DNA of 64,000 bases, taken from the NCBI RefSeq assembly GCF_002968295.1, contig NZ_CP134399.1:4898001-4962000 (forward strand), in the 5' to 3' direction. Positions 1 to 64,000 of the stretch are shown in pieces (within the stretch, counting starts at the first letter, position 1; each line of letters starts with the position of its first letter). This DNA is from Mycobacterium sp. ITM-2016-00317. Its GTDB lineage: Bacteria > Actinomycetota > Actinomycetes > Mycobacteriales > Mycobacteriaceae. The notes beneath the pieces were generated by a model that did not search any database, was not told the DNA's origin, and saw nothing but the letters and a program-made list of their open reading frames with translations. The translations under genes and the position numbers were made by a program.

Positions 1-733
1 CGAACGGCTTCGTCGCGGCGGCGTCGATCGCTTCCCAGACGTCGATGCCGAGTTCGTGCGCGAATATCGCGACCTCGTTGACGAGCGCGATGTTGACGTG
101 CCGAAAGGTGTTCTCCAGCAACTTGGCCAATTCGGCCTCGCGTGGCGAGGCCACCGGGATCGTGGTGTCCACGATCGTGTCGTAGAACGCCTGAACGGAT
201 GCCAGTGAGGCCTCGTCTACACCCGAGATGATCTTCGGTGTGTTGACCAGGGTCCAGGTGACGTTGCCCGGGTCGATGCGCTCGGGACTGAACCCGAGGT
301 GGAAGTCACTACCGGCGAGCAGGCCGGAGCCATCCTCGAGGATGGGCGCGACCAACTCCTGGGTGGTCCCCGGGTAGGTGGTCGACTCCACGATGACGGT
401 CGCACCGGGCCGGAGGTAGCGCGCGAGTGTCTGCGCGGATTCCTCGATGTAGCGCAGATCGGGCACGCCCTCGCGAAGCGGCGTCGGTACGGCGATGATC
501 GCGACGTCGAAATCGACGCAGGCGCCTGCGTCTGACGACGGGTGGAAGGCGCCCGACTCCAGGATCGCGCTGAGGACGTCGTCCGCGATGTCCTCTATGT
601 ACGAGTCCGCGGCCAGGAGCCTCTTCATGCGATTCTCGTCGATGTCGTACGCCACCACGCGATGGCCGACCTGGGCGGCGCGAACCGCGAGCGGCAGGCC
701 GACATAGCCCTGCCCGACAACAACGACTCTCAT
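1..733 (-). CDS. nucleotide-sugar (UDP-HexNAc type) dehydrogenase, 3'-truncated by window edge
   Basis: About 244 codons are visible and the gene runs off the left edge. The start matches the family: MRVVVVGQGYVGLPLA is the Rossmann GxGYVGLP dinucleotide motif of UDP-glucose/GDP-mannose dehydrogenases. VESTTYPGTT and FSPERIDPGN follow, as in the WecC/WbpA group that oxidises UDP-HexNAc to the uronic acid, and then KLLENTFRHVNIALVNE, which in the family holds conserved Lys/Asn residues. The catalytic-Cys region lies beyond the edge. The ATG overlaps the stop of the upstream deacetylase gene (TGATG). It probably supplies an acidic sugar nucleotide for the polysaccharide made by this operon. The exact substrate (GlcNAc or ManNAc form) is inference. 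Confidence 0.88.
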   Translation of the reverse strand, partial: MRVVVVGQGYVGLPLAVRAAQVGHRVVAYDIDENRMKRLLAADSYIEDIADDVLSAILESGAFHPSSDAGACVDFDVAIIAVPTPLREGVPDLRYIEESAQTLARYLRPGATVIVESTTYPGTTQELVAPILEDGSGLLAGSDFHLGFSPERIDPGNVTWTLVNTPKIISGVDEASLASVQAFYDTIVDTTIPVASPREAELAKLLENTFRHVNIALVNEVAIFAHELGIDVWEAIDAAATKPF

Positions 734-1509
734 CAGTGACCTCCCCGGTACCGTCGGACGCCATGGCGGTTACCGACCGTGAGCAGTGAGACGACCCGCT
801 TCGCGTCGAGGCGCCACGTCGTGTCCCCCTCGTGCACCAGCGTTCTGGGTATGGCGTGGCGGCCGATCTCGGGGCCCGCCTTCACCGCGCATGCGTAGTC
901 GTAGCCCGCGCCCCGAGCAGCATCCACGACGCGCGCATCCAGGTATCCGTACGGGTAGCAGAAGCCCTGCACTGGTCGAGAAATCAACTCCTGCAGCACC
1001 TCTCGGCTTTGTGACACTTCCGATGTGAGCATTGCTTCGTCCGCCTTCAGCAGTGAGATGTGCTTGAGCCCGTGCGACCCGATCTCCATTCCGGCCTCGG
1101 CAATCTGCTTCACCTCGTCCGCGGTCAACAGTGCCTTGTTCGGTCCGGGACGGCTCCACTCGTTCTCCCCGCCGAGCCGCCCTGCAAGAATGAAAACTGT
1201 TGCGGTGTAACCATATCGTTGCAGCACCGGCAACGCGTTGGGGATGAAGTCCTGGTAGCCGTCATCGAACGTCAACCCGACCAGCCCGCGCGCCCGGCCC
1301 TCGGCAGAGGCTCGGAGGAGTTCCTGCATCGAGACGCCGCGCAGTCTCCTTCTCCGCAACCAGCGCATCTGACTCTCGAATCGCTGCGGAGTCATCGTCA
1401 CTTCGTACGGATCCTCGTCGTAGGTTGCGATCGAGTGATACATCCACACCAGCGGGACAGTGTCCAGGTCGCGAGATGTGGACGCCCCTCCAGCGATCGA
1501 AGCGGTCAT
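733..1509 (-). CDS. polysaccharide deacetylase (NodB homology domain)
   Basis: 258 residues. NodB-type motifs are in order: LTFDDGYQDF (motif 1, Asp-Asp), IGSHGLKH (motif 2, the metal-binding His pair) and FCYPYG (motif 3). Such enzymes remove N- or O-acetyl groups from surface polysaccharides. There is no signal peptide, so action on a cytoplasmic lipid-linked intermediate is possible, or export by another route. The start ATG sits in an ATGA overlap with the stop of the preceding glycosyltransferase gene, which fixes the start and implies translational coupling. A longer upstream reading frame exists but lies inside the glycosyltransferase gene. The deacetylation target is inferred from context. 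Confidence 0.88.
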   Translation of the reverse strand: MTASIAGGASTSRDLDTVPLVWMYHSIATYDEDPYEVTMTPQRFESQMRWLRRRRLRGVSMQELLRASAEGRARGLVGLTFDDGYQDFIPNALPVLQRYGYTATVFILAGRLGGENEWSRPGPNKALLTADEVKQIAEAGMEIGSHGLKHISLLKADEAMLTSEVSQSREVLQELISRPVQGFCYPYGYLDARVVDAARGAGYDYACAVKAGPEIGRHAIPRTLVHEGDTTWRLDAKRVVSLLTVGNRHGVRRYRGGH

Positions 1510-2860
1510 GTTCGACTCCCATCTCTGCCGCAAGGCTGACCATCTACCACACTGATAGGGAACGGAATTCGCGTGGGGAGGGCGGACGCCGCCTTGTGGT
1601 CCAGGGCTCGTAGGTAGACCTCGTCGAGCGCAGGTATCACCTGAGACAGCGTGAAACGAGCGGCTTTGGCAGGTCCGGCCGCGCCCAGTCGCAGCCGCAG
1701 CGGTTCGTCCTCCAGAATCCGCCGGATGGCCCCGGCCAGGGCCGCCGCGTCTCCCGGCGGCACGTGAAGCCCATCCACCTCGTCCGTGACGATGTCCAGC
1801 AGACCACCCAGGGCTGAGACCACGCACGGCGTTCCCGCCGCCAGGCATTCCACAGCCACTCGACCAAATCCCTCGGGAACCACGCTCGGTACGACCCCGA
1901 CAACGGCGTGCCGCCATGCAGCGATCACATCCGGCATTGCGACGTTGGTCGCGACCATCACCCCCGGTCGGTTGTCGATCTGGAAATCTTCACGGGGCAG
2001 GCCCGCGAGGACCAATGGGATGTCGAGACCGCCCGCACGAAGGCGTTCGTGGGCATCGAGCAGGACGTCTACTCCTTTGTGAACGCCCAGCGCGCCCGCG
2101 TAGAAGATGTACTGCCCGTCCGCAGGGACGAAGCCGGGGCGCCGTACAGTTCGCTCGTCGTTGACGAGCGCGATCAGCTGATCGTCGATGAACGTCGGAA
2201 TCACCGTCAGGGGCCCACTGTCCGCGGGGCGCGGCGCCGAGCCGCGGGCTGCGAGAGCAGACGACGTAGCCGTCCACTGGGCCACGCCCCGGTGCCGTCG
2301 GGATCCCAGTTGATGCAGCCCGGCGGCCAGGGGAATTCCTTTGAGTCCGTACTGCGAGCGGGCGCACCCGATGCACTTGCTCAGACCCGGTTTCGAACAA
2401 AGGCTTTCGCCCCGATAGAGCATCACCTTGGTGGCGCAGACCTGACTGTGATCGTGTGCGCTCGCCACCACCGGGATGCCCATGCGGCGGGCGGTGCCGA
2501 GCACGCTGTAGAGGATCCATCCGCGGACGTTGATGACGTCCGGCCGGAATTGCCGAACGAGTCGAGCGAAAGCGCGCGCGAACATGGGGTCCGGCACGGG
2601 TGGGAAGAACCGATGGGTCGTTGACTCGTAGGCGCCGGGAAGATGGGCCATCGCCATCGGCAGCCGGTGCACCTCCACACCGTCCATGTCTTCGCGGGCG
2701 GCGCATCCGGGTGCTCGGCCGTCACCACTGCCACCGAACGGCCGTGCCGCACTTGCTCGCGGGACAGTGCGTGGATCGACAGCTCCAGGCCCCCGACGTT
2801 GGGGAGGAAACTGTCGGTCGCGTGCAGGATGCGCAACCCGTGGAGCCGGTCATTCGTCAT
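1506..2860 (-). pseudogene. glycosyltransferase family 4-type, disrupted by a 1-nt frameshift
   Basis: The N-terminal part (starting MTNDRLHGLRILHATD at 2860) has the GT-B opening with an N-terminal GG loop (SFLPNVGGLELSI). The C-terminal part, in another frame from 2687 down to 1506, has PVPDPMFARAF, FYAGALGVHKGVDVL and the donor-binding region EGFGRVAVECLAAGTP. The frames meet near 2689-2690: the minus strand reads AAGACATG where AAGGACATG would restore one protein of about 451 residues. The 5' end is an ATGA overlap with the flippase gene and the 3' end an ATGA overlap with the deacetylase gene, so the intact gene belonged to this operon. Either a real lesion or a sequencing error; an internal ATG at 2687 could give a truncated product. 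Confidence 0.82.
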
Positions 2861-4206
2861 GACAACCCTTGTCCTCCAGCGATGAGGGGACTGGGCGCCG
2901 GGATCGGCGTCGCAAGCGGCGCGACCGGCGCGACCGGCGGTGGTTCGAAGAGGAAACGACGTGCGCCAACCGCAGCGAATGCCGCCGCGGTGACCGTCTG
3001 CGCGGCCACGGCAGCCAGGGCTGCGCCGATGACCCCGGTATGCAGCATCAGGAACCACGCCCCGCCGACGATCATGATCGCCTGGGTCACCGTCAAGATG
3101 GTGATGATGCGCAGTCGTCCCTGCACGCGCAGGATCGACATGGAGACGTTGATGATCGCGTCCGGGAACGTCGTCAACAGCAGCACGATGAGAAGCGTGC
3201 TGCAGCTGGTGTATTCGCTGCCGAAGAAGCCGAGCACCTGCTTGGCGAACACGCAGGTTCCGGCTACGGGCAAGACCAGCAACAACCCGATCAGGAGCAT
3301 CGCGCGACGTGCCTGCGCCTGGAGCCGTCCGGGATCGTGGGCGCAGTCGGCCAGCAGCGCGTTGGACACGGCGGCGGAGATAGCGAGGAAGACGCTCGCG
3401 ATCATCACGGTGACGGCGTAATAGCCGAGTTGCGTGGCGGGGAATATCGCGGCGGCGAGGATCGGGATGATGAACGCCGGCGATCGGACCGCGAGAACGG
3501 CGATGTGATCCCACCCGACTGTCCGGCTGATGCGCGTCAGCCACTCCATGCGGGGCCGGAACCGGAAATCGGGGTTGGCACGGCGCAGCAGTAAGAGGGC
3601 TACGGTGTCGGAGACCACCAGAGAAGCCACGTAGATGACGAGCATGGTGTGCGTCGCGCCGCTGTCGATGGTCGCCGCAAGTGCCCCGAGCGCCACCATC
3701 GACGCGATGGCGCCCAGCCGTAGTACGGCTCCTGCGCTGCTGGCGTACAGCGAGAACTCAGCCCGGCGTACGCCCAGCAGTGACGAATTGATCACCATCT
3801 GCATCGCCGTGGCCACCGAACCGATTGCCAGCAATGCCACGAGCCAGCAGGTGCCGACTGTGGTGTGCAACCGGGTGGGCAGGAAGAACGCACCGACGGC
3901 ACCGACCGTTCCGGAAGCGATGGCGACGACGACGAACGCTGTGCTGCAGAGGCCGCTACGTTCGTCCGGACTGGCACCCGGCAGCAGTCGCGTGAGGTAC
4001 GGCAGGAAGCCGGCGACACAGACGATCGACACCAGGCTCATCCCCGAGATCGCCGTGTTCGCGATGCCGATTGCGCCTGGGGAGACATTGCGCGCGCACA
4101 GCGTCCAGAAGACGAAGCCGAGGACCGATGTGACGTTGGTGAGGGCCAGCAAGGCGAAGCTGTTCCCCACCATTCCGCGAGTCTTCTGTGGCTGCGTTGT
4201 GCTCAT
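2857..4206 (-). CDS. Wzx-like polysaccharide flippase (MOP/MATE superfamily)
   Basis: 449 residues, hydrophobic throughout with about 12-14 predicted membrane segments, the first at VGNSFALLALTNVTSVLGF. The opening 'NSFALLALTNV...FWTLCARNVSPGAIGIANT' is characteristic of polysaccharide-exporting flippases that move lipid-linked repeat units across the membrane. The proline-rich tail (VAPVAPLATPIPAPSP) is probably cytoplasmic. The start MSTTQPQK lies in an ATGA overlap with the upstream gene; a start 12 nt further upstream is less likely. No Wzy or Wzz homologue was clearly recognised in the window, although the 666-residue membrane protein upstream is a candidate polymerase or ligase. Family assignment is good; the substrate is unknown. 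Confidence 0.8.
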   Translation of the reverse strand: MSTTQPQKTRGMVGNSFALLALTNVTSVLGFVFWTLCARNVSPGAIGIANTAISGMSLVSIVCVAGFLPYLTRLLPGASPDERSGLCSTAFVVVAIASGTVGAVGAFFLPTRLHTTVGTCWLVALLAIGSVATAMQMVINSSLLGVRRAEFSLYASSAGAVLRLGAIASMVALGALAATIDSGATHTMLVIYVASLVVSDTVALLLLRRANPDFRFRPRMEWLTRISRTVGWDHIAVLAVRSPAFIIPILAAAIFPATQLGYYAVTVMIASVFLAISAAVSNALLADCAHDPGRLQAQARRAMLLIGLLLVLPVAGTCVFAKQVLGFFGSEYTSCSTLLIVLLLTTFPDAIINVSMSILRVQGRLRIITILTVTQAIMIVGGAWFLMLHTGVIGAALAAVAAQTVTAAAFAAVGARRFLFEPPPVAPVAPLATPIPAPSPLIAGGQGLS

Positions 4207-5387
4207 CTGGCGCACCAACCGTCCGGGACGAAAGCCTGCACCTGCAAGCCCGACGCCTGGTCACGCACGGTGACTTTGGCAGCCTGGATCGATGTGCACA
4301 GCATCGGCCGCGCATCAGGGGCCAGAACGACGTCCAGCGTCCCCTGGGCCGCCGAGGTCTCCGATGCTTCAATCCGGGTGGAGGCGGGCACCGGGCGCCC
4401 GGTGTCATCGACAACGGTGAAGGCGGCGTGCTCGAAGAGACGGACACCCTCCGGGCCGATGGCGTTCAGTGTGAAGGTCAGTTCTGTACCGGGCCGTGCA
4501 GTGACTTGCTCCGCGCTGATCACCGACGGCATCTGCTGCGCCGGGGACCACATGGCGCTCGTGAGCCGGATCGCCCCGAAGGTGGCCGCTACAACGGCGA
4601 TGGCCACCAGGATCTGCACGAGCTGGCGCTTCGTCCTGACCGCAGGCATCTTGGGCTTGGTCAGCGTCCCGAGGATCACGAACAGAGCGCCGCAGAGCAC
4701 GATCAGCCAGTCCAGCCGCCGGATGTGCTCGTAGTTCATGTCGAATGTCCAGACCCGCATCCACACCCAGATCGTGGTTTGCGCGCCCACGGCTCCGACG
4801 ATGGCCGGGATGAGAAGACGCATCCACAGCCGGGAGGGCCACCGCGACAGGCCGAGCGCGACACCGATCAATACGGCGGTGGTCACTGCCACGGTCGCGA
4901 TGAGCAGGCCGCCCGTGGTGACCTTGGCGCCCTCTGCCGACCGGTGGATTACGGGACCCAGCAGCGCGTACCAGACCAGCGTGGTCGCTATTCGAGCTCC
5001 CAGCCACGCCGGCTGGCCTGCACCGGTGCGTGCGACGAGCGCCGACAACCACAACCCGGGAACCAGCGAGAGCCCGGCGATACCGAACAGCAGTGCTGTC
5101 CAACCGACGGGATCCCCAGGTAGCGCGAACAGTAAGCGGTGTTCCGGTTGCATCCAATGTGCTGTCAGCAGGCATCCGATGCCGAACACCGACCACGCGA
5201 GCAGTCGCACTCTGTCTCTCGACTCTGGCGTCAATCGGTGTCGTGATTCCGTAACCCGTCGGCGCCGGCGGTGTCGCGCGCGCCGCTGGGTCCGACTCTC
5301 CGTGGCCAGGTCGTTCGACTGCTCGTCCTGTGAGGACTCCGCGAACGGACCCGCTGCCTCGCCGTCCGTCCGATAGGTCACGCTCAT
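4203..5387 (-). CDS. seven-TM membrane protein with C-terminal exported domain, unknown function
   Basis: 394 residues. An Arg/His/Gln-rich cytoplasmic N-terminus (residues ~1-60, including RHRRRRRVTESRHR) is followed by about seven hydrophobic segments, from LLAWSVFGIGCLLTAHWM to QLVQILVAIAVVAATFGAI. A ~140-residue soluble C-terminal domain then carries two cysteines (MLCTSIQ and GWCAR), possibly disulfide-bonded outside the membrane. I do not recognise the family. Its position inside a fully overlapping polysaccharide operon (ATGA overlaps at both ends) suggests a role in assembly, polymerisation or export. The start MSVTYRTDG is set by the upstream overlap. Confidence 0.7.
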   Translation of the reverse strand: MSVTYRTDGEAAGPFAESSQDEQSNDLATESRTQRRARHRRRRRVTESRHRLTPESRDRVRLLAWSVFGIGCLLTAHWMQPEHRLLFALPGDPVGWTALLFGIAGLSLVPGLWLSALVARTGAGQPAWLGARIATTLVWYALLGPVIHRSAEGAKVTTGGLLIATVAVTTAVLIGVALGLSRWPSRLWMRLLIPAIVGAVGAQTTIWVWMRVWTFDMNYEHIRRLDWLIVLCGALFVILGTLTKPKMPAVRTKRQLVQILVAIAVVAATFGAIRLTSAMWSPAQQMPSVISAEQVTARPGTELTFTLNAIGPEGVRLFEHAAFTVVDDTGRPVPASTRIEASETSAAQGTLDVVLAPDARPMLCTSIQAAKVTVRDQASGLQVQAFVPDGWCAR

Positions 5388-7384
5388 ATCGCCGGCCTCT
5401 CGCAACTGAGAGCTTCCGTGCGGAGCAGGGCATCGCGGTCGACCTCGTACACCGTCAACGTCCCCGCCGCGAACACACCCGTCAGCCACGGCAGGCAGTT
5501 GAAGCGGTCGAGGGCTGCCTGTGAAACCAACGAATTGGTCCCGCGCCCCGGCTCGTCCTTGACGAACCAGGTACCGCTTTTCGGCCGAATGGTCGCCATT
5601 CGGGAGTCGACAACGAAGTAGCCGATCTTGGAATCCCAGATCATCTTGAGCACCTCGGGACGTAACGGGCCGGGGGTCATATAGATGTCCCAGACCGGGA
5701 ACGCCTTGCTGGGCCGCAACGCAGAGACTCGTCCAAGCGAACCGACCAGGGTCGACACGTACCGGTCGGCCATCACCGGGGTGTCGGCCGGTACGTGTGC
5801 CGCGAACCAGTCGGCGACCGCCCGGCCCTCGTTCGTCGCCGCCCGGGCGTCGTCGCCCACGCTCGAGCTACCCGGGAATCGGTGCGACACAGTGACGCCC
5901 AGCGCTGCGCCACCGAAGACCATGACGACGTAGACGGCGACCGCGATGCCGACCCGGAAACTGGGCTGGGCCAACGTGAGCGCTGCCCGTGACCACCTCG
6001 CGGCAAGCAGGCCGGGGGTCCGGGGGCCGAACGACCACGCGAAGCCGCACAGCACCGCGATCCCGATGAAGCTGAAGCCCCAGGATCGGTGCGCCCCTTC
6101 GGCACCGCCCGAGGTCAGCAACATCGGCATGCTCCCGAAGAACATTGCCCCGACTACGGCGAACGCCCACGGCGTGGAGCCGACCCGGTGCCGGTTGCGC
6201 CACAGAACCGCGAGAGCCCACAGGAACAGCGCCAACGTCACGAAAGGGAACAGGTAACCGCTGGCGATTTCGTAGATTGGGTTCTGGGAATTCGCGAACA
6301 GAGACCGCTGACCGCTCGTGGACTTGCTGACGCCTTCGAGGATGCGTTGCAGCTGTGCGTAACTCTCGCTCAGGGCAGGACCGAGGTAGCTGATCAGCCA
6401 GTCGTACTTACCGGCCCACCAGAAGGCGATCGACGCGATCAGAGAGGACCAGATCAGTACCAGCGGCCAGATCCGCTCCCGGCGGATGTCGAGGGTGCCG
6501 GCCGCCGCCCTGGGAAACCACGGCACCAGCCTGGCGCCGATCAGCACCACCAGGATCAGCACGAGCATGATCGTGCTGAGATGGTGCGTCATCGGCAACA
6601 CCGCCACGACCAGCATGGCCGCCGCGATCGCTCTGACGGGCAGTCTTTTCGTCCCGCGTCCGGCCGCGACTGTTGCCGCCAGGCACCACACGAGCAGCGG
6701 CGAGGCCAGGCTCTCGTAGGAGAAGGCGACGTTGAAGTACATCCAGGACGGGTTCAGCGAATAGATGACCGCGCCGACGGCCGCGCCTGCGGCAGGGACG
6801 TTGACCATTCGGACGAGCTGGTAGATGCCCAGCATCGACAGGACGTGTGCCAGCACGACTACCGACACGGCGGCGACCCAGAGCGGGATTTCGCCGAGGT
6901 GACCGAAAGCGCTTGTGGCTTGGTGAAGACCGAAGAATTCCTTGGTGATCGGCAGCAGCTTCAAGGTGTGGCCGACGTCGCCGTAGAGGTAGGTCTCCAT
7001 GGCCTGCCGTAGGTGGATGTACTCGTCGGAACCCACGGGCACGAAGTGCACCGCCCTCGGCAGCATGCTGAACAGGCCCATGCCAATCAGGGCAAGTGCC
7101 CGGATCGCACCGGAGGTGCCCCGTGCGCAGGCCAGCCAGATGAGTGACATCATGCCGACCAGAAACCCGGCCCAGAACAGGGCGAACATCAACTCGTCAG
7201 GTTGCTCCAGGCCCGCCGCATGGTGATGAGAGAGCACGATCAGGAAGGCCCCGATCGGGGGCATCACCACAGCCATTGCGATACGGAGTTGGTGTACGTG
7301 CGATCCAGTCCGATGGGGACGGTGAGCACGGGCCGACGGCCCGGCCGGTTCGGAGTCGGTGACCGTGTCAAGCGTCGTCGTCAC
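5384..7384 (-). CDS. large polytopic membrane protein, GT-C/polymerase-like
   Basis: 666 residues with a GTG start inside a GTGA overlap with the upstream glycosyltransferase. There are roughly 12 membrane segments (first IAMAVVMPPIGAFLIVLSHH), a large first loop with acidic and aromatic residues (VGSDEYIHLRQAMETYLYGD), and a C-terminal soluble region of about 150 residues (VGDDARAATNEGRAVADW onward) likely outside the membrane. An acidic motif in the first loop plus a C-terminal exported domain is the usual plan of GT-C glycosyltransferases and O-antigen polymerase-like proteins. The fold call rests on topology and context, not on a diagnostic motif. It may use polyprenyl-linked sugars as donor or substrate. 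Confidence 0.68.
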   Translation of the reverse strand: MTTTLDTVTDSEPAGPSARAHRPHRTGSHVHQLRIAMAVVMPPIGAFLIVLSHHHAAGLEQPDELMFALFWAGFLVGMMSLIWLACARGTSGAIRALALIGMGLFSMLPRAVHFVPVGSDEYIHLRQAMETYLYGDVGHTLKLLPITKEFFGLHQATSAFGHLGEIPLWVAAVSVVVLAHVLSMLGIYQLVRMVNVPAAGAAVGAVIYSLNPSWMYFNVAFSYESLASPLLVWCLAATVAAGRGTKRLPVRAIAAAMLVVAVLPMTHHLSTIMLVLILVVLIGARLVPWFPRAAAGTLDIRRERIWPLVLIWSSLIASIAFWWAGKYDWLISYLGPALSESYAQLQRILEGVSKSTSGQRSLFANSQNPIYEIASGYLFPFVTLALFLWALAVLWRNRHRVGSTPWAFAVVGAMFFGSMPMLLTSGGAEGAHRSWGFSFIGIAVLCGFAWSFGPRTPGLLAARWSRAALTLAQPSFRVGIAVAVYVVMVFGGAALGVTVSHRFPGSSSVGDDARAATNEGRAVADWFAAHVPADTPVMADRYVSTLVGSLGRVSALRPSKAFPVWDIYMTPGPLRPEVLKMIWDSKIGYFVVDSRMATIRPKSGTWFVKDEPGRGTNSLVSQAALDRFNCLPWLTGVFAAGTLTVYEVDRDALLRTEALSCERPAI

Positions 7385-8532
7385 ACCCGACTCTCAATCT
7401 GACTGACCGCCGAAAGTGTCGCGAGTAACTGCTGCCCCACATCCGCGGAACGCGGCAACGCACATTCGGCCGCGCGCTGCGTGCGCGACCCGGGGGTCGA
7501 CAACATCCGAACGATTGCCTCGGCATAGAGCGAGGCCGCATCGGAGTCAGAGGCGGTGTGCGCACACAGGCGGACAGCGGCGCGCGGTCCCGCGCGGTCA
7601 GCGACCTCTCGATGAGCAGGAATGCCGCTCGCGACCACCGGTAGCCCTGACAGCAGTGCTTCGGCGAGTCCGATCCCGTACGCCTCCTGCTCACTTGCTG
7701 TGGCGTACAACGACGCCGACGCCCACCAATCCCCCAGCGTGTCCTCGTCAACGAAGCCGGTAAATGTCACTGTCCGGTCTGCGTTGAGCTGAGACGTGAG
7801 GGCGCGCAGCGAGCCGAGTGCGGCACCGTCTCCGATGACCACAAGATGCACGGGCTCGCCTTCGTCACGCAGGCGAGCGACCGCACGGATGAGAAGGTCG
7901 GTGCGCTTGTACGTTTCCTGCCGGGCAACGGTCAACACGACGCGTCCATCTGCGTACGGTCGGGGCAGGCCGAGTCTGGGTTTCGCAACGGCCGGCGGAA
8001 TGATCACGAGGTTGGCCGCCGACACCTGGCCGGCGAAGTCCCGGAGAACCAACCTCGCTTCAGCTTCCGTGTCGACGACTACACGTCGACTCGCCGCCAT
8101 CAGCCGACGTCCGGCAGGCCGATAGGCGAAGTGAAGCACATGACGTAGAGGGGTGTGTCCGACACCGTGGTAGTGCGGAGTGAAAACGACTGGCGCCGTA
8201 GCCCGCTCAGCGCCGAGCCATGCCAGCGGGGTGTGGTAACTGTGCAACCAGACGACCTCGAAGCGCCCGGGTGTGGCTGCGGCACGCGCCGCCGCAGGCG
8301 CAGATACATCGAAAAAATCTCCGAGCGGAAGCGGGTACCGCTCGATGGCGTATCCGTCGCACAACTCCCGCCGGGGCAGCGCCGCACTACGCGGCGCCTG
8401 GGTGATGACGGTGACCTCTGCGCCTTCCGCTGCCAGCGCGGCGGCCGCGGAAGCCACGTAGGTTTCCATGCCTCCCCGGAAAGGTGCGAAGCGCGGGACG
8501 AGAATGCCTACGCGCAATGCGGACTTCGTCAT
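7381..8532 (-). CDS. glycosyltransferase family 4-type (GT-B)
   Basis: 383 residues from ATG at 8532. The N-terminal motif LRVGILVPRFAPFRGGMETYV is the GT4 acceptor-side opening. Later come VVLTVARQETYKRTDLLIRA (phosphate-binding Lys region) and the donor-site stretch ATASEQEAYGIGLAEALLSG, whose second Glu belongs to the EX7E motif. A GTG at 8703 overlaps the upstream stop (GTGA), and starting there would add 57 Ser/Gly/Arg-rich residues of low-complexity look. I prefer 8532 because homology begins there, but coupling supports 8703, so the start is open. Cytoplasmic enzyme adding a hexose-type sugar to the growing lipid-linked repeat unit (inferred). Confidence 0.85.
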   Translation of the reverse strand: MTKSALRVGILVPRFAPFRGGMETYVASAAAALAAEGAEVTVITQAPRSAALPRRELCDGYAIERYPLPLGDFFDVSAPAAARAAATPGRFEVVWLHSYHTPLAWLGAERATAPVVFTPHYHGVGHTPLRHVLHFAYRPAGRRLMAASRRVVVDTEAEARLVLRDFAGQVSAANLVIIPPAVAKPRLGLPRPYADGRVVLTVARQETYKRTDLLIRAVARLRDEGEPVHLVVIGDGAALGSLRALTSQLNADRTVTFTGFVDEDTLGDWWASASLYATASEQEAYGIGLAEALLSGLPVVASGIPAHREVADRAGPRAAVRLCAHTASDSDAASLYAEAIVRMLSTPGSRTQRAAECALPRSADVGQQLLATLSAVSQIESRV

Positions 8533-8699
8533 GCCCACCGCGCCTTGTCGGCCCGGACGTTCCGTCTGCTCGGCGCTCGTACGGCTCGGCATGCAGCGCT
8601 CAGGGCTCAGCGCCGTCCAATCACGTCCACTAGGCATCGATCCACTCCCCCGGTCCAGCTTCTGAGTGACGGGCCCGCCTCCCCTAGCGCGCCCGTCGA

Positions 8700-9578
8700 T
8701 CACGCAGTGACCCCGACGCGCTCGCCGGCATGGACCTGTCTGCGCACCGACTGGACCAGTCGGCCACTGAGGCCGGAACGATGCCCGCGCAGCACGGTCC
8801 GCAGTACGCGGATGCCGTCCCGGATCGAATTCAGGTTGGACTTGCCCGCACGCCGCGGCAACTCAAGGCTCGGCACCTCGGCCACCCTCAGGCCCGCCTG
8901 CATCGCACGCACGACCATCTCGGCCTCGATCTCGAATCCGTTGGCAGACAGTGCGAGGACCTCCAGATAGCGACGGTGGAATCCGCAGAATCCGTAGCAG
9001 AGATCCGTCAGCTCAGCGTCGTACAGCGTATTGAAGACACCGAGCAGAAACTTGTTGCCCAGGCGCCGAAACCTCGTGATGTCCAAGGACCCACCGCCGG
9101 GTATGAAGCGGGAGCCCTTGACGAAGTCATAGCCGTTCGCCAGGAAGTGCAGATAGTGGGTGATCTCGTCGGGCGTCATGCTGCCGTCGGCGTCCATCAT
9201 CACGACGACGTCGCCCGTCGCTGCCAGAAAACCGGCCCGGAGCGCATCGCCCTTGCCGACACCTTCTTGCAAGACCACTTTGAGGTCCGGACGGCAGCTG
9301 CGGGCCGTTATCAGCGTCGCGTCTGTCGAGTTGCCATCGACCAGGATCACCTCGTCGACGTCGTCGGCGATCTGCTCCAGCACCCAGGCGATATTCCGAG
9401 CCTCGTTCTTCACAGGGATCACCAAGCTGACGGTCATAGCCTCGGCGTTTGGCACCCGGTCCCGCTTGTGCGCGCCCCCGACGTGGGTAACGGCGTCTGC
9501 GACGTAAACGCTCCGGTTTGCCATGTGCGTTGAAGTTGCCGCCCCGCCCTGTCCGTTATTGGAAAGATGCCCCGCCAT
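8700..9578 (-). CDS. glycosyltransferase family 2
   Basis: 292 residues. GT-A fold with MTVSLVIPVKNEARNI (residue ~48 onward), ILVDGNSTD and the DXD-type metal/nucleotide site VVMMDADGS, then FEIEAEMVVRA. This resembles dolichol-phosphate-mannose-synthase/GtrB-like enzymes, but no membrane segments follow the catalytic domain, so it is a soluble or peripheral enzyme. The ~47 residues before MTVSLV are not conserved-looking; an internal start at 9437 or 9524 is possible. It is the first gene of the minus-strand operon that runs off the left end of the window. Its promoter should lie in 9579-9900. Confidence 0.86.
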   Translation of the reverse strand: MAGHLSNNGQGGAATSTHMANRSVYVADAVTHVGGAHKRDRVPNAEAMTVSLVIPVKNEARNIAWVLEQIADDVDEVILVDGNSTDATLITARSCRPDLKVVLQEGVGKGDALRAGFLAATGDVVVMMDADGSMTPDEITHYLHFLANGYDFVKGSRFIPGGGSLDITRFRRLGNKFLLGVFNTLYDAELTDLCYGFCGFHRRYLEVLALSANGFEIEAEMVVRAMQAGLRVAEVPSLELPRRAGKSNLNSIRDGIRVLRTVLRGHRSGLSGRLVQSVRRQVHAGERVGVTA

Positions 9579-10127
9579 ACTCGCCCCCTGCGTATTGGCC
9601 TGCGAATTCAGTGAAGGCCAATTGATTAGCTATAACGGCACACTTCGGCCCGTTAGCCCTGCAACGGACCCGACGCTAGCACCAAGATATGTGGCCTGCA
9701 ACACTGCTAGAGCCCGCTTTTTAGCCAGTGACTCCAACACTGGTTGCGATTGCAATAAACAGCACAGTCAATATTAGCTGCGCACTGACGCAGCGATTCT
9801 TGCGACATCAACAGTCGCCCTTCCGGCAGGAGCCGCTGTTACCCCACCGTGACCTGCGCGTTCTGCCGGGACGTTCGTAACTTCAGTCATGCGTCAGCGG
9901 ATGGTCCGACCATCACTGGGTCCGCAGCCGCCCTGGCAGCTTCCGGTCAAAATTGATGCGACTGGAAGGGAAGATGACGGCGAACGAAATTGCTCCCACT
10001 CACGCGACCGGTGGGGGCACGGCAACGGACCCGGCGCTGTGCGGCACCTCGACCGGTATTGCTGGCGGATGTCCCGCGACACCACGAACCCTGGTCAGCT
10101 CGCGCTGGGTTCGACGCCGGCGCCTCG
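9579..10127. promoter_or_regulatory. 549-bp intergenic region upstream of the polysaccharide operon
   Basis: No convincing gene. The part nearest the glycosyltransferase start (about 9600-9800) is visibly AT-richer than its surroundings. It holds two inverted repeats: CCAGTG-7-CACTGG at 9725-9743 and GCTGCG-6-CGCAGC at 9777-9794. These could be regulator sites or transcript hairpins. The polysaccharide operon promoter (minus) is expected here, and the giant repeat gene ends at 10128. I could not assign a confident -35/-10 pair. Confidence 0.5.
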
Positions 10128-13100
10128 CTAGAACTGCACGCTGAGCAGCGACGTACCCGAACCCGTCCGCCCCGTCTCGTCCGTGACCGTCCAGGACAGG
10201 TTGCGAACCGCGCCGAAGCCGCTTTGGGACGCCGAGAACTTCACTGCTTCCATGGCGGCTTCGTACTGATTCTTCGTGGCGACGCCTGTCAGTGTCAGTG
10301 TGTGTGTGGACGCGTCGAACACCGCGGTGATCGGATTCCCCGAGATCGGTGTGAACATCAGCTTGTCGTTGCTGCTGGCGTTCGTGATCCGCACAGTCGC
10401 TCCGGCCATGTAGTCCGAATCCGTGTCGAAGATGCTCGCCGAAGCCAACGCTGTGGTGGCCGAGCCGTTACGCGTGTGCGAGGGCCACCCCGTCGTTGTC
10501 AGAGTGGGCGATACAGGGTTCCTGACCCCAGCCGTCGCCACCCCGTTGAGCAACCCACTGCTGCTGACTCCGGTCTCGTCGGATACCGAGATGGAGAAGC
10601 CCCGGATGAGCCCGGCTCCCTGGGTGGCCGAGAACGTCACCGCCTTGAGCGCTTCTTCGTACTGAGCCTTGGTCGCCGATCCCGACAGTGTCAATGTTCT
10701 GCTCCCGGCATCCCATTCCGCTGTGATCGGGTTGCCTGGCTGGATGTAACCGAGCCTATCCCCCGACTGGCCAAGGGATTCGATCGTCACCCGAGCTGAG
10801 GACAGGCGGTCAGAGTCGGCGTCGCTGATCGACGCGGAGGACAGCAATCGAGTCGGTGCCCCGCCGATTGTGTGGGTCGGCGCACCAACCGTCACGACCG
10901 ACGGCGGCAACGAGTACCGGACGTTGGCCGTCGCCACCCCGGGCAATGCGCTGTCCACATCGGTGTCGTCCGTCACCGTCACCGAGATACCGCGGACCAG
11001 TGCAGCTCCCCCGGTTGCGGAGAATGTCACAGCCTCGAGGGCCTGCTCGTACTGTGCCTTCGTCGCGATCCCGGACAGTGTCAATGTGCGACTCGTGGCA
11101 TTCCACGTCGCGGTGATCGGATTACCCGATATAGCAACAAACCCCAGTACGTCGCCGGACTGACCCAGGGAACTGATTCTGACGGTCGCCCGCGACATGT
11201 TGTCCGAGTCGGCGTCAGCGATGCTGACCGACGCCAGCAGCTTCACGGGTGCGGTCCCGATGGTGAAGGTGGGGGCGCCGATCGTCGTCACCGATGGCGG
11301 CAACCCCACCACGGTGACGATCGCAGATCCCGGCAGCACGCTTCTCACGTTTGTTTCGTCGATGACGTGGATCTGAATGCCCCGGGACACACCACCCTGA
11401 TCAGTCGTGAAGGTGACGGACTTGATGGCCTGCTCGTACTGAGCCTTGCTCGCTACACCCGACAACGTCAGAGTGCGCGTGGCCGCATCCCAGTTGGCCG
11501 TGATCGGGCTCCCCGACGGCACGACGTACCCGAGCACGTCGCCGGACTTGTACGCCGTCGCGACCACGATCGTCGCGCCAGAGAGGTTGTCCGAGTCCAG
11601 ATCACTGATATCGACCGACGACACCACCTTCACCGGCGCCCCACCCAACCGGAAGATCGCAGCGCCCAGCGCCGTCACCGAGGGCGGCAACCCCACCACC
11701 ATCACCGTGGCAGCCCCGGGCACCAGGCTCTCTTTGTTGGTGTCGTCGGTGACGTTGACCGAGATCGACCGTGACAGACCGCCCTCGGTTGCGGTGAAGG
11801 TGACCGCCTTGATCGCCGCCTCGTACTCGGCGATCGAGGCCACCCCCGACAGCGTCAACGTCCTCGTGGCCGCATCCCAACTCGCGGTGATCGGACTTCC
11901 TTCAACCGCGTTGTAGGCCAGCACGTCACCGGACTTATAGCCGACCGAACCGATGGTCAGCGTCGCCTTCGACAGACTCTCTGAGTCGGCGTCGGTGATC
12001 GTCACCGACGAGACCACCTTCACCGAAGTGCCGCCCAGCCGGAAGATCGGAGCACCCAGAACAGCCACCAACGGGGGCAGTCCGATCACGGTGACCACCG
12101 CAGCACCCGGGACCAGCGACTCCTTCTCGGTGTCATCAGTTACCGAGATCGAGATCCCCCGTGAGACTCCGCCCTCGGTCGCGGTGAAGGTGACCGCCTT
12201 GATCGCCGCCTCATACTCGGCAATCGAGGCCACACCCGAAAGCGTGAGCGTGCGGGTCGCGGCATCCCAGCTCGCCGTGATCGCGCTTCCCTCAACAGTG
12301 TTGTACGACAACACGTCGCCGGACCTATAGCCGGCCGCACCGATCGTCAGCGTCGCCTTCGACAGATTCTCCGAATCAACGTCGGTGATGTCCACCGACG
12401 ACACGACCTTCACCGCAGAGCCGCCCAGCCGGAAGATTGGCAGACCACCCACCACCACCACCGGCGGCAGACCGATAACCGTCACCACCGCAGCGCCCGG
12501 CCCCAACGACTCCTTGTCCGTGTCATCAACCACCGACACCGAGACCGAACGTGAGACTCCGCCCTCGGACGCCGAGAACGTCACCGCCTTAATCACCGCC
12601 TCATACTCGGCAATCGAGGCCACACCCGACAGCGTCAACGTCCGGGTCGCCGCATCCCACGACGCAGTGATCGCGCTGCCTTCACCCGCGGTGTAGGCGA
12701 GCACGTCGCCGGCCTTGTAGCCGGCCGGACCAATCGTCAACGTGGCCTTCGACAACTGATCGGAGTCTCCGTCGGTGATGTTCACCGACGAGACCACCTT
12801 CACCGGAGCGCCACCCAGCCGGAAGATCGGCAGACCGCCCACCACCACCATCGGCGGCAGACCGATCACCGTGACCACCGCAGCACCCGGAACCAACGAC
12901 TCCTTCTCCGTGTCATCGGTGACGCTGACCGAGACCGAACGCGACACTCCACCCTCGGACGCCGAGAAGGTCACCGCCTTAATCGCCGCCTCATACTCGG
13001 CAATCGAAGCCACACCCGACAACGTCAACGTCCGGGTCGCCGCATCCCAGCTCGCCGTAATCGCGCTTCCCTCAACAGTGTTGTAGGACAACACGTCACC

Positions 13101-16100
13101 GGACCTATAGCCGGCCGGACCAATCGTCAGGGTGGCCTTCGACAGGTTCTCCGAATCAACGTCGGTGATACTCACCGACGACACCACCTTCACCGGAGCG
13201 CCACCCAGCCGGAAGATCGGCAGACCACCCACCACCACCACCGGCGGCAGACCGATCACCGTCACCACCGCAGCACCCGGAACCAACGACTCCTTCTCCG
13301 TGTCATCGGTGACGCTGACCGAGACCGAACGCGACACTCCACCCTCGGACGCCGAGAAGGTCACCGCCTTAATCGCCGCCTCATACTCGGCAATCGAAGC
13401 CACACCCGACAACGTCAACGTCCGGGTCGCCGCATCCCAGCTCGCCGTAATCGCGCTTCCCTCAACAGTGTTGTAGGACAACACGTCACCGGACCTATAG
13501 CCGGCCGGACCAATCGTCAGGGTGGCCTTCGACAGGTTCTCCGAATCAACGTCGGTGATACTCACCGACGACACCACCTTCACCGGAGCGCCACCCAGCC
13601 GGAAGATCGGCAGACCACCCACCACCACCACCGGCGGCAGACCGATCACCGTCACCACCGCAGCACCCGGAACCAACGACTCCTTCTCCGTGTCATCGGT
13701 GACGCTGACCGAGACCGAACGCGACACTCCACCCTCGGACGCCGAGAAGGTCACCGCCTTAATCGCCGCCTCATACTCGGCAATCGAAGCCACACCCGAC
13801 AACGTCAACGTCCGGGTCGCCGCATCCCAGCTCGCCGTAATCGCGCTTCCCTCAACAGTGTTGTAGGACAACACGTCACCGGACCTATAGCCGGCCGGAC
13901 CAATCGTCAGGGTGGCCTTCGACAGGTTCTCCGAATCAACGTCGGTGATACTCACCGACGACACCACCTTCACCGGAGCGCCACCCAGCCGGAAGATCGG
14001 CAGACCACCCACCACCACCACCGGCGGCAGACCGATCACCGTCACCACCGCAGCACCCGGAACCAACGACTCCTTCTCCGTGTCATCGGTGACGCTGACC
14101 GAGACCGAACGCGACACTCCACCCTCGGACGCCGAGAAGGTCACCGCCTTAATCGCCGCCTCATACTCGGCAATCGAGGCCACACCCGAAAGCGTCAACG
14201 TCCGGGTCGCCGCATCCCAGCTCGCCGTGATCGCGCTGCCTTCACCCGCGGTGTAGGCGAGCACGTCGCCGGCCTTGTAGCCGGCCGGACCAATGGTCAG
14301 CGTGGCCTTCGACAACTGATCGGAATCAAGGTCGGTGATGTTCACCGACGAGACCACCTTCACCGGAGCGCCACCGAGCCGGAAGATCGGCAGACCACTC
14401 ACCACCACCATCGGGGGCAACCCAATGACGGTCACCACCGCAGCACCGGGAACCAGCGACTCCTTGTCCGTGTCATCGGTAACCGACACCGAGATCGAAC
14501 GAGAGACTCCGCCCTCGGACGCCGAGAAGGTGACCGCCTTGATCGCCGCCTCATACTCCACAATCGAGGCCACACCCGAAAGCGTCAACGTCCGCGTCGC
14601 CGCATCCCACGACGCAGTGATCGAACCGCCCTCGGCTGCGACATAACTGAGCACATCCCCCGCCCTATAGCCGGCCGAACCGATCGTCAACGTGGCCTTC
14701 GACAACTGATCGGAGTCTCCGTCGGTGATACTCACCGAGGAGACGACCTTCACCGGGGCGCCACCGAGTCGGAAGATCGGCAGACCACCCACCACCACCA
14801 CCGGCGGCAGACCGATCACCGTCACCACCGCAGCACCCGGAACCAGAGACTCCTTCTCCGTGTCATCAACCACCGACACCGAGACCGAGCGTGAGACTCC
14901 ACCCTCGGACGCCGAGAACGTGACCGCCTTAATCGCAGCCTCATACTCAGCAATCGAGGCCACACCCGACAACGTCAACGTCCCCGTCGCGGCATCCCAC
15001 GACGCGGTAATCGGGCTTCCCTCAACAGTGGTGTAGGACAGCACGTCACCGGACCTAAAGCCGGCCGGACCGATCCTCAGCGTGGCCTTCGACAACTGAT
15101 CGGAATCAACGTCGGTGATCGTCACCGACGACACCACCTTCACCGGAGCGCCACCCAGCCGGAAGATCGGCAGACCACCCACCACCACCACCGGCGGCAG
15201 ACCGATCACCGTGACCACCGCAGCACCCGGAACCAACGACTCCTTCTCGGTGTCATCAACCACCGACACCAAGATCGAACGCGAGACTCCACCCTCAGAC
15301 GCAGTGAACGTGACCGCCTTGATCGCCGCCTCATACTCGGCAATCGAGGCCACACCCGACAACGTCAACGTCCGCGTCGCCGCATCCCACGACGCAGTGA
15401 TCGAACCACCTTCGGCTGCAACATAACTAAGCACATCACCGGACTTATAGCCCAGCGAGCCGATCGTCAGGGTCGCTCTCGACAGGTTGTCCGAATCAAC
15501 ATCGGTGATACTCACCGAGGAGACGACCTTCACCGGGGCGCCACCGAGTCGGAAGATCGGTAGACCGCCCAGTGTCACTATCGGCGGCAAGCCGATCACG
15601 GTCACCACCGCAGCACCCGGGACCAGCGACTCTTTCTCGGTGTCATCAGTCACCGAAACCGAGATCGAGCGCGAGAGTCCACCCTCGGACGCTGAGAAGG
15701 TGACCGCTTTGATCGCCGCCTCGTACTCGGCAATCGAGGCCACACCCGACAACGTGAGCGTGCGGGTCGCGGCATCCCAACTGGCCGTGATCGGACTATC
15801 TGCCGTCGCGTTGTAGGCCAGCATGTCACCGGACTTGTAGCCGGCCGGACCAATCGTCAACGTGGCCTTGGACAGGTTCTCCGAATCAACGTCGGTGATA
15901 CTCACCGACGACACCACCTTCACCGGGCTACCGCCCAACCGGAAGATCGGCAGACCACCCACCACCACCACCGGCGGCAAGCCAATGACGGTCACCACCG
16001 CAGCACCCGGAACCAGAGACTCCTTCTCCGTGTCATCAACCACCGACACCAAGATCGAGCGTGAAACTCCACCCTCGGACGCGGTGAACGTGACCGCCTT

Positions 16101-19100
16101 GATCGCCGCCTCATACTCGGCAATCGAGGCCACACCCGACAACGTCAACGTCCGCGTCGCCGCATCCCAACTCGCAGTAATCGGGCTTCCCTCAACAGTG
16201 TTGTACGACAACACGTCGCCGGACCTATAGCCGGCCGCACCGATCGTCAGCGTCGCCTTCGACAGATTCTCCGAATCAACGTCGGTGATGCTGACCGACG
16301 ACACGACCTTCACCGGGCTACCGCCCAACCGGAAGATCGGCAGACCACCCACCACCACCACCGGCGGCAGACCGATCACCGTCACCACCGCAGCCCCAGG
16401 AACCAGAGACTCCTTGTCCGTATCATCGGTGACGCTGACCGAAATCGCCCGAGACACTCCACCCTCGGATGCCGAGAACGTCACCGCCTTGATCGCCGCC
16501 TCATACTCGGCAATCGAGGCCACACCCGACAACGTCAACGTCCGCGTCGTCGCATCCCAACTCGCAGTAATCGGGCTTCCCTCAACACTGTTGTAGGACA
16601 ACACGTCGCCGGACCTATAGTCCAGGGAACCAATAGTCAGGGTCGCTCTCGACAGATTCTCCGAATCAACGTCGGTGATGCTGACCGACGACACGACCTT
16701 CACCGGGCTACCGCCCAACCGGAAGATCGGCAGACCACCCACCACCACCACCGGCGGCAGACCGATCACCGTCACCACCGCAGCCCCAGGAACCAGAGAC
16801 TCCTTCTCCGTATCATCGGTGACGCTGACCGAAATCGCCCGAGACACTCCACCCTCGGATGCCGAGAACGTCACCGCCTTGATCGCCGCCTCATACTCGG
16901 CAATCGAGGCCACACCCGACAACGTCAACGTCCGCGTCGCCGCATCCCAGCTCGCAGTAATCGGGCTTCCCTCAACAGTGTTGTAGGACAACACGTCACT
17001 GGACCTATAGCCGACCGGACCAATGGTCAGGGTGGCCTTCGACAGATTCTCCGAATCAACGTCAGTGATGCTGACCGACGGCACGACCTTCACCGGGCTA
17101 CCGCCCAACCGGAAGATCGGCAGACCACCCACCACCACCACCGGCGGCAGACCGATCACCGTCACCACCGCAGCACCCGGAACCAGGCTCTGGGTGTCGG
17201 TGTCATCAACCACCGACACCGAGATCCCCCGCGGCAACCCCCCACCTTCAGTCGTGGAGAACGTCACCGCCTTGATCGCCGCCTCATACTCGGCAATCGA
17301 GGCCACACCAGACAACGTCAACGTCCCCGTCGCCGCATCCCACGACGCGGTGATCGGACTGCCGTCAGCGGCAACATAACTCAACACGTCGCCGGACTTG
17401 TACGCGGTGGCGATCACGACCGTGGCGCCGGAGAGGTTCTCCGAATCCCCATCGGTGATGCTCACCGAGGACGCAACTTTCACCGGCGCGCCGCCCAGTC
17501 GGAAGATCGGCAGACCACCCACCACCACCAACGGCGGCAAACCGACCACCGTCACCAGCGCAGCACCCGGAACCAAACTCTGCACGCCACTGTCATCGGT
17601 GACGGATATCGCCACCCCGCGAGGCAAACCACCCTTGGTCGCGGAGAACGTGACCGCCAAGAGTGCTTGTTCGTACTGCTGGGCCGTCGCTAGCCCCTCC
17701 AACGTCAGGGTCTTCGTCACCGCATCCCACGACGCGGTGATCGGGCTTCCGTCCGGGGCGACATAGTTCAGCAGGTCGCCGGTCTGTCCCGACGTGGCGA
17801 TTTTGATCGTGGCCTTGGAGATCCGGTCGGAGTCGGCATCGGCGATGACGGCTGAGGAGAGCAGTCTCACCGGTGAGTCCCCGAGCTTGAACACCGGCAG
17901 TCCCCCGGTGACCACCGTCGGCGGCAGCTGAACGATGGGGTTGATGGTGACCGGAACGGTCACGGTCACGTTGTCCTTCTGGGCAAGACCGAAAAGCCTT
18001 GCCACACCGTGCAAGAACTTCTGGAAGGACCCCAACGGGCCGGTGAGGTGTTCGGAGTCATCACGGATCACCACCTGGAACGTGTCCTGACGCGGTGTGC
18101 CGGTGACGATGGACGTCGGCGTGTAGATGAACTTGCCTGTGATCAGGTCCCGCACCACGAGCCCGTACTTCGGCTGGATTATCTCGTAGGTCAGCGGATC
18201 GCCGTTGGGATCGGTGGCGTTCAGATCGATGAAGAGCTGCCCGGGAAAGAGCTCTTCGATCGTGATCGGTCCGTAGATGGGAGTCTTGTTCGAGAACGTA
18301 TGGGTGATCTGTCGCCGGACCCATGCCAGCAACGCATCGAACCAGGGCGCTTGCGCGGGCGCATTCGGATTGGCGAACGGCGACACCACAGTCGACACCA
18401 ACGCAGAGACGATGTTGACCTTCTCGGCGCTCTGCTCCGGCGCAGCGGAAGCCTGTGCGACGGGTTCGACCACAGGCGCGACGACGTCGACAATCGCGAC
18501 ATCCCGCGACGGTTCTGACTCGTCGGATTGCGGTGACTCGATCACGTCGTCGTCGACGGCGGGTGGCTCGTCGTCGGGAGCGGTCGCCTCCTCGACGTCC
18601 CGGGCCGGGACCGAGTCGCCGGCTGAAGGCTGTTCCACCGGCGCATCGTCGACGTCGCCGTCTTCCGGTGCCTCCTCGTCCGTGCCCTCCGGCGGCCTTG
18701 TTGCGGAGTCGCCGGGTTCCAGATCCGTTCCGTCAGAGGGCTCTTCTTCGCCGTCCGGATCGATGGCGGTTTCTTCGTCCTCCGGGAGGTCCTCTCCGGC
18801 GTCGGAATCGGCGTCGTCTGCCGAGTCCTCGTCCGCATCGTCCTGCGGCGCGGGCGCCTGTAGCGGACCGTCGTCGGATTTTGGACCGGTCACCGATGTG
18901 TCCGGATCGCTGTCTGCATATGCCACACCGGCATTGGCCACCGCCAGCCCTACGCCCAACGACACAGCCAGCGCGCCGACGCGTCCGATGTGCAGAGCGT
19001 ATCGGGACGGCGCTCTCCGCGCGTGCTTGCCTGACCTGCCGGCAGTGGCAGAGCCCAGGAGTTCCTTGGCCTCCCAGAAGCCGCAGCCGACAGACGACTC

Positions 19101-19142
19101 GTCATTACGCTGGGCGCGGTGGCGGGCCGGGTTTGCACACAT
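10128..19142 (-). CDS. giant secreted cadherin-like repeat protein (20 repeats), putative surface adhesin/matrix protein
   Basis: 3004 residues. Start ATG (MCANPARHRAQR) follows a good RBS (GAAGGA, 7 nt before) and matches the start of the paralogue upstream. Order: basic N-region (1-51); signal-type hydrophobic stretch IGRVGALAVSLGVGLAVAN ending AYADS (~52-78); acidic Asp/Glu/Pro/Ser linker to ~235; a conserved module (~250-395) with APWFDALLAWVRRQI, TDPNGDPLTYEI and VVIRDDSEH; then 20 repeats of ~130 residues to the C-terminus (LLSVQF). Each repeat has S(V)SITDxDSxxLS, a possible Ca-binding DxDS, then SGDVLSY, ITASWDAATRTLTLSG, YEAAIKAVTF and a terminal VxDDT strand. No LPXTG motif, TM segment or lipobox was seen, so anchoring is unexplained. 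Confidence 0.9.
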   Translation of the reverse strand: MCANPARHRAQRNDESSVGCGFWEAKELLGSATAGRSGKHARRAPSRYALHIGRVGALAVSLGVGLAVANAGVAYADSDPDTSVTGPKSDDGPLQAPAPQDDADEDSADDADSDAGEDLPEDEETAIDPDGEEEPSDGTDLEPGDSATRPPEGTDEEAPEDGDVDDAPVEQPSAGDSVPARDVEEATAPDDEPPAVDDDVIESPQSDESEPSRDVAIVDVVAPVVEPVAQASAAPEQSAEKVNIVSALVSTVVSPFANPNAPAQAPWFDALLAWVRRQITHTFSNKTPIYGPITIEELFPGQLFIDLNATDPNGDPLTYEIIQPKYGLVVRDLITGKFIYTPTSIVTGTPRQDTFQVVIRDDSEHLTGPLGSFQKFLHGVARLFGLAQKDNVTVTVPVTINPIVQLPPTVVTGGLPVFKLGDSPVRLLSSAVIADADSDRISKATIKIATSGQTGDLLNYVAPDGSPITASWDAVTKTLTLEGLATAQQYEQALLAVTFSATKGGLPRGVAISVTDDSGVQSLVPGAALVTVVGLPPLVVVGGLPIFRLGGAPVKVASSVSITDGDSENLSGATVVIATAYKSGDVLSYVAADGSPITASWDAATGTLTLSGVASIAEYEAAIKAVTFSTTEGGGLPRGISVSVVDDTDTQSLVPGAAVVTVIGLPPVVVVGGLPIFRLGGSPVKVVPSVSITDVDSENLSKATLTIGPVGYRSSDVLSYNTVEGSPITASWDAATRTLTLSGVASIAEYEAAIKAVTFSASEGGVSRAISVSVTDDTEKESLVPGAAVVTVIGLPPVVVVGGLPIFRLGGSPVKVVSSVSITDVDSENLSRATLTIGSLDYRSGDVLSYNSVEGSPITASWDATTRTLTLSGVASIAEYEAAIKAVTFSASEGGVSRAISVSVTDDTDKESLVPGAAVVTVIGLPPVVVVGGLPIFRLGGSPVKVVSSVSITDVDSENLSKATLTIGAAGYRSGDVLSYNTVEGSPITASWDAATRTLTLSGVASIAEYEAAIKAVTFTASEGGVSRSILVSVVDDTEKESLVPGAAVVTVIGLPPVVVVGGLPIFRLGGSPVKVVSSVSITDVDSENLSKATLTIGPAGYKSGDMLAYNATADSPITASWDAATRTLTLSGVASIAEYEAAIKAVTFSASEGGLSRSISVSVTDDTEKESLVPGAAVVTVIGLPPIVTLGGLPIFRLGGAPVKVVSSVSITDVDSDNLSRATLTIGSLGYKSGDVLSYVAAEGGSITASWDAATRTLTLSGVASIAEYEAAIKAVTFTASEGGVSRSILVSVVDDTEKESLVPGAAVVTVIGLPPVVVVGGLPIFRLGGAPVKVVSSVTITDVDSDQLSKATLRIGPAGFRSGDVLSYTTVEGSPITASWDAATGTLTLSGVASIAEYEAAIKAVTFSASEGGVSRSVSVSVVDDTEKESLVPGAAVVTVIGLPPVVVVGGLPIFRLGGAPVKVVSSVSITDGDSDQLSKATLTIGSAGYRAGDVLSYVAAEGGSITASWDAATRTLTLSGVASIVEYEAAIKAVTFSASEGGVSRSISVSVTDDTDKESLVPGAAVVTVIGLPPMVVVSGLPIFRLGGAPVKVVSSVNITDLDSDQLSKATLTIGPAGYKAGDVLAYTAGEGSAITASWDAATRTLTLSGVASIAEYEAAIKAVTFSASEGGVSRSVSVSVTDDTEKESLVPGAAVVTVIGLPPVVVVGGLPIFRLGGAPVKVVSSVSITDVDSENLSKATLTIGPAGYRSGDVLSYNTVEGSAITASWDAATRTLTLSGVASIAEYEAAIKAVTFSASEGGVSRSVSVSVTDDTEKESLVPGAAVVTVIGLPPVVVVGGLPIFRLGGAPVKVVSSVSITDVDSENLSKATLTIGPAGYRSGDVLSYNTVEGSAITASWDAATRTLTLSGVASIAEYEAAIKAVTFSASEGGVSRSVSVSVTDDTEKESLVPGAAVVTVIGLPPVVVVGGLPIFRLGGAPVKVVSSVSITDVDSENLSKATLTIGPAGYRSGDVLSYNTVEGSAITASWDAATRTLTLSGVASIAEYEAAIKAVTFSASEGGVSRSVSVSVTDDTEKESLVPGAAVVTVIGLPPMVVVGGLPIFRLGGAPVKVVSSVNITDGDSDQLSKATLTIGPAGYKAGDVLAYTAGEGSAITASWDAATRTLTLSGVASIAEYEAVIKAVTFSASEGGVSRSVSVSVVDDTDKESLGPGAAVVTVIGLPPVVVVGGLPIFRLGGSAVKVVSSVDITDVDSENLSKATLTIGAAGYRSGDVLSYNTVEGSAITASWDAATRTLTLSGVASIAEYEAAIKAVTFTATEGGVSRGISISVTDDTEKESLVPGAAVVTVIGLPPLVAVLGAPIFRLGGTSVKVVSSVTITDADSESLSKATLTIGSVGYKSGDVLAYNAVEGSPITASWDAATRTLTLSGVASIAEYEAAIKAVTFTATEGGLSRSISVNVTDDTNKESLVPGAATVMVVGLPPSVTALGAAIFRLGGAPVKVVSSVDISDLDSDNLSGATIVVATAYKSGDVLGYVVPSGSPITANWDAATRTLTLSGVASKAQYEQAIKSVTFTTDQGGVSRGIQIHVIDETNVRSVLPGSAIVTVVGLPPSVTTIGAPTFTIGTAPVKLLASVSIADADSDNMSRATVRISSLGQSGDVLGFVAISGNPITATWNATSRTLTLSGIATKAQYEQALEAVTFSATGGAALVRGISVTVTDDTDVDSALPGVATANVRYSLPPSVVTVGAPTHTIGGAPTRLLSSASISDADSDRLSSARVTIESLGQSGDRLGYIQPGNPITAEWDAGSRTLTLSGSATKAQYEEALKAVTFSATQGAGLIRGFSISVSDETGVSSSGLLNGVATAGVRNPVSPTLTTTGWPSHTRNGSATTALASASIFDTDSDYMAGATVRITNASSNDKLMFTPISGNPITAVFDASTHTLTLTGVATKNQYEAAMEAVKFSASQSGFGAVRNLSWTVTDETGRTGSGTSLLSVQF
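10131..17918 (-). repeat. 20 tandem ~390-bp repeats encoding cadherin-like domains
   Basis: Units are counted by the recurring IGLPP boundary. The outer units (1, 17-20) are divergent, and units 2-16 are close copies of each other. The N-terminal units follow VQLPP, and the last unit ends at the stop codon. The 390-bp period keeps the frame open on the opposite strand as well, creating misleading antisense reading frames of about 100-120 codons in each unit. Confidence 0.93.
12874..14177 (-). repeat. 3.3 perfectly identical tandem copies of the 390-bp unit
   Basis: Bases 12874-13787 equal 13264-14177 without a single mismatch when shifted by 390. Mismatches appear just outside (12873 and 12851 on the left, 14178 versus 13788 on the right). 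These are units 11-13 plus part of a neighbour. Perfect identity at silent positions means very recent duplication or gene conversion. Confidence 0.95.
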
Positions 19143-19245
19143 ACGCAGTCCTTCATCGTGCATCGAGTTCGATCCCTTTGCAGGGACACGGTTCCGGAGG
19201 CCTCGAGGGCCCTGTGCGCACCGAGAGTGCGCAAGGTGGGCAGGA

Positions 19246-19269
19246 CCCGGCGGCCCATGGGCCGCCGGG
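19246..19269. terminator. 24-bp perfect GC palindrome between the two giant genes, possible terminator
   Basis: CCCGGCGGCCCA followed by TGGGCCGCCGGG forms a perfect 12-bp inverted repeat without a loop spacer, lying 23 bp past the stop of the upstream giant gene (minus strand). It lacks a U-run. It may attenuate or end transcription before the second giant gene. A second small repeat, TGCGCA-7-TGCGCA, lies at 19215-19233. Confidence 0.5.
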
Positions 19270-19291
19270 CGTGAGCCGGGAATCTAGATGA

Positions 19292-22200
19292 TCACCACAC
19301 CGACAGAGTCAGCAATCCTGCCGCACTCTGGACACCGGCGTCGTCGGTCACCCTGATCGCCAAAGTCCTTGTGGTCCAACCACCGCTGGTCGCGGTGAAC
19401 GTGATCGCTTTCAGTGCCGCTTCGTACTGCGACTTGGTGGCGGTGCCCGACAGGGTCAACTTCCTGCTGCCCGCGTCATAGGTGGCGGTGATCGGCACGC
19501 CCGCCAGTCCGCTGAACTGCAGGACGTCTCCGGATCTGCCGAACAGGGTCACCTCCACGGTGGCGCGTGTCAGGTAGTCCGAGTCTGCGTCGATGATGTC
19601 CACCGCGGCGACAGGTTGCACCGGTTGCTTGCCGATGGTGTACGACCGGCCGCCGAACGGGGTGACCAGGGGCGGTAGCGGGTTCCTGGCGCCGGCGAGA
19701 ACGATGCCGGATGTCAGTGTCTGTACGCCGGTGTCGTCGCTGACGTCGACGGTGATGGTGCGGAGGATGCCCACCCCCTGGGTGGCCGAGAACGTCACCG
19801 CCTTGATCGCTTCCTCATACTGGGCCTTGGTCGCGACACCGGTGAGGGTCAGGGTCCGGGTACCGGAATCCCACACTGCGGTGACCGGATTGCCGGCCGG
19901 TGCGACGTAACCGAGAGCGTCCCCGTTCTGACCGAGGAGCGCGATCCTCAGTACCGCTTTGGAGAGATATGCCGAGTCGCCGTCAGCGATGTCCACGGCG
20001 GAGACGAGCTTCACCGGTGCCGAGCCAACAGTGTAGGTCGGCGACCCGACCGGTGTGACCAGCGGCGGCAGCGACCATCGCACCCCGGCCAGCACCACGC
20101 CAGAGGTCAGGCTCTGCACCCCGGTGTCATCGGTGACATCGATGGTGATGGTCCGCACGATTCCGGCGCCTTGGGTGGCCGAGAACGTCACGGCTTTGAG
20201 CGCTTCCTCGTACTGCGCCTTGGTCGCGACACCCGAGAGCGTCAGCGTCCGTGCGGCCGCATTCCACGACCCGGTGACCGGACTGCCGGTGGGTGCAACA
20301 TAGCTCAGCAGGTCGCCGGACTGCCCCAGCAGCGCGATCCTGAGCACCGCTTCGGACAGGTACTGCGAGTCGCCGTCGGCGATGTCCACTGCGGCCACGA
20401 CCTTGACCGGGGTCGAGCCGAGCGTATGGGTGGGCGCTCCCACCGGGGTCACCAACGGCGGCAATTGTGTTGCCATCCAGACGCCGACGGTCACGAATCC
20501 GGGCGTGATGTTCTCGACCCCGTCGGCGTCGGTGGCCGAGATCGTCACACCACGCACCAGCAGCGCGCCCTGGGTCGCCGAGAACGTGACCGCCTTGAGC
20601 GCTTCCTCGTACTGCGCTTTGGTGGCCACCCCGTTCAGGGTCAGCGTCCTGGTTTCGGCATCCCAGGACCCGGTGATCGGATTACCCGATGGCGCAACAT
20701 AATCGAGCACGTCGCCGGACTGCGCCAGGGTGGCGATCTGGAGCACCAGCTTCGACAACGAAGACGAGTCCCCATCGGCGATGTCCACCGCCGAAACCAG
20801 CTTGACCGGAGCTCCGCCGAGCGTATAGCCCAGTCCGGGGAGAGGGGTCACCAATGGCGGCAACTGAATTGCGGGCAGGACCGCGACGGTCACGAATCCC
20901 GGCGTGAAGTTCTCCACGCCGTCGGCGTCGGTGGCCGAGATCGTCACACCACGCACCAGCAGCGCGCCCTGGGTCGCCGAGAACGTGACCGCCTTGAGCG
21001 CTTCCTCGTACTGGGCCTTGGTGGCCACCCCGTACAGGGTCAGCGTCTTGGTCTCGGCATCCCAGGAACCGGTGATCGGATTATCCGAGGGCGCAACATA
21101 ACCGAGTACGTCGCCGGACTGCGCCAGCGTGGCGATCTGGAGCACCAGCTTCGACAACGAAGACGAGTCGCCGTCGGCGATGTCCACCGCTGATACCAGC
21201 TTGACCGGATCGTCTCCGATCGTGTGGCCGAGGCCAGGCAGCGCAGTCACCAACGGCGGCAACTTGATCTCCGGCCACACACCGACCGTCACGAAGCCGG
21301 GCGCAAGGTTGTCCACACCGTGTTCGTCGGTCGCCGAGAGCGTCACACCGCGCACCAGCAGCGCGCCCTGGGTCGCCGAGAACGTGATCGCCTCGATCGC
21401 CTGCTTGTACTGTGCCTTCGTCGCCACCCCGCTGAGGGTCAAGGTCTTCGTCTGCGCGTCCCACGCCGCGGTGATCGGATTGCCGTCGATGGCCGCGTAC
21501 TCGAGCAGGTCGCCATCCTGGGCCAGAGTCGCGATCTTGATGATCACCTCGGCGAGATGATCCGAGTCCCCGTCGGCGACAAGGACCGACGAGACCAGCT
21601 TCACCGCGTCGCCGCCGAGCGTGTAGCCCAGACCTGGCACCGGTGTGAGCAGCGGCGGCAGCTGGATCACCGGGTCGACGTACACCGGCACGGTGACGGT
21701 GACATTGTCCGCCTGGGCGAGGCCGAACATCCGGGCGACATTGTGCAGCAGACTCTGGATGCTTCCCAGGGCGCCGGTCAGGTGGTCGGAATCATCGCGG
21801 ATCACCACCTGGAAGGTGTCCACGAGCGGATCACCGGTGACGAGTTGGTAAGGCGTGTAGATGAACTGACCGGTGAGGACGTCCCGGAACACCCAGCCGT
21901 GCTCGGGCTGAATGATGTCGTAGGTCAGCGGGTCACCGTTCGGATCGGTGGCGTGCAAGTCGATGAGCAGTTGACCGGTGAAGATCTGCTCGGTCGTGAT
22001 CGGTCCGTAGATCGGTGTCTTGTTGAAAAAAGTGTGGTTGATCTGGCGGCGGACCCACGCCAACAGCGCGTCCAGCCACGGAGCGCGGGCGGGGGTGTCC
22101 GTATCGGCAAACGGCGCGACCACGTTGGAGACGACCGCGGTGAACAGGCCTACCGAATCGAGGCTCTCCTGCTCAGCAGCCGACTCCGGCGCCACCGCTC

Positions 22201-22885
22201 CGACGCCTGTCAGCGGCACCACCTCGGTCACCGCTCCTGCGGACTCCTCCGCATCCGACGGCTCGTCGGCATCGGCGCCCGGGACCGTCTCGGCGAGATC
22301 ATCTGTGGGCTCGGCCTCCCGGGGAGGTGCAGACGATGGCGCCGGTGACGTCGACGCCGGAGTGTCGTCGGACTCGGCCGGATCACCCGCGTGATCGGCA
22401 CCGGGCTCCTCGCCCGGCGGCTCACTCTCTGACTCGGGGTCGAGATCGGTAGTCTCGTCGTCCCCGGCACCTTCCCCGTCCTCGTCGTCGGCGTCCTCGT
22501 CGATCTCGGCGTCGGCATCGTCCTCGATGTCATCGTCACCTGCGTCGGCGGCGTCCTTTTCGCCATCCTGCGCGGACTCGTCGGCGCCTGGAACGGAGGG
22601 GCCCGGGGCCGCGGAGTCGTTGCCCGGGCTCGACACCGATGACTCGGTGTTGCTGTCCGCGTAGGCCACGCCGGACGAGGAGTTCGCGACAGCCAGACCC
22701 ACGCCGAGCGAGACGGCGAGGGCGCCGACCCTGCCGATGTGGCTTGAGTAGGTCGTGGTCTTGCGTGCATGCCTGGCGGACCGTCCCCGCCCCGCGTCGC
22801 TCAGGTCCTCGGTGACCCAGAAGTTCGACTCGGAACCCGAGGCGCCCCTTCGTGCGGCGCGGTGACGGGCTGGGGCTGCACACAT
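19292..22885 (-). CDS. secreted cadherin-like repeat protein (6 repeats), paralogue of the 3004-residue protein
   Basis: 1197 residues from ATG at 22885, 8 nt after a strong GGAGG. The N-terminus (MCAAPARHRAAR) and signal region IGRVGALAVSLGVGLAVAN are almost the same as in the neighbour. An acidic Asp/Glu/Ser/Pro linker follows (~78-290). Next comes the shared module with APWLDALLAWVRRQI, TDPNGDPLTYDI, VIRDDSDH and NVTVTVPVYVDP. Six repeats of ~131 residues follow (LVTPxxGxxYTxGxxPVKLVSAVDIADGDS...), each with a Ca-type DGDS/DxDS site, ending LTLSVW. No cell-wall anchor was seen. The repeats resemble units 1 and 18-20 of the neighbour, suggesting that these are the older repeat type. Confidence 0.9.
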   Translation of the reverse strand: MCAAPARHRAARRGASGSESNFWVTEDLSDAGRGRSARHARKTTTYSSHIGRVGALAVSLGVGLAVANSSSGVAYADSNTESSVSSPGNDSAAPGPSVPGADESAQDGEKDAADAGDDDIEDDADAEIDEDADDEDGEGAGDDETTDLDPESESEPPGEEPGADHAGDPAESDDTPASTSPAPSSAPPREAEPTDDLAETVPGADADEPSDAEESAGAVTEVVPLTGVGAVAPESAAEQESLDSVGLFTAVVSNVVAPFADTDTPARAPWLDALLAWVRRQINHTFFNKTPIYGPITTEQIFTGQLLIDLHATDPNGDPLTYDIIQPEHGWVFRDVLTGQFIYTPYQLVTGDPLVDTFQVVIRDDSDHLTGALGSIQSLLHNVARMFGLAQADNVTVTVPVYVDPVIQLPPLLTPVPGLGYTLGGDAVKLVSSVLVADGDSDHLAEVIIKIATLAQDGDLLEYAAIDGNPITAAWDAQTKTLTLSGVATKAQYKQAIEAITFSATQGALLVRGVTLSATDEHGVDNLAPGFVTVGVWPEIKLPPLVTALPGLGHTIGDDPVKLVSAVDIADGDSSSLSKLVLQIATLAQSGDVLGYVAPSDNPITGSWDAETKTLTLYGVATKAQYEEALKAVTFSATQGALLVRGVTISATDADGVENFTPGFVTVAVLPAIQLPPLVTPLPGLGYTLGGAPVKLVSAVDIADGDSSSLSKLVLQIATLAQSGDVLDYVAPSGNPITGSWDAETRTLTLNGVATKAQYEEALKAVTFSATQGALLVRGVTISATDADGVENITPGFVTVGVWMATQLPPLVTPVGAPTHTLGSTPVKVVAAVDIADGDSQYLSEAVLRIALLGQSGDLLSYVAPTGSPVTGSWNAAARTLTLSGVATKAQYEEALKAVTFSATQGAGIVRTITIDVTDDTGVQSLTSGVVLAGVRWSLPPLVTPVGSPTYTVGSAPVKLVSAVDIADGDSAYLSKAVLRIALLGQNGDALGYVAPAGNPVTAVWDSGTRTLTLTGVATKAQYEEAIKAVTFSATQGVGILRTITVDVSDDTGVQTLTSGIVLAGARNPLPPLVTPFGGRSYTIGKQPVQPVAAVDIIDADSDYLTRATVEVTLFGRSGDVLQFSGLAGVPITATYDAGSRKLTLSGTATKSQYEAALKAITFTATSGGWTTRTLAIRVTDDAGVQSAAGLLTLSVW
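19295..21652 (-). repeat. 6 tandem ~393-bp repeats encoding cadherin-like domains
   Basis: Six units delimited by LPPLVTP-type boundaries. Each keeps TKAQYEEALKAVTFSATQG near its end. They are more divergent from one another than the central units of the neighbouring gene, apart from close pairs such as units 2 and 3. Confidence 0.9.
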
Positions 22886-23565
22886 ATACACGACCTCCGT
22901 TGCTGAAACTGCATCCCGCTGGATGTTCAGTTGCCCCCGCGGAGTAGAGCTCGGGTGACCGAGGTGATGCCGCCGCCGCACGCGAGCCTGTACATCCCCA
23001 GGCTCACCCACAACTCCCCGGCCGGTCCGTGCCCACTGCGCTTGGTTTGCTGGACGTGCACCGTGGCGTCCAGTGCACGCCCAGCTACGGGTGAGCTTAA
23101 GACAATAACGTGACCTGGATAACGAAATTTGCAATGTTTTTTGCAGTTGCAACTATCCGGCTATCGGCACGCACGCAGTTGTCCGGGCAAATATCAAGGT
23201 CAACACAGCCGGCGCGGCGCCGGCCGCAAATTTGCCGCAGCGAAAATTGTGATCGAAACGAGTCCTGGTACTGTGCTGGAAGTGCGACTATCCGGCATTT
23301 TTCGCCACCCGCCGGGCAAGAGCGACGGAATCATTCGCGCGGTCCGCCCGCAGCCGATGGTGCGTCGCCAAATCCTCACCTAGTGGCATACGACGTTGCT
23401 CAAAATGCGCAGCTCGGCCGCACCGCAGCGGGCTTCGATCATCAAGCCGCCACGTTGCGTCCATCGGGACGGCACAATCGGCCTGCTGCGGACATGACTG
23501 TTGCCGCGTTCATTTACCGAAGGCGTCAGTATTTGCCCAGGTGACGGCCCAGCCGAGCCCGCCGA
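22886..23565. promoter_or_regulatory. 680-bp intergenic region upstream of the repeat-protein genes
   Basis: No gene that I trust. It must hold the minus-strand promoter of the 1197-residue protein gene. Notable points are an AT-rich tract at 23115-23155 with TTGCAA at 23129-23134 and 23147-23152 and TTGCAG at 23141-23146, the last two joined in the palindrome GTTGCAAC (23146-23153), plus an inverted repeat TGGACG-10-CGTCCA at 23051-23072. These are candidate regulator sites. A 144-codon plus-strand frame (23110-23544) has no recognisable features and is left out. Confidence 0.45.
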
Positions 23566-24558
23566 TCACCCGAGCGCCGGAATGATCTCCCGCTCGAACA
23601 TCTCGATCCCGGAACGGTCGTAGGCGGCCTCGGGGAAGTAACAGATCACGTACTCGCACCCCAGGTCGCGGAGGCGCTGAAGTGTCTCGACCAGCTGTTC
23701 GGGCGTTCCGCTTCCGGCCTGTGGGCTGCTCATCGAGCTCAGCATGGCGTCGGCGGCCGCCTCCCCGGTCAACCCACTGATGCGGGATCGCACCTGCGCC
23801 AGCCGGTCCTTGACGTCGCCCTCGGTGGCCCCGACGACGACGTTGATGTTCGCCGAACGGACGATGCCGTCGAAATCCGTTCCGACGTCACGGCAATGAC
23901 CGGCGAGAACCTCCGACTTGTGCGCGAAACCCTCAGGGTCGGAGGTGAAGTTCGTGTACTGGGCGTACTGCGCGGCGATGCGGAGGGTGACCTTCTCGCC
24001 GCCGCCGGCGATCCACATCGGGATGCCGTCACGCTGCAGCGGCCGGGGCTCCACGATGGCCCCGTCCGTCTGATAGTGCTTCCCGTCGAATGAGACGATG
24101 CCGTCGCGCCAGGCGGCCTGCATGATCTGGACGCCTTCGTCGAGCCGTGCCAGCCGCACCCCGGCGGATGGAAAGCCGTATCCGTATGCCCGCCATTCGT
24201 GCTCGTACCAGCCGCCGCCGATGCCCATCTGGATGCGCCCGCCGGAGATGATGTCGGCGGTGGCCGCCACCTTGGCGAGGTAGGCCGGATTGCGATAACT
24301 CATCGCCGTGCACATCTGTCCGAGCTTGATCCGGGATGTGGTGGCCGCGTAGGCCGACATCAACGTCCACGCCTCGTGGGTGGCCTCGGCAGTGGGCACC
24401 GGCACCGTGTGAAAGTGGTCGTACACCCACAGCGAGTCCCACACGTTGCCTTCGTCCGCATACGTCGCCAGATCACGCATCACAAGCCACTGGTCCCGCG
24501 GTTCGATTCCGACCAGGTCGAGTCGCCAGCCTTGGGGGATGAAGAGTCCGAAGCGCAT
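23566..24558 (-). CDS. LLM-class F420-dependent oxidoreductase
   Basis: 330 residues starting MRFGLFIPQGWRLDLVG, the usual opening of the luciferase-like monooxygenase TIM barrel. Family motifs are present: VYDHFH, TSRIKLGQMCTAMSYRNPAYLAK, RIQMGIGGGWYEHEW (the GxGxGW phosphate-binding strand) and PMWIAGGGEK. Mycobacterial members usually use F420 rather than FMN. The substrate is unknown. A longer upstream frame exists, but homology begins at 24558. It is divergent from the PPOX-like gene at 24626; the 67 bp between them must hold both promoters. Confidence 0.87.
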   Translation of the reverse strand: MRFGLFIPQGWRLDLVGIEPRDQWLVMRDLATYADEGNVWDSLWVYDHFHTVPVPTAEATHEAWTLMSAYAATTSRIKLGQMCTAMSYRNPAYLAKVAATADIISGGRIQMGIGGGWYEHEWRAYGYGFPSAGVRLARLDEGVQIMQAAWRDGIVSFDGKHYQTDGAIVEPRPLQRDGIPMWIAGGGEKVTLRIAAQYAQYTNFTSDPEGFAHKSEVLAGHCRDVGTDFDGIVRSANINVVVGATEGDVKDRLAQVRSRISGLTGEAAADAMLSSMSSPQAGSGTPEQLVETLQRLRDLGCEYVICYFPEAAYDRSGIEMFEREIIPALG

Positions 24559-24625
24559 GAATCCGACTCTATGCTCTTGGCCGAGGTCACCTCGAGAGTC
24601 AACGCCGATCAGTAGCTTGAGAGTT

Positions 24626-25051
24626 ATGGCCCTTTCCAAAGACGAGCGCGAGAGCTTCCTCGCCGAACCCCATATCGCAGCCCTTTCCGTGTCCGCGGGT
24701 GACGGACGCGGCCCGTTGACAGTTCCGATCTGGTATCAGTACACCCCCGGCGGTGACCTGTGGTTCACCACCGGTGCCGGATCACGCAAGCACCTGCTTA
24801 TCCAATCCAGCGGCTACGTCTCGCTGATGGTGGACCGCGCCGAGCCCACCGTGCGCTACGTCGCCGTCGACGGTCCGGTGCTGCGCATCGAGCCCGGCAC
24901 CGACGAACAACTCGTCGAGATGACCAAGCGCTACCTCGCTCCCGAGAAGGTGGACGGCTATCTCGAATTCGCGCGACGCGAGCACGGCGAGAGCGTGGCC
25001 GTGTTCGTCGAGCCGAAGCACTGGCTGTCGGCCGACTTGGGTGCGGTGTAA
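24626..25051 (+). CDS. pyridoxamine 5'-phosphate oxidase-like (split-barrel) flavin/F420-binding protein
   Basis: 141 residues, start MALSKDERESFLAEPH. It is a split beta-barrel with PLTVPIWYQYTPGGDLWFTT, a common PPOX/FDOR-B signature, and KHLLIQSSGYVSLMVDR. Mycobacteria have many such proteins binding F420, FMN or heme breakdown products. It is divergent from an LLM oxidoreductase, a frequent pairing with F420 enzymes. Function beyond flavin/deazaflavin binding is not predictable. The stop is followed 3 bp later by the convergent acyl-CoA ligase gene. Confidence 0.85.
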   Translation: MALSKDERESFLAEPHIAALSVSAGDGRGPLTVPIWYQYTPGGDLWFTTGAGSRKHLLIQSSGYVSLMVDRAEPTVRYVAVDGPVLRIEPGTDEQLVEMTKRYLAPEKVDGYLEFARREHGESVAVFVEPKHWLSADLGAV

Positions 25052-25054
25052 GCC

Positions 25055-26563
25055 TCAGTCTGCGGCGTGGCCGGCATACAGTGCCGCCACGGCGGGCAGG
25101 CTCACCTTCAGAGCCGGAGTGCGTGGCAACTCGTCGACCGTCGCGACCGCAACGGGCACGTTGTAGACGGGAAGTGTCTGGCGCACCAGGTCTTTGAGAT
25201 CTTCCTCGCTGGGTGCGGCCGCACCCGCGGCGACCTCGACGGCCGCGAACGGCACCTGCCCGAGGCGCGCGTCGGGAACCCCGACCACGCACGCGTCGCG
25301 CACCGCGGGATGCGCGACGAGGACCCGCCTGACGGTTTCCGGCAGCACCTTGAACCCGCCGCGGTTGATGGCGCCGTCGGCCCGGCCGTGCAGGTAGACG
25401 AAGCCGTCCTCGTCGATGCTGGCGATGTCGGTGGTCCTGATCCAGTCCGGGCCGATCGGGCCGACCCTGGCCTCCAGCAGGCCGGGGATGCCCACGGCCA
25501 CCTCGGTGCCGCTGTCGGGATCGACGACACGCAACTCGGTGTCGGGCAGCGCCCGCCCGACACTGTCACGCTTGGACTCCTGGTACGCCTGCACCATGTC
25601 CGGGGTCCACGCACACAACGAGCCCCCGAATTCTGTTGCCCCGTAGGCCAATCGGATCGGTATCTGGTACTTCTGCTCGAACTCGTCACGGGTCTCGGGG
25701 TCCAACGGCCCGGACGCACTGATGAGGAACTCGAGCGAGGCGAGGTCCGCCTTGGGCACGTCGGCGTCGAGGAGCATGCGGATAACGGCCGGCTGCACCC
25801 CGCAGCGCGCCACCCGGTGCCGGCGCACGGCGTCGACCCACCCGTCGACGGTGAACCGCTCCAGCATCGCGATGCGGCGCCCGTTGTAGAGCCCCGCGAT
25901 CAGCTGGCACACCCCGATGCCGCCGAACTGCCAGTAGGCGAACTCCGGGGGCGCACCCACAGACGCCTTCTCGCCGGAGGTGACGCTGAAGACCGTGCGC
26001 TCCAGCACATTGAATCTGATCGCCTGCCGTTTGGGTGGCCCGGTGGTGCCACTGGTCAGGATCTCCAGCGCCACGCCGGGCTCGGCGGTGGCGTGCGGTC
26101 GCGCACCGTCAGACCGTTCGAGACCGGGCATGATGGTCACGGTCGGCTCGGTCAGCGAGATCGCCACTCCCGCGGAGCCGGCCCGGGAGGCCGCGGCCAC
26201 TACCGGCTCCGTCCAGTCCTGCGGGTCGGCCACCACCGCGGACAGGTTCAGCCTCTCGACATCCCCGGCGATCGTGTCCGGAGACTGAAATGAATAGATC
26301 ATCACCACGGCGCGCCCGGCGGCGAGGAACCCGCCGATCGTCGCCGCGTGCGGTAGCCGGTTACGGACGATGAGGCCGACGGGAGCGTCCTCGGCGACCC
26401 CGGCGCCGGCCAGAAGCGCCGCGATCTGCGTGCCGTAGGCCACCACTTCTCGACCCGAGTACCAGCGTCGGTCGAACTCGATGCACGGCCGGTCACCGTA
26501 GCTGTGCAGTGCTGCCGCGAAGCTTCCGGTAAACCCTTCGGTCACGTTGCCATTGTGGGGCAC
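25055..26563 (-). CDS. AMP-dependent acyl-CoA synthetase/ligase (FadD-like)
   Basis: 502 residues, GTG start (MPHNGNVTEGF). ANL-superfamily motifs: the P-loop LTSGTTGPPKR (~residue 168), the adenine-binding LAYGATEFGG, WIRTTDIASIDEDGFVYLHGR with the ribose-binding Asp, and the hinge region RADGAINRGGFKV. The catalytic C-terminal Lys region reads RTPALKVSLPAV. It activates a carboxylic acid to acyl-AMP and then to acyl-CoA; the chain is not predictable. Cytoplasmic. The next gene upstream ends further right on the same strand (GlxA-type regulator, 13-bp gap), so co-transcription is likely. Confidence 0.87.
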   Translation of the reverse strand: MPHNGNVTEGFTGSFAAALHSYGDRPCIEFDRRWYSGREVVAYGTQIAALLAGAGVAEDAPVGLIVRNRLPHAATIGGFLAAGRAVVMIYSFQSPDTIAGDVERLNLSAVVADPQDWTEPVVAAASRAGSAGVAISLTEPTVTIMPGLERSDGARPHATAEPGVALEILTSGTTGPPKRQAIRFNVLERTVFSVTSGEKASVGAPPEFAYWQFGGIGVCQLIAGLYNGRRIAMLERFTVDGWVDAVRRHRVARCGVQPAVIRMLLDADVPKADLASLEFLISASGPLDPETRDEFEQKYQIPIRLAYGATEFGGSLCAWTPDMVQAYQESKRDSVGRALPDTELRVVDPDSGTEVAVGIPGLLEARVGPIGPDWIRTTDIASIDEDGFVYLHGRADGAINRGGFKVLPETVRRVLVAHPAVRDACVVGVPDARLGQVPFAAVEVAAGAAAPSEEDLKDLVRQTLPVYNVPVAVATVDELPRTPALKVSLPAVAALYAGHAAD

Positions 26564-26575
26564 CCGAGCGCAGAG

Positions 26576-27550
26576 TCAAGACACCTCACGGCCGGTGAAG
26601 GCTGCGCGATAGTCACTCGGGGTGGTGTGCATCTGCCGGACGAAGTGATGCCGGAAGGTCGCGGGCGACTCGAATCCGACCCGAGCGGCGATCTGCTCGA
26701 TCGACAACGCCGACGCTTCCAGCAGCGCCAGACTGGCCTGGATCCGCTGCGCGATCAGCCATTTGATCGGTGTGGTTCCGGTGGCCTTGGCGAACTGCCT
26801 CAGGTAGCTCCGCCGCGACATCGCCGACTGCTCGGCCATCTCGTCGAGGGTGATCGGCCTGTCGAGATTGGCCACGGCCCAGCTCATTCCGGCCGCAATG
26901 CGGCCGTCGTCGGTCGGCTCGGGTACTGGAGACTCGATGTACTGCGCCTGCCCGCCCGAACGGTGCGGCGACACGACCAACCGCCGTGCGACGTCGTTGG
27001 CCACCCGGCCGCCGTGATCGGAGCGCACGATGTGCAGGCAGAGATCCAGCCCGGCCGCGCAGCCCGCGCTGGTCAGCACCCGCCCGTTGTCGACGTAGAG
27101 CGGCGCTGCGTCGATCTCGATGGCCGGGTAGCGCCGTGCGAGCAGGTCCGCGTAGATCCAGTGCGTGGTGGCCCGACGCCCGTCGAGCACGCCGGCAGCG
27201 GCGAGCGCGAACGCCCCAGAACAGATCGACACCAACCGGGCGTTGCGCGCGTCGGCGGCCTTGATCGCGTCGATGAGTTGCGGGGACACCGGTTCGGTGA
27301 CGTCGCGGACGCTCGGGATCACCACGGTGTCCGCGGCGGCCAGATCGTCCAGCCCGTAGGAGGTGCGCACGACCGCGCCGCCGAGGAGACCGATCTCCTC
27401 GCGTTCCGCGCATAGCTTGACCGAGTACCAGGGCCGTACCAGCCCGGCGGAGAACCGCTCGGACAATTCGGTCATGCCGAAGATCTCGGCGGCCAGGCCC
27501 GATTCGAATCCCGACATGCCGTCGTAGGCGAGGACCGCGACAGTGTGCAT
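26576..27550 (-). CDS. GlxA/FtrA-family transcriptional regulator (DJ-1/PfpI domain plus AraC HTH)
   Basis: 324 residues. The N-terminal DJ-1/PfpI-type domain (1-~185) contains SICSGAFALAAAGVLDGRRATTHW, with the nucleophile-elbow Cys, and TSAGCAAGLDLCLHIV. The C-terminal AraC domain (~220-320) has two HTHs: MSRRSYLRQFAKATGTTPIKWL and SIEQIAARVGFESPATFRHHF. Such regulators control catabolic or stress genes. It lies directly upstream of the acyl-CoA ligase gene on the same strand and may regulate it or a neighbouring hydrolase gene. The effector is unknown. Confidence 0.88.
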   Translation of the reverse strand: MHTVAVLAYDGMSGFESGLAAEIFGMTELSERFSAGLVRPWYSVKLCAEREEIGLLGGAVVRTSYGLDDLAAADTVVIPSVRDVTEPVSPQLIDAIKAADARNARLVSICSGAFALAAAGVLDGRRATTHWIYADLLARRYPAIEIDAAPLYVDNGRVLTSAGCAAGLDLCLHIVRSDHGGRVANDVARRLVVSPHRSGGQAQYIESPVPEPTDDGRIAAGMSWAVANLDRPITLDEMAEQSAMSRRSYLRQFAKATGTTPIKWLIAQRIQASLALLEASALSIEQIAARVGFESPATFRHHFVRQMHTTPSDYRAAFTGREVS

Positions 27551-27807
27551 GTCACTATCTTAACGAACGGCGGCACCAGGGCCACTGTTGTCGGCGGAGT
27601 TCTGCAGGCAGCATCGACGGTATGTTCCGCAAACGACCCTCACCCTGGACACGGACTCGATCGATTCTCTTGCGCCACAGAGTGTTACGACCGGTCGTGA
27701 AGTTCGCCTCCGGGGTGCACGACGGTAATGGGCTGGCGCACGGGGTGCAGCCGTCGCCGGAGTCGCAGGCACGCCCCAGATTGAGGGGCACGCGCTGATC
27801 TGCGGGC

Positions 27808-28935
27808 TCACGCCCGGGCGAATGCCGCCCAGAAGTCGTCGAACCCTTCCTGGGCGTCGGCGAGCATGCGCTGGGACAGGAAGATCGCCACCCCGCCGTC
27901 CGGCTGCACGTGCGCCGTGGTTCCGGTGCCGCCTATCCACCCCCACCGGCCGGGCGCCAGCCAGGGCTGCGTCGACTCGACGGCGACGGCAGTGCCCAGA
28001 CCCCAGGAGTGCCCGTCGCCGAGGATGTCCTGTCCTTGTCGGCGTTGGTCGTCGGAGAGATGGTCGGCCGTCATCAGCCGCACCGACTCCGGGCGCAGCA
28101 CAGGATCACCGCCGTCGGCCAGCGCCGAGAAGAACCGCAGCAGATCCGGGCCCGTGGACACCAACCCGCAACTGAGATCCTCGAATGCCGGGGGCTGCGC
28201 GAAGATCCCGTCGGGACGGTCGAACACCTCCAGCCCGCCGTCGGGCGTCGGCACGTACTGGGTCGCCAGCCGGGCCGGCGACCGAGCCCAGAAGCCGGTG
28301 TCCGCCATGCCCAGTGGGCCGGTGATGTGTTCGGTGAGCAGCTCCCCCAGCGACTGGTCCGTCACCCGGTCGAGCAGCACGCTGAGCACTTTGATCGGCA
28401 TGTCGTAGAGCCACCCGGTACCCGGCTGGAATGCCAGCGGAAGCTCGGCGAGACGACGCACGTATTCGTCGCCGGACATCGGCGGCGGCACCGGGCCCGG
28501 ACCCAGTCGGCGGTCGTCGACAGCCGATTGCAGGGGCGAGGCCTCCAGCAGCAGTCCCCACCCGGCCGTCGACGTCAGCAGGTCCGCGATGGTGATCGGC
28601 CGGTCGGCGGGAACCGTGTCGTCCAGTGTGCCGCCGGGCCGCCGCAACACCGCGGGCGTGGCGAACTCCGGCAGCCAGCGGCAAATCTCGTCGTCCAGGC
28701 TCAGCACCCCGCCGTCGACGAGCGCCAACGTCAGCGCCGCCGCGAGCGGCTTCGACAGCGACGCGATGCGGAAGGGAGTGTCGGGAGCCATGGGTGCGGC
28801 GTTCGGGTCGAAGGACACGTGGCCCGACGCGTGTACTTCGGAGGTGCCGCGACATCGCACGGCGGCCACATATCCCGGGATGCGGCCGTCGTCCACCCGC
28901 CGGTCCAGCACTGCCCATATCGAATCCGCATGCAC
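27808..28935 (-). CDS. serine hydrolase, beta-lactamase/penicillin-binding-protein fold (class C-like esterase)
   Basis: 375 residues, GTG start. The SxxK motif FRIASLSKPLAAAL carries the nucleophile Ser and Lys. A Tyr-type second motif is at WLYDMPIKVLSVLLD, and the third motif region is GWIGGTGTTAHV (in place of KTG). No signal peptide was seen, so it is probably a cytoplasmic esterase or amidase rather than a cell-wall enzyme. The 257 bp between it and the GlxA-type gene hold nothing that I recognise. A hairpin terminator of the upstream fadB gene lies just before it. Confidence 0.85.
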   Translation of the reverse strand: MHADSIWAVLDRRVDDGRIPGYVAAVRCRGTSEVHASGHVSFDPNAAPMAPDTPFRIASLSKPLAAALTLALVDGGVLSLDDEICRWLPEFATPAVLRRPGGTLDDTVPADRPITIADLLTSTAGWGLLLEASPLQSAVDDRRLGPGPVPPPMSGDEYVRRLAELPLAFQPGTGWLYDMPIKVLSVLLDRVTDQSLGELLTEHITGPLGMADTGFWARSPARLATQYVPTPDGGLEVFDRPDGIFAQPPAFEDLSCGLVSTGPDLLRFFSALADGGDPVLRPESVRLMTADHLSDDQRRQGQDILGDGHSWGLGTAVAVESTQPWLAPGRWGWIGGTGTTAHVQPDGGVAIFLSQRMLADAQEGFDDFWAAFARA

Positions 28936-28985
28936 AGGGGTTCTGACCGGGAATCCTGCCGGAACTCATCGCGGCCCGCAAACGA

Positions 28986-29016
28986 AAGTGCCCCCGGCCG
29001 GTGGCCGGGGGCACTT
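28986..29016 (-). terminator. strong hairpin terminator downstream of fadB
   Basis: Perfect 14-bp stem (AAGTGCCCCCGGCC / GGCCGGGGGCACTT) with a 3-nt loop, 12 bp past the fadB stop on the minus strand. It is followed by a short T-containing stretch (TCGTTTG), consistent with an intrinsic terminator. Confidence 0.8.
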
Positions 29017-29027
29017 CGCACATCGCG

Positions 29028-31175
29028 TTAGCTGGTCAGCGACGCGGGCGGGTTGAACCGCTCGCCGTAACGCTCGGCGAGCTGCTTGGCACGGGCGACG
29101 AACGCCTCCTTGCCGACGCCCAGCTCACCCTGGTAGCCAACGATGAACTGCGCGCTGCCACCGGTGTACGGCGGGAAGCCGATACCCATGATCGAGCCGA
29201 TGTTCGCGTCGGCGGTCGAGGTGAGCACGCCCTCGTCGAGGCACTTCTGGGTCTCCAGCGCCTCGGCGAACAGCATCCGATCGATCATGTCCTGCAACGG
29301 AATGTCGGTCTTACCCGAGCCGAAGGTGTCGGCGAGGCCGGGCCACAGGCCGACGCGCTTGCCGTCGACGTACTCGTAGAAGCCCGCGCCCTTGAGCCGC
29401 GACGGACGACCGATCTCGATCATCTTGTTGACGACCTCTTCGGCCGGGTGCGCCACGTGGGTGCCGCCGGCCGCCTCGGTCGCCTTGCGGGTCTCGGTGG
29501 CGATCTTCTGCATCAGCTCCAGGTTGAGCTCGTCGGAGAGCTGCAGCGGAGCCGCCGGGTAGCCGGCCTGCGAACCTGCCTGCTCGATGCTGGCCGCGGG
29601 CACGCCCTCGCCGAGCATCGCCAGCGCCTCGTTGACGAAGGTGCCGATGACGCGGGAGGTGAAGAAGCCGCGGCTGTCGTTGACCACGATCGGGGTCTTG
29701 CCGATGGCCAGGGTGTAGTCGAACACCCGGGCCAGCGCCTCGTCAGAGGTCTTCTCGCCCTTGATGATCTCCACCAGCGGCATCTTGTCGACGGGGCTGA
29801 AGAAGTGGATGCCGATGAAGTCCTCCTGGCGCTTCACGCCGGTCGCCAGACCCGTGATCGGCAGCGTGGAGGTGTTGGAGCCCAGCAGCGCGTTCGGCTC
29901 GACGATGTCCTCGATCTCCTGGAACACCTTGTGCTTGAGTTCCTGGTTCTCGAAGACGGCCTCGATCACGAAATCGACGCCCTTGAGATCGGCGGCATCG
30001 GCGGCCGGGGTGATCCGGGCCAGCAGCGCGTCGGACTTCTCCTTGGTGGTGCGACCGCGCTCGAGCGCCTTGGCCTCGATCTTCTCCGAGTACGCCTTGC
30101 CCTTCTGGGCCGCCTCGATCGTGACGTCCTTGAGCACGACGTCGTAGCCGGCCTTGGCCGACACGTAGGCGATACCGGCGCCCATCATGCCCGCACCCAG
30201 CACACCGATCTTCTTGATCTCCTGCTTGGCGATGCCGTCGGGCCGCGATGCGCCGCCGTTGATGGCCTGCAGGTCCAGGAAGAACGCCTGGATCATGTTC
30301 TTCGCGGTCTGGCCGGTGACCAGGCCGACGAAGTAGCGGCTCTCGATGCGGGTGGCGGTGTCGAAGTCGACCTGGGCGCCTTCGACCGCGGCGTCGAGGA
30401 TGGCCCGCGGGGCCGGCATCGGCGCGCCCTTGAGCTGCTTCTTCAGCAGCGCCGGGAAGGACGGCAGGATCGACGCCAGGCCGGGGCTGCTCGGCGTGCC
30501 GCCGGGCATCTTGTAACCCTTCTGATCCCACGGCTGGGTGTGTGCATCCGGATTGGCCTTGATCCAAGCCTTGGCGGCGGGCACCAATTCCTCGACGCTG
30601 CCGACCAATTCGTCGACCAGACCAATCTCCTTGGCCTTGCCCGGCTTGAACCGCGTGCCCTGGCTCAGGATCTCCATGAAGGCCTTCTGGATGCCGAACA
30701 TGCGCACGGTGCGGGCCACGCCGCCACCGCCGGGCAGCAGGCCCAGGGTGACTTCGGGCAGGCCGATGACGACGCCCCTGGTGTCGGCGGCGATGCGGTG
30801 GTGACACGCCAGCGCGATCTCCAAGCCGCCGCCGAGCGCGGCGCCGTTGATGGCCGCGACGACCGGCACACCGAGGGTCTCCAGCTTGCGCAGGTCGGCC
30901 TTGATGAACTCCACCTCGGCGAAGGACTCCGCGGCGTTGTCCGGGCCGACGTTCATCATGCCCTTGAGGTCACCGCCGGCGAAGAAGGTCTTCTTCGCGC
31001 TGGCGATCACCACACCGGTGATCGAATCCTTCTCGGCCACAAGGCGTTCCACCGCATTGTGCATGGATTCCTTGTAGTGCTCGTTCATCACGTTGGCCGA
31101 CCCGGTCGGGTCGTCCAGCGTCAGCGTGACGATGCCGTCGGCATCTTTGTCCCACTTGATCGTGTTCTCAGCCAT
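29028..31175 (-). CDS. fadB: fatty-acid oxidation multifunctional protein: enoyl-CoA hydratase / 3-hydroxyacyl-CoA dehydrogenase
   Basis: 715 residues. The N-terminal crotonase domain has FFAGGDLKGM and AAINGAALGGGLEIALACHHRI (oxyanion-hole Gly and a catalytic Glu). A Rossmann NAD domain begins near residue 320 (KIGVLGAGMMGAGIAYV), followed by IGIHFFSPVDKMPLVEII, the His-Glu catalytic region of 3-hydroxyacyl-CoA dehydrogenase, and VNDSRGFFTSR. The C-terminal helical domain ends at the stop. It carries out two steps of beta-oxidation and partners with the thiolase encoded 16 bp upstream (fadA). It follows the thiolase gene directly, as in the M. tuberculosis fadA-fadB pair (recollection). Confidence 0.94.
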   Translation of the reverse strand: MAENTIKWDKDADGIVTLTLDDPTGSANVMNEHYKESMHNAVERLVAEKDSITGVVIASAKKTFFAGGDLKGMMNVGPDNAAESFAEVEFIKADLRKLETLGVPVVAAINGAALGGGLEIALACHHRIAADTRGVVIGLPEVTLGLLPGGGGVARTVRMFGIQKAFMEILSQGTRFKPGKAKEIGLVDELVGSVEELVPAAKAWIKANPDAHTQPWDQKGYKMPGGTPSSPGLASILPSFPALLKKQLKGAPMPAPRAILDAAVEGAQVDFDTATRIESRYFVGLVTGQTAKNMIQAFFLDLQAINGGASRPDGIAKQEIKKIGVLGAGMMGAGIAYVSAKAGYDVVLKDVTIEAAQKGKAYSEKIEAKALERGRTTKEKSDALLARITPAADAADLKGVDFVIEAVFENQELKHKVFQEIEDIVEPNALLGSNTSTLPITGLATGVKRQEDFIGIHFFSPVDKMPLVEIIKGEKTSDEALARVFDYTLAIGKTPIVVNDSRGFFTSRVIGTFVNEALAMLGEGVPAASIEQAGSQAGYPAAPLQLSDELNLELMQKIATETRKATEAAGGTHVAHPAEEVVNKMIEIGRPSRLKGAGFYEYVDGKRVGLWPGLADTFGSGKTDIPLQDMIDRMLFAEALETQKCLDEGVLTSTADANIGSIMGIGFPPYTGGSAQFIVGYQGELGVGKEAFVARAKQLAERYGERFNPPASLTS

Positions 31176-31191
31176 TGGTTTTCAGACCTCT

Positions 31192-32403
31192 CTAGACGCG
31201 CTCGATGATGGTGGCCACGCCCATGCCGCCGCCGACACACAGCGTGATCAGCGCACGGCGAGCGCCGCGGCGCTCGAGCTCGTCGACCATGGTTCCGGTG
31301 ATCATGGCGCCGGTGGCGCCCAGCGGGTGACCCATCGCGATGGCACCACCGTTGACGTTGAGCTTCTCGTCCGGGATGCCCAGATCCTTCTGGAACTTCA
31401 GCACCACCGACGCGAACGCCTCGTTCAGCTCGAACAGGTCGATGTCATCGACCGTCAGACCCGCGCGGTCGAGCACCTTCTTGGTGGCCGGGGTCGGGCC
31501 GGTCAGCATGATGACCGGATCGGCGCCGCTGGTGGCGGTCGCGACGATGCGCGCCCGCGGCGTCAAGCCCTGCGACTTGCCCGCAGCCTCGCTGCCGATC
31601 AGCACCAGCGCGGCGCCGTCGACGATGCCCGAGCTGTTGCCACCGGTGTGGACGTGGTTGATCTTCTCGACGTAGTGGTACTTCTGCAGCGCCACATCGT
31701 CGAAGCCGCCCATCGCGCCGACACCTTCGAACGCGGACTTCAGCTTGCCCAGGCTCTCGACCGTGGTGCCGGGGCGGATGTGCTCGTCGTGGTCGAGGAC
31801 GACCAGGCCGTTCTGATCCTTGACCGGCACGACCGACTTGGCGAAGTAGCCGCCCGACCACGCTGCGGCCGCGCGCTCCTGCGAGCGCGCCGCGTAGGCG
31901 TCGACGTCTTCGCGGGAGAAGCCCTCGATGGTGGCGATCAGGTCGGCGCCGATGCCCTGCGGCACGAAGCCGATGCGGTAGTTCGTTTCCGGGTCGGCTG
32001 CCCAGGCGCCGCCGTCCGAGCCCATCGGCACGCGGCTCATGGACTCCACGCCGCCGGCGAGCACGAGGTCGTCCCAGCCGGAGCGCACCTTCTGCGCGGC
32101 CATGTTCACGGCCTCCAGGCCGGAGGCGCAGAACCGGTTCAGCTGGACACCGCCGGTGGTCTCGGGCAGGTTCGCGACCAGGCCCGCGGTGCGGGCGATG
32201 TCGCCACCCTGGTCGCCGACCGGCGAGACGACGCCGAGGATCAGGTCGCTGATCAGGTTCTCGTCCAGGTCGGGGAAACGGGTGCGAATCTCGTCGATCA
32301 GGCCGACGACAAGGTTGACGGGCTTGATCTCATTCAGGGCGCCGCCGCGCTGCTTGCCGCGCGGGGTGCGGATGGCCTCATAGATGAAGGCTTCTTCGGA
32401 CAT
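31192..32403 (-). CDS. fadA: acetyl-CoA C-acyltransferase (beta-oxidation thiolase)
   Basis: 403 residues. Thiolase motifs: [16 protein letters not shown] holds the nucleophilic Cys, [18 protein letters not shown] the His, and [18 protein letters not shown] the second catalytic Cys at the C-terminus. It cleaves 3-ketoacyl-CoA with CoA and probably forms a complex with FadB, whose gene follows 16 bp downstream. Start [13 protein letters not shown]. The ~195-bp upstream region carries the long hairpin at 32530-32587 and is where the promoter should be. Confidence 0.95.
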
Positions 32404-32529
32404 GTGTTCTCCAGGTCCTGTTCAGGGGTTTCGCGGATTTGGTACCCGCGGGGAGGCTGCTCCTCTGTGCGCGATGCTAGCAGCCTCGCCCAACCGCTTG
32501 GTTGGGCGGCCTGGAGCGCGTCTCCTGCG

Positions 32530-32587
32530 CGAGCAGACACAAACTCGCACGATTCAGGTGCGAATCGTGCGAGTTTGTGTCTGCTCG
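32530..32587. repeat. perfect 26-bp-stem hairpin between fadA and the small-protein gene
   Basis: Left arm 32530-32555 and right arm 32562-32587 are exact reverse complements (26 of 26), with a 6-nt loop AGGTGC. The arm begins CGAGCAGACACAAACTCGCA. It lies 11 bp past the stop of the minus-strand small gene and could end its transcript, but it has no U-run and is much longer than usual terminators. It may be a member of a dispersed intergenic repeat family. Confidence 0.85.
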
Positions 32588-32598
32588 TGCAGGGACTG

Positions 32599-32787
32599 TT
32601 AGTTCGAGGTGCCCTCGGTGTCGTCGAAGAACGACCACTCGCCGTCGTGCTCGACCTCCATGCGCCACCCGAGCTCGGAGTTGTCGGCCTTCTGATCGAC
32701 GAACCAGGCGTGCGCGTCGTCGGCGCTCTCGATGTCCTTGGTGTCGACGACGTCGCCTTGGGGATTCAGAACACGGTAGGTAGCCAT
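32599..32787 (-). CDS. small conserved-looking acidic protein, unknown function
   Basis: 62 residues, ATG start MATYRVLNPQGDVVDTKDIE, ending EGTSN. The composition is rich in Asp, Glu and Trp (AHAWFVDQKADNSELGW, GEWSFFDDTEG), with no membrane segment or cysteines. It looks like a compact single-domain cytosolic protein. I recognise no domain. It lies between the reductase gene (upstream, 34 bp) and the long hairpin and may be the tail of that transcript. Confidence 0.72.
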   Translation of the reverse strand: MATYRVLNPQGDVVDTKDIESADDAHAWFVDQKADNSELGWRMEVEHDGEWSFFDDTEGTSN

Positions 32788-32821
32788 GCAGGAGGTGTTT
32801 CCACTCCCGACCGGTTCACAC

Positions 32822-33928
32822 CTACGCCGACCTTGGCGTCAGCAATTCGTCGAGCGTCGGGTAGTCGATGTAGCCGGCCGGGCCGGGTGCGTAGAAGGTC
32901 GCCACGTCCGGCGCGTTCAGTCCGGCGCCGACCCGCAGGCGCTGCACCAGGTCCGGGTTGGCGAGAAAGGCCCGCCCCACCGCCGCGGCGCTGATCACGC
33001 CCCACTCGGCAAGGTTCTCCAGCAGCGCGAAATCGGTGTCGACCTCCCGCGGCGTGTTGAGAACCAGCCGGCCCTCCCACTGCGTGCGCACCGCCGCGAA
33101 GGCCGGCTGCGACGGCTCGATCAGGATGTGCAGGTATGCGATGTCCAACGGGGCGATCCGGCACAGCAGCGCCTCGTAGGTGCTGATCTGGTCGATCTCC
33201 CGCACGTCACCGGCGCCGTTGCCGGGCGAGATGCGCAGCCCGACGCGGTCCGGACCGATCTCGGCGGCGACGGCCTCGACCACCTCGGCGGCGAACCGGG
33301 CCCGGTTCTGCGGGGACCCGCCATAGGCATCATCACGTTGGTTGACGACATCGGACAGGAACTCGTGGAGCAGATATCCATTGGCCGAATGGATTTCGAC
33401 GCCGTCCATGCCGGCGTCGACGGCGCGCCGGGCGGCGGCGCGGAATTGACCGACGATCTCGCCGATCTCGCGCACGGACAGGGCACGCGGCGTCGGCAAG
33501 GGCTTCTTGCCGGTCGGCGTGTGCGCCAACAGGTCCGCGGCGACCGCGGACGGCCCCACGTTCTCGAAGCCGCTGATCTCCGGGTGCGCCATCCGGCCGA
33601 CGTGCCACAACTGGACGAACATCGTCCCACCGGCGCGATGCACCGCCGACGCGATGTCGGACCACCTGTCCTGCTGGCGGTCGGTGTAGAGGCCGGGCGT
33701 GTTCAGGTATGCGCCGTTGGCCTGCTCGCACACCGCGGTGGCCTCGCTGATGATCAACCCCGCCGCGGCACGCTGGGAGTAGTACTCCGCCGCCAGTGCC
33801 GACGGGGTGCCGTCGGCATCGGCACGCGAACGGGTCAACGGCGCCATGAAAATCCGGTTGCGCAGTGTGGCGTTCCCCAGAGTGACCGGGGCCAGCAGGG
33901 CAGAGTTCTCACTGAGCGTGAAGGCCAT
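32822..33928 (-). CDS. old-yellow-enzyme-family alkene reductase (NemA-like)
   Basis: 368 residues. FMN-dependent TIM barrel: NRIFMAPLTRSRA, FVQLWHVGRMAHP, GVEIHSANGYLLHEFLS (the catalytic HxxN pair), DAYGGSPQNRARF and GRAFLANPDLVQRL. It reduces activated C=C bonds such as enones or N-ethylmaleimide with NAD(P)H. Cytoplasmic. It lies downstream of the ridA-type gene on the same strand (39 bp), possibly under the divergent MarR regulator; MarR-OYE pairing is common in electrophile-response loci. The native substrate is unknown. Confidence 0.9.
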   Translation of the reverse strand: MAFTLSENSALLAPVTLGNATLRNRIFMAPLTRSRADADGTPSALAAEYYSQRAAAGLIISEATAVCEQANGAYLNTPGLYTDRQQDRWSDIASAVHRAGGTMFVQLWHVGRMAHPEISGFENVGPSAVAADLLAHTPTGKKPLPTPRALSVREIGEIVGQFRAAARRAVDAGMDGVEIHSANGYLLHEFLSDVVNQRDDAYGGSPQNRARFAAEVVEAVAAEIGPDRVGLRISPGNGAGDVREIDQISTYEALLCRIAPLDIAYLHILIEPSQPAFAAVRTQWEGRLVLNTPREVDTDFALLENLAEWGVISAAAVGRAFLANPDLVQRLRVGAGLNAPDVATFYAPGPAGYIDYPTLDELLTPRSA

Positions 33929-33967
33929 GACTCACTCAAGCGCCTGGACGCCCCGGTTCATTCCCCC

Positions 33968-34402
33968 TCAGCGGCCGACGATCGCGGTCACCCGGATCTC
34001 GACCCGCATCTTCGGAGCCCCGAGCGCCGCGACGCCGGTCTGCGTCCAGATGGGCGGCTGGTCCGGCATCCGCTTGCGCAACTGGTCGGCCATCACGTCG
34101 TTGTGCGCGTCGCCGATCGAATCGTCCGCGCTGGGAAGGTGATAGGAGTTCACGTGCACCACGTCGCGCCATGTCGCCCCCGCGGTCGCCAGGGTGCGCT
34201 CCACATTGTCGAACGCCCGCACGATCTCTTCCTCGAGCGACTCGGGAAAGTTCAGGTCGTCGTCCCAGCCGCCCTGGCCCGAGATCTCCACGCGGTCGCC
34301 GATCCGCACCGCCTGGCTGTAGTGCAGTAGTTGCCGCATCTTCGCGCCGTAGCCGGGGGTTTCGAAGAACGTCACGTCAGTTGCCTCTTTGACTTCATTC
34401 AT
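33968..34402 (-). CDS. RidA/YjgF-family protein
   Basis: 144 residues, start MNEVKEATDVTFFETPG at 34402. YjgF fold with VRIGDRVEISGQGGWD, LEEEIVRAFDNVERTLATAGATWRDVVHVNSYH and the C-terminal RVEIRVTAIVGR, whose Arg is the conserved carboxylate binder of the family. Archetypal members hydrolyse reactive enamines/imines; other members act in amine catabolism. The start codon lies inside a candidate MarR operator (34392-34407), so repression by the divergent MarR gene is likely. Confidence 0.87.
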   Translation of the reverse strand: MNEVKEATDVTFFETPGYGAKMRQLLHYSQAVRIGDRVEISGQGGWDDDLNFPESLEEEIVRAFDNVERTLATAGATWRDVVHVNSYHLPSADDSIGDAHNDVMADQLRKRMPDQPPIWTQTGVAALGAPKMRVEIRVTAIVGR

Positions 34403-34440
34403 GAAGTGAACGTAGCACGCGATTACTTCAAGCGTAAAGT
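34392..34440. promoter_or_regulatory. two candidate MarR operators in the ridA/marR divergent region
   Basis: ACTTCA-TTCA-TGAAGT (34392-34407) is a perfect 6-bp inverted repeat. A second 16-bp imperfect copy, ACTTCAAGCGTAAAGT, lies at 34425-34440. Their centres are 33 bp apart, about three helical turns. The first covers the ridA start codon and the second lies about 27 bp before the marR start. Confidence 0.65.
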
Positions 34441-34466
34441 CATGGCTCGCTCGATAGAGTGCAGGG

Positions 34467-34937
34467 ATGGCGCCCTCGGACGACGACACCCAGTGGCTGA
34501 CTCCCGACGAGAAGGAGGCCTGGACGGGTCTGGTCTCGTTGATGATGCTGCTGCCCGGCAAGCTCGAGTCGCCGCTGCGCGAGGTCGATCTGACCCTCTT
34601 CGAGTACCTCGTGCTCAGCCACGTCTCCGAAGCGCCCGATCGGCGGATCCGGATGAGCGAGTTGGCATTTCTGACCGGTGGTTCGCTGTCGCGCCTGTCC
34701 AACGTCGTGAAGCGGTTCGAAGAGCGCGGCTGGATGATGCGCTTTCCCGATCCCACCGACGGCCGCTACACCCTGGCAAGTCTCACCGACGTCGGCTACG
34801 CACTGGTGGTCGAAGCCGCACCGATCCACATGCGCTCGGTGCGACAGTTCGTCCTCGACCCCCTCACCACCACCGACAAGAAGGCGCTGGCCAGGATCGC
34901 GGCCAAGTTGCGGGTCCGACCAGGCGACCTGACCTGA
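34467..34937 (+). CDS. MarR-family transcriptional regulator
   Basis: 156 residues. Winged-helix plan: FEYLVLSHVSEAPDRRIRMSELAFLTGGSLSRLSNVVKRFEERGW (helix-turn-helix), then the wing DPTDGRYTLASLTDVGYALV. Closely resembles the mycobacterial MarR group that represses an adjacent divergent gene. It is divergent from the ridA-oye genes, with 64 bp between and two pseudo-palindromes there, so autoregulation and control of ridA-oye are the natural inference. No ligand is predictable. Confidence 0.9.
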   Translation: MAPSDDDTQWLTPDEKEAWTGLVSLMMLLPGKLESPLREVDLTLFEYLVLSHVSEAPDRRIRMSELAFLTGGSLSRLSNVVKRFEERGWMMRFPDPTDGRYTLASLTDVGYALVVEAAPIHMRSVRQFVLDPLTTTDKKALARIAAKLRVRPGDLT

Positions 34938-34964
34938 CGCGCTCCCCCGCCGGGTTCGGCGCTC

Positions 34965-35978
34965 TCACGCGGTCAGCGACACGCCACTTCCGAAGCCGCA
35001 CAACACCCGCGCTGAGAGCAGGCCCAGCGACACCGCGCGCGAGGCGCACGACGCACGGTTGGTGGCGCCGAGTTTGGCCGACGCGCTCTCCAGATGATGG
35101 CCGGCGGTGCGTGCGCTGATGAACAGCCTGGCCGCGATCTCGGTGTTGGTCAGCCCGCACACAGCCAGGGTCAGTGCATCCAGCTCGCGCGGGGTGATGC
35201 CCGCCGGCAGCGGGCTGCGGGTCACCAGCAACACCGCCCCCAGACTGTCGCCGCGGTATCTCGCGGTCGTCGCGATCCGCCGTACGTACAACCAGGACAC
35301 GCCGTCGTGGTGACGCAGCACGTCCGGTTTGACGCCGGCCGCCGACGCCACGAACGCTGCGGCAAGGTCGGCGATCAAAGCGGGATCCAACACCTCGTCG
35401 AAGGTGTTCCCGCCCCGCAGCAGTAGAGCCCGCCCGAGGTCATCGACGGCCCAGGCCTGGGCATCGGGAGCAATCAATTCGGCGACCATGCGGGGTCGAA
35501 GCGCGAAGTCCAGTTGCTCGGCCATCTGGCGGCGCAACGCGTTGATCTCGGCCACGTCGTCGTCGCTGGGGTACCGCGCGTCGTCGCAGTTGACGTGGAT
35601 CGTGCCGACATAGGCCCCGTCGCTGGTGACCAGCCGCGCCGACAACCCCTCGTCGAACCCGGCAGGCCGGAACACGTTGCTGACCGAGTATCCGCTGCGA
35701 TACTCGGGGAAGTCCCGCCAGCGCAGCGCGCCCAGACCGTGGACCCGCATGGCGTCGAACAGCGGGTCGTTGTCGACGAACCAGCTGTTGAAATGGTCCA
35801 TCACTGCGTCTGGATAGTCGTGGTTGGCCACGCCGACGTGCCTGCGCTGGATCGGATCCCACAGACAGATCGCCGAGGCCGAGGATTCGGCACGAGCGGA
35901 TAACAGATCGAGGAGGTCGTGGGCGCGGTCCTCCATACTGGCGCCACTGCTCAGCACGTCACCGTAGATGCCCGACAT
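34965..35978 (-). CDS. LuxR-type transcriptional regulator
   Basis: 337 residues. The C-terminal HTH (~265-325) reads ITPRELDALTLAVCGLTNTEIAARLFISARTAGHHLESASAKLG, the LuxR/NarL pattern. The N-terminal ~200 residues look like a GAF-type sensor (ICLWDPIQRRHVGVANHDYP, VTSDGAYVGTIHVNCDD), with no receiver Asp motif, so it is probably not a two-component regulator. It is divergent from urtA with 217 bp between. Control of the urea/urease operon is inferred from position only. Confidence 0.83.
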   Translation of the reverse strand: MSGIYGDVLSSGASMEDRAHDLLDLLSARAESSASAICLWDPIQRRHVGVANHDYPDAVMDHFNSWFVDNDPLFDAMRVHGLGALRWRDFPEYRSGYSVSNVFRPAGFDEGLSARLVTSDGAYVGTIHVNCDDARYPSDDDVAEINALRRQMAEQLDFALRPRMVAELIAPDAQAWAVDDLGRALLLRGGNTFDEVLDPALIADLAAAFVASAAGVKPDVLRHHDGVSWLYVRRIATTARYRGDSLGAVLLVTRSPLPAGITPRELDALTLAVCGLTNTEIAARLFISARTAGHHLESASAKLGATNRASCASRAVSLGLLSARVLCGFGSGVSLTA

Positions 35979-36195
35979 GGCACGCGTCCTCCGCTCAGCG
36001 CTCGCTGTGTGCGCACATCATCGGCAGGTCATGTTTCGGCCACGTTTCCGGGTTGAGGCGGTGGCGAAAACCGTTCGCGGAATTGGGAGATTCCTCCTAT
36101 AGGCACTGTCCCGCACTCGTTTCTACGCTGACGGGCACCGACCATGCGGCACAGTGCAGTGCCTTACCCGACAGCACGAAGCAAAGGGCATCAGG
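35979..36195. promoter_or_regulatory. divergent promoter region luxR / urtA
   Basis: 217 bp. It contains GGAAT-6-ATTCC (inverted repeat, 36079-36094 region) and the mycobacterial -10-like TACGCT near 36124-36129, upstream of urtA. No convincing -35 was found. This is the expected control region for the urea operon. Confidence 0.4.
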
Positions 36196-37464
36196 ATGTT
36201 CAGGTCATCGAGACGTTCCATGAGCGATTTCCGGCGTTGTTCCGTCGCGGTGCTGGCAGCGGCGGCACTTCTGACCGCCGGGTGCGGCAGCCGGGCGGGC
36301 GACGAGGGTGCGGCCGCAGCGCGCGAAAGCTGCGTCGACACCTCCGGCGACACCATCAAGGTCGGCGCCATCAACTCCCTCTCGGGCGGACTGGCGGTCA
36401 GCGAATCGGTGATCCGCGACGCGATCACGCTGGCCGTCGAGCAGGTCAACGCCTCCGGCGGCGTGCTGGGCAAACAGCTCCAGCTGATCAGCGAGGACGG
36501 CGCCTCCGAGCCCACCATCTTCGCCGAGAAGGCACAGAAACTGGTCCAGTCCGACTGTGTCGCCGTGGTTTTCGGCGGCTACACGTCCGCCAGCCGCAAG
36601 GCGATGCTGCCCGTTTTCGAAGACAACGACGCCCTGCTCTACTACGGCCAGCAGTACGAGGGGCTGGAGAGTTCGCCGAACATCTTCTACACCGGCGCCA
36701 CCACCAATCAGCAGATCATCCCGTCGCTGGACTACCTCAAAGAGCAAGGGGTGAAGTCGCTGTACCTGGTCGGCAGCGACTACGTGTTCCCGCGCACCTC
36801 GAACGCGATCGTCAAGGCCTACGCGCAGGCCAACGGCATCGAGATCAAGGGCGAGGACTACACGCCGCTGGGCAGCACCGACTTCTCCACCATCGTCAAC
36901 AAGATCCGCACCGCCGACGCCGACGCGGTGTTCAACGTCGTGGTCGGCGACTCCCTCAACGCGTTCTTCCGGGAATACCGCAGCGCTGGCCTGACCGCCG
37001 AGGCCATGCCGGTGATGTCGATGTGCGTCGGCGAGGAAGAGGTGCGCAGCATCGGCGCACCGACGCTGGTGAACCAGCTGTCGTCGTGGAACTACTACCA
37101 GACGCTGGACTCGCCGGCGAACAACACGTTCGTCGAGGACTTCAAGGCGCGCTTCGGCGCCGACCGGGTCACCTCCGATCCGATGGAATCGGCCTACGCG
37201 GCGGTGATGCTGTGGAAAGCGACTGTGGAGAAGGCGAACTCGTTCGCCGTGCCGGACATCCAGGAAGCCGCCGACGGCGTCACCGTCGACGTCCCCGAGG
37301 GCACCATGACCGTCGACGGCGAGAACCACCACGTCACCAAGACCGCACGGATCGGGCGCGTCGCCCAGGACGGCCTGATCTACCAGGTGTGGGAGTCCCC
37401 GGCGCCCATCGAGCCGGACCCGTACCTGAAGGACTACCCGTGGGCCGCCGGGATCACAGGCTGA
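36196..37464 (+). CDS. urtA: urea/branched-chain-amide ABC transporter substrate-binding lipoprotein (UrtA-like)
   Basis: 422 residues. A lipoprotein signal, [17 protein letters not shown], has a lipobox Cys at about residue 30. Periplasmic-binding type I fold: [36 protein letters not shown] and [19 protein letters not shown], the signature of urea-binding UrtA. It is encoded 4 bp before the urease subunit gene, which supports a urea ligand. No urtB-E permease or ATPase gene is present in the window, so its membrane partners must be encoded elsewhere, or it has another role. Start ATG 36196 is chosen because it gives a normal signal peptide. Confidence 0.87.
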
Positions 37465-37468
37465 CGCG

Positions 37469-38176
37469 ATGCATCTGACACCGAAGGACGAGGACCGGCT
37501 GCTGCTGTTCCTGGCCGCCGAGCTGGCGCGCAAGCACCGCTCGGCGGGCCTGGCCCTCAGCTACGCCGAGGCGCGGGCCCTGATCGCCGACGAAGTGGTC
37601 GAGGCCGCGCGTGCGGGTGCCAGTGTCGCCGAGGCCGCCGCCCACGGCGCCTCGGTGCTCACCGACGACGACGTGCTGCCGGGCGTGCCGACACTGCTGG
37701 GTTCGGTCCAGGTCGAGGCGTTCTTCGAGGACGGCCAGAAGCTGGTCACCGTGCACGACGCGATCGGCCCGGGCAGCGGAGCAACACCGCAGCCCGACGT
37801 CGTTCCCGGCGAGGTCCTGCCGTGTGACGGCGAGCTGGAACTCAACGCAGGCCGCGCCGGGACGACGGTGGTGGTCGACAACACCGGCGACCGCCCGATC
37901 CAGGTCGGTTCGCATTTCCACTTCTTCGAGGTGAACCGCGCGCTGCGTTTCGACCGGGCCGCGAGCTTCGGCATGCGCCTGGACATTCCGTCCGGCACCG
38001 CGGTGCGCTTCGAACCCGGTGAGCAACAGGAGGTCCGGTTGACCAGCTACGGCGGTCAGCGCACCGTGATCGGCCAGAACGACGTGACCAACGCCGACAC
38101 CTCCGGACCTGCCGGCCCCGAACTGATGGCCCGCATGCACGAGCTCGGGTTCCTCGACGCCCCGAGGAGCAGCTGA
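37469..38176 (+). CDS. ureAB: urease subunit gamma-beta fusion
   Basis: 235 residues: gamma domain (1-~100: [54 protein letters not shown]), linker, then beta domain (~110-230: [53 protein letters not shown]). Fused gamma-beta subunits occur in some lineages, whereas M. tuberculosis encodes separate UreA and UreB (recollection). They form the structural base for the catalytic UreC trimers. It lies 4 bp after urtA and one base before ureC. The two domains appear intact. Confidence 0.94.
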
Positions 38177-38177
38177 G

Positions 38178-39909
38178 ATGGGCCATCGGATCTCCCGCAG
38201 CCATTACGCCGAGCTCTACGGCCCCACCACCGGGGACCGGGTCCGGCTCGCCGACACCGAACTGCTGGCCAAGGTGGAGCACGACGCCACCGTGTACGGC
38301 GACGAATCGGTGTTCGGCGGCGGCAAGACCATGCGCGAGGGCATGGGAGTACACGGGGACATCACCAACGGCCAAGAGTCCAACGGCGAAGGCGCACTGG
38401 ACTTCGTCATCACCAACGTGCTGATCATCGACGCGGTGCTCGGAATCCGTAAGGCCGACATCGGGATCCGCAACGGGCGCATTGCCGGGATCGGCAAGTC
38501 CGGCAACCCCCGCACCATGGACGGGGTCGACCCGGACCTGATCATCGGTGCAGGCACCGACATCCGCGCCGGCGAGGGCATGATCGCCACGGCGGGCGGC
38601 ATCGACGTGCACGTGCACTTCGACAGCGCCGGGCTGGTCGAGGAGGCGATCTCCAGCGGCATCACGACGATGATCGGCGGTGGCCTCGGCCCCGTGACCG
38701 TCGGCATCACGTCGTCCGGGCCCACCAACCTCGCACGGATGCTGCGTGCCGCAGAGGGATTCCCGATGAACTTCGGGTTCATCGCCAACGGCAGCGCGTC
38801 GAGCACCGCGCCGCTGATCGAGCAGGGCCTCGCGGGGGCGATCGGGTACAAGATCCACGAGGACTGGGGTGCCACCCCGGCCGCGATCCGCGCATCGCTG
38901 GACGCCGGCGACGAACTCGACCTGCAGGTGCAGATCCACACCGACACCCTCAACGAGTCCGGCTTCTTCGAGGACACCATGCGCGCGATCGGCGGCCAGG
39001 CCGATCCACACCTACCACGCCGAAGGCGCAGGCGGCGGCCACGCACCGGACATCATGCGCGTCGTCGGCGAACCGTTCTGCCTGCCGTCGTCGACCAACC
39101 CGACCAACCCGTACACGCTCAACACCTTCGACGAGCACCTCGACATGGTGATGGTGTGCCACCACCTCAACCCGCGCATCCCCGAGGATGTCGCGTTCGC
39201 GGAGTCCAGGATCCGCCGCGAGACCATCGCCGCCGAGGACGTGCTGCACGACCTCGGTGCGATCTCGGCGATGGGATCGGATTCGCAGGGCATGGGGCGC
39301 ATCGGTGAAACCATCGCCAGGACCTGGCAACTCGCCTCCCACATGCGCGCCACCCGCGGCGCGCTGCCCGGCGACGAGGGCACCGGCGCCGACAACGCGC
39401 GCATCCTGCGCTATGTCGCCAAGCTGACCATCAATCCGGCGCGGCTGTTCGGCATCGACCACGAGGTCGGGTCACTGGAGCCCGGCAAGCTCGCCGACAT
39501 CGTGCTCTGGGAACCGAAGTTCTTCGGCATCAGGCCCGAGGTGGTGTTCAAGGGCGGCTTCCCGGCGTGGTCGGTGATGGGTGAGGCCAACGCGTCGCTG
39601 ATGACGTGTGAGCCGCTCCGCTACCGCCCCCAGTGGGCGGCGTTCGGCCGCACCCCCGCCGACGTGTCGGTGAACTTCGTCGCCGGCGCCGCGATCAACG
39701 CCGGCCTGGGTCAGCAGCTGGGCCTCGACACCCGGCTGGTCGGGTGCCGGGGCGCCCGGGCCCTGACCAAAGCCGATCTGCTGCACAACGACTACCTGCC
39801 CGACATCACGATCGAACCCGACACCTACCGGGTCACCGTCGACGGCCAGCCCTGTGTGAGCACCCCGATGACCCGCGTTCCACTGGGGCGTCGGTACACG
39901 CTGAAATAG
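38178..39909 (+). pseudogene. ureC: urease catalytic subunit alpha, interrupted by a 1-nt insertion frameshift
   Basis: Frame 1 (38178 to about 39000) carries GGIDVHVHF (Ni His pair), [10 protein letters not shown] (carbamylated Lys and Ni His) and QIHTDTLNE. Frame 2 (from about 39004 to 39909) carries [17 protein letters not shown] (Ni His), MVCHHLN (flap Cys and His) and [10 protein letters not shown] (Ni Asp). Thus every metal and catalytic residue is encoded, but in two frames. After GGCGGC at 38991-38996 there are 7 bases (38997-39003) before ATCCACACC, where 6 would join the halves. Removing one base gives 576 residues, the usual UreC length. As written, the product ends at 39308 without half of the active site. 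No slippery heptamer was seen, so programmed frameshifting is unlikely. True mutation or sequencing error. Confidence 0.93.
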
Positions 39910-39922
39910 TCAGGAGGACAAC

Positions 39923-40543
39923 ATGTCTGAGCCAGTGCGCATCGGCATCGGCGGTCCGGTCGGATCGGGCAAGACCCGTCTCGTCGAAACCCTGGTGCCG
40001 CGGCTGTCCGGCGCCGGGTACAGCGTCGCCGTCATCACCAACGACCTGGTGACCGACGAGGACGCGCAACGCGTCCGGCGCAGCGGCGTCATCGATCCCG
40101 CGCGTGTGCTCGCCGTGGAGACCGGCGCATGCCCGCACACCGCGATCCGCGAGGACCCGTCGGCGAACCTCGCCGCGGCCGACCGCCTGAGCCGACAGTT
40201 CCCCGATCTCGACGTGATCCTCATCGAGTCGGGCGGCGACAACCTCGCGGCCACGTTCACGTCCGACCTGGTGGACTTCTGGATCTTCGTGATCGACACC
40301 TCCGCCGGCGATGACATCCCCCGTAAGAAGGGCATCGGTCTGCTGCAGGCAGATCTTCTGGTGGTCAACAAGATCGACCTCGCGCCCATGGTCGGCGCGG
40401 ACCTCGACATGATGCGACGCGACTGTGCCGCCGCGCGGCCGGTGAAACCGACTGTGTTCACCGACCTGAGGTCCGGCCACGGCCTCCCCGAGCTGACCGA
40501 ACGCCTGATCGACGGGGCGATGCTCGGCGTCGGAGTCCCGTGA
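39923..40543 (+). CDS. ureG: urease accessory GTPase UreG
   Basis: 206 residues. Walker [12 protein letters not shown] at the N-terminus, the CPH nickel motif [30 protein letters not shown], and the guanine-recognition NKID at VVNKIDLAP. UreG couples GTP hydrolysis to nickel insertion into apo-urease with UreD and UreF. A textbook RBS (AGGAGGA, 9 bp before ATG) precedes it. It is followed by ureD with a 4-bp GTGA overlap. The order ureC-ureG differs from the common actinobacterial C-F-G-D order. Confidence 0.95.
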
Positions 40544-41361
40544 CGGCGCCGACCATCCGGCCCGGCGAACTCGGTATCGAGGTCGTCGCCGACGCATCGG
40601 GGCGCACCAGGGCCACGTCGCTGCGGCAGCGCTACCCCCAACGCGTCACGATGCCGCTGCACTGCGACCCCGTCCACCCCGGAGCGGCCACGCTGTGTGT
40701 GCAGAGCCCCAGCGGCGGCACCTTCTCCGACGACGAGTTACGCACCGTCGTGTGCTGCCGCACCGGCAGCCACCTGCACCTCACCACGCAGGCCGCCACG
40801 CAGGTGTTCGCCGGCGACGGGGACGGCGCCCGGCACCACCTCGAGTTCACCGTGCATTCCGGTGCGGTGCTGCAGTACTACCCGGGAACGGTGATCCCGC
40901 ACACCGATTCAACGTTCACCCAGACGATCGAGGTCGGCGTCGAGCCCGGCGGGATCTACCTCGGCTGGGAGGCCGTCGCCGCGGGACGGATCGCCCACGG
41001 GGAGCGGTACGGCTACCGGGTCTACGACAGCGCGGTCGTGGCCCGGGTCGCCGGCCGCGCCGTCGCCAGGGACCGGCAGGTCATCCGTCCCGGAAGCGAC
41101 GCCATGTGCCTGCTGGAGGGCGACTATCTGGCGACGTTCCTGGTGCTGGCCCCAGGCCGGGACGTCGAGTCGCTGGTGGCACGGTTGCGCACGACCCTCG
41201 ACGGCACCCAGGCCTATCGGGGTGGCGCCGGCCGACTGCCCGGCGCATCGGGTGCCTTCGTCCGGCTGATCGCACAACGCGCCCCGGCTCTGCAGCGCGC
41301 CCAGCAGGAACTGTTCGCCGCCACCCGTGCCGACCTGCTCGCGGAAAGAGAGGAACGATGA
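40540..41361 (+). CDS. ureD: urease accessory protein UreD (UreH)
   Basis: 273 residues, GTG start inside a GTGA overlap with ureG. UreD-family features: QYPxR-like [53 protein letters not shown], and the C-terminal [18 protein letters not shown]. It binds apo-urease and assembles with UreF and UreG to deliver nickel and carbonate. The sequence is more diverged than UreG or UreC, but the position between ureG and ureE and the conserved central block leave little doubt. Confidence 0.9.
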
Positions 41362-41849
41362 AGGCACAGAACGTCCTCGGCGACATCTCCGAGCCGAGAT
41401 TCGCCGGACGCGCGCGTCATCACGTCGACATCGGCTGGGGGGACGCGGCGAAACACCGCCAGGTCGTGACCGCCGACACGGGGCTGGTCGTGCAGCTCAC
41501 GTTGCCGCGGGGCACGTTCCTGCGGGCGGGTGCGGTGATCGCCGAAGACGATGCCTCGGTGGTGGTGGTCCGGCGTCCCGCCGAAGACGCCATCGCGGTC
41601 CGCTTCGAGGACAACGACGGTGTGGCCGGTGCCCGCAGGATGCTGCTGCTCGGCTATCTGCTCGGCAACCAGCACGCCCCGATCGACGTCGGTGAGCACA
41701 CCGTGGCCGCCCCGCTGTTCACCAGCGCGCACGCCGCCCGCGAGTTGCTCGCCGAGCTGGGCGTCGTCGGCGACGTCACGACGGTCGCCCTTGCCGGTGA
41801 CGGCTGGTCCCGAACCTCCTCGGATGCCCATGCCGGCCACCGCCACTGA
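41358..41849 (+). CDS. ureE: urease nickel-metallochaperone UreE
   Basis: 163 residues, ATG in a 4-bp ATGA overlap with ureD. The N-terminal domain ([38 protein letters not shown]) and the C-terminal dimer domain (LLLGYLLGNQHAPIDV) are typical. The conserved HAP/Q Ni-binding segment appears as NQHAPI, and the tail is His-containing (DAHAGHRH). M. tuberculosis urease operons lack ureE (recollection), so its presence marks this cluster as a different urease type. It overlaps ureF by 26 nt. Confidence 0.88.
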   Translation: MKAQNVLGDISEPRFAGRARHHVDIGWGDAAKHRQVVTADTGLVVQLTLPRGTFLRAGAVIAEDDASVVVVRRPAEDAIAVRFEDNDGVAGARRMLLLGYLLGNQHAPIDVGEHTVAAPLFTSAHAARELLAELGVVGDVTTVALAGDGWSRTSSDAHAGHRH

Positions 41850-42528
41850 CCCCGACATCGCGCTCGTGCTGTGGATGCAGCTGCACGACAGCGCCTTTCC
41901 GACCGGACGCATGGTGCACAGCCAAGGCCTCGAGCAGTGGCTCGCCGAGCGTCCCGACGCCGGCCACGACGCCATCGGGGCCGCGGTGCTCGCCTACCTG
42001 GCGAGCAGCTACGCGCCGCTGGACGCCACCATCGGTGCGGCGGCCTGGCGCGCGGGCACCGACGATCGGGCCCTGTGTGAGCTCGACGAGCTCGCGGCGA
42101 CCTACAAGCTGTTCGACAACGCCCGGATCGCGTCGGAATCCGCGGGCCGCCAGCTCGCGACGGTGGCCCGGCAGACCGGGCTGGCCGCCGACTGCCGGTA
42201 CCTGGACGCGGTGGTCGACGGAGTGACGCCCGGCCACTGCGCGGTGGTCGAGGGCGCACTGCAGGCCAGGCTCGGCATCCCGGTGCGCGTCGCCGCGCTC
42301 GGCTCGATGCGTTCGATGATGGCGTCGATGCTCAGCGCCGCGATCCGGCTCGGCCGCCTCGGGCCCCTGCACAGCCAGCGGATCCAGGCCCGCAGCGCGC
42401 CGTGCCTGGTCGAGCTGGCACGCCAGGCCTGTGAGCGCGACGTGGGCGACGTGTGGAGCGTGGCCCCGACCCTGGAGATCAGCGGGATGCGTCACGAGAG
42501 CCGTTCGGCCCGCCTGTTCACCACGTGA
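41824..42528 (+). CDS. ureF: urease accessory protein UreF
   Basis: 234 residues from ATG 41824 (MPMPATATDPD); a second ATG at 41830 is equally possible. All-helical UreF features: LWMQLHDSAFPTGRMVHSQGLEQWL, DARIASESAGRQ-like block LFDNARIASESAGRQLA, and HCAVVEGALQARLGIPV. It is the GTPase-checkpoint partner bridging UreG and UreD on apo-urease. Last gene of the cluster; 52 bp separate it from the aminotransferase gene, which may be read through. Confidence 0.9.
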   Translation: MPMPATATDPDIALVLWMQLHDSAFPTGRMVHSQGLEQWLAERPDAGHDAIGAAVLAYLASSYAPLDATIGAAAWRAGTDDRALCELDELAATYKLFDNARIASESAGRQLATVARQTGLAADCRYLDAVVDGVTPGHCAVVEGALQARLGIPVRVAALGSMRSMMASMLSAAIRLGRLGPLHSQRIQARSAPCLVELARQACERDVGDVWSVAPTLEISGMRHESRSARLFTT

Positions 42529-42580
42529 GCCGGCTGCCGGCGTCCTCCGGCGGGTCCGGTCCCACGTAGGCTTCGAGGTC

Positions 42581-43756
42581 GTGACGGTGCAACGGCTCCA
42601 GCCCTACGCGGTGACGGTCTTCGCCGAGATGTCGGCGCTGGCCACCCGCGTCGGCGCGGTCAACCTCGGTCAGGGATTCCCGGACGAAGACGGTCCGCCC
42701 GCCATGCTCAAGGCGGCCGAGAACGCGATCGCCGAAGGCGTCAACCAGTACCCGCCCGGCCTGGGCATCGCGCCGCTGCGACAGGCCATCGCCGACCAGC
42801 GCAGACGCCGCTACGGCACGGTGTACGACCCCGACACCGAGGTGCTGGTCACCGTGGGCGCCACCGAGGCCATCGCGGCGTCGGTGCTCGGTCTGGTCGA
42901 GCCGGGTTCCGAGGTGCTGCTGATCGAGCCGTTCTACGACTCGTACTCCCCCGTCATCGCGATGGCCGGCTGTCACCGTCGCGCGGTCCCGATGCGGCGC
43001 GACGGCCTGGGCTTCGCGATCGACATCGAGGGCCTGCGCGCCGCGGTGACCCCGAGGACCCGTGCGTTGATCGTCAATTCACCGCACAACCCGACCGGCG
43101 CCGTGGCCACCGACGACGAACTGCGCGCACTGGCCGAACTCGCCGTCGAGGCGGACCTGCTGGTGATCACCGACGAGGTCTACGAGCACCTCGTCTTCGA
43201 CGGCAGACAGCACCGGCCGCTGGCCAACTATCCGGGGATGGCCGAGCGCACCGTCACCATCTCCAGTGCAGGAAAGATGTTCAACGCGACCGGCTGGAAG
43301 ATCGGGTGGGCATGCGGGCCAAGCGATCTCATCGCCGGCGTGCGTGCGGCCAAGCAGTACCTCAGCTATGTGGGCGGTGCGCCCTTCCAGCCCGCGGTCG
43401 CGCAGGCGCTGGACACCCAGGACGCGTGGGTGGACGCGCTGCGCGTGACGTTCCAGAACCGCCGCGACCGGCTGGGCTCGGCGTTGACCGACCTCGGGTT
43501 CGAGGTGCACGACACTCACGGAACCTATTTTCTCTGCGTCGACCCGCGTCCTCTGGGATATCCCGACAGCACGGCGTTCTGCGCGGACCTGCCCGAGAAG
43601 GTCGGGGTGGCGGCGATCCCGATGTCGGCATTCTGCGATCCCGCGGGGGCCCATGCCGAGGAGTGGAAACACCTGGTGCGCTTCGCATTCTGCAAACGTG
43701 ATGCCACGCTCGACGAAGCGATCCGGCGGCTGCGGACCCTAGAGCGTCGCGGCTAG
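42581..43756 (+). CDS. dapC: pyridoxal-phosphate aminotransferase, N-succinyldiaminopimelate aminotransferase-like (DapC)
   Basis: 391 residues, GTG start (VTVQRLQPYAVT). Fold-type I aminotransferase motifs: VNLGQGFPDEDGPP, YPPGLGIAPLR, VTVGATEAIAAS, IVNSPHNPTGAV (PLP-binding Asn/Tyr region), DEVYEHLVFDG, and the Schiff-base Lys in ISSAGKMFNATGWKIGW. In mycobacteria this close homologue (Rv0858c-like, from memory) acts in lysine/diaminopimelate synthesis. It ends 18 bp inside the convergent LLM gene. Substrate assignment rests on synteny and family likeness, so other amino acids are possible. Confidence 0.85.
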   Translation: MTVQRLQPYAVTVFAEMSALATRVGAVNLGQGFPDEDGPPAMLKAAENAIAEGVNQYPPGLGIAPLRQAIADQRRRRYGTVYDPDTEVLVTVGATEAIAASVLGLVEPGSEVLLIEPFYDSYSPVIAMAGCHRRAVPMRRDGLGFAIDIEGLRAAVTPRTRALIVNSPHNPTGAVATDDELRALAELAVEADLLVITDEVYEHLVFDGRQHRPLANYPGMAERTVTISSAGKMFNATGWKIGWACGPSDLIAGVRAAKQYLSYVGGAPFQPAVAQALDTQDAWVDALRVTFQNRRDRLGSALTDLGFEVHDTHGTYFLCVDPRPLGYPDSTAFCADLPEKVGVAAIPMSAFCDPAGAHAEEWKHLVRFAFCKRDATLDEAIRRLRTLERRG

Positions 43757-44659
43757 CTCCCAGAGTTCCTCGTCGGGCCGGGTCCGGTCCACGGGACTGA
43801 GCACGATGTCGGTGGCGCCGGCATCGAGGTAACGCTGCACTGTGCGCCGTATCGCGCCGGCGTCCCCGAGGGCGGCCAGGTCGGCGATGCCGGCCACACT
43901 GTCGATGCCCTCCCGGGCAAGGACCCTCTGATAGGACGGGATGGTGGCGTAGAAGCTGAGTTGTTCAACGGCCTCAGCCCGTGCCGCGGCGACGTCGTCG
44001 GAGAGCAAAGCCGGCACCATCGCGACGACCCGCGGCGCCGGTCGGCCCGCATCGGCGGCGGCCTTCGTCACGGTCGGCACGATGAACTCCTCGAGCGCGC
44101 GGGGCCCGGCCAGATAGGGCAGGGTGCCGTCGGCGAGTTCCCCGGTTACCTGCAGCGCCTTGGGTCCCATCGCCGCGACGTAGATGGGTACCTGCGAACC
44201 GCCCGCCAGGTTCACCGGCCATGCCGGTGCCGCGGTGAATTCCTCACCATGGAAATCGACTGCGCCGGCGTCGAATACCGCGCGCAGGACGGTCAGGTAC
44301 TCGCGCAACCGCTTGATGGTGTTCGGCCAGGACGACCCGAAGGTGACACGTTCGATCTCATGGGCGCCCAGACCCAGCCCGAGGCTGAAGTTGCCGTGCG
44401 CGGCCGCCTGGGCGGTCTGGGCCTGCGCCGCCAGGGTGAGCGGATGCCGCGGATTGAACGGCACCGCTGCGGTTCCGGTGCCGAGCCCCGGGACCGCCGC
44501 GCCGATCAGCCCCGCCAGCGAGATCGCGTCGTGGTCGTTCTGCTGGGCCACCCAGACCTGCCGGACGCCCCGCCGGTGGGCACGGCGGGCCTGGTCGATG
44601 TAGTCGTCGACGGCGTTCTGCGCCTGTGCGTTCGCGAAAAGCATGATTCCAGCGGCCAT
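43739..44659 (-). CDS. LLM-class F420-dependent oxidoreductase
   Basis: 306 residues from ATG at 44659 (MAAGIMLFANAQAQ); an internal ATG at 44644 is possible. TIM-barrel motifs: VRQVWVAQQNDHDAISLAG, GTAAVPFNPRHPLTLA, FSLGLGLGAHEIERV (phosphate-binding GxG strand), PIYVAAMGPKAL and GTLPYLAGPR. No clear substrate. Its 3' end overlaps the dapC 3' end by 18 bp (convergent). Upstream are two SRPBCC genes on the same strand, so it may be the third gene of that transcript. Confidence 0.86.
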   Translation of the reverse strand: MAAGIMLFANAQAQNAVDDYIDQARRAHRRGVRQVWVAQQNDHDAISLAGLIGAAVPGLGTGTAAVPFNPRHPLTLAAQAQTAQAAAHGNFSLGLGLGAHEIERVTFGSSWPNTIKRLREYLTVLRAVFDAGAVDFHGEEFTAAPAWPVNLAGGSQVPIYVAAMGPKALQVTGELADGTLPYLAGPRALEEFIVPTVTKAAADAGRPAPRVVAMVPALLSDDVAAARAEAVEQLSFYATIPSYQRVLAREGIDSVAGIADLAALGDAGAIRRTVQRYLDAGATDIVLSPVDRTRPDEELWELAATL

Positions 44660-44772
44660 ACGGCGACCAACCGCCCGCGCGCTCGGACTATTCCGGCGAC
44701 CGGTGATCGACTCAACGCGAGCCGAAGGGTTGCCCCACGATGCGCGCTCCGGTAACCCGTTCGCGCCCAAAT

Positions 44773-45210
44773 CTATTGCGCGGCCAGCACACGCAGACGG
44801 AGATTCTCCAGCGCGACGTCGAGCACCATCTTCTTGGCGCGTTTGACGAGGAATTTCGGGAAAGGGGCGGCCAGGTCGAGGAGCAGGTCGAAACGCACCC
44901 GGGTCCGACCCTCCCCCACCGCGGTCAGGTTGTACTCGCCGTGCTGACAACGCTGCCGCGACGTGCGTTCGGCGTCCCACACCACCCAATCGTCGCCCCA
45001 GTGGTACTCCAGCATTTCGTGGTCGGTCAAACCCATGATCGCGACCGTGGTCCTGACGTGGTGCGGCCGGCCGTCGGGATGACGATCCACGACCTCCGCG
45101 TCCTTGTGCAGCGACGACCACGAGGACACCGCCTCGATGTCGGCCAGGGCATCCAGGATCGCCTCGGGTGGGGCCTCGATCACCACTTCGCTGGACGCGC
45201 GCACCGCCAT
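44773..45210 (-). CDS. SRPBCC/polyketide-cyclase-like protein (START superfamily)
   Basis: 145 residues. Helix-grip pattern: SEVVIEAPPEAILDALADIEAVSSWSSLHKDAEVV, then GEYNLTAVGEGRTRVRFDLLLDL. The hydrophobic pocket could bind a lipid or other nonpolar ligand. It is a tandem paralogue of the next gene upstream. From memory, such pairs lie beside dapC in M. tuberculosis. Its function is unknown. Confidence 0.82.
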   Translation of the reverse strand: MAVRASSEVVIEAPPEAILDALADIEAVSSWSSLHKDAEVVDRHPDGRPHHVRTTVAIMGLTDHEMLEYHWGDDWVVWDAERTSRQRCQHGEYNLTAVGEGRTRVRFDLLLDLAAPFPKFLVKRAKKMVLDVALENLRLRVLAAQ

Positions 45211-45258
45211 GTGGCAAATGTTAGCCAGGCGAACGGCCTCGCGCAGAGAAACCCGCAG

Positions 45259-45699
45259 CTAATTTCCGTTGACTTTGAGCACCTGCTTGCGCAACCCGTC
45301 GGTGGCGGTCTCCACGCCGCCCTTCATCGTGCGCTTGATGATGAACCCCGGCAACGGCACCGACAGGTCGATCGCGATGTCGAACTTCACCCGGGTCTTG
45401 TCACCGTCCGGAGTGAGGCGGTAGCCGGCGTCCTGGGCTTTGAGCTGGGTGGCCGAGACCAGCGTCCACCTGACTTCGTTGTCGCCCCAGGTGTATTCGA
45501 TGACCTGTTCGTCGGTGAGGCCCGCGGCTTTGACGGTCATCTTGACCTGCTTGGGCCTGCCGTCCTCGTAGCGCTCCAGGATCTCCGCCTTCTGGTACTG
45601 CGGCGACCAGCTCGGCGTGGCCTCGACGTCGGCGATGACGTCGAGAATCTGCTCGGGAGTTGCCTCGATCACGACCTCGCGGGAATCCTTGGTTGCCAT
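45259..45699 (-). CDS. SRPBCC/polyketide-cyclase-like protein (START superfamily)
   Basis: 146 residues, start MATKDSREVVIEATPEQI at 45699. Same helix-grip plan as its neighbour: IADVEATPSWSPQYQKAEILERY, VIEYTWGDNEVRWTLVSA, KTRVKFDIAIDLSVPLPGF. The paralogues share the ExTPEQI/EAPPEAI start and the WSxxxKxAE pattern, indicating tandem duplication. It lies 48 bp upstream of its partner on the same strand and is divergent from the zinc-finger gene at 45771. Confidence 0.84.
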   Translation of the reverse strand: MATKDSREVVIEATPEQILDVIADVEATPSWSPQYQKAEILERYEDGRPKQVKMTVKAAGLTDEQVIEYTWGDNEVRWTLVSATQLKAQDAGYRLTPDGDKTRVKFDIAIDLSVPLPGFIIKRTMKGGVETATDGLRKQVLKVNGN

Positions 45700-45770
45700 G
45701 GCGAGACCATAGACCACCGCGATCGCCATTCGGATCGAGATCACCGCAGCAGGCACGTACGCTCACCGTC

Positions 45771-46136
45771 GTGGGCGACGTTCGCGGCGAGACAGTGGAT
45801 CCCTCGGTGCCGCCCACCGGCACCGGTTGTGTGGAGTGCGATGCCGTCGGCGGCTGGTGGGTGCATCTGCGCCGGTGCGCGGCCTGCGGCCACATCGGCT
45901 GTTGCGACGACTCCCCGGCCAAGCACGCGTCGGCGCACTGGCGCACCACCGGCCATCCGATCATCCGGTCGTTCGAACCGGGCGAGGACTGGTTCTGGAA
46001 TTACGACACCGATGCGTACTACGACGGACCCGAACTGGCCCCGCCGCAGAGCCGACCGGCCGACCAGACGGCACCGGGCCCGCGCGGACGGGTGCCCGCG
46101 GACTGGGTTGCCCGGCTGCAGGCCGGTCGCGGCTGA
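45771..46136 (+). CDS. UBP-type zinc-finger protein
   Basis: 121 residues, GTG start. Cys/His-rich domain: GCVECDAVGGWWVHLRRCAACGHIGCCD, KHASAHWRTTGHPIIRSFE. CxxC, CxxCGHIGC and HxxxTGHP form the zinc-binding set of UBP/ZnF domains. Bacterial members are small stand-alone proteins of unknown role; eukaryotic ones bind ubiquitin C-termini, which bacteria lack. The Pro/Ala/Arg-rich tail is likely disordered. Divergent from the SRPBCC pair. Confidence 0.85.
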   Translation: MGDVRGETVDPSVPPTGTGCVECDAVGGWWVHLRRCAACGHIGCCDDSPAKHASAHWRTTGHPIIRSFEPGEDWFWNYDTDAYYDGPELAPPQSRPADQTAPGPRGRVPADWVARLQAGRG

Positions 46137-46169
46137 GTGAACCCCGGCCGGCGCGGGTAACCCAGCGCC

Positions 46170-46319
46170 GTGACCAAAGACAAGCCGAAGACGGCCCAGA
46201 CCGATGCGGGCTCCACGCACGCCGACGACGACGTGATGAGCGATCCGTCCAAAGGCGACGACGATCGAGTGGACTGGGCCGACGAAGGCGGGGCCACCGA
46301 GAGCGGGCCGGCCACCTGA
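46170..46319 (+). CDS. small acidic hypothetical protein
   Basis: 49 residues, GTG start at 46170: VTKDKPKTAQTDAGSTHADDD... ending ESGPAT. It has a Lys-rich start and strongly acidic centre, with no TM segment or Cys, so it is likely unstructured. It starts 33 bp after the zinc-finger gene. No clear SD. Third-position GC choice is in keeping with coding, but evidence is weak. Confidence 0.5.
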   Translation: MTKDKPKTAQTDAGSTHADDDVMSDPSKGDDDRVDWADEGGATESGPAT

Positions 46320-46504
46320 CGTCCGGCGTCCGGGGGTGCGCGAGAAGGCCGCTGGCTGAACACCATTCCTGTTCATCGTGCACCTCGCACACCTGGAACG
46401 GGCCGTCATCCGGTCTGACCGAAGTTCCGCACATTGCCCCGTAAGGGTCGTCCCGCCGATTAGCGTTGATCGCAGGTCGATGTCGGCGACACCGGGGGGT
46501 ATCT

Positions 46505-47305
46505 GTGCGAGTCCACCACCTCAACTGCGGGACGCTACGACCCCCGGGCGTCGACACGATGGTCTGCCACGTTCTGCTCGTCGAGTCCGACGCCGGACTG
46601 GTACTCGTGGACACGGGTTTCGGGATCCGCGACTGTGACGATCCGGGGCGCTACGGACGCATCCGGCGTCGGCTGGTCCGGCCCCGATTCGACCACGACG
46701 AAACCGCGGTCAGACAGATCGCGCGACTCGGGTTCCGCACCGCCGATGTTCGCCACATCGTGGTGACCCACTTCGACGCCGACCACATCGGTGGACTCGC
46801 CGACTTCCCCGACGCGGACGTGCACGTCACCGCCGCAGAAGCCCGCGGAGCGATGCGGTCGCGCAAGATCTCGAACCGGATGCGCTTCCGGCCCCCGCAA
46901 TGGGCGCACGGCCCGAAGATCGTCGAGCACGACGTCGACGGCGAAGCCTGGCGTGGCTTCGCGGCCGCGAAGGAACTCACCCCGATCGGGCCGGGCTTCG
47001 TGCTGGTTTCCCTGCCCGGTCATACCGAAGGCCATGCCTGTGTCGCGGTCGACGCCGGACACCGCTGGGTGCTGCACGGCGGCGACTCGTTCTACCACCC
47101 CGGCACCCTCGCAGGCTCCCCGCCGGTGCCCGCGCTGACCACGCTGATGGAGAATCTCGTCGCCTCCGACCGGGCGAAAGTCCGGCAGAACCACGTCCGC
47201 CTCGCCGAGCTCTACCGGCACGGCCACCCCGACCTCATGATGCTGTGCTCACATGACCGGACGCTCTACGAGCAGGCCAGAGCCACCGCCACGCCCGGTC
47301 AGTGA
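46505..47305 (+). CDS. metallo-beta-lactamase-fold hydrolase
   Basis: 266 residues, GTG start 46505, 5 nt after a GGGGGG run that may serve as SD. MBL metal motif: [16 protein letters not shown] (HxDADH), later [20 protein letters not shown] and MMLCSHD supply the other His/Asp ligands. Broad family of N-acyl-homoserine lactonase, glyoxalase and other hydrolases; no specific substrate. An earlier ATG (46466) is possible. Its 3' end overlaps the convergent TetR gene by 7 bp. Confidence 0.87.
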
Positions 47306-47871
47306 CCGGGCGGGCTCAGCAACGCGATCGACGCGTCGACCGCCTCATCGGTGACGTCACTCATCCGGCCGCCTTCTTCGACGGTGATGGCCGTCAGCTC
47401 ACGCAGCCCGCCGAGCAACATGATGACGCGCCGGCGCGAGACGGGGCCGACGCCGGCGGCCCGGAACTCGTCGGTGGCGCCGAGCGTCCCGACCATGTCG
47501 ATGAAGTGCTCCATCGCATCGCGCTGCAGCCCCCGCGCGGCGGCGCCCAGCGACGGCACGTCACGGATCCAGCTGAGCATCAGCGCCGACCGCGCCTCCC
47601 CCGACGAGATCCAGGCCTCGATCGCCTGCCGCACCTGCTTCTGCCACGGTGCGCTGGGGTCGACGGCTTCGGAGATCTGCCTGATCTGCTCGGCGTTGGC
47701 GTCGGAGAGCAGAGCGACGAAACACGCCTCCCGGCTGTCGAAATGCTCGTAGAAGGTGCGGCGCGAGGTCCTGGCCCTGCGCACGATGCCTGCGACCGTC
47801 GTCTTGGCGTAGCCGTCTTCGGCGATGGAGGCCTCAAGCGCGTCGAGCAACCGTTGGCGGAAGTCGGTCAT
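47299..47871 (-). CDS. TetR-family transcriptional regulator
   Basis: 190 residues. N-terminal [47 protein letters not shown]. The ligand domain is unremarkable. Convergent with the MBL gene (7-bp overlap) and 21 bp downstream of the chorismate mutase gene on the same strand. The target is unknown; candidates are its neighbours. Confidence 0.88.
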
Positions 47872-47892
47872 GGCAGCGGGGTGCTCGGGCGC

Positions 47893-48450
47893 TCAGCGGC
47901 AGTAGCTGCGGGTGGCGTGGTCGAGGGCTTGCCGGTAGAGCGGATCGAGCCCGCGCTGCGCGGCGACGGTCGCCTTGGCCTGGTCGAGCTCGGGGCGGCA
48001 GGTCGGCGCGTGCAACTTGTCCCACTCGTCGGCCATCCGGGTGACCATCTCCCGGTTCAGCGCGTCGATGATCCCCCTCGAGGCTGTGAGATCGGGCACG
48101 TCCACCGGGGCGGCGGCCGGATCGAACTTCCACTGCGCCAGCCGGGTGTACTCGATCGCCACGGTGGCGTCGATCTGGTCGCGGAAGGCGGTGGCCACGT
48201 AGGCCGGATCGATCTGCAACGCCGCTGCTTCCGCCGACACCGCGTCGAGCACCTGCGTCTCGCGCGCCGGGTCCTCGATCAGCCCGCCGGTGTGGAACTT
48301 GTTGGCCGCGATCGGTTCGGCGACCTGGAGGCGGCGCGTCGCCGCATCCACGAGATCGACGAGGGTGGTGTGTGGCTGGGCCGCGGCGGCCGGTGCGAAC
48401 AGCGACAGCAACATCGCCAGGGTGGCGGCCAGAGCGGGAAGGCGCATCAT
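47893..48450 (-). CDS. secreted chorismate mutase (AroQ gamma)
   Basis: 185 residues from MMRLPALAATLAM; upstream ATGs at 48459, 48462 and 48486 are also in frame. A signal peptide with core LPALAATLAMLLSLFAPAAAAQ is clear. The mature part has DLVDAATRRLQVAEPIAANKF, DPARETQVLD, FRDQIDATVAIEYTRLAQW, DLTASRGIIDALNREM and a C-terminal DPLYRQALDHATRSYC, matching the exported mycobacterial chorismate mutase (Rv1885c-like, from memory). Cys residues near C-term may form a disulfide. It converts chorismate to prephenate outside the cytoplasm; the biological role is unclear. The stop lies 21 bp before the TetR gene start. Confidence 0.85.
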   Translation of the reverse strand: MMRLPALAATLAMLLSLFAPAAAAQPHTTLVDLVDAATRRLQVAEPIAANKFHTGGLIEDPARETQVLDAVSAEAAALQIDPAYVATAFRDQIDATVAIEYTRLAQWKFDPAAAPVDVPDLTASRGIIDALNREMVTRMADEWDKLHAPTCRPELDQAKATVAAQRGLDPLYRQALDHATRSYCR

Positions 48451-48500
48451 CGGGAACATCATCCCCGGAGGGAACCCCGCGGCCAAGCCGGGGGTCTCGG

Positions 48501-48574
48501 TGGCCAGGGCCGGGATCGAACCGGCGACCTTCCGCTTTTCAGGCGGACGCTCGTACCAACTGAGCTACCTGGCC
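48501..48574 (-). tRNA. tRNA-Phe (GAA)
   Basis: 74 nt. Acceptor GGCCAGG/CCTGGCC with discriminator A, D-arm TAGCTCAGTTGGTA, anticodon loop CTGAAAA (anticodon GAA) on stem TCCGC/GCGGA, and T-loop GGTTCGATCC. CCA is not encoded. Confidence 0.96.
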
Positions 48575-48617
48575 GGACGGCACGATCACTTGCATGGCAA
48601 GTGCCTCGCCGTAATGG

Positions 48618-48691
48618 CGACCCTGACGGGACTCGAACCCGCGACCTCCGCCGTGACAGGGCGGCGCGCTAACCAACTGCGCCACAGGGCC
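48618..48691 (-). tRNA. tRNA-Asp (GTC)
   Basis: 74 nt. Acceptor GGCCCTG/CAGGGTC (one G-U pair), discriminator G, anticodon loop CTGTCAC (GTC) on stem CCGCC/GGCGG, T-arm CGGGTTCGAGTCCCG. The intergenic space to tRNA-Phe is 43 bp, consistent with a shared precursor. Confidence 0.96.
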
Positions 48692-48730
48692 TTACTGTGT
48701 TGCTCCTCCCACCGAAGTGGTCGTTGCGTG

Positions 48731-48803
48731 TACCCCCAACGGGATTCGAACCCGTGCTACCGCCGTGAAAGGGCGGCGTCCTAGGCCACTAGACGATGGG
48801 GGC
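48731..48803 (-). tRNA. tRNA-Glu (TTC)
   Basis: 73 nt. Acceptor GCCCCCA/TGGGGGT, discriminator A, anticodon loop CTTTCAC (TTC) on CCGCC/GGCGG, and T-arm GGGTTCGAATCCC. First tRNA of the minus-strand Glu-Asp-Phe cluster, so the promoter should lie in 48804-48935. Confidence 0.96.
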
Positions 48804-48935
48804 CTATTCCGAATTCCTCCGGGGTACTCACAACGCTCGTTCGTTGGGAGCTTCGATAGCTTAGGGTACGGACACCCAAATCCTCAAACGGGCTGGGTGT
48901 CGTATCCTTTTCGGGGTCACACACCCGTGACCGAC

Positions 48936-49011
48936 GCCCCTATAGCTCAGTTGGTAGAGCTACGGACTTTTAATCCGCAGGTCCCAGGTTCGAGCCCTGG
49001 TGGGGGCACCA
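48936..49011 (+). tRNA. tRNA-Lys (TTT), CCA encoded
   Basis: 73 nt plus genomic CCA (49009-49011). Acceptor GCCCCTA with TGGGGGC, D-arm TAGCTCAGTTGGTAGAGC, anticodon loop CTTTTAA (TTT) on ACGGA/TCCGC. Divergent from the three-tRNA cluster. Confidence 0.96.
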
Positions 49012-49058
49012 CGCAGGAATGGCGGCGCAGCCGGCTTCGGCGCGATGTGAGCTCCGCG

Positions 49059-49775
49059 TCAGCGGAAGTAGACCTCGTCGCCGTCGGGGTATCCGCCGCC
49101 GGTGGTCGTCACGTGGACGTGGTCGTAATGTCCGTAGCCGCCGGCCTGTGCGCCGCCCGGCGTGTAGTACACGCCCCGCCAGATCGCGTCCTGGATGCCG
49201 AAGCGCTCGGCGTTCGCCAGCACGTACGCGACGATCTGGTTCCCCAGCGAGATGCCGGCGTCCGAGGACGGGTTCGGGATCATCACATCCAGCGCCAGGC
49301 CGTTGGGGTGCCAGCGCAGCGAATCCTGTCGTACACCGCCGATGCTGTTGATCTCCGGGAAGACCTCGCTGAGGCTGCGGGCGGTCAGGATGGTGCGCAC
49401 CTGCAGCCCCCTTTCGGGGGCCACTCCGGCGGGCAGGGTGCGGCTCACCACGCGCCAGCGGGACGCCGACACCAGCGAGGCCGACTCGACGGAGCCGTCG
49501 TCGGTCAGCCGCTCCGGGACGTGGCCCGACGCGGGGGCCGCGACGATCTCCACACAGCAGGGCGGCGCCAGATCCTCGACGGGCGGCGCCGGGGCGGCGA
49601 CAGGCTTCTCCTCGACGGGGACGGGAACGGGGCCGGTATCTCCCTTCACGGCGAGGAACACCGCGGCAGGGGCAAGCGCGGACACCACGTATGCCGAGGG
49701 GTTGCGCCTTTTCTTGGCGATCGAGTGCCGACCCACGCTCAGCAAGATAGCGAAAAATCTCGCAACATACCGCAC
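49059..49775 (-). CDS. membrane-anchored or secreted M15-like (peptidase-fold) protein
   Basis: 238 residues. An Arg/Lys-rich N-terminus precedes hydrophobic YVVSALAPAAVFLAV (residues ~29-43), a Pro/Glu/Val linker, and a C-terminal domain (~125-238). The last part has RWHPNGLALDVMIPN and GYGHYDHVHVTTTGGG, a His-Asp-His arrangement like the zinc site of M15 (VanY-like) carboxypeptidases. From memory, mycobacterial secreted proteins with this tail exist but their catalysis is not settled. Peptidoglycan or cell-wall action is inference. It lies 48 bp after the tRNA-Lys 3' end, convergent with it. Confidence 0.75.
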   Translation of the reverse strand: MRYVARFFAILLSVGRHSIAKKRRNPSAYVVSALAPAAVFLAVKGDTGPVPVPVEEKPVAAPAPPVEDLAPPCCVEIVAAPASGHVPERLTDDGSVESASLVSASRWRVVSRTLPAGVAPERGLQVRTILTARSLSEVFPEINSIGGVRQDSLRWHPNGLALDVMIPNPSSDAGISLGNQIVAYVLANAERFGIQDAIWRGVYYTPGGAQAGGYGHYDHVHVTTTGGGYPDGDEVYFR

Positions 49776-49869
49776 CGTTGACGAAAACTGAATGCGGCTC
49801 GCAGATCGTTACCTGACCGGAATCACTCGGTGAGCAAGTGTATATCTGCTGGTCAACCGCGCAATGTGG

Positions 49870-50766
49870 TCACACGACGACCAGCAGTGCCGCCAGCACC
49901 AGAATCACCGTGAACGCGGTGGCCGCGAGCAGTCCCCCGGCGCGTCGGGGCGGTTGCGCCGGAGAATTCAGGGAGGCCAACATCTGGTCGGCGGTGGCGA
50001 ACCGCCACCGCGGGTCGCGCGACATCGACCGCTCGATCGTCGTCGCCAGCGCGGGGTCGACGTCGGGCCGCAGCGCGCTCAGCGGCGGCAGGTGGCCGAC
50101 CGCGATCGCGTCGGCCAGCGCCGCGAGGTTGGCCTGCGGATAGGCGCGCCGGGCCGTCAGCGCCTCGTAGGCCACCACGCCGAGCGCGTACAGGTCGTCG
50201 CTCGGCGTCGCAGGCCGCCCGGCGATGCGATCCGCGGGCAGATACGCCATCGTCCCGAAGACCCGATTGGTCAGCGTCTGCGGACTGTCGGCACTCTTGG
50301 CCACCCCGAAGTCGGCGAGCTTCACGCGGCCGAACTGGGTGAACAGGATGTTCGCGGGTTTGACGTCACGGTGCAGCACGCCACGGGCATGCGCTGCGCT
50401 CAACGCCGACAGCACGTCCTGCATGATCGAGCGCACCTGGTCGGCGGGCAACGGCCCCTGGCGCGACAACACGTCCGCCAGGCTCTGCCCAGGCAGGCGT
50501 TCCAGCACGATGTAGTGCCGGCCGTCGTGCACACCGGTGTCGTGTACCTCGACGACGTGCGGATGGTTCAGCGCCGCGGCCGCGCGCGCCTCCGTGGCGA
50601 ACCGGCGCCGGGTGTCGGGCTGCGCACCGACCGCCGGGTGAAGCAGTTTCACCGCGACCGGGCGGCCCAGTCGTTTGTCCCACGCCTCACGCACCTCGGC
50701 CATGCCGCCACGGCCCAGCACACCGCCGAGTTCGTAACGACCGCCAATGACCTCCGGCGCCTGCAT
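49870..50766 (-). CDS. minimal membrane-anchored serine/threonine protein kinase (PknB-like)
   Basis: 298 residues, start MQAPEVIGGRYELGGVLG. Kinase subdomains: GRGGMAEVREAWD (Gly-rich loop), VAVKLL (ATP Lys), HRDVKPANILF (catalytic loop), DFGVAK (Mg Asp), and the activation-segment SADSPQTLTNRVFGTMAYLPADRI. After the kinase domain comes a short linker and one membrane segment GGLLAATAFTVILVLAALLVVV, with no extracellular sensor domain. It is divergent from the MFS operon at 50952; three GTGATCA boxes lie between them, so the kinase promoter may be co-regulated. Confidence 0.89.
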   Translation of the reverse strand: MQAPEVIGGRYELGGVLGRGGMAEVREAWDKRLGRPVAVKLLHPAVGAQPDTRRRFATEARAAAALNHPHVVEVHDTGVHDGRHYIVLERLPGQSLADVLSRQGPLPADQVRSIMQDVLSALSAAHARGVLHRDVKPANILFTQFGRVKLADFGVAKSADSPQTLTNRVFGTMAYLPADRIAGRPATPSDDLYALGVVAYEALTARRAYPQANLAALADAIAVGHLPPLSALRPDVDPALATTIERSMSRDPRWRFATADQMLASLNSPAQPPRRAGGLLAATAFTVILVLAALLVVV

Positions 50767-50868
50767 GCCTCTGAAGCTAGCCGGTCTTCGTCCGCGGCAA
50801 ACCTGCGACGCGGTCCGGCGCAGGTCACCGCGCAGATCCGCGGATCGCCGCGCGCCATCGCAGGTTCT

Positions 50869-50918
50869 GTGATCAAATCTCGTCAAGATGTGATCACAAA
50901 TTGGCGGTTAGTGATCAC
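50869..50918. promoter_or_regulatory. triple GTGATCA(A/C) operator array, 21-bp spacing
   Basis: GTGATCAA at 50869-50876, GTGATCAC at 50890-50897 and GTGATCAC at 50911-50918 repeat at exactly 21-bp steps (two helical turns), so all lie on one face of DNA. The last two are embedded in TGTGATCACA and AGTGATCACA. The likely binder is the FCD-type GntR regulator encoded at 53715. Confidence 0.72.
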
Positions 50919-50951
50919 ACTGGTATCCCGTAGCGACGGAAGGCACCGTGC

Positions 50952-52271
50952 ATGACCGACACCCCCACGCTTCCCGCACCCGTTGACGACCGGTCGGCCC
51001 GGCACGTGGTCGCCGGCGCAGGCGTCGGGACGTTCGTCGAGTACTTCGGCGACGCCGTGTACGCCTTCATGGCGGTCACCCTGGCGGCGGTCTTCTTCCC
51101 GACGGACAACCCGTCGGTGGCGATCCTGCAGACCTTCGCGATCTTCGGGGTGTCCTTCCTGATGTATCCCCTCGGCGGCATGTTCTGGGGCCATTACGGC
51201 GACAAGATCGGCCGCAAGAAGGTTCTCGCCATCACGATCCTCGGGATGGGCTCCATCACCTCGCTGATCGGCTTGCTCCCCACCTACGAGTCGATCGGGT
51301 GGACGGCGGCTCTGCTTCTCCTGGTCGCGCGCCTGCTCCAAGGGTTCTGCGCGTCGGGCGAATACTCCGGCGCGGCCGTGTTCATCGGGGAGTTCGCTCC
51401 CGCAGCCAAGCGGGCCCGCTACATCAGCGTGGTGCCGATCGGCGCCGCGTCCGGTTTCCTGGTGGCCTCGCTGCTCATCACTGCGATGTTCTCGATTCTC
51501 GGCGACGCGGCGATGCAGGACTGGGGCTGGCGTATCCCGTTCCTGATCGCCGGCCCGCTGTGCCTGATCGGCTGGTACATCCGGTCCAACCTCGACGAGT
51601 CGCCGGCGTTTCTGGCGCTGCAGTCCGACGACAGGATCGCCGAATCCCCGGTGGCGCAGGTCTTCCGGCACCACTGGCGGAGCGTGGTACGGATGCTCTG
51701 CATCATGGCGGTCAACGCCGGCGGCTACTACCTGGTGTTGTCGTACATGGTGACGTACTTCCAGGAGGAGGTCGCGTTGTCGGCCACCCAGTCCAACCTG
51801 ATCGCCACCATCGCACTGGTGCTCTACCTGCCTTTGTTGTTCGGTGCCGCCGCGCTGTCGGATCGGATCGGACGCAAACCGGTACTCATCGCCAACGCCG
51901 CACTGTTCATCCTCGTCAGCTACCCGGCGTTCCTGCTTCTCGGCGCGGCGGGCTTCGGCGCGGCACTGGCCGTGCAACTGCTGTTCGTCGCGATGTTCAG
52001 CCTCAACGACGGGACCTTCGCCACCGCCTTCGTCGAAGGCATGCCCACCGAGATCCGCTTCAGCGGCTTCGCCATTCCGTTCACCCTCGGTATCGGTCTG
52101 TTCGCCGGCGGCACCCCGTTCCTGGCGACGTGGCTGATCAGCACCACCGGAAGCCCCGTCGCTCCCAGTTTCGTGCTGATCGCGATCTGTGTCATCGCAC
52201 TCTTCGGCCTGGTCACGATGCGTGAAACCGCGCCGGCGAAGATCGCCGCCGACGAGGTCGCACAGCGATGA
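50952..52271 (+). CDS. MFS transporter, metabolite:H+ symporter (ProP/MHS-like)
   Basis: 439 residues, about 12 TM segments. Opening TFVEYFGDAVYAFMAVTLAAVFF is the MHS-type first helix. The characteristic loop 2-3 motif is GHYGDKIGRKKVLAITILGMG, with ARLLQGFCASGEYSGAAVFIGEFAP before helix 5, then DESPAFLAL and the second-half ALSDRIGRKPVLIA. Members import organic acids, betaines and related compounds with protons. It starts the catabolic operon, 33 bp after the last operator box. The substrate is presumably that of the downstream enzymes. Confidence 0.88.
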   Translation: MTDTPTLPAPVDDRSARHVVAGAGVGTFVEYFGDAVYAFMAVTLAAVFFPTDNPSVAILQTFAIFGVSFLMYPLGGMFWGHYGDKIGRKKVLAITILGMGSITSLIGLLPTYESIGWTAALLLLVARLLQGFCASGEYSGAAVFIGEFAPAAKRARYISVVPIGAASGFLVASLLITAMFSILGDAAMQDWGWRIPFLIAGPLCLIGWYIRSNLDESPAFLALQSDDRIAESPVAQVFRHHWRSVVRMLCIMAVNAGGYYLVLSYMVTYFQEEVALSATQSNLIATIALVLYLPLLFGAAALSDRIGRKPVLIANAALFILVSYPAFLLLGAAGFGAALAVQLLFVAMFSLNDGTFATAFVEGMPTEIRFSGFAIPFTLGIGLFAGGTPFLATWLISTTGSPVAPSFVLIAICVIALFGLVTMRETAPAKIAADEVAQR

Positions 52272-52284
52272 TCGGTGTCCTGCA

Positions 52285-53718
52285 GTGCAGGTGAGTGAGT
52301 ACTCCTCGTTCGACGCCACCGCGCTGGCCGGGTTGGTCACCGCCGGTGAGGTCACCGCAGCCGAACTCGTCGAGTCGGCGCAGCGGGCCTGTCAGTCGGT
52401 CAACGCCGAGCTCAACGCGGTCGTCGAGGTCTACGAGGATCCACGGATCCCGCAAGCGGTGGATCCCGCGGCGGTCTTCGCGGGAGTGCCGTTCCTGACG
52501 AAGGACTTCGGCGCCCACGAAAAGGGCCGTCGGCAGTGGATGGGGAGCCGGGCCGTCGACGACCGGCTGACCGCCACCGAGTCGCCACTGGCGCGCCGCT
52601 TCGGCCGAGCCGGCCTGATATCGATAGGGCGTTCGGCGACATGCGAATTCGCGGTGACGGCCACGGTCGAGTCTGCGCGGTTCGGGCCGACGCGCAACCC
52701 CTGGGACCTGTCTCGCACCGCGGGCGGATCCAGCGGCGGCGCGGCCGCGGCGGTGGCGGCAGGCATCGTGCCGATGGCACACGCCACCGACAGCGGGGGC
52801 TCGATCCGCATCCCGGCCGCATGTTGCGGCCTCGTCGGCCTGAAGCCGACGAGAGGTGTGATACCCACGGGAACAACAGATTCCGTTCAGGTCGATTTCC
52901 ACACAGAGTTCGTCATCACCCGGTCGGTGCGGGATGCGGCGAGAGCATTGTCGTCATTCCGGCATTCCTCCGCCGGGTCGCCGGGACTGCCCACCGGTCA
53001 CCGCAAGCGCAAGATCGCCGTTGCCACCCAGGCGTCCTGGCTGCCTGACGTGGATCCGGCGATGGCCGCCGCGACGTGGCACACGGCCCGAATCTGCGGG
53101 GATCTGGGCCACAGCGTCGAAGAGGCGGCGCCCCAGGTGGATTGGCCCCCACTGTTCGAAGCGATGAAGGATGTGTGGGCACTGGGCACGCTCGACACCG
53201 TCCGGGCATGGTGTGACCTCTCCGGCGCGGCGCGCCGGCCCGCCGGCATCGAAGGCCTGACCTGGGATCTGGTGGTGCGCGCACAGCGCCTCACCCGCAC
53301 CGGCATCTTGGATGCGATATCGAAGATCGACGGTGCCGTAGGGACTTTCGCTGCGTTCTTCGACGAGTACGACATGCTGTTGACCCCGACCCTGCCGTCA
53401 CCGCCCCCGCCGATCGGAGTGTTCTCCCCCGACATGGACCTCGACTCCTACTACCGCAGCAGCGTCGGCATGATGGAACCTGCCGTAGCCATCTTCAACG
53501 CGACCGGCCAGCCGGCGATCTCCGTGCCCGCCGGTCTCTCCGATGGTCTCCCGGTCGGCGTGCAGATCGCAGCGGGCAGCCATCAGGAACCGGCGCTGCT
53601 GTCGCTGGCCGCCATGCTGGAATCGGAGATCGGCTGGGCACGGTGGACGCCGCCGGTCCATGCCGGACCGCACGCGCCGACCCCAGACGCACCCGACGAG
53701 GAGGGGCACTCCGAATGA
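52285..53718 (+). CDS. amidase-signature family amidase
   Basis: 477 residues from GTG 52285 (GTG 52291 is an alternative). Ser-cisSer-Lys triad: Lys in PFLTKDFGAHE, cis-Ser in SRTAGGSSGGAAAAVAAG, and nucleophile Ser in ATDSGGSIRIPA. It hydrolyses an amide to acid and ammonia, or transfers it. It follows the MFS gene by 13 bp and overlaps the regulator gene by 4 bp (ATGA). Together with the asparaginase-like protein at the operon's end it suggests amide-nitrogen release from the imported compound. Confidence 0.9.
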   Translation: MQVSEYSSFDATALAGLVTAGEVTAAELVESAQRACQSVNAELNAVVEVYEDPRIPQAVDPAAVFAGVPFLTKDFGAHEKGRRQWMGSRAVDDRLTATESPLARRFGRAGLISIGRSATCEFAVTATVESARFGPTRNPWDLSRTAGGSSGGAAAAVAAGIVPMAHATDSGGSIRIPAACCGLVGLKPTRGVIPTGTTDSVQVDFHTEFVITRSVRDAARALSSFRHSSAGSPGLPTGHRKRKIAVATQASWLPDVDPAMAAATWHTARICGDLGHSVEEAAPQVDWPPLFEAMKDVWALGTLDTVRAWCDLSGAARRPAGIEGLTWDLVVRAQRLTRTGILDAISKIDGAVGTFAAFFDEYDMLLTPTLPSPPPPIGVFSPDMDLDSYYRSSVGMMEPAVAIFNATGQPAISVPAGLSDGLPVGVQIAAGSHQEPALLSLAAMLESEIGWARWTPPVHAGPHAPTPDAPDEEGHSE

Positions 53719-54464
53719 CCGACACGTTCCGTCTCAGCCCGCCTCAGGCCGCGTTCGAGCAGCTCCGGTCCTGGATCCTGGCGGGATCGCTGCCGCCCGG
53801 ACAGCGACTACAGGTGCGCGACGTCGCGCTCGGAATGGGCTTGAGCACCATGCCCGTTCGTGAGGCGTTGATCCGGCTGGAGGAGGCAGGCCTGGTCACC
53901 CAGGAACCGCGCAAAGGCGCGGTGGTGTCGCAGCTGTCGCTGGACGACCTGCACGACTACTACGACCTGCGCCAGATCCTCGAGCCCCCCTCGCTGCAGG
54001 CCGGGGTCGAACGCATGACACCCGAGCGGTCGGCCCGGTTGCGGTCCACCATGACCGCCCTGCAGGAGGCTGTGGACGACGGCGACCTGATCACGGTCCT
54101 CGATCTGGACGAGCAGTTGCTGCTCCTCATCCACGGCGCCGTCGCCAACAGACAACTGACCAGAGTGATCAAGTCGACCTGGGCCCGCGTGCGGCCCTAC
54201 AAACTGCTGTTCACCACCACCGCCCAGGACGACGCCGGCGCCTACATCGCCCGTGAAGACGCACGGTTCGTCGAGCTCGCCGAAATGCGGGACGGCCCAG
54301 GCGCGCATGAGCTCATGACGCAGAGCCTGGCCAACGCGAAACTGCGGCTGTCGGAGCTGTTGCGCAGCCACGACGGCACCCCACCCGGCCGCGCCAAGGG
54401 TGACTCCCTGGTCGATGTCATCGCCCGCCTCGCCGCCGCAGACGGGACCGACGTTGGCGGCTGA
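53715..54464 (+). CDS. GntR-family regulator, FCD (FadR-type) subgroup
   Basis: 249 residues. N-terminal winged HTH: QLRSWILAGSLPPGQRLQVRDVALGMGLSTMPVREALIRLEEAGL. The C-terminal FCD domain has DYYDLRQILEPPSLQAGV and a His-bearing LLLLIHGAVANRQL. FCD regulators bind metals and carboxylate ligands, usually the pathway substrate. Embedded in the operon (4-bp overlap before, 11-bp overlap after). The three GTGATCA boxes upstream of the MFS gene are the plausible operators. Confidence 0.9.
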   Translation: MTDTFRLSPPQAAFEQLRSWILAGSLPPGQRLQVRDVALGMGLSTMPVREALIRLEEAGLVTQEPRKGAVVSQLSLDDLHDYYDLRQILEPPSLQAGVERMTPERSARLRSTMTALQEAVDDGDLITVLDLDEQLLLLIHGAVANRQLTRVIKSTWARVRPYKLLFTTTAQDDAGAYIAREDARFVELAEMRDGPGAHELMTQSLANAKLRLSELLRSHDGTPPGRAKGDSLVDVIARLAAADGTDVGG

Positions 54465-55707
54465 CATCGCACGCCTGCGTGTCCTTGTGATCGGGGGTGG
54501 CGTCATCGGCCTCAGCAGCGCCTACCACCTGGCTCAAGCGGGTCACCGCGTCACCCTGATCGAACGGGGCACGTGCGGCCGCGGAGCTTCCTGGGGCAAC
54601 GCGGGCTGGATCGTGCCGTCACTCGTGGCGCCGTTCAACGCCCCGGGGGCCGTGCCCCAGGCACTGCGCGCGATGCGAAACCCGGACGGCCCCATTGCGT
54701 TACGTCAACTTCCGACATGGTCGTTGGCGCGCTGGGGCCTGGCTTTCCTGCGCAACAGCAGGGCCGACCGCAGCCGGGCCTCGCTGCAGGCGTTGACCGC
54801 GATGGCCTCCGGCGCCACCGCCGACGTCACCGCACTCGCGGACGAACTCGGCTTCGAGACACATCGCACCGGTCTGCTCCTCCCGTTCCGCTCGCAGACC
54901 GCACTGGACGCCTATCTCGCCACCCACGCCGAGGTGGTGGCGGCCGGATACCGCGGCCGCGCAGAAGAACTGAGCGCCGCCGACACCGCCGCGCGGGAAC
55001 CCGAGCTGGCCTCCGATGTCATCGGCGGGGTCTACCTGCCCGACGAGGTGAGCGTGCGGCCCGACGCCATGACCGGGGCGCTGTTCGAGGCGTTCACGGG
55101 ACTCGGCGGCGACGTCGCCGAACACGAGGCCGCCGCCTCGGTCGAGCGCTCGGCTGGCGAGTGGCGCGTGACGACCTCTCGGCGCGCACTTTCCGGTGAT
55201 GCCGTGATACTCGCCGCCGGGGAACACTCCGCCGCGCTGGCCCGCACGTGCGGGGTTCGGCTGGCGTTGCAATCCGGACGTGGGTGCAGCATCACCCTGC
55301 CTCCCGTGCTCGAGCTCCGCGGACCGGTCAAGATCGCCGAAGACCGGATCGCCTGCACCCCGTTCGCCAGCGGCGAGGTCCGCATCTCGGGCACCTTCGA
55401 CCTGGTCCGCCCCGACGCCGGCACCGCGCGCGGCAGGATGCAGGCCGTGCTGAGCGCAGCGTCCGCCACCCTGCCCGCCCTGCGGGACCTCGATATCTCC
55501 CACCTCGACGTCTGGAGCGGCGCGCGCCCGTGCACGCCCGACAGCGTGCCGATCGTCGGACCGGTCGGGTCCGCGCCCGGGCTGTTCGTCGCCTCCGGCC
55601 ACGGCACGTTGGGGATGACGCTTGCACCCGCCACCGGACGGGCCATCACGGCCATGGTGGGCGCCGCACCGATCCGTCACACCGCGAAAGGAAACACGAT
55701 TCCGTGA
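54454..55707 (+). CDS. FAD-dependent oxidoreductase, D-amino-acid dehydrogenase-like (DadA family)
   Basis: 417 residues from a TTG start at 54454, which overlaps the regulator's 3' end by 11 nt; no ATG or GTG is available just before the FAD motif. The dinucleotide motif RVLVIGGGVIGLSSAYHLAQAGHRVTLIER opens the protein, GASWGNAGWIVPSL follows (DAO family), and DSVPIVGPVGSAPGLFVASGHGTLGMTLAPATGRAI closes it. These are the marks of DadA-type enzymes that oxidise D-amino acids or N-methyl amino acids to keto acids. Membrane-linked electron acceptor presumed. GTG of the next gene overlaps its stop. Confidence 0.87.
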   Translation: MAADIARLRVLVIGGGVIGLSSAYHLAQAGHRVTLIERGTCGRGASWGNAGWIVPSLVAPFNAPGAVPQALRAMRNPDGPIALRQLPTWSLARWGLAFLRNSRADRSRASLQALTAMASGATADVTALADELGFETHRTGLLLPFRSQTALDAYLATHAEVVAAGYRGRAEELSAADTAAREPELASDVIGGVYLPDEVSVRPDAMTGALFEAFTGLGGDVAEHEAAASVERSAGEWRVTTSRRALSGDAVILAAGEHSAALARTCGVRLALQSGRGCSITLPPVLELRGPVKIAEDRIACTPFASGEVRISGTFDLVRPDAGTARGRMQAVLSAASATLPALRDLDISHLDVWSGARPCTPDSVPIVGPVGSAPGLFVASGHGTLGMTLAPATGRAITAMVGAAPIRHTAKGNTIP

Positions 55708-56855
55708 CCCGCATTCCCCAGCAGCTGCACTTCTCCGTCGAGGAGTACCGGGCCCGGCTGCTCCGCACCCAGGCCGAGATGGAGCGACGCGGCCTCGACG
55801 CGCTGCTGCTGCACCAGCCGGAGAACATCGCCTGGTTGAGTGGCTTCTGGCATGACGGGTTCTTCGCTTACCACTCGCTGGTCATCCCGGCCGAGGGAGA
55901 ACCGATTCTCGTCGAGAGATCATTGGAAGATCCTGTGGCGCAGGAACTCTCATGGGTGTCGGACCGGCGCGGATACTTCGACGGCGAAGATGCCGAAGCC
56001 CTGGCCGCGGCTGTGGTCGCCGAGGTGACCGCGACCGGCGGCCGGATCGGTGTCGAACTCAACTCGGCGTTCCTGACGGTGAACAGGTATCGCCGCTTGG
56101 CCTCGCTGCTCGCCGGCCGGGAGCTGCTCAGCCATCACGACATCGTCGAGGACCTGCGCCAGATCAAATCCGAGCAGGAGATCTCCTACATCCGCACCGC
56201 GGGCCGGATCGCGTCCGCGGCGGTCACCGCGGGACTGCGGGCGGCGCAGGTCGGCGCCACCGAACTCGACGTCGCGGCCGCCGTCGCGCAGGCGCAGGCC
56301 GCGCACCGTCACGACTCGTTCTTCGGGGGCGTCGGCGGCACCATCTGCAGCGGCTGGCGCACCATCCAGCTGCACGGGCAGCAGACCGGCCGCACGCTGG
56401 AGGCCGGTGACCGGCTGCGCCTCGAGCTGCCCGGGATCTATCGGCAGTACTGGGCAAAGCAGATGCGCTCGGCCGTATTGGGCCGCGCCGATGCCGACCT
56501 GCTACGCGCTCACGACATCCTCTGCGCTGCCCAGGATTCCGCCATCTCGGCGATGGCGCCAGGAGTCCCCGCGGCGCACATCGCGGAGTTGTGCCGCCGT
56601 CCGGTGCTGGACGCCGGGCTCATCGACCGCTACGAGAACCGCGTCGGTTACGGCCTCGGACTTCAGTTCCACCCGACCTCCGGCGATTTCGCGCTGGACA
56701 TCGACCATCGCACCCCCCGTAAGCTCGAGGCCGGCATGGTCTTCCATATGCTCCTCTTCGCCGCCGGTGCCGCGATCAGTGAAACCGTCGTGGTCACCGA
56801 CGACGGCTGCGAGGTGCTGACCGAGGGGTCGCGGTCCCTGCCGCAGGTCGGCTGA
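55704..56855 (+). CDS. M24-family (creatinase/ectoine-hydrolase-like) protein lacking metal ligands
   Basis: 383 residues, GTG start in a GTGA overlap. It has an N-terminal creatinase domain (~1-150) and C-terminal pita-bread domain. In metal-dependent M24 peptidases one expects two Asp and a His-Gly region. Here the strands read RLRLELPGIYRQYWAKQMRS and RVGYGLGLQFHP, so those Asp are absent and the His is Tyr; only a late Glu (AISETVVVTDDG) remains. This pattern fits creatinase and ectoine hydrolase (DoeA), which are metal-free hydrolases in the M24 fold. A C-N bond hydrolase of a small cyclic or guanidino compound is inferred rather than a peptidase. Confidence 0.82.
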   Translation: MTRIPQQLHFSVEEYRARLLRTQAEMERRGLDALLLHQPENIAWLSGFWHDGFFAYHSLVIPAEGEPILVERSLEDPVAQELSWVSDRRGYFDGEDAEALAAAVVAEVTATGGRIGVELNSAFLTVNRYRRLASLLAGRELLSHHDIVEDLRQIKSEQEISYIRTAGRIASAAVTAGLRAAQVGATELDVAAAVAQAQAAHRHDSFFGGVGGTICSGWRTIQLHGQQTGRTLEAGDRLRLELPGIYRQYWAKQMRSAVLGRADADLLRAHDILCAAQDSAISAMAPGVPAAHIAELCRRPVLDAGLIDRYENRVGYGLGLQFHPTSGDFALDIDHRTPRKLEAGMVFHMLLFAAGAAISETVVVTDDGCEVLTEGSRSLPQVG

Positions 56856-57910
56856 TGCGCGTTCCGACGGTCGCCGTGATCTCGATGGGCGGCACCATCT
56901 CTTGTGCACCCGGTGACACCGGGACCGGCCTGGTGCCGCGCACCGATGCCGGCGACATGGTGTCCGTGGCCGGGGTGGACATCCGCCCCGTGCGGTGGAG
57001 TCTGACCGACTCCTCCGAGATCACGTTCGACGAGATCGCCCGCCTCGGTCACGAGGTCCGCAGGCAGACAGCCGAAGGCGCGGACGCCGTCGTCGTCACC
57101 CAGGGCACCGACACGCTCGAGGAGACCTCCTACGCGCTGAGCCTGTTGCGCCCGCTGGACCGCCCGGTGGTGTTCACCGCCGCGATGCGCGCACCGACCG
57201 TCCCGGGTTCCGACGCCGCCGCGAACCTGTCCGCGGCGATCACCACGGCCCTCAGTCCCGAGCTCGCGCACGCGAGCGCCGGGGCCGTGGTGGTGATGAA
57301 CAACGAGATCCACTCCGCGAAATGGGTGCAGAAAACCCACACCCAGCGCGTCGACGCGTTCGGTTCCGGCGACCGGGGCGTCCTCGGCGTGCTGTACGAG
57401 GGCCGACCGACCTTCCTGCGCCGCGACCCACCGCCGGTCGTGCCCCCGCTTCTCGACACCGATGCCGGAGGTGACGTCAGGGTCGCGCTGCTGACCGCGG
57501 CCCTCGATCAGGACACCCATCTGTACAGCGCTGTCCAGCGGGCCGGCTACCGCGGCCTGGTGGTCGAAGGCCTGGGCGGCGGACACGTCAGCGGTGCCGC
57601 TGCCCGGGTACTCGGTGACGCCGCGCAGGAGATCCCGGTGATCTACGCCTCGCGCACCCGGGCGGGCGCTGTGCTCGAACGCACCTACGGCTCCCCCGGC
57701 GCCGAACTGGATCTGCTTGAGCGGGGGTGCATTCCGTCAGGGGAACTGCCCGCGGTGAAGGCCCGCGTGCTGCTGACCGTCCTGCTGCGGTCGGGGCACG
57801 GGCGCCAGAGCGCAGAGGCTGTGCTGCGGGCCGAGGGCGGGGCGTACGGCGCTACCGCGCAGGCACCGTCGGCACCACTGATGTGTTCGGCCAGCAGCCC
57901 AGTGGGCTGA
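56855..57910 (+). CDS. L-asparaginase family protein (type I/II fold)
   Basis: 351 residues, ATG 56855 sharing a base with the previous stop. Asparaginase motifs: VAVISMGGTIS (first Thr nucleophile) and VVTQGTDTLEETSYAL (second Thr-Asp pair), VVFTAAMRAPTVPGSDAAANL, then GLGGGHVSG. It hydrolyses Asn or an asparagine-like amide, releasing ammonia. Last gene of the operon. The C-terminal 20 residues overlap the convergent band-7 gene by 59 bp, which is long but both frames look real. Confidence 0.87.
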   Translation: MRVPTVAVISMGGTISCAPGDTGTGLVPRTDAGDMVSVAGVDIRPVRWSLTDSSEITFDEIARLGHEVRRQTAEGADAVVVTQGTDTLEETSYALSLLRPLDRPVVFTAAMRAPTVPGSDAAANLSAAITTALSPELAHASAGAVVVMNNEIHSAKWVQKTHTQRVDAFGSGDRGVLGVLYEGRPTFLRRDPPPVVPPLLDTDAGGDVRVALLTAALDQDTHLYSAVQRAGYRGLVVEGLGGGHVSGAAARVLGDAAQEIPVIYASRTRAGAVLERTYGSPGAELDLLERGCIPSGELPAVKARVLLTVLLRSGHGRQSAEAVLRAEGGAYGATAQAPSAPLMCSASSPVG

Positions 57911-58718
57911 GCGAAGCTTCCCTCGCCGCGTCGAGGCATTTGCTGACCAGCACGTTCGGGCTGTCCGAGACCGAACCGGCCAGGATCTCGTTGGCCCGCG
58001 CCTCGGCCTCGGCGGTCTTGGCCCGCTGTTCGGCGACGCGCGTGTTGGCCCGCTCGGCGTTGAGCGCGTTGATGCGGCCCTGGGTGGCTTCGTCGTAGCT
58101 GACCAGCGGAATGATGACGTTGATGATGTCGACCTGGTCGCCGACCTTGGCGCGGAGGTTGTCGGCGACATGGTCACCCAGCGCCTGGACGTCGGTGCCC
58201 TCGACGTTCTCCGGCGCCAGCGGGTCGAAGTCGGCGAACACCTCGTTCAGGGCGGCCCGCAACTCCCGGGTGACGAGGTTCTCGCGGACGTTGTCGAAGT
58301 CCCGGTAGTCGAGGAACAGCTCGTCGGCGGCGGCCGCCCGGATCCGCCACCGGACGCTGTTGTCCACATACGCGGTCGAGTTGTTGCCGAGCCGGACCAT
58401 GGTGGCGTACTCGCCGGTGTGGTTGTCGATCTGGATGGCGCCGTCCATCTCGGTCACCGACTCCCAGGGCGCCTTCAGGTGCAGGCCGTTGCTCAGGGTG
58501 CCGCTCGGCCGCCCGAGGGTGGTGACCACGCCGATGTTGCGCGTCGACACCATCGTCGTCGACCCGAGGATCAGCACCAGGACCGTCAGTGCTGCCGCGC
58601 CGGCGGCGATGCGGGTCCCGCGGATATGGCCCGTCTCCTCCGATGCCGTCGCTCGCGACACGAGCCCGAAAGCGCCGAGAAGCACCAGCACGATTGCTGC
58701 GTAGATCTCCCACGGCAC
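57852..58718 (-). CDS. band-7/SPFH-domain membrane protein
   Basis: 288 residues, GTG start. Two hydrophobic segments (IYAAIVLVLLGAFGLVSRA and IAAGAAALTVLVLILGSTT) are followed by the SPFH domain: RNIGVVTTLGRPSGTLSNGLHLKAPWESVTEMDG and VRWRIRA. A helical region (RVAEQRAKTAEAEARANEIL) is coiled coil-like. Such proteins assemble as membrane scaffolds in stress or protease regulation. It is probably outside the catabolic pathway. Its 3' end overlaps the asparaginase gene. Confidence 0.87.
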   Translation of the reverse strand: MPWEIYAAIVLVLLGAFGLVSRATASEETGHIRGTRIAAGAAALTVLVLILGSTTMVSTRNIGVVTTLGRPSGTLSNGLHLKAPWESVTEMDGAIQIDNHTGEYATMVRLGNNSTAYVDNSVRWRIRAAAADELFLDYRDFDNVRENLVTRELRAALNEVFADFDPLAPENVEGTDVQALGDHVADNLRAKVGDQVDIINVIIPLVSYDEATQGRINALNAERANTRVAEQRAKTAEAEARANEILAGSVSDSPNVLVSKCLDAAREASLSPLGCWPNTSVVPTVPAR

Positions 58719-58798
58719 GTCGGCGACCTCTTCTCTGGCGACATCGGGTTAGCCGAATCGTACGATCAAGATCATTTGTCGGCATGCCCGGCGCGCAG

Positions 58799-59821
58799 TC
58801 AGACCTTCGGGCTGTAGTAGTGCGGGTTGTCGCGATATTCGACCGGCGGCAGGTTGCGGGCCGGCGTCTCGACCAGCGGCGCGTCCGCGGGCAGCCGTCC
58901 GTAGGCGCGGTCCATCGCGGAGCGCTTGCGCGGGTGCATGAGCCACCGCTTGGGCAGCACCTTCGTCGCCAGCGTCACCACGTCGCAGAACCGCCGGTGC
59001 AGGAACTCCTGGCGCGGCGACCAGGTGTAGCCCATCAGCTCTCGCACCGGCGGGTCGTAGAGCGCGACGGTCATGAAGGTCAGGAAGCGCTGCATCACCA
59101 TGAGGTTCAGCTTCCACAGCGGATCCGGAACCCATTCCAGCGACGGATGTTTGGGCATCGTCGACAGATCCATCACCTCGCGGGCCGCCCAGTTGTTCTC
59201 CAGGACCTCGGTGCACATGTGGTCCCAGTACTCCTGGAACTCCTCCCAGGTCTTGGGCACCGGCCGCATGCTCATCCCGTACATCCGGTACCAGGTGATG
59301 TGCTCGTCGAACAGTTGGCGTTTGTCGGCCTCACTGATCCCGCCGCCGAACTTCTCGGCGGCCAGCAGCGTGGACTTGAAGAACGTCGCGTGCGCCCAGT
59401 AGAAGACCTCCGGGTTCAGCGCGCTGTACCGCCGGCCTTGCTCGTCGACCCCGTTGAGGCCGATGTGGTAGTCCCGCACTTGGGCGCCGGTCTTCGGGGC
59501 CCGGTCGGCGTCGAACACCACCCCGCCGATCGGGTAGATCGACCGCAGCAGTCGCGGGATGCGCTCCATGAAGAAGATGGAGTGATCCTTGACCGCCGCC
59601 CCGAGCTGCGGATGCATGTTCTGCATCGACCCGGCCCAGGTGCCCTGGAACAGGCCCGTCCACTGGCCGAAGTACTTCCAGGTCAGCGAATCGGGGCCGA
59701 GCGGCGCCGGCGCGGAGTCGTAGCCACCCGAGCTGACCGGACAGCCGGCGGCCAGGGGCACTGCATCCGGTGCGGATTCATCGCTGGTGACAGGGCCCGC
59801 CGCGGAAGTATCTTGAGTCAC
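58799..59821 (-). CDS. oxygenase MpaB-type family protein (former DUF2236)
   Basis: 340 residues, GTG start. The family pattern is visible: LTWKYFGQWTGLFQGTWAG, WAHATFFKSTL, DEHITWYRMYGMSMRPVPKTWEEFQEYWD, and MVMQRFLTFMTVALYDPPVRE. Latex-clearing protein and MpaB belong to the same fold and bind heme; the proximal His is probably among the helical His residues. No signal peptide. From memory an Rv0826-like gene lies next to the TetR/desA1 region in M. tuberculosis, matching the order here. Substrate unknown. Confidence 0.84.
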   Translation of the reverse strand: MTQDTSAAGPVTSDESAPDAVPLAAGCPVSSGGYDSAPAPLGPDSLTWKYFGQWTGLFQGTWAGSMQNMHPQLGAAVKDHSIFFMERIPRLLRSIYPIGGVVFDADRAPKTGAQVRDYHIGLNGVDEQGRRYSALNPEVFYWAHATFFKSTLLAAEKFGGGISEADKRQLFDEHITWYRMYGMSMRPVPKTWEEFQEYWDHMCTEVLENNWAAREVMDLSTMPKHPSLEWVPDPLWKLNLMVMQRFLTFMTVALYDPPVRELMGYTWSPRQEFLHRRFCDVVTLATKVLPKRWLMHPRKRSAMDRAYGRLPADAPLVETPARNLPPVEYRDNPHYYSPKV

Positions 59822-59859
59822 TGGTGCTCTTCCCTGGTGAAGTTGTGCCGCACGATATT

Positions 59860-59879
59860 CTGACTACATGCGTTGTCAG
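59860..59879. promoter_or_regulatory. candidate TetR operator in divergent region
   Basis: CTGACTACATGCGTTGTCAG is an imperfect 20-bp palindrome (CTGACnACnnnnGTnGTCAG) between the MpaB-type gene and the divergent TetR gene, ending 20 bp before the tetR start. A TetR dimer site is the natural reading. Confidence 0.6.
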
Positions 59880-59899
59880 TAACAAAGCTTAGGAGGACC

Positions 59900-60481
59900 G
59901 TGGCGTCGGGTCAACGACGCGGTAGGTGGTCGGGCGTTCCGCTGCAGGACCGTCAGGCGCTTCGCCGCGACGAACTGATCGCCGCGGGCGTCGCTCTGCT
60001 GGGCCGCCCCGAGGGGCCGCACCTGACCGTGCGCGCAGTCTGCAAAGCCGCCGGTCTCACCGAGCGCTACTTCTACGAGAGCTTCTCCGATCGCGACGAG
60101 TACGTCGCTGCCGTCTACGACGACGTCTGCACCGCCGCGATGGCCGCACTGATGAAGTCCGAGAGCATGCGCGACGCGGTGGAACGGTTCGTGGCGTTGA
60201 TGATCGACGACCCGGCCCGCGGCCGAGTGCTGCTGTTGGCCCCCGAAGCCGAACCGGTACTGGCCCGGTCGGGGGCGCGGTGGATGCCCAACTTCATCGA
60301 CCTGCTGCAGCGCAACCTCACCCAGATCAGTGATCCGACCACCCAGGCGATGGTCGCGACGGGCCTGATCGGGGCACTCACGGCGTTGTTCACCGGCTAC
60401 CTGGACGGCCGACTGGATGTGACCCGGGAGCGGTTCATCGATCACTGCGCTGAGCTACTGCTCAGCAGATCCGTTACCTAA
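59900..60481 (+). CDS. TetR-family transcriptional regulator
   Basis: 193 residues from GTG 59900, with AGGAGG just before it; an upstream TTG at 59873 is in frame too. HTH: AGVALLGRPEGPHLTVRAVCKAAGLTERYFYESFSDRDEYV. Divergent from the MpaB-type gene and 106 bp before desA1 on the same strand. The 20-bp palindrome at 59860-59879 is the likely operator. Ligand unknown; fatty-acid metabolism is a guess from context. Confidence 0.87.
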   Translation: MASGQRRGRWSGVPLQDRQALRRDELIAAGVALLGRPEGPHLTVRAVCKAAGLTERYFYESFSDRDEYVAAVYDDVCTAAMAALMKSESMRDAVERFVALMIDDPARGRVLLLAPEAEPVLARSGARWMPNFIDLLQRNLTQISDPTTQAMVATGLIGALTALFTGYLDGRLDVTRERFIDHCAELLLSRSVT

Positions 60482-60520
60482 TCGAGCCCTTCACCTCGGC
60501 GCCAACCGCAGCGCGGCGAC

Positions 60521-60550
60521 TTGAATGTCACCGAGATACACAGATATATT
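60521..60550 (+). promoter_or_regulatory. sigma70-type promoter for desA1
   Basis: TTGAAT (60521-60526), 18-bp spacer and TATATT (60545-60550). The expected start of transcription is near 60557, leaving a ~30-nt leader that includes the GGGAGG ribosome site at 60578-60583. Confidence 0.6.
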
Positions 60551-60587
60551 GACTGCAACCACTAGGTACAGATAACTGGGAGGTGTC

Positions 60588-61595
60588 GTGTCGCAAGACC
60601 TGACCGACCTGCAACTGCTCAAAGAGCTCGAGCCCGTAGTCGAGCCTCTGGTCAACCGCCACATGCGGATGAAGAAGGACTGGAACCCGCACGACTTCAT
60701 CCCGTGGTCCGACGGCAAGAACTACTACGCCCTCGGCGGCCAGGACTGGGACATCGAGCAGTCGAAGCTGTCCGAGGTCGCCCGGGTCGCGATGTTGACC
60801 AACCTGCTCACCGAGGACAACCTGCCCTCGTATCACCGCGAGATCGCGATGAACTTCAGCATGGACGGCCCGTGGGGTTTCTGGGTCAACCGCTGGACCG
60901 CGGAGGAGAACCGGCACGGCATCGCGCTGCGCGACTACCTCGTGGTCACCCGCAACGTCGACCCCGTCGAGCTGGAGATGCTGCGCATCGAGCAGATGAC
61001 CCGCGGCTTCAGCCCGGGCCAGAACCAGCAGGGCGGGATGGAACTGTTCGCCGAGAGCCTGTTCGACTCGGTGATCTACGTGACGTTCCAGGAGCTCGCG
61101 ACCCGCGTCTCGCACCGCAACACCGGTAAGGCGTGCGACGACCCGATCGCCGACCAGCTGCTGCAGCGCGTCTCGGCCGACGAGAACCTGCACATGATCT
61201 TCTACCGCGACGTGTCGGAGGCCGGCTTCGAGATCGCCCCAGACCAGGCGATGAAGTCCCTGCACAAGGTGCTGCGCAACTTCAAGATGCCCGGGTACAC
61301 CATCCCCGACTTCCGGCGTCGCGCGGTGACCATCGCCTCCGGCGGTGTGTACGACCCGAAGATCCACCTCGAAGACATCGTGATGCCGGTGCTGAAGAAG
61401 TGGCGCATCTTCGAGCGCGAGGACTTCAACGGCGAGAGCGCGCGCATGCGCGACGACCTCGGCCTGCTGGTCGAGGAGCTGCAGGCGACCGTCGACAAGT
61501 TCGAGGTCGCCAAGCAGCGTCGCGAGGCGCGGCTGGCGCAAATGGCCGAGAAGAAGGCGGCCAAGGCACAGCTGGTGGGATCATCAGCGTCGTAA
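60588..61595 (+). CDS. desA1: acyl-[ACP] delta9-type desaturase (DesA1-like)
   Basis: 335 residues, GTG start 5 nt after GGGAGG. LTDLQLLKELEPVVEPLVNRH and WNPHDFIPWSDGKNYY match mycobacterial DesA1. Diiron ligands: an ExxH pair in WTAEENRHGIALRDY and another in VSADENLHMIFYRD, plus Glu near EDNLPSYHREIA. Soluble plant-type stearoyl-ACP desaturase fold; in mycobacteria it supports mycolic acid/oleate synthesis. The Lys/Ala-rich tail (RREARLAQMAEKKAAK) is typical. Its TAA stop overlaps the presumed dus start. Confidence 0.94.
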   Translation: MSQDLTDLQLLKELEPVVEPLVNRHMRMKKDWNPHDFIPWSDGKNYYALGGQDWDIEQSKLSEVARVAMLTNLLTEDNLPSYHREIAMNFSMDGPWGFWVNRWTAEENRHGIALRDYLVVTRNVDPVELEMLRIEQMTRGFSPGQNQQGGMELFAESLFDSVIYVTFQELATRVSHRNTGKACDDPIADQLLQRVSADENLHMIFYRDVSEAGFEIAPDQAMKSLHKVLRNFKMPGYTIPDFRRRAVTIASGGVYDPKIHLEDIVMPVLKKWRIFEREDFNGESARMRDDLGLLVEELQATVDKFEVAKQRREARLAQMAEKKAAKAQLVGSSAS

Positions 61596-62758
61596 CAGAC
61601 AACACCCGGCCGGCCCGATCCGCACTGCGGATCGGGCCGATCGCGTTGCACAGTCCGGTCGTGCTGGCGCCGATGGCCGGCGTGACCAACGTCGCGTTCC
61701 GGACGCTGTGCCGTGAACTGGAGATCAGCCGCGCGGGCACCGTCAGCGGGCTCTACGTGTGCGAGATGGTCACCGCGCGCGCGTTGGTGGAACGCCACCC
61801 GGTCACCATGCACATGACCACGTTCGCGCCGGAGGAATCGCCGCGCTCGCTGCAGCTCTACACCGTCGACCCGGTAAACACCTATGCCGCGGCCAAGATG
61901 ATCGTCGACGAGAACCTCGCCGACCACATCGACATGAACTTCGGCTGCCCGGTGCCCAAGGTGACCCGCCGTGGCGGCGGCGCCGCGCTGCCCTACAAGC
62001 GCCGGCTGTTCGGCCAGATCGTGGCGGCCGCCGTCCGCGCCACCGAAGGCACCGACATACCGGTGACGGTCAAGTTCCGGATCGGGATCGACGACGCCCA
62101 CCACACGCATCTGGACGCGGGACGCATCGCCGCCGAGGAAGGCGCCGCGGCGGTCGCGCTGCACGCCCGCACCGCCGCCCAGCGCTACTCCGGCAGCGCC
62201 GACTGGGACCAGATCGCCGCGCTGAAGGCCCATGTCACCAGCGTTCCGGTGCTCGGCAACGGCGATATCTTCGACGCTCGTGACGCGCTGGCCATGATGG
62301 TCGCGACAGGCTGCGACGGGGTCGTGATCGGCCGCGGCTGCCTGGGGAGGCCGTGGCTGTTCGCCGAGTTGTCCGCCGCGTTCAACGGCACCACCCCGGC
62401 CACCCCGCCCACCCTCGGGGAGGTCGCGCAGATCATCCGCCGGCACGGCGAGCTGCTGTCCGCCCACTTCGGAGAGGACAAGGCGATGCGGGACATCCGC
62501 AAGCACGTCGCGTGGTACCTGCACGGATTCCCCGCGGGCGCGGATCTGCGCAGGTCGCTGGCATTGGTCAAGACGACCTCCGAGCTCGACGAGCTGCTCG
62601 ATCAGCTCGACCCCGACGTGCCGTTCCCGCCGGCGGCGAACGGTCCGCGGGGTCGGCAGGGCTCGGCCGCATCGGTGACCCTGCCCGAAGGTTGGCTCGA
62701 CGATCCGGACGACTGCACGGTGCCCGCGGGCGCAGACGTCATGCACTCGGGAGGCTGA
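61592..62758 (+). CDS. dus: tRNA-dihydrouridine synthase (DusB-like)
   Basis: About 388 residues. FMN barrel: VLAPMAGVTNVAFRTLC, DMNFGCPVPKVTRRGGGAAL with the catalytic Cys, VTVKFRIGID, AVALHARTAAQRYSG and VPVLGNGDIF, DGVVIGRGCLGRPW. Reduces uridine in tRNA D-loops. The start is unusual: no ATG or GTG precedes LRIGPIALHSPVVLAPMAG. The overlap with the desA1 stop (GTAACA) looks like a former GTGA junction with GTG changed to GTA. Possible starts are GTA 61592, CTG 61625 or TTG 61646. The downstream 218 bp contain a small ORF. Confidence 0.9.
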   Translation, partial: VTDNTRPARSALRIGPIALHSPVVLAPMAGVTNVAFRTLCRELEISRAGTVSGLYVCEMVTARALVERHPVTMHMTTFAPEESPRSLQLYTVDPVNTYAAAKMIVDENLADHIDMNFGCPVPKVTRRGGGAALPYKRRLFGQIVAAAVRATEGTDIPVTVKFRIGIDDAHHTHLDAGRIAAEEGAAAVALHARTAAQRYSGSADWDQIAALKAHVTSVPVLGNGDIFDARDALAMMVATGCDGVVIGRGCLGRPWLFAELSAAFNGTTPATPPTLGEVAQIIRRHGELLSAHFGEDKAMRDIRKHVAWYLHGFPAGADLRRSLALVKTTSELDELLDQLDPDVPFPPAANGPRGRQGSAASVTLPEGWLDDPDDCTVPAGADVMHSGG

Positions 62759-62777
62759 TCCGGGCATCGAGACGGTT

Positions 62778-62842
62778 CTGAGACACATCTGACACCAGGG
62801 TTCGGCTGGAGGTCTCTCAGGATGTCTCAGTACGATGAGAGA
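62778..62842. promoter_or_regulatory. nested inverted repeats upstream of the LCP gene
   Basis: CTGAGACA (62778-62785) pairs with TGTCTCAG (62823-62830), and TCTCTCA (62813-62819) with TGAGAGA (62836-62842). The two structures are mutually exclusive because their middle parts overlap. They precede the small ORF and LCP gene and may be regulator sites or leader RNA elements. Confidence 0.4.
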
Positions 62843-62972
62843 TCAAATGCCTGTCTCCACTGGCGGAGGCGGGCTCGATGCTCTAGACAATGAACAGGCA
62901 CTCGGCAGTCTGCGGCCGGTGCGCAACGACGCGCACGGCCCTCATGACGCCGTGACGCTGGGAGGCCGGTAG
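62835..62972 (+). CDS. possible 45-residue leader or small protein upstream of the LCP gene
   Basis: In-frame ATG at 62835 (MRDQMPVSTGGGG...), a second at 62847, ending LGGR with TAG at 62970-62972, 4 bp before the LCP start. Gly-rich with no hydrophobic segment. It could be a coupled upstream ORF. Coding evidence is modest. Confidence 0.4.
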   Translation: MRDQMPVSTGGGGLDALDNEQALGSLRPVRNDAHGPHDAVTLGGR

Positions 62973-62976
62973 GAAC

Positions 62977-64000
62977 ATGAGCGACGGCGACATGGAAGAT
63001 GCCGCTGCCACTCCGGGCCGCGCACGTACCGGCGACGACGGATCGGGCGACCGGTCCGACAGTGACTGGCTTACCCGATCGCGGCGCCCGAAGCCAGGCG
63101 CCGCGCCGTGGGAGCGCGCAGCAGACGCTCCCCCCGACGCCGACTCCCAGGACACGGAGTCCGCGCCGATCACCGTCGCCGACCTGATCGCCAAGATCCA
63201 CGGCGACGCCCCGTCCGTCCCGATCCCCCGGCGGCGCCGCGCCCGGCCCGAACCCGACGACGAAGCAGAGCCCGCCGAGACGCCGCACCCCGCGCCCGGA
63301 CCCGAGGCCGAGCTCTACCCCGACACCGCCGACCTGGACACCACGGTCCTTCCGGCCGTCGACCTGAGCCGCGCCGAACTGCCGGATCTGGCCGCCTTCC
63401 CCGCCCCCGCGCACACGTCCCCGAAGCCCCGGATGCGTCCGTCCCACCGGGTCGCTGTCGCCGGCCGGGTCGCCGCAGCGCTGGTCGCGGTCCTCGCCCT
63501 GGTGCTGACCGGTGGTGCGTGGCAGTGGCAGTCCGCCAAGAACAACCTGCTCAACAGGGTCTCGGCGCTGGACCCGGATTCCCGCGACATCCTCGACGCC
63601 AACGCGCAGTTCGGCGACGAGAACTTCCTGATCGTCGGCACCGACAGCCGCATCGGCGCGAACAGCGAGATGGGTGCGGGATCCACCGACGACGCCGCAG
63701 GCGCGCGGTCGGACACCGTGATGCTGGTCAACATCCCGGCCAACCGCAAACGCGTGGTCGCTGTGTCGTTCCCCCGCGACCTCGAGATCGACCCGATGCA
63801 GTGCGAGCCGTGGAATCCCGAGACCCGCGAGTACGGCACGATCTACGACGAAGAATCGCCGATGTACGGCATGGAGAAGGTCTACACCGAGTACAAGCTG
63901 AACTCGGCGTTCGCCGTGGGTGGGCCGAAGTGCCTGGTCAAGGTCATCCAGAAGCTGTCCGGCCTGCACGTGAACCGGTTCATGGCCGTCGACTTCGCCG
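62977..64000 (+). CDS. LytR-CpsA-Psr (LCP) family protein, 3'-truncated
   Basis: 341 codons visible; the gene continues past the window. It has an acidic Pro/Arg-rich cytoplasmic N-terminus (~150 residues), one TM segment VAGRVAAALVAVLALVLTGG, then the LCP domain: NFLIVGTDSRIG, ARSDTVMLVNIPANRKRVVAVSFPRDLEI and KLNSAFAVGG. LCP enzymes join polyprenyl-linked glycans (arabinogalactan or other) to peptidoglycan. Start ATG 62977 has AGGA nearby and the small ORF before it. From memory it corresponds to the Rv0822c position. Confidence 0.88.
   Translation, partial: MSDGDMEDAAATPGRARTGDDGSGDRSDSDWLTRSRRPKPGAAPWERAADAPPDADSQDTESAPITVADLIAKIHGDAPSVPIPRRRRARPEPDDEAEPAETPHPAPGPEAELYPDTADLDTTVLPAVDLSRAELPDLAAFPAPAHTSPKPRMRPSHRVAVAGRVAAALVAVLALVLTGGAWQWQSAKNNLLNRVSALDPDSRDILDANAQFGDENFLIVGTDSRIGANSEMGAGSTDDAAGARSDTVMLVNIPANRKRVVAVSFPRDLEIDPMQCEPWNPETREYGTIYDEESPMYGMEKVYTEYKLNSAFAVGGPKCLVKVIQKLSGLHVNRFMAVDFA

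Follow-up and report, generated by a model that had tools for sequence, protein, structure and literature searches.

Two large open reading frames stand side by side on the reverse strand of the window, the whole 64,000-nucleotide stretch of DNA analyzed here, which comes from the soil-type mycobacterium Mycobacterium sp. ITM-2016-00317 (Table 1). The first-pass annotation had described them as secreted paralogues sharing a signal region, an acidic linker, and a conserved module, and both reading frames and all three shared parts were confirmed. The internal MCANPARHR (about position 19142) is more likely to be the true start of the giant protein, P0001, because it matches the start of the neighboring short paralogue, P0002. 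Comparison of the short paralogue with its orthologue in a related genome (G037) gave a dN/dS of 0.168, indicating purifying selection.

Table 1. Positions of the repeat proteins, their parts, and the neighboring gene cluster in the window
Feature	Position	Strand	Remark
Exopolysaccharide cluster, right part	309..9578	(-)	GT2, GT4, two membrane proteins, Wzx/MOP-type flippase, GT4, polysaccharide deacetylase
Giant repeat protein P0001	10128..19163	(-)	3011 aa; signal, acidic linker, N-module, 20 repeats
Giant-protein tandem repeats, 20 beta-sandwich units	10131..17930	(-)	First-repeat left edge approximate; fold from short-protein repeat model
Giant-protein repeat units 11-13	12876..14045	(-)	3 x 390 bp, identical DNA
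Giant-protein N-module, helix ..LLAWVRRQITHTF.NKTP plus Ig/Big_9-like domain	17946..18374	(-)	Big_9 below cut-off
Giant-protein acidic linker, Asp/Glu/Pro/Ala	18468..18914	(-)	Net charge -50 over residues 86-232
Giant-protein signal core GRVGALAVSLGVGLAVANAGVAYA	18915..18986	(-)	AxA candidate ends at residue 83
Short paralogue P0002	19292..22885	(-)	1197 aa; layout as in giant protein, 6 repeats
Short-protein tandem repeats, 6 units	19295..21664	(-)	First-repeat left edge approximate
Short-protein N-module	21677..22108	(-)	
Short-protein acidic linker	22181..22657	(-)	Net charge -49 over residues 78-230
Short-protein signal core, same as giant's	22658..22735	(-)	AxA candidate ends at residue 76

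Repeat arrays and their relatives

Twenty DxDS repeats in register, spaced 129 to 132 residues apart, were counted in P0001 and six, spaced 131 to 133 residues apart, in P0002; an HMM built on single repeats returned the same numbers, so that the original count was confirmed by both routes. DxDS occurs 23 times in P0001 (3 of the 23 outside the repeat register), compared with a mean of 1.4 and a maximum of 7 in 2000 shuffles. The motif count in P0002 is 6, compared with a mean of 0.6 after shuffling; shuffled versions also attain 6, and the regular spacing is therefore the stronger evidence there. Tandem Repeats Finder reported a 390-bp array of 15.3 copies, and units 11 to 13 of the giant gene are evidently a recent tandem duplication. 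Repeat number ranges from 3 to 38 among related frames that are complete at both ends. Hydrophobic 19-mers (Kyte-Doolittle, 2.26) lie at the repeat-repeat junctions of P0001; the matching place in the short-protein repeat model is a strand and loop. Across the genus sample of 148 genomes, for which profile-search matches per genome are lower bounds, repeats were found in 18 genomes and no repeat match in the other 130, so the function is dispensable.

Among the matches listed for a 632-aa repeat query (120 of 236), all E values were below 1e-80, and proteins named DUF4347, swmB, and tandem-95 were included. Homologues with non-mycobacterial names were 28 to 36% identical to the query, mostly with more than 90% of it covered. 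These homologues bear out the likeness to large repeat proteins of proteobacteria drawn in the first-pass annotation, without RTX repeats here: nonapeptide repeats (PF00353) were not listed in P0001 or P0002 at E values up to 1. Giant proteins named DUF4347, RTX, tandem-95, or swmB, from Proteobacteria, Magnetococcales, a cyanobacterium, and other phyla, carry homologous repeats and are similarly huge; the window proteins differ from them in lacking a DUF4347 or RTX match and in having a mycobacterial signal and N-module instead. As regards a C-terminal type I secretion signal of the RTX kind, the observations are that both proteins stop at the last repeat and have an N-terminal signal, recognized by motif. 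SwmB of Synechococcus itself, a protein of 10,791 aa that excerpts of PMC4949707 link to swimming, is set beside the repeat proteins by description, and homology rests on the swmB-named proteins. In excerpts of PMC12153261, BapP of Pseudoalteromonas tunicata has tandem domains with DxD motifs and predicted calcium sites, is discussed among RTX adhesins, and has domain classes matching Calx-beta and Big_9. Like BapP as portrayed in those excerpts, the window proteins have tandem beta-sandwich domains with DxD motifs; unlike it, none of their repeats reaches a fitting Pfam cut-off.

No cadherin Pfam family was listed for P0001 or P0002. Big_9 scored 22.3 and 20.7 bits in the two proteins (cut-off, 23.6) and was confined to the N-module, and a few of 58 repeat pairs of relatives matched Cadherin_3, Cadherin_4, or Big_9 weakly (best E value, 5.5e-5). 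The stretches passing on their own were just Big_9 and MAP_0585 in P0001, and Big_9, MAP_0585, and a weak L-asparaginase match in P0002. DUF4959, LptD_N, and TraY were rejected as Pfam/NCBIfam identities, being sums of weak matches across the repeats. When solved structures were searched by sequence, P0002 gave no match; a repeat profile gave six rows, of which five were protocadherins (E values, 0.12 to 0.45).

Structure prediction, proposed together with the earlier comparison, confidently folded the short-protein repeat pair as two beta-sandwiches (mean pLDDT, 95.9). Cadherins and streptococcal and staphylococcal adhesins were among the top Foldseek matches of this repeat model. The best structural matches of a single repeat included cohesin modules and a glycosyltransferase domain, so that cadherin may not be the closest fold; and, because both models gave low query-normalized TM-scores (0.17 to 0.39) and a large rmsd in Foldseek, the claim is limited to single-domain resemblance. 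A cohesin-like scaffold, docking partner proteins on each repeat, appears extremely improbable. Alignment A2 supplied 115 single repeats, in which four columns are acidic, with Asp/Glu at 88%, 91%, 100%, and 99%. These conserved positions are compatible with calcium binding without proving it, the designation "Ca-type" having been deduced from acidic motifs.

Protein ends and the shared N-terminus

The signals that define LPXTG wall proteins (MSCRAMM) and lipoproteins are absent from both window proteins: sequence searches found neither LPXTG nor a lipobox cysteine in either, and both are without a C-terminal membrane segment, in agreement with the original description. The last repeat lies 3 residues (P0001) and 0 residues (P0002) from the C-terminus, and, of the 25 repeat frames whose 3' end is complete, 24 stop 0 to 6 residues past the last repeat. 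One frame (G102) runs on for 705 residues beyond it and another (G114) for 997, the latter being cut by a contig end; the blunt end is therefore not universal in the family. A relative, P0070, carries the source name SdrC, although the window proteins are without LPXTG.

At the level of sequence, the N-terminus, in which a mycobacterial signal and an acidic linker precede a helix-plus-Ig module, is more unusual than the repeats. The signal peptide is near-invariant (GRVGALAVxLGVG, then AxA), and the motif with an AxA candidate was present in 26 of the 27 repeat frames having a 5' end; the sole frame without the motif abuts another frame. An Arg pair occurs in some signal n-regions (HARR in the giant protein) and is absent from others, and Tat export may be compatible with the n-regions that carry it. 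The unusually conserved core, the absence of any other anchor, and a linker of about 150 residues, which by arithmetic could span the wall if extended, would all suit an uncleaved signal that acts as an inner-membrane signal-anchor, with the acidic linker crossing the wall and the repeats outside. The AxA candidates argue against such an arrangement, since by eye their distance from the core is nearly constant and an acidic stretch follows them, and we regard it as distinctly unlikely.

The same signal was found on at least 14 large proteins of this genome (E <= 1e-3), both repeat proteins counted, whose mature parts are unrelated, and within the genome sample it is nearly confined to the genus. 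A Pfam scan of 10 of the 12 other signal bearers (all except the protein at 1889196 and L184) identified a GH1 enzyme, an M13 peptidase, two S15-type hydrolases, two glucose/sorbosone dehydrogenases, a phosphodiesterase, a DUF4185 protein, a beta-propeller with Ig domains, and an Ig/cadherin-type protein. Mean pairwise identity, computed for 13 of the 14 proteins (all except the one at 1889196), was 59% over the signal core and 14% over the linker (78 pairs each), compared with 9% just upstream of the core (36 pairs); in these 13, the 120 residues after the signal had a net charge of -27 to -44 or -46. Gene fusions that passed on a single ancestral N-terminus could account for part of the signal conservation. 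The MAP_0585 family (NCBIfam NF043060) overlaps weakly with signal and linker (E values, 0.18 and 0.56), at 11.8 and 10.2 bits, far below the curated cut-off of 170. In the open-access literature (titles, and abstracts among the matches listed), no description of these proteins or of the signal was found.

The helix-plus-Ig module is kept between linker and repeats (alignment of 24). In its model, residues 1 to 39 are under pLDDT 50 and the helix part is poorly modeled; its profile gave four rows against solved structures, three of them protocadherin-15 (best E value, 0.026). This conserved module has no obvious use for mere secretion, which argues against the two proteins being freely released, without anchoring, as a public glue, decoy, or matrix component. 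Free release would agree with the lack of an anchor and also with the blunt C-terminus, and the enzymes bearing the same signal and linker could act in the medium; nevertheless, we consider it unlikely.

The neighboring exopolysaccharide cluster

The exopolysaccharide cluster lies directly downstream of the giant gene, on the same strand and 550 bp away. It had been called an eight-gene operon; the polysaccharide genes are present, but the window ends within the operon, which extends further to the left. The island that carries it measures about 27 kb and separates the giant gene from an XPB-type helicase gene. In the close relative M. vaccae, the same operon lies beside the same giant gene, which rules out an island unique to this genome. 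A search of positions 9300 to 10400 found no terminator-like site, an uninformative absence since 0.8 would be expected by shuffling. The terminator scan gave two terminator-like sites (1.8 expected), and the promoter scan gave one promoter-like site, at 10298 to 10269 within the giant gene (0.1 expected); neither scan was informative.

The earlier reading was that the operon next to them makes a polysaccharide which the repeat proteins bind and retain as a capsule or matrix. The position of the operon and the matching neighborhood in M. vaccae favor it, as does RapA2 of Rhizobium, a precedent for cadherin-like domains binding acidic exopolysaccharide according to a title cited in PMC12153261. 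Against it, the giant and XPB-type genes adjoin closely in five relatives, their ends being separated by 16 to 22 bp in G037, G140, and G085 and by larger gaps in G055 (about 0.35 kb) and G019 (about 1.1 kb) (G003, with its helicase gene in two pieces and no fadB match, was left out of the distances). Relatives of the 666-aa operon protein (E <= 1e-3) were found in 2 of the 18 repeat-bearing genomes and in 13 of the 130 other genus genomes (Fisher p = 1.0). One of the two is the genome from which the window comes, and the second is G055, whose protein is a 32% relative lying 1.9 Mb from the repeats; the other 16 are without one. Among 12 named repeat-bearing genomes, the 666-aa protein was present in one, M. 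vaccae. Furthermore, the eight operon frames had no match in the regions fetched around the repeat genes of 17 other genomes, some of these regions being short contigs. Co-occurrence thus failed beside the repeats of those 17 genomes and held in M. vaccae, and the dedicated matrix-protein and polysaccharide system proposed in the first-pass annotation is not supported, co-occurrence being limited to one clade. The cluster is a lineage-specific neighbor that we do not judge to be part of the repeat-protein system, and binding of its product by the repeats seems quite improbable.

Export and presentation of the repeat proteins

We consider it fairly likely that both proteins are rod-like adhesins, exported and presented by means of the mycobacterial N-terminus they have in common. 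Export would use their unusually fixed signal peptide, most likely through the general Sec pathway, with cleavage, most likely by signal peptidase I, at the conserved AxA. In the mature chain, a linker of about 150 residues, highly acidic and probably unfolded, would come first, followed by the mycobacterial helix-plus-Ig module and then by a rod built of 6 or 20 beta-sandwich repeats, which may be stiffened by calcium and would have a blunt end where the last repeat stops. Its role may be that of an adhesin or spacer, either extracellular or at the surface, with the repeat number setting its reach, and this number, and hence the reach, would be altered by tandem duplication. Retention, if any, would be through the shared N-terminal part rather than the repeats.

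YSIRK-G/S signal peptides have a sequence-specific core that recurs on numerous large proteins of Gram-positive bacteria, at the surface or secreted and otherwise unrelated, and in staphylococci YSIRK signals provide a comparable delivery to one site. The mycobacterial signal differs in motif and phylum and is without an LPXTG partner. By analogy, the GRVGALAVxLGVG signal might be read by a dedicated factor and mark a genus-specific display route, by which large secreted proteins that carry both this signal and an acidic linker would be delivered to one envelope site or layer, the giant repeat proteins being the longest clients; we offer this as a tentative possibility.

To our knowledge, giant adhesins are not generally credited to mycobacteria, and the display of large proteins on or beyond the mycobacterial outer layer is poorly known. 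Judged by sequence, the repeats are of a widespread bacterial kind, and the conserved signal with its acidic linker is a mycobacterial arrangement common to other large secreted proteins. If the signal is a sorting signal, mycobacterial surface display would become testable with one short sequence and a reporter.

Repeat genes in the window and across the genus

The genome is a single contig of 6.06 Mb, of which the window occupies positions 4898001-4962000. Both minus-strand repeat frames reported in the first-pass annotation were present as described. The giant protein contains 20 repeats at a regular spacing of 129-132 aa, and the short paralogue contains 6, regularly spaced at 131-133 aa. 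The DxDS motif was found 23 times in the giant protein, far above chance (shuffled mean, 1.4; maximum, 7; 2000 shuffles). The six occurrences in the short protein (shuffled mean, 0.6) equal the shuffle maximum of 6; regular spacing is therefore the stronger evidence for its repeats. The identity of units 11 to 13 of the giant gene shows that the array was altered lately by tandem duplication. Comparison of the short gene with its orthologue in genome G037 (dN, 0.134; dS, 0.799; ratio, 0.168) shows that it is under purifying selection.

Features of the two repeat genes (window coordinates)
Feature	Position	Strand	Description
Giant repeat protein	10128-19163	-	3011 aa
Short paralogue	19292-22885	-	1197 aa
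Repeat units 11, 12, 13 of the giant gene	12876-14045		identical, 390 bp each
Signal core, giant protein	18915-18986		motif GRVGALAVxLGVG
Signal core, short protein	22658-22735		motif GRVGALAVxLGVG

Regions fetched from 18 genomes, own genome included, yielded 29 frames with repeats, whose number ranges from 2, in a frame truncated by the end of its contig, to 38, in the longest frame (5296 aa, G140). Nearly all frames with a complete 3' end (24/25) stop 0-6 residues past the last repeat, although one of the 24 (G096) could represent one half of a disrupted gene. The frame that departs from this is in G102 (loci L064/L065) and has 705 non-repeat residues C-terminal to the repeats; a frame in G114 (L066), cut by the contig end, has at least 997 after the last repeat. 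In G096 (contig C1, ~1714700-1727300), two repeat frames, 3023 and 1165 aa long (L043 and L044), abut at one base, and since the second lacks an N-terminus, the pair has the look of a single broken gene or of an error in the assembly.

A long and a short repeat gene share one locus in G000 (the own genome), G019, G085, and G140, and the same pairing is likely in G037 and G142, where the genes lie at contig ends. A luciferase-like monooxygenase gene is found near the repeat genes in 12 of the 18 genomes. Relatives by name include M. vaccae, M. austroafricanum, M. frederiksbergense, M. parafortuitum, M. iranicum, M. kyogaense, and M. neoaurum; the search for them gave 52 loci, the last four of which match weakly and belong to an archaeon and Phycisphaerae. 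The repeats, for which homology, fold class, and conserved acidic positions were established, form a new branch within a known kind. Among the papers listed in the searches of open literature, none was found that describes such repeats joined to the mycobacterial signal, linker, and module.

The polysaccharide cluster as a neighbor

The repeat genes are flanked upstream by a fadB-like gene (715 aa) and, beyond the polysaccharide cluster, by an XPB-type helicase gene (549 aa), both assigned to protein families. These two genes share a contig in 51 of 60 sampled genus genomes; the distance between them is 1.1 to 20.9 kb in all but one of the 51, G000, where it is 46.4 kb. The ends of the giant and helicase genes are separated by 16-22 bp in G037, G140, and G085, by ~0.35 kb in G055, by ~1.1 kb in G019, and by ~27.5 kb in G000, where the polysaccharide cluster fills most of the gap. 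In G034 the repeat genes are elsewhere (repeats at 0.79 Mb, helicase gene at 1.69 Mb). A second fadB-like copy (G000:C1:5000191-5002335) shares 83% identity with its counterpart at window 29028-31175.

Inside the window, the cluster encodes a GT2 and two GT4 glycosyltransferases, two membrane-type proteins that lack a family assignment, a Wzx/MOP-kind flippase, and a deacetylase. Left of the window it continues with a UDP-sugar dehydrogenase, a GH113 glycosidase, an acyltransferase, an SGNH protein, an AMP-binding enzyme, and a PLP decarboxylase, and a beta-helix protein that carries a Big_9 domain lies on the opposite strand at its far left end. The whole looks like a real exopolysaccharide cluster, as had been proposed, and extends beyond the eight genes first described. 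The beta-helix (pectate-lyase/epimerase-like) protein (L038:2998-5613; genome 4880998-4883613) has the same N-module as the repeat proteins and a different signal core.

The first-pass annotation had linked the repeat proteins and this operon in one matrix or capsule system, a proposal that the co-occurrence check did not bear out. At E <= 1e-3, 15 of 148 genus genomes contain relatives of the cluster's 666-aa membrane protein; at E below 1e-60, 3 do. They occur in 2 of 18 repeat-bearing genomes (G000 and G055, the latter relative being 32% identical and 1.9 Mb from the repeats) versus 13 of 130 repeat-less ones (closest, G066, 57%), so that repeats and relatives are distributed independently of each other (Fisher p = 1.0, whether or not the own genome is counted). 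A tblastn search of the eight operon frames against the regions fetched around the repeat genes in the 17 other genomes, some of these regions being short contigs, gave no match. Among 12 further named repeat-bearing genomes, one of them from the same strain as G037, the 666-aa protein was found in one, M. vaccae NBRC 14118 (91%). There the cluster is collinear with that of G000 (~88% DNA identity), and a repeat gene matching the giant gene at 77% comes after it, so the arrangement of cluster and giant gene predates this species. The cluster thus does poorly as a partner of the repeats. Its place beside them is limited, in the sample, to this species and M. vaccae; it is a lineage-specific island that has possibly, but not necessarily, acquired a functional connection to the repeats.

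A conserved N-terminus

The N-terminus is the least ordinary part of the repeat proteins. Of the repeat frames whose 5' part is present, 27 in all, 26 carry the core GR[VI]GALA[VI]xLG[VI]G followed by AxA candidates; the remaining one directly adjoins another repeat frame and lacks its own N-terminus. A profile of this signal matched 14 proteins of the own genome at E <= 1e-3, including both window proteins (others at L173, L174, and L176-L184). A domain scan of 10 of the other 12 gave mature parts unrelated to each other: a GH1 protein, an M13 peptidase, two S15-type hydrolases, two glucose/sorbosone dehydrogenases, a phosphodiesterase, a DUF4185 protein, a beta-propeller with Ig domains, and an Ig/cadherin-type protein. 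Across 13 of the 14 proteins, mean pairwise identity is 59% in the core and 14% in the linker after it; it is 9% in the 25 residues ahead of the core, which 36 of 78 pairs reach. The 120 residues after the core are strongly acidic in 13/13 proteins (net -27 to -46). Signal cores are usually conserved for hydrophobicity and not for sequence, and this pattern therefore asks for an explanation.

In the order sample of 121 genomes, six genus members (own included) had at least 14, 24, 24, 7, 23, and 2 signal matches, and four other genus members had none. Outside the genus, three genomes showed a single marginal match apiece (E, 4e-5 to 5e-4); the core is thus nearly confined to the genus in this sample. 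None of the papers listed in the searches of open literature was found to describe its recurrence on many large mycobacterial proteins. In repeat-less genomes, a signal-bearing frame of ~590 aa immediately adjoins the XPB-type gene at this locus (G004, L185:311-2056), and also near it in G053 (C34:161154); the G004 frame has a weak likeness to an acyltransferase PE model (29 bits; cut-off, 580).

The N-module, a helix plus an Ig/Big_9-like domain, gave 17 matches in the own genome, nine of them long, and eight of the nine include the helix part, whose structure is poorly modelled. Among the matches listed for the order sample, those that begin within model positions 1-15 come exclusively from the own family (two genera), and other families match the Ig part.

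The layout itself, beginning with the conserved signal and AxA, is plain from the sequences and suggests how the proteins may work. Export would proceed by the conserved signal, most likely through Sec, Tat export being possible, with cleavage at AxA; a signal-anchor in place of a cleaved signal is possible too. An acidic, unfolded linker would follow the cleavage site, and the module after the linker may hold the protein to the envelope. No known anchor was found, in agreement with the first-pass annotation, and free release is possible. The repeat rod comes last; its length would set its reach, calcium would stiffen it, and it would act where cells touch one another or other surfaces, as proposed for related proteins.
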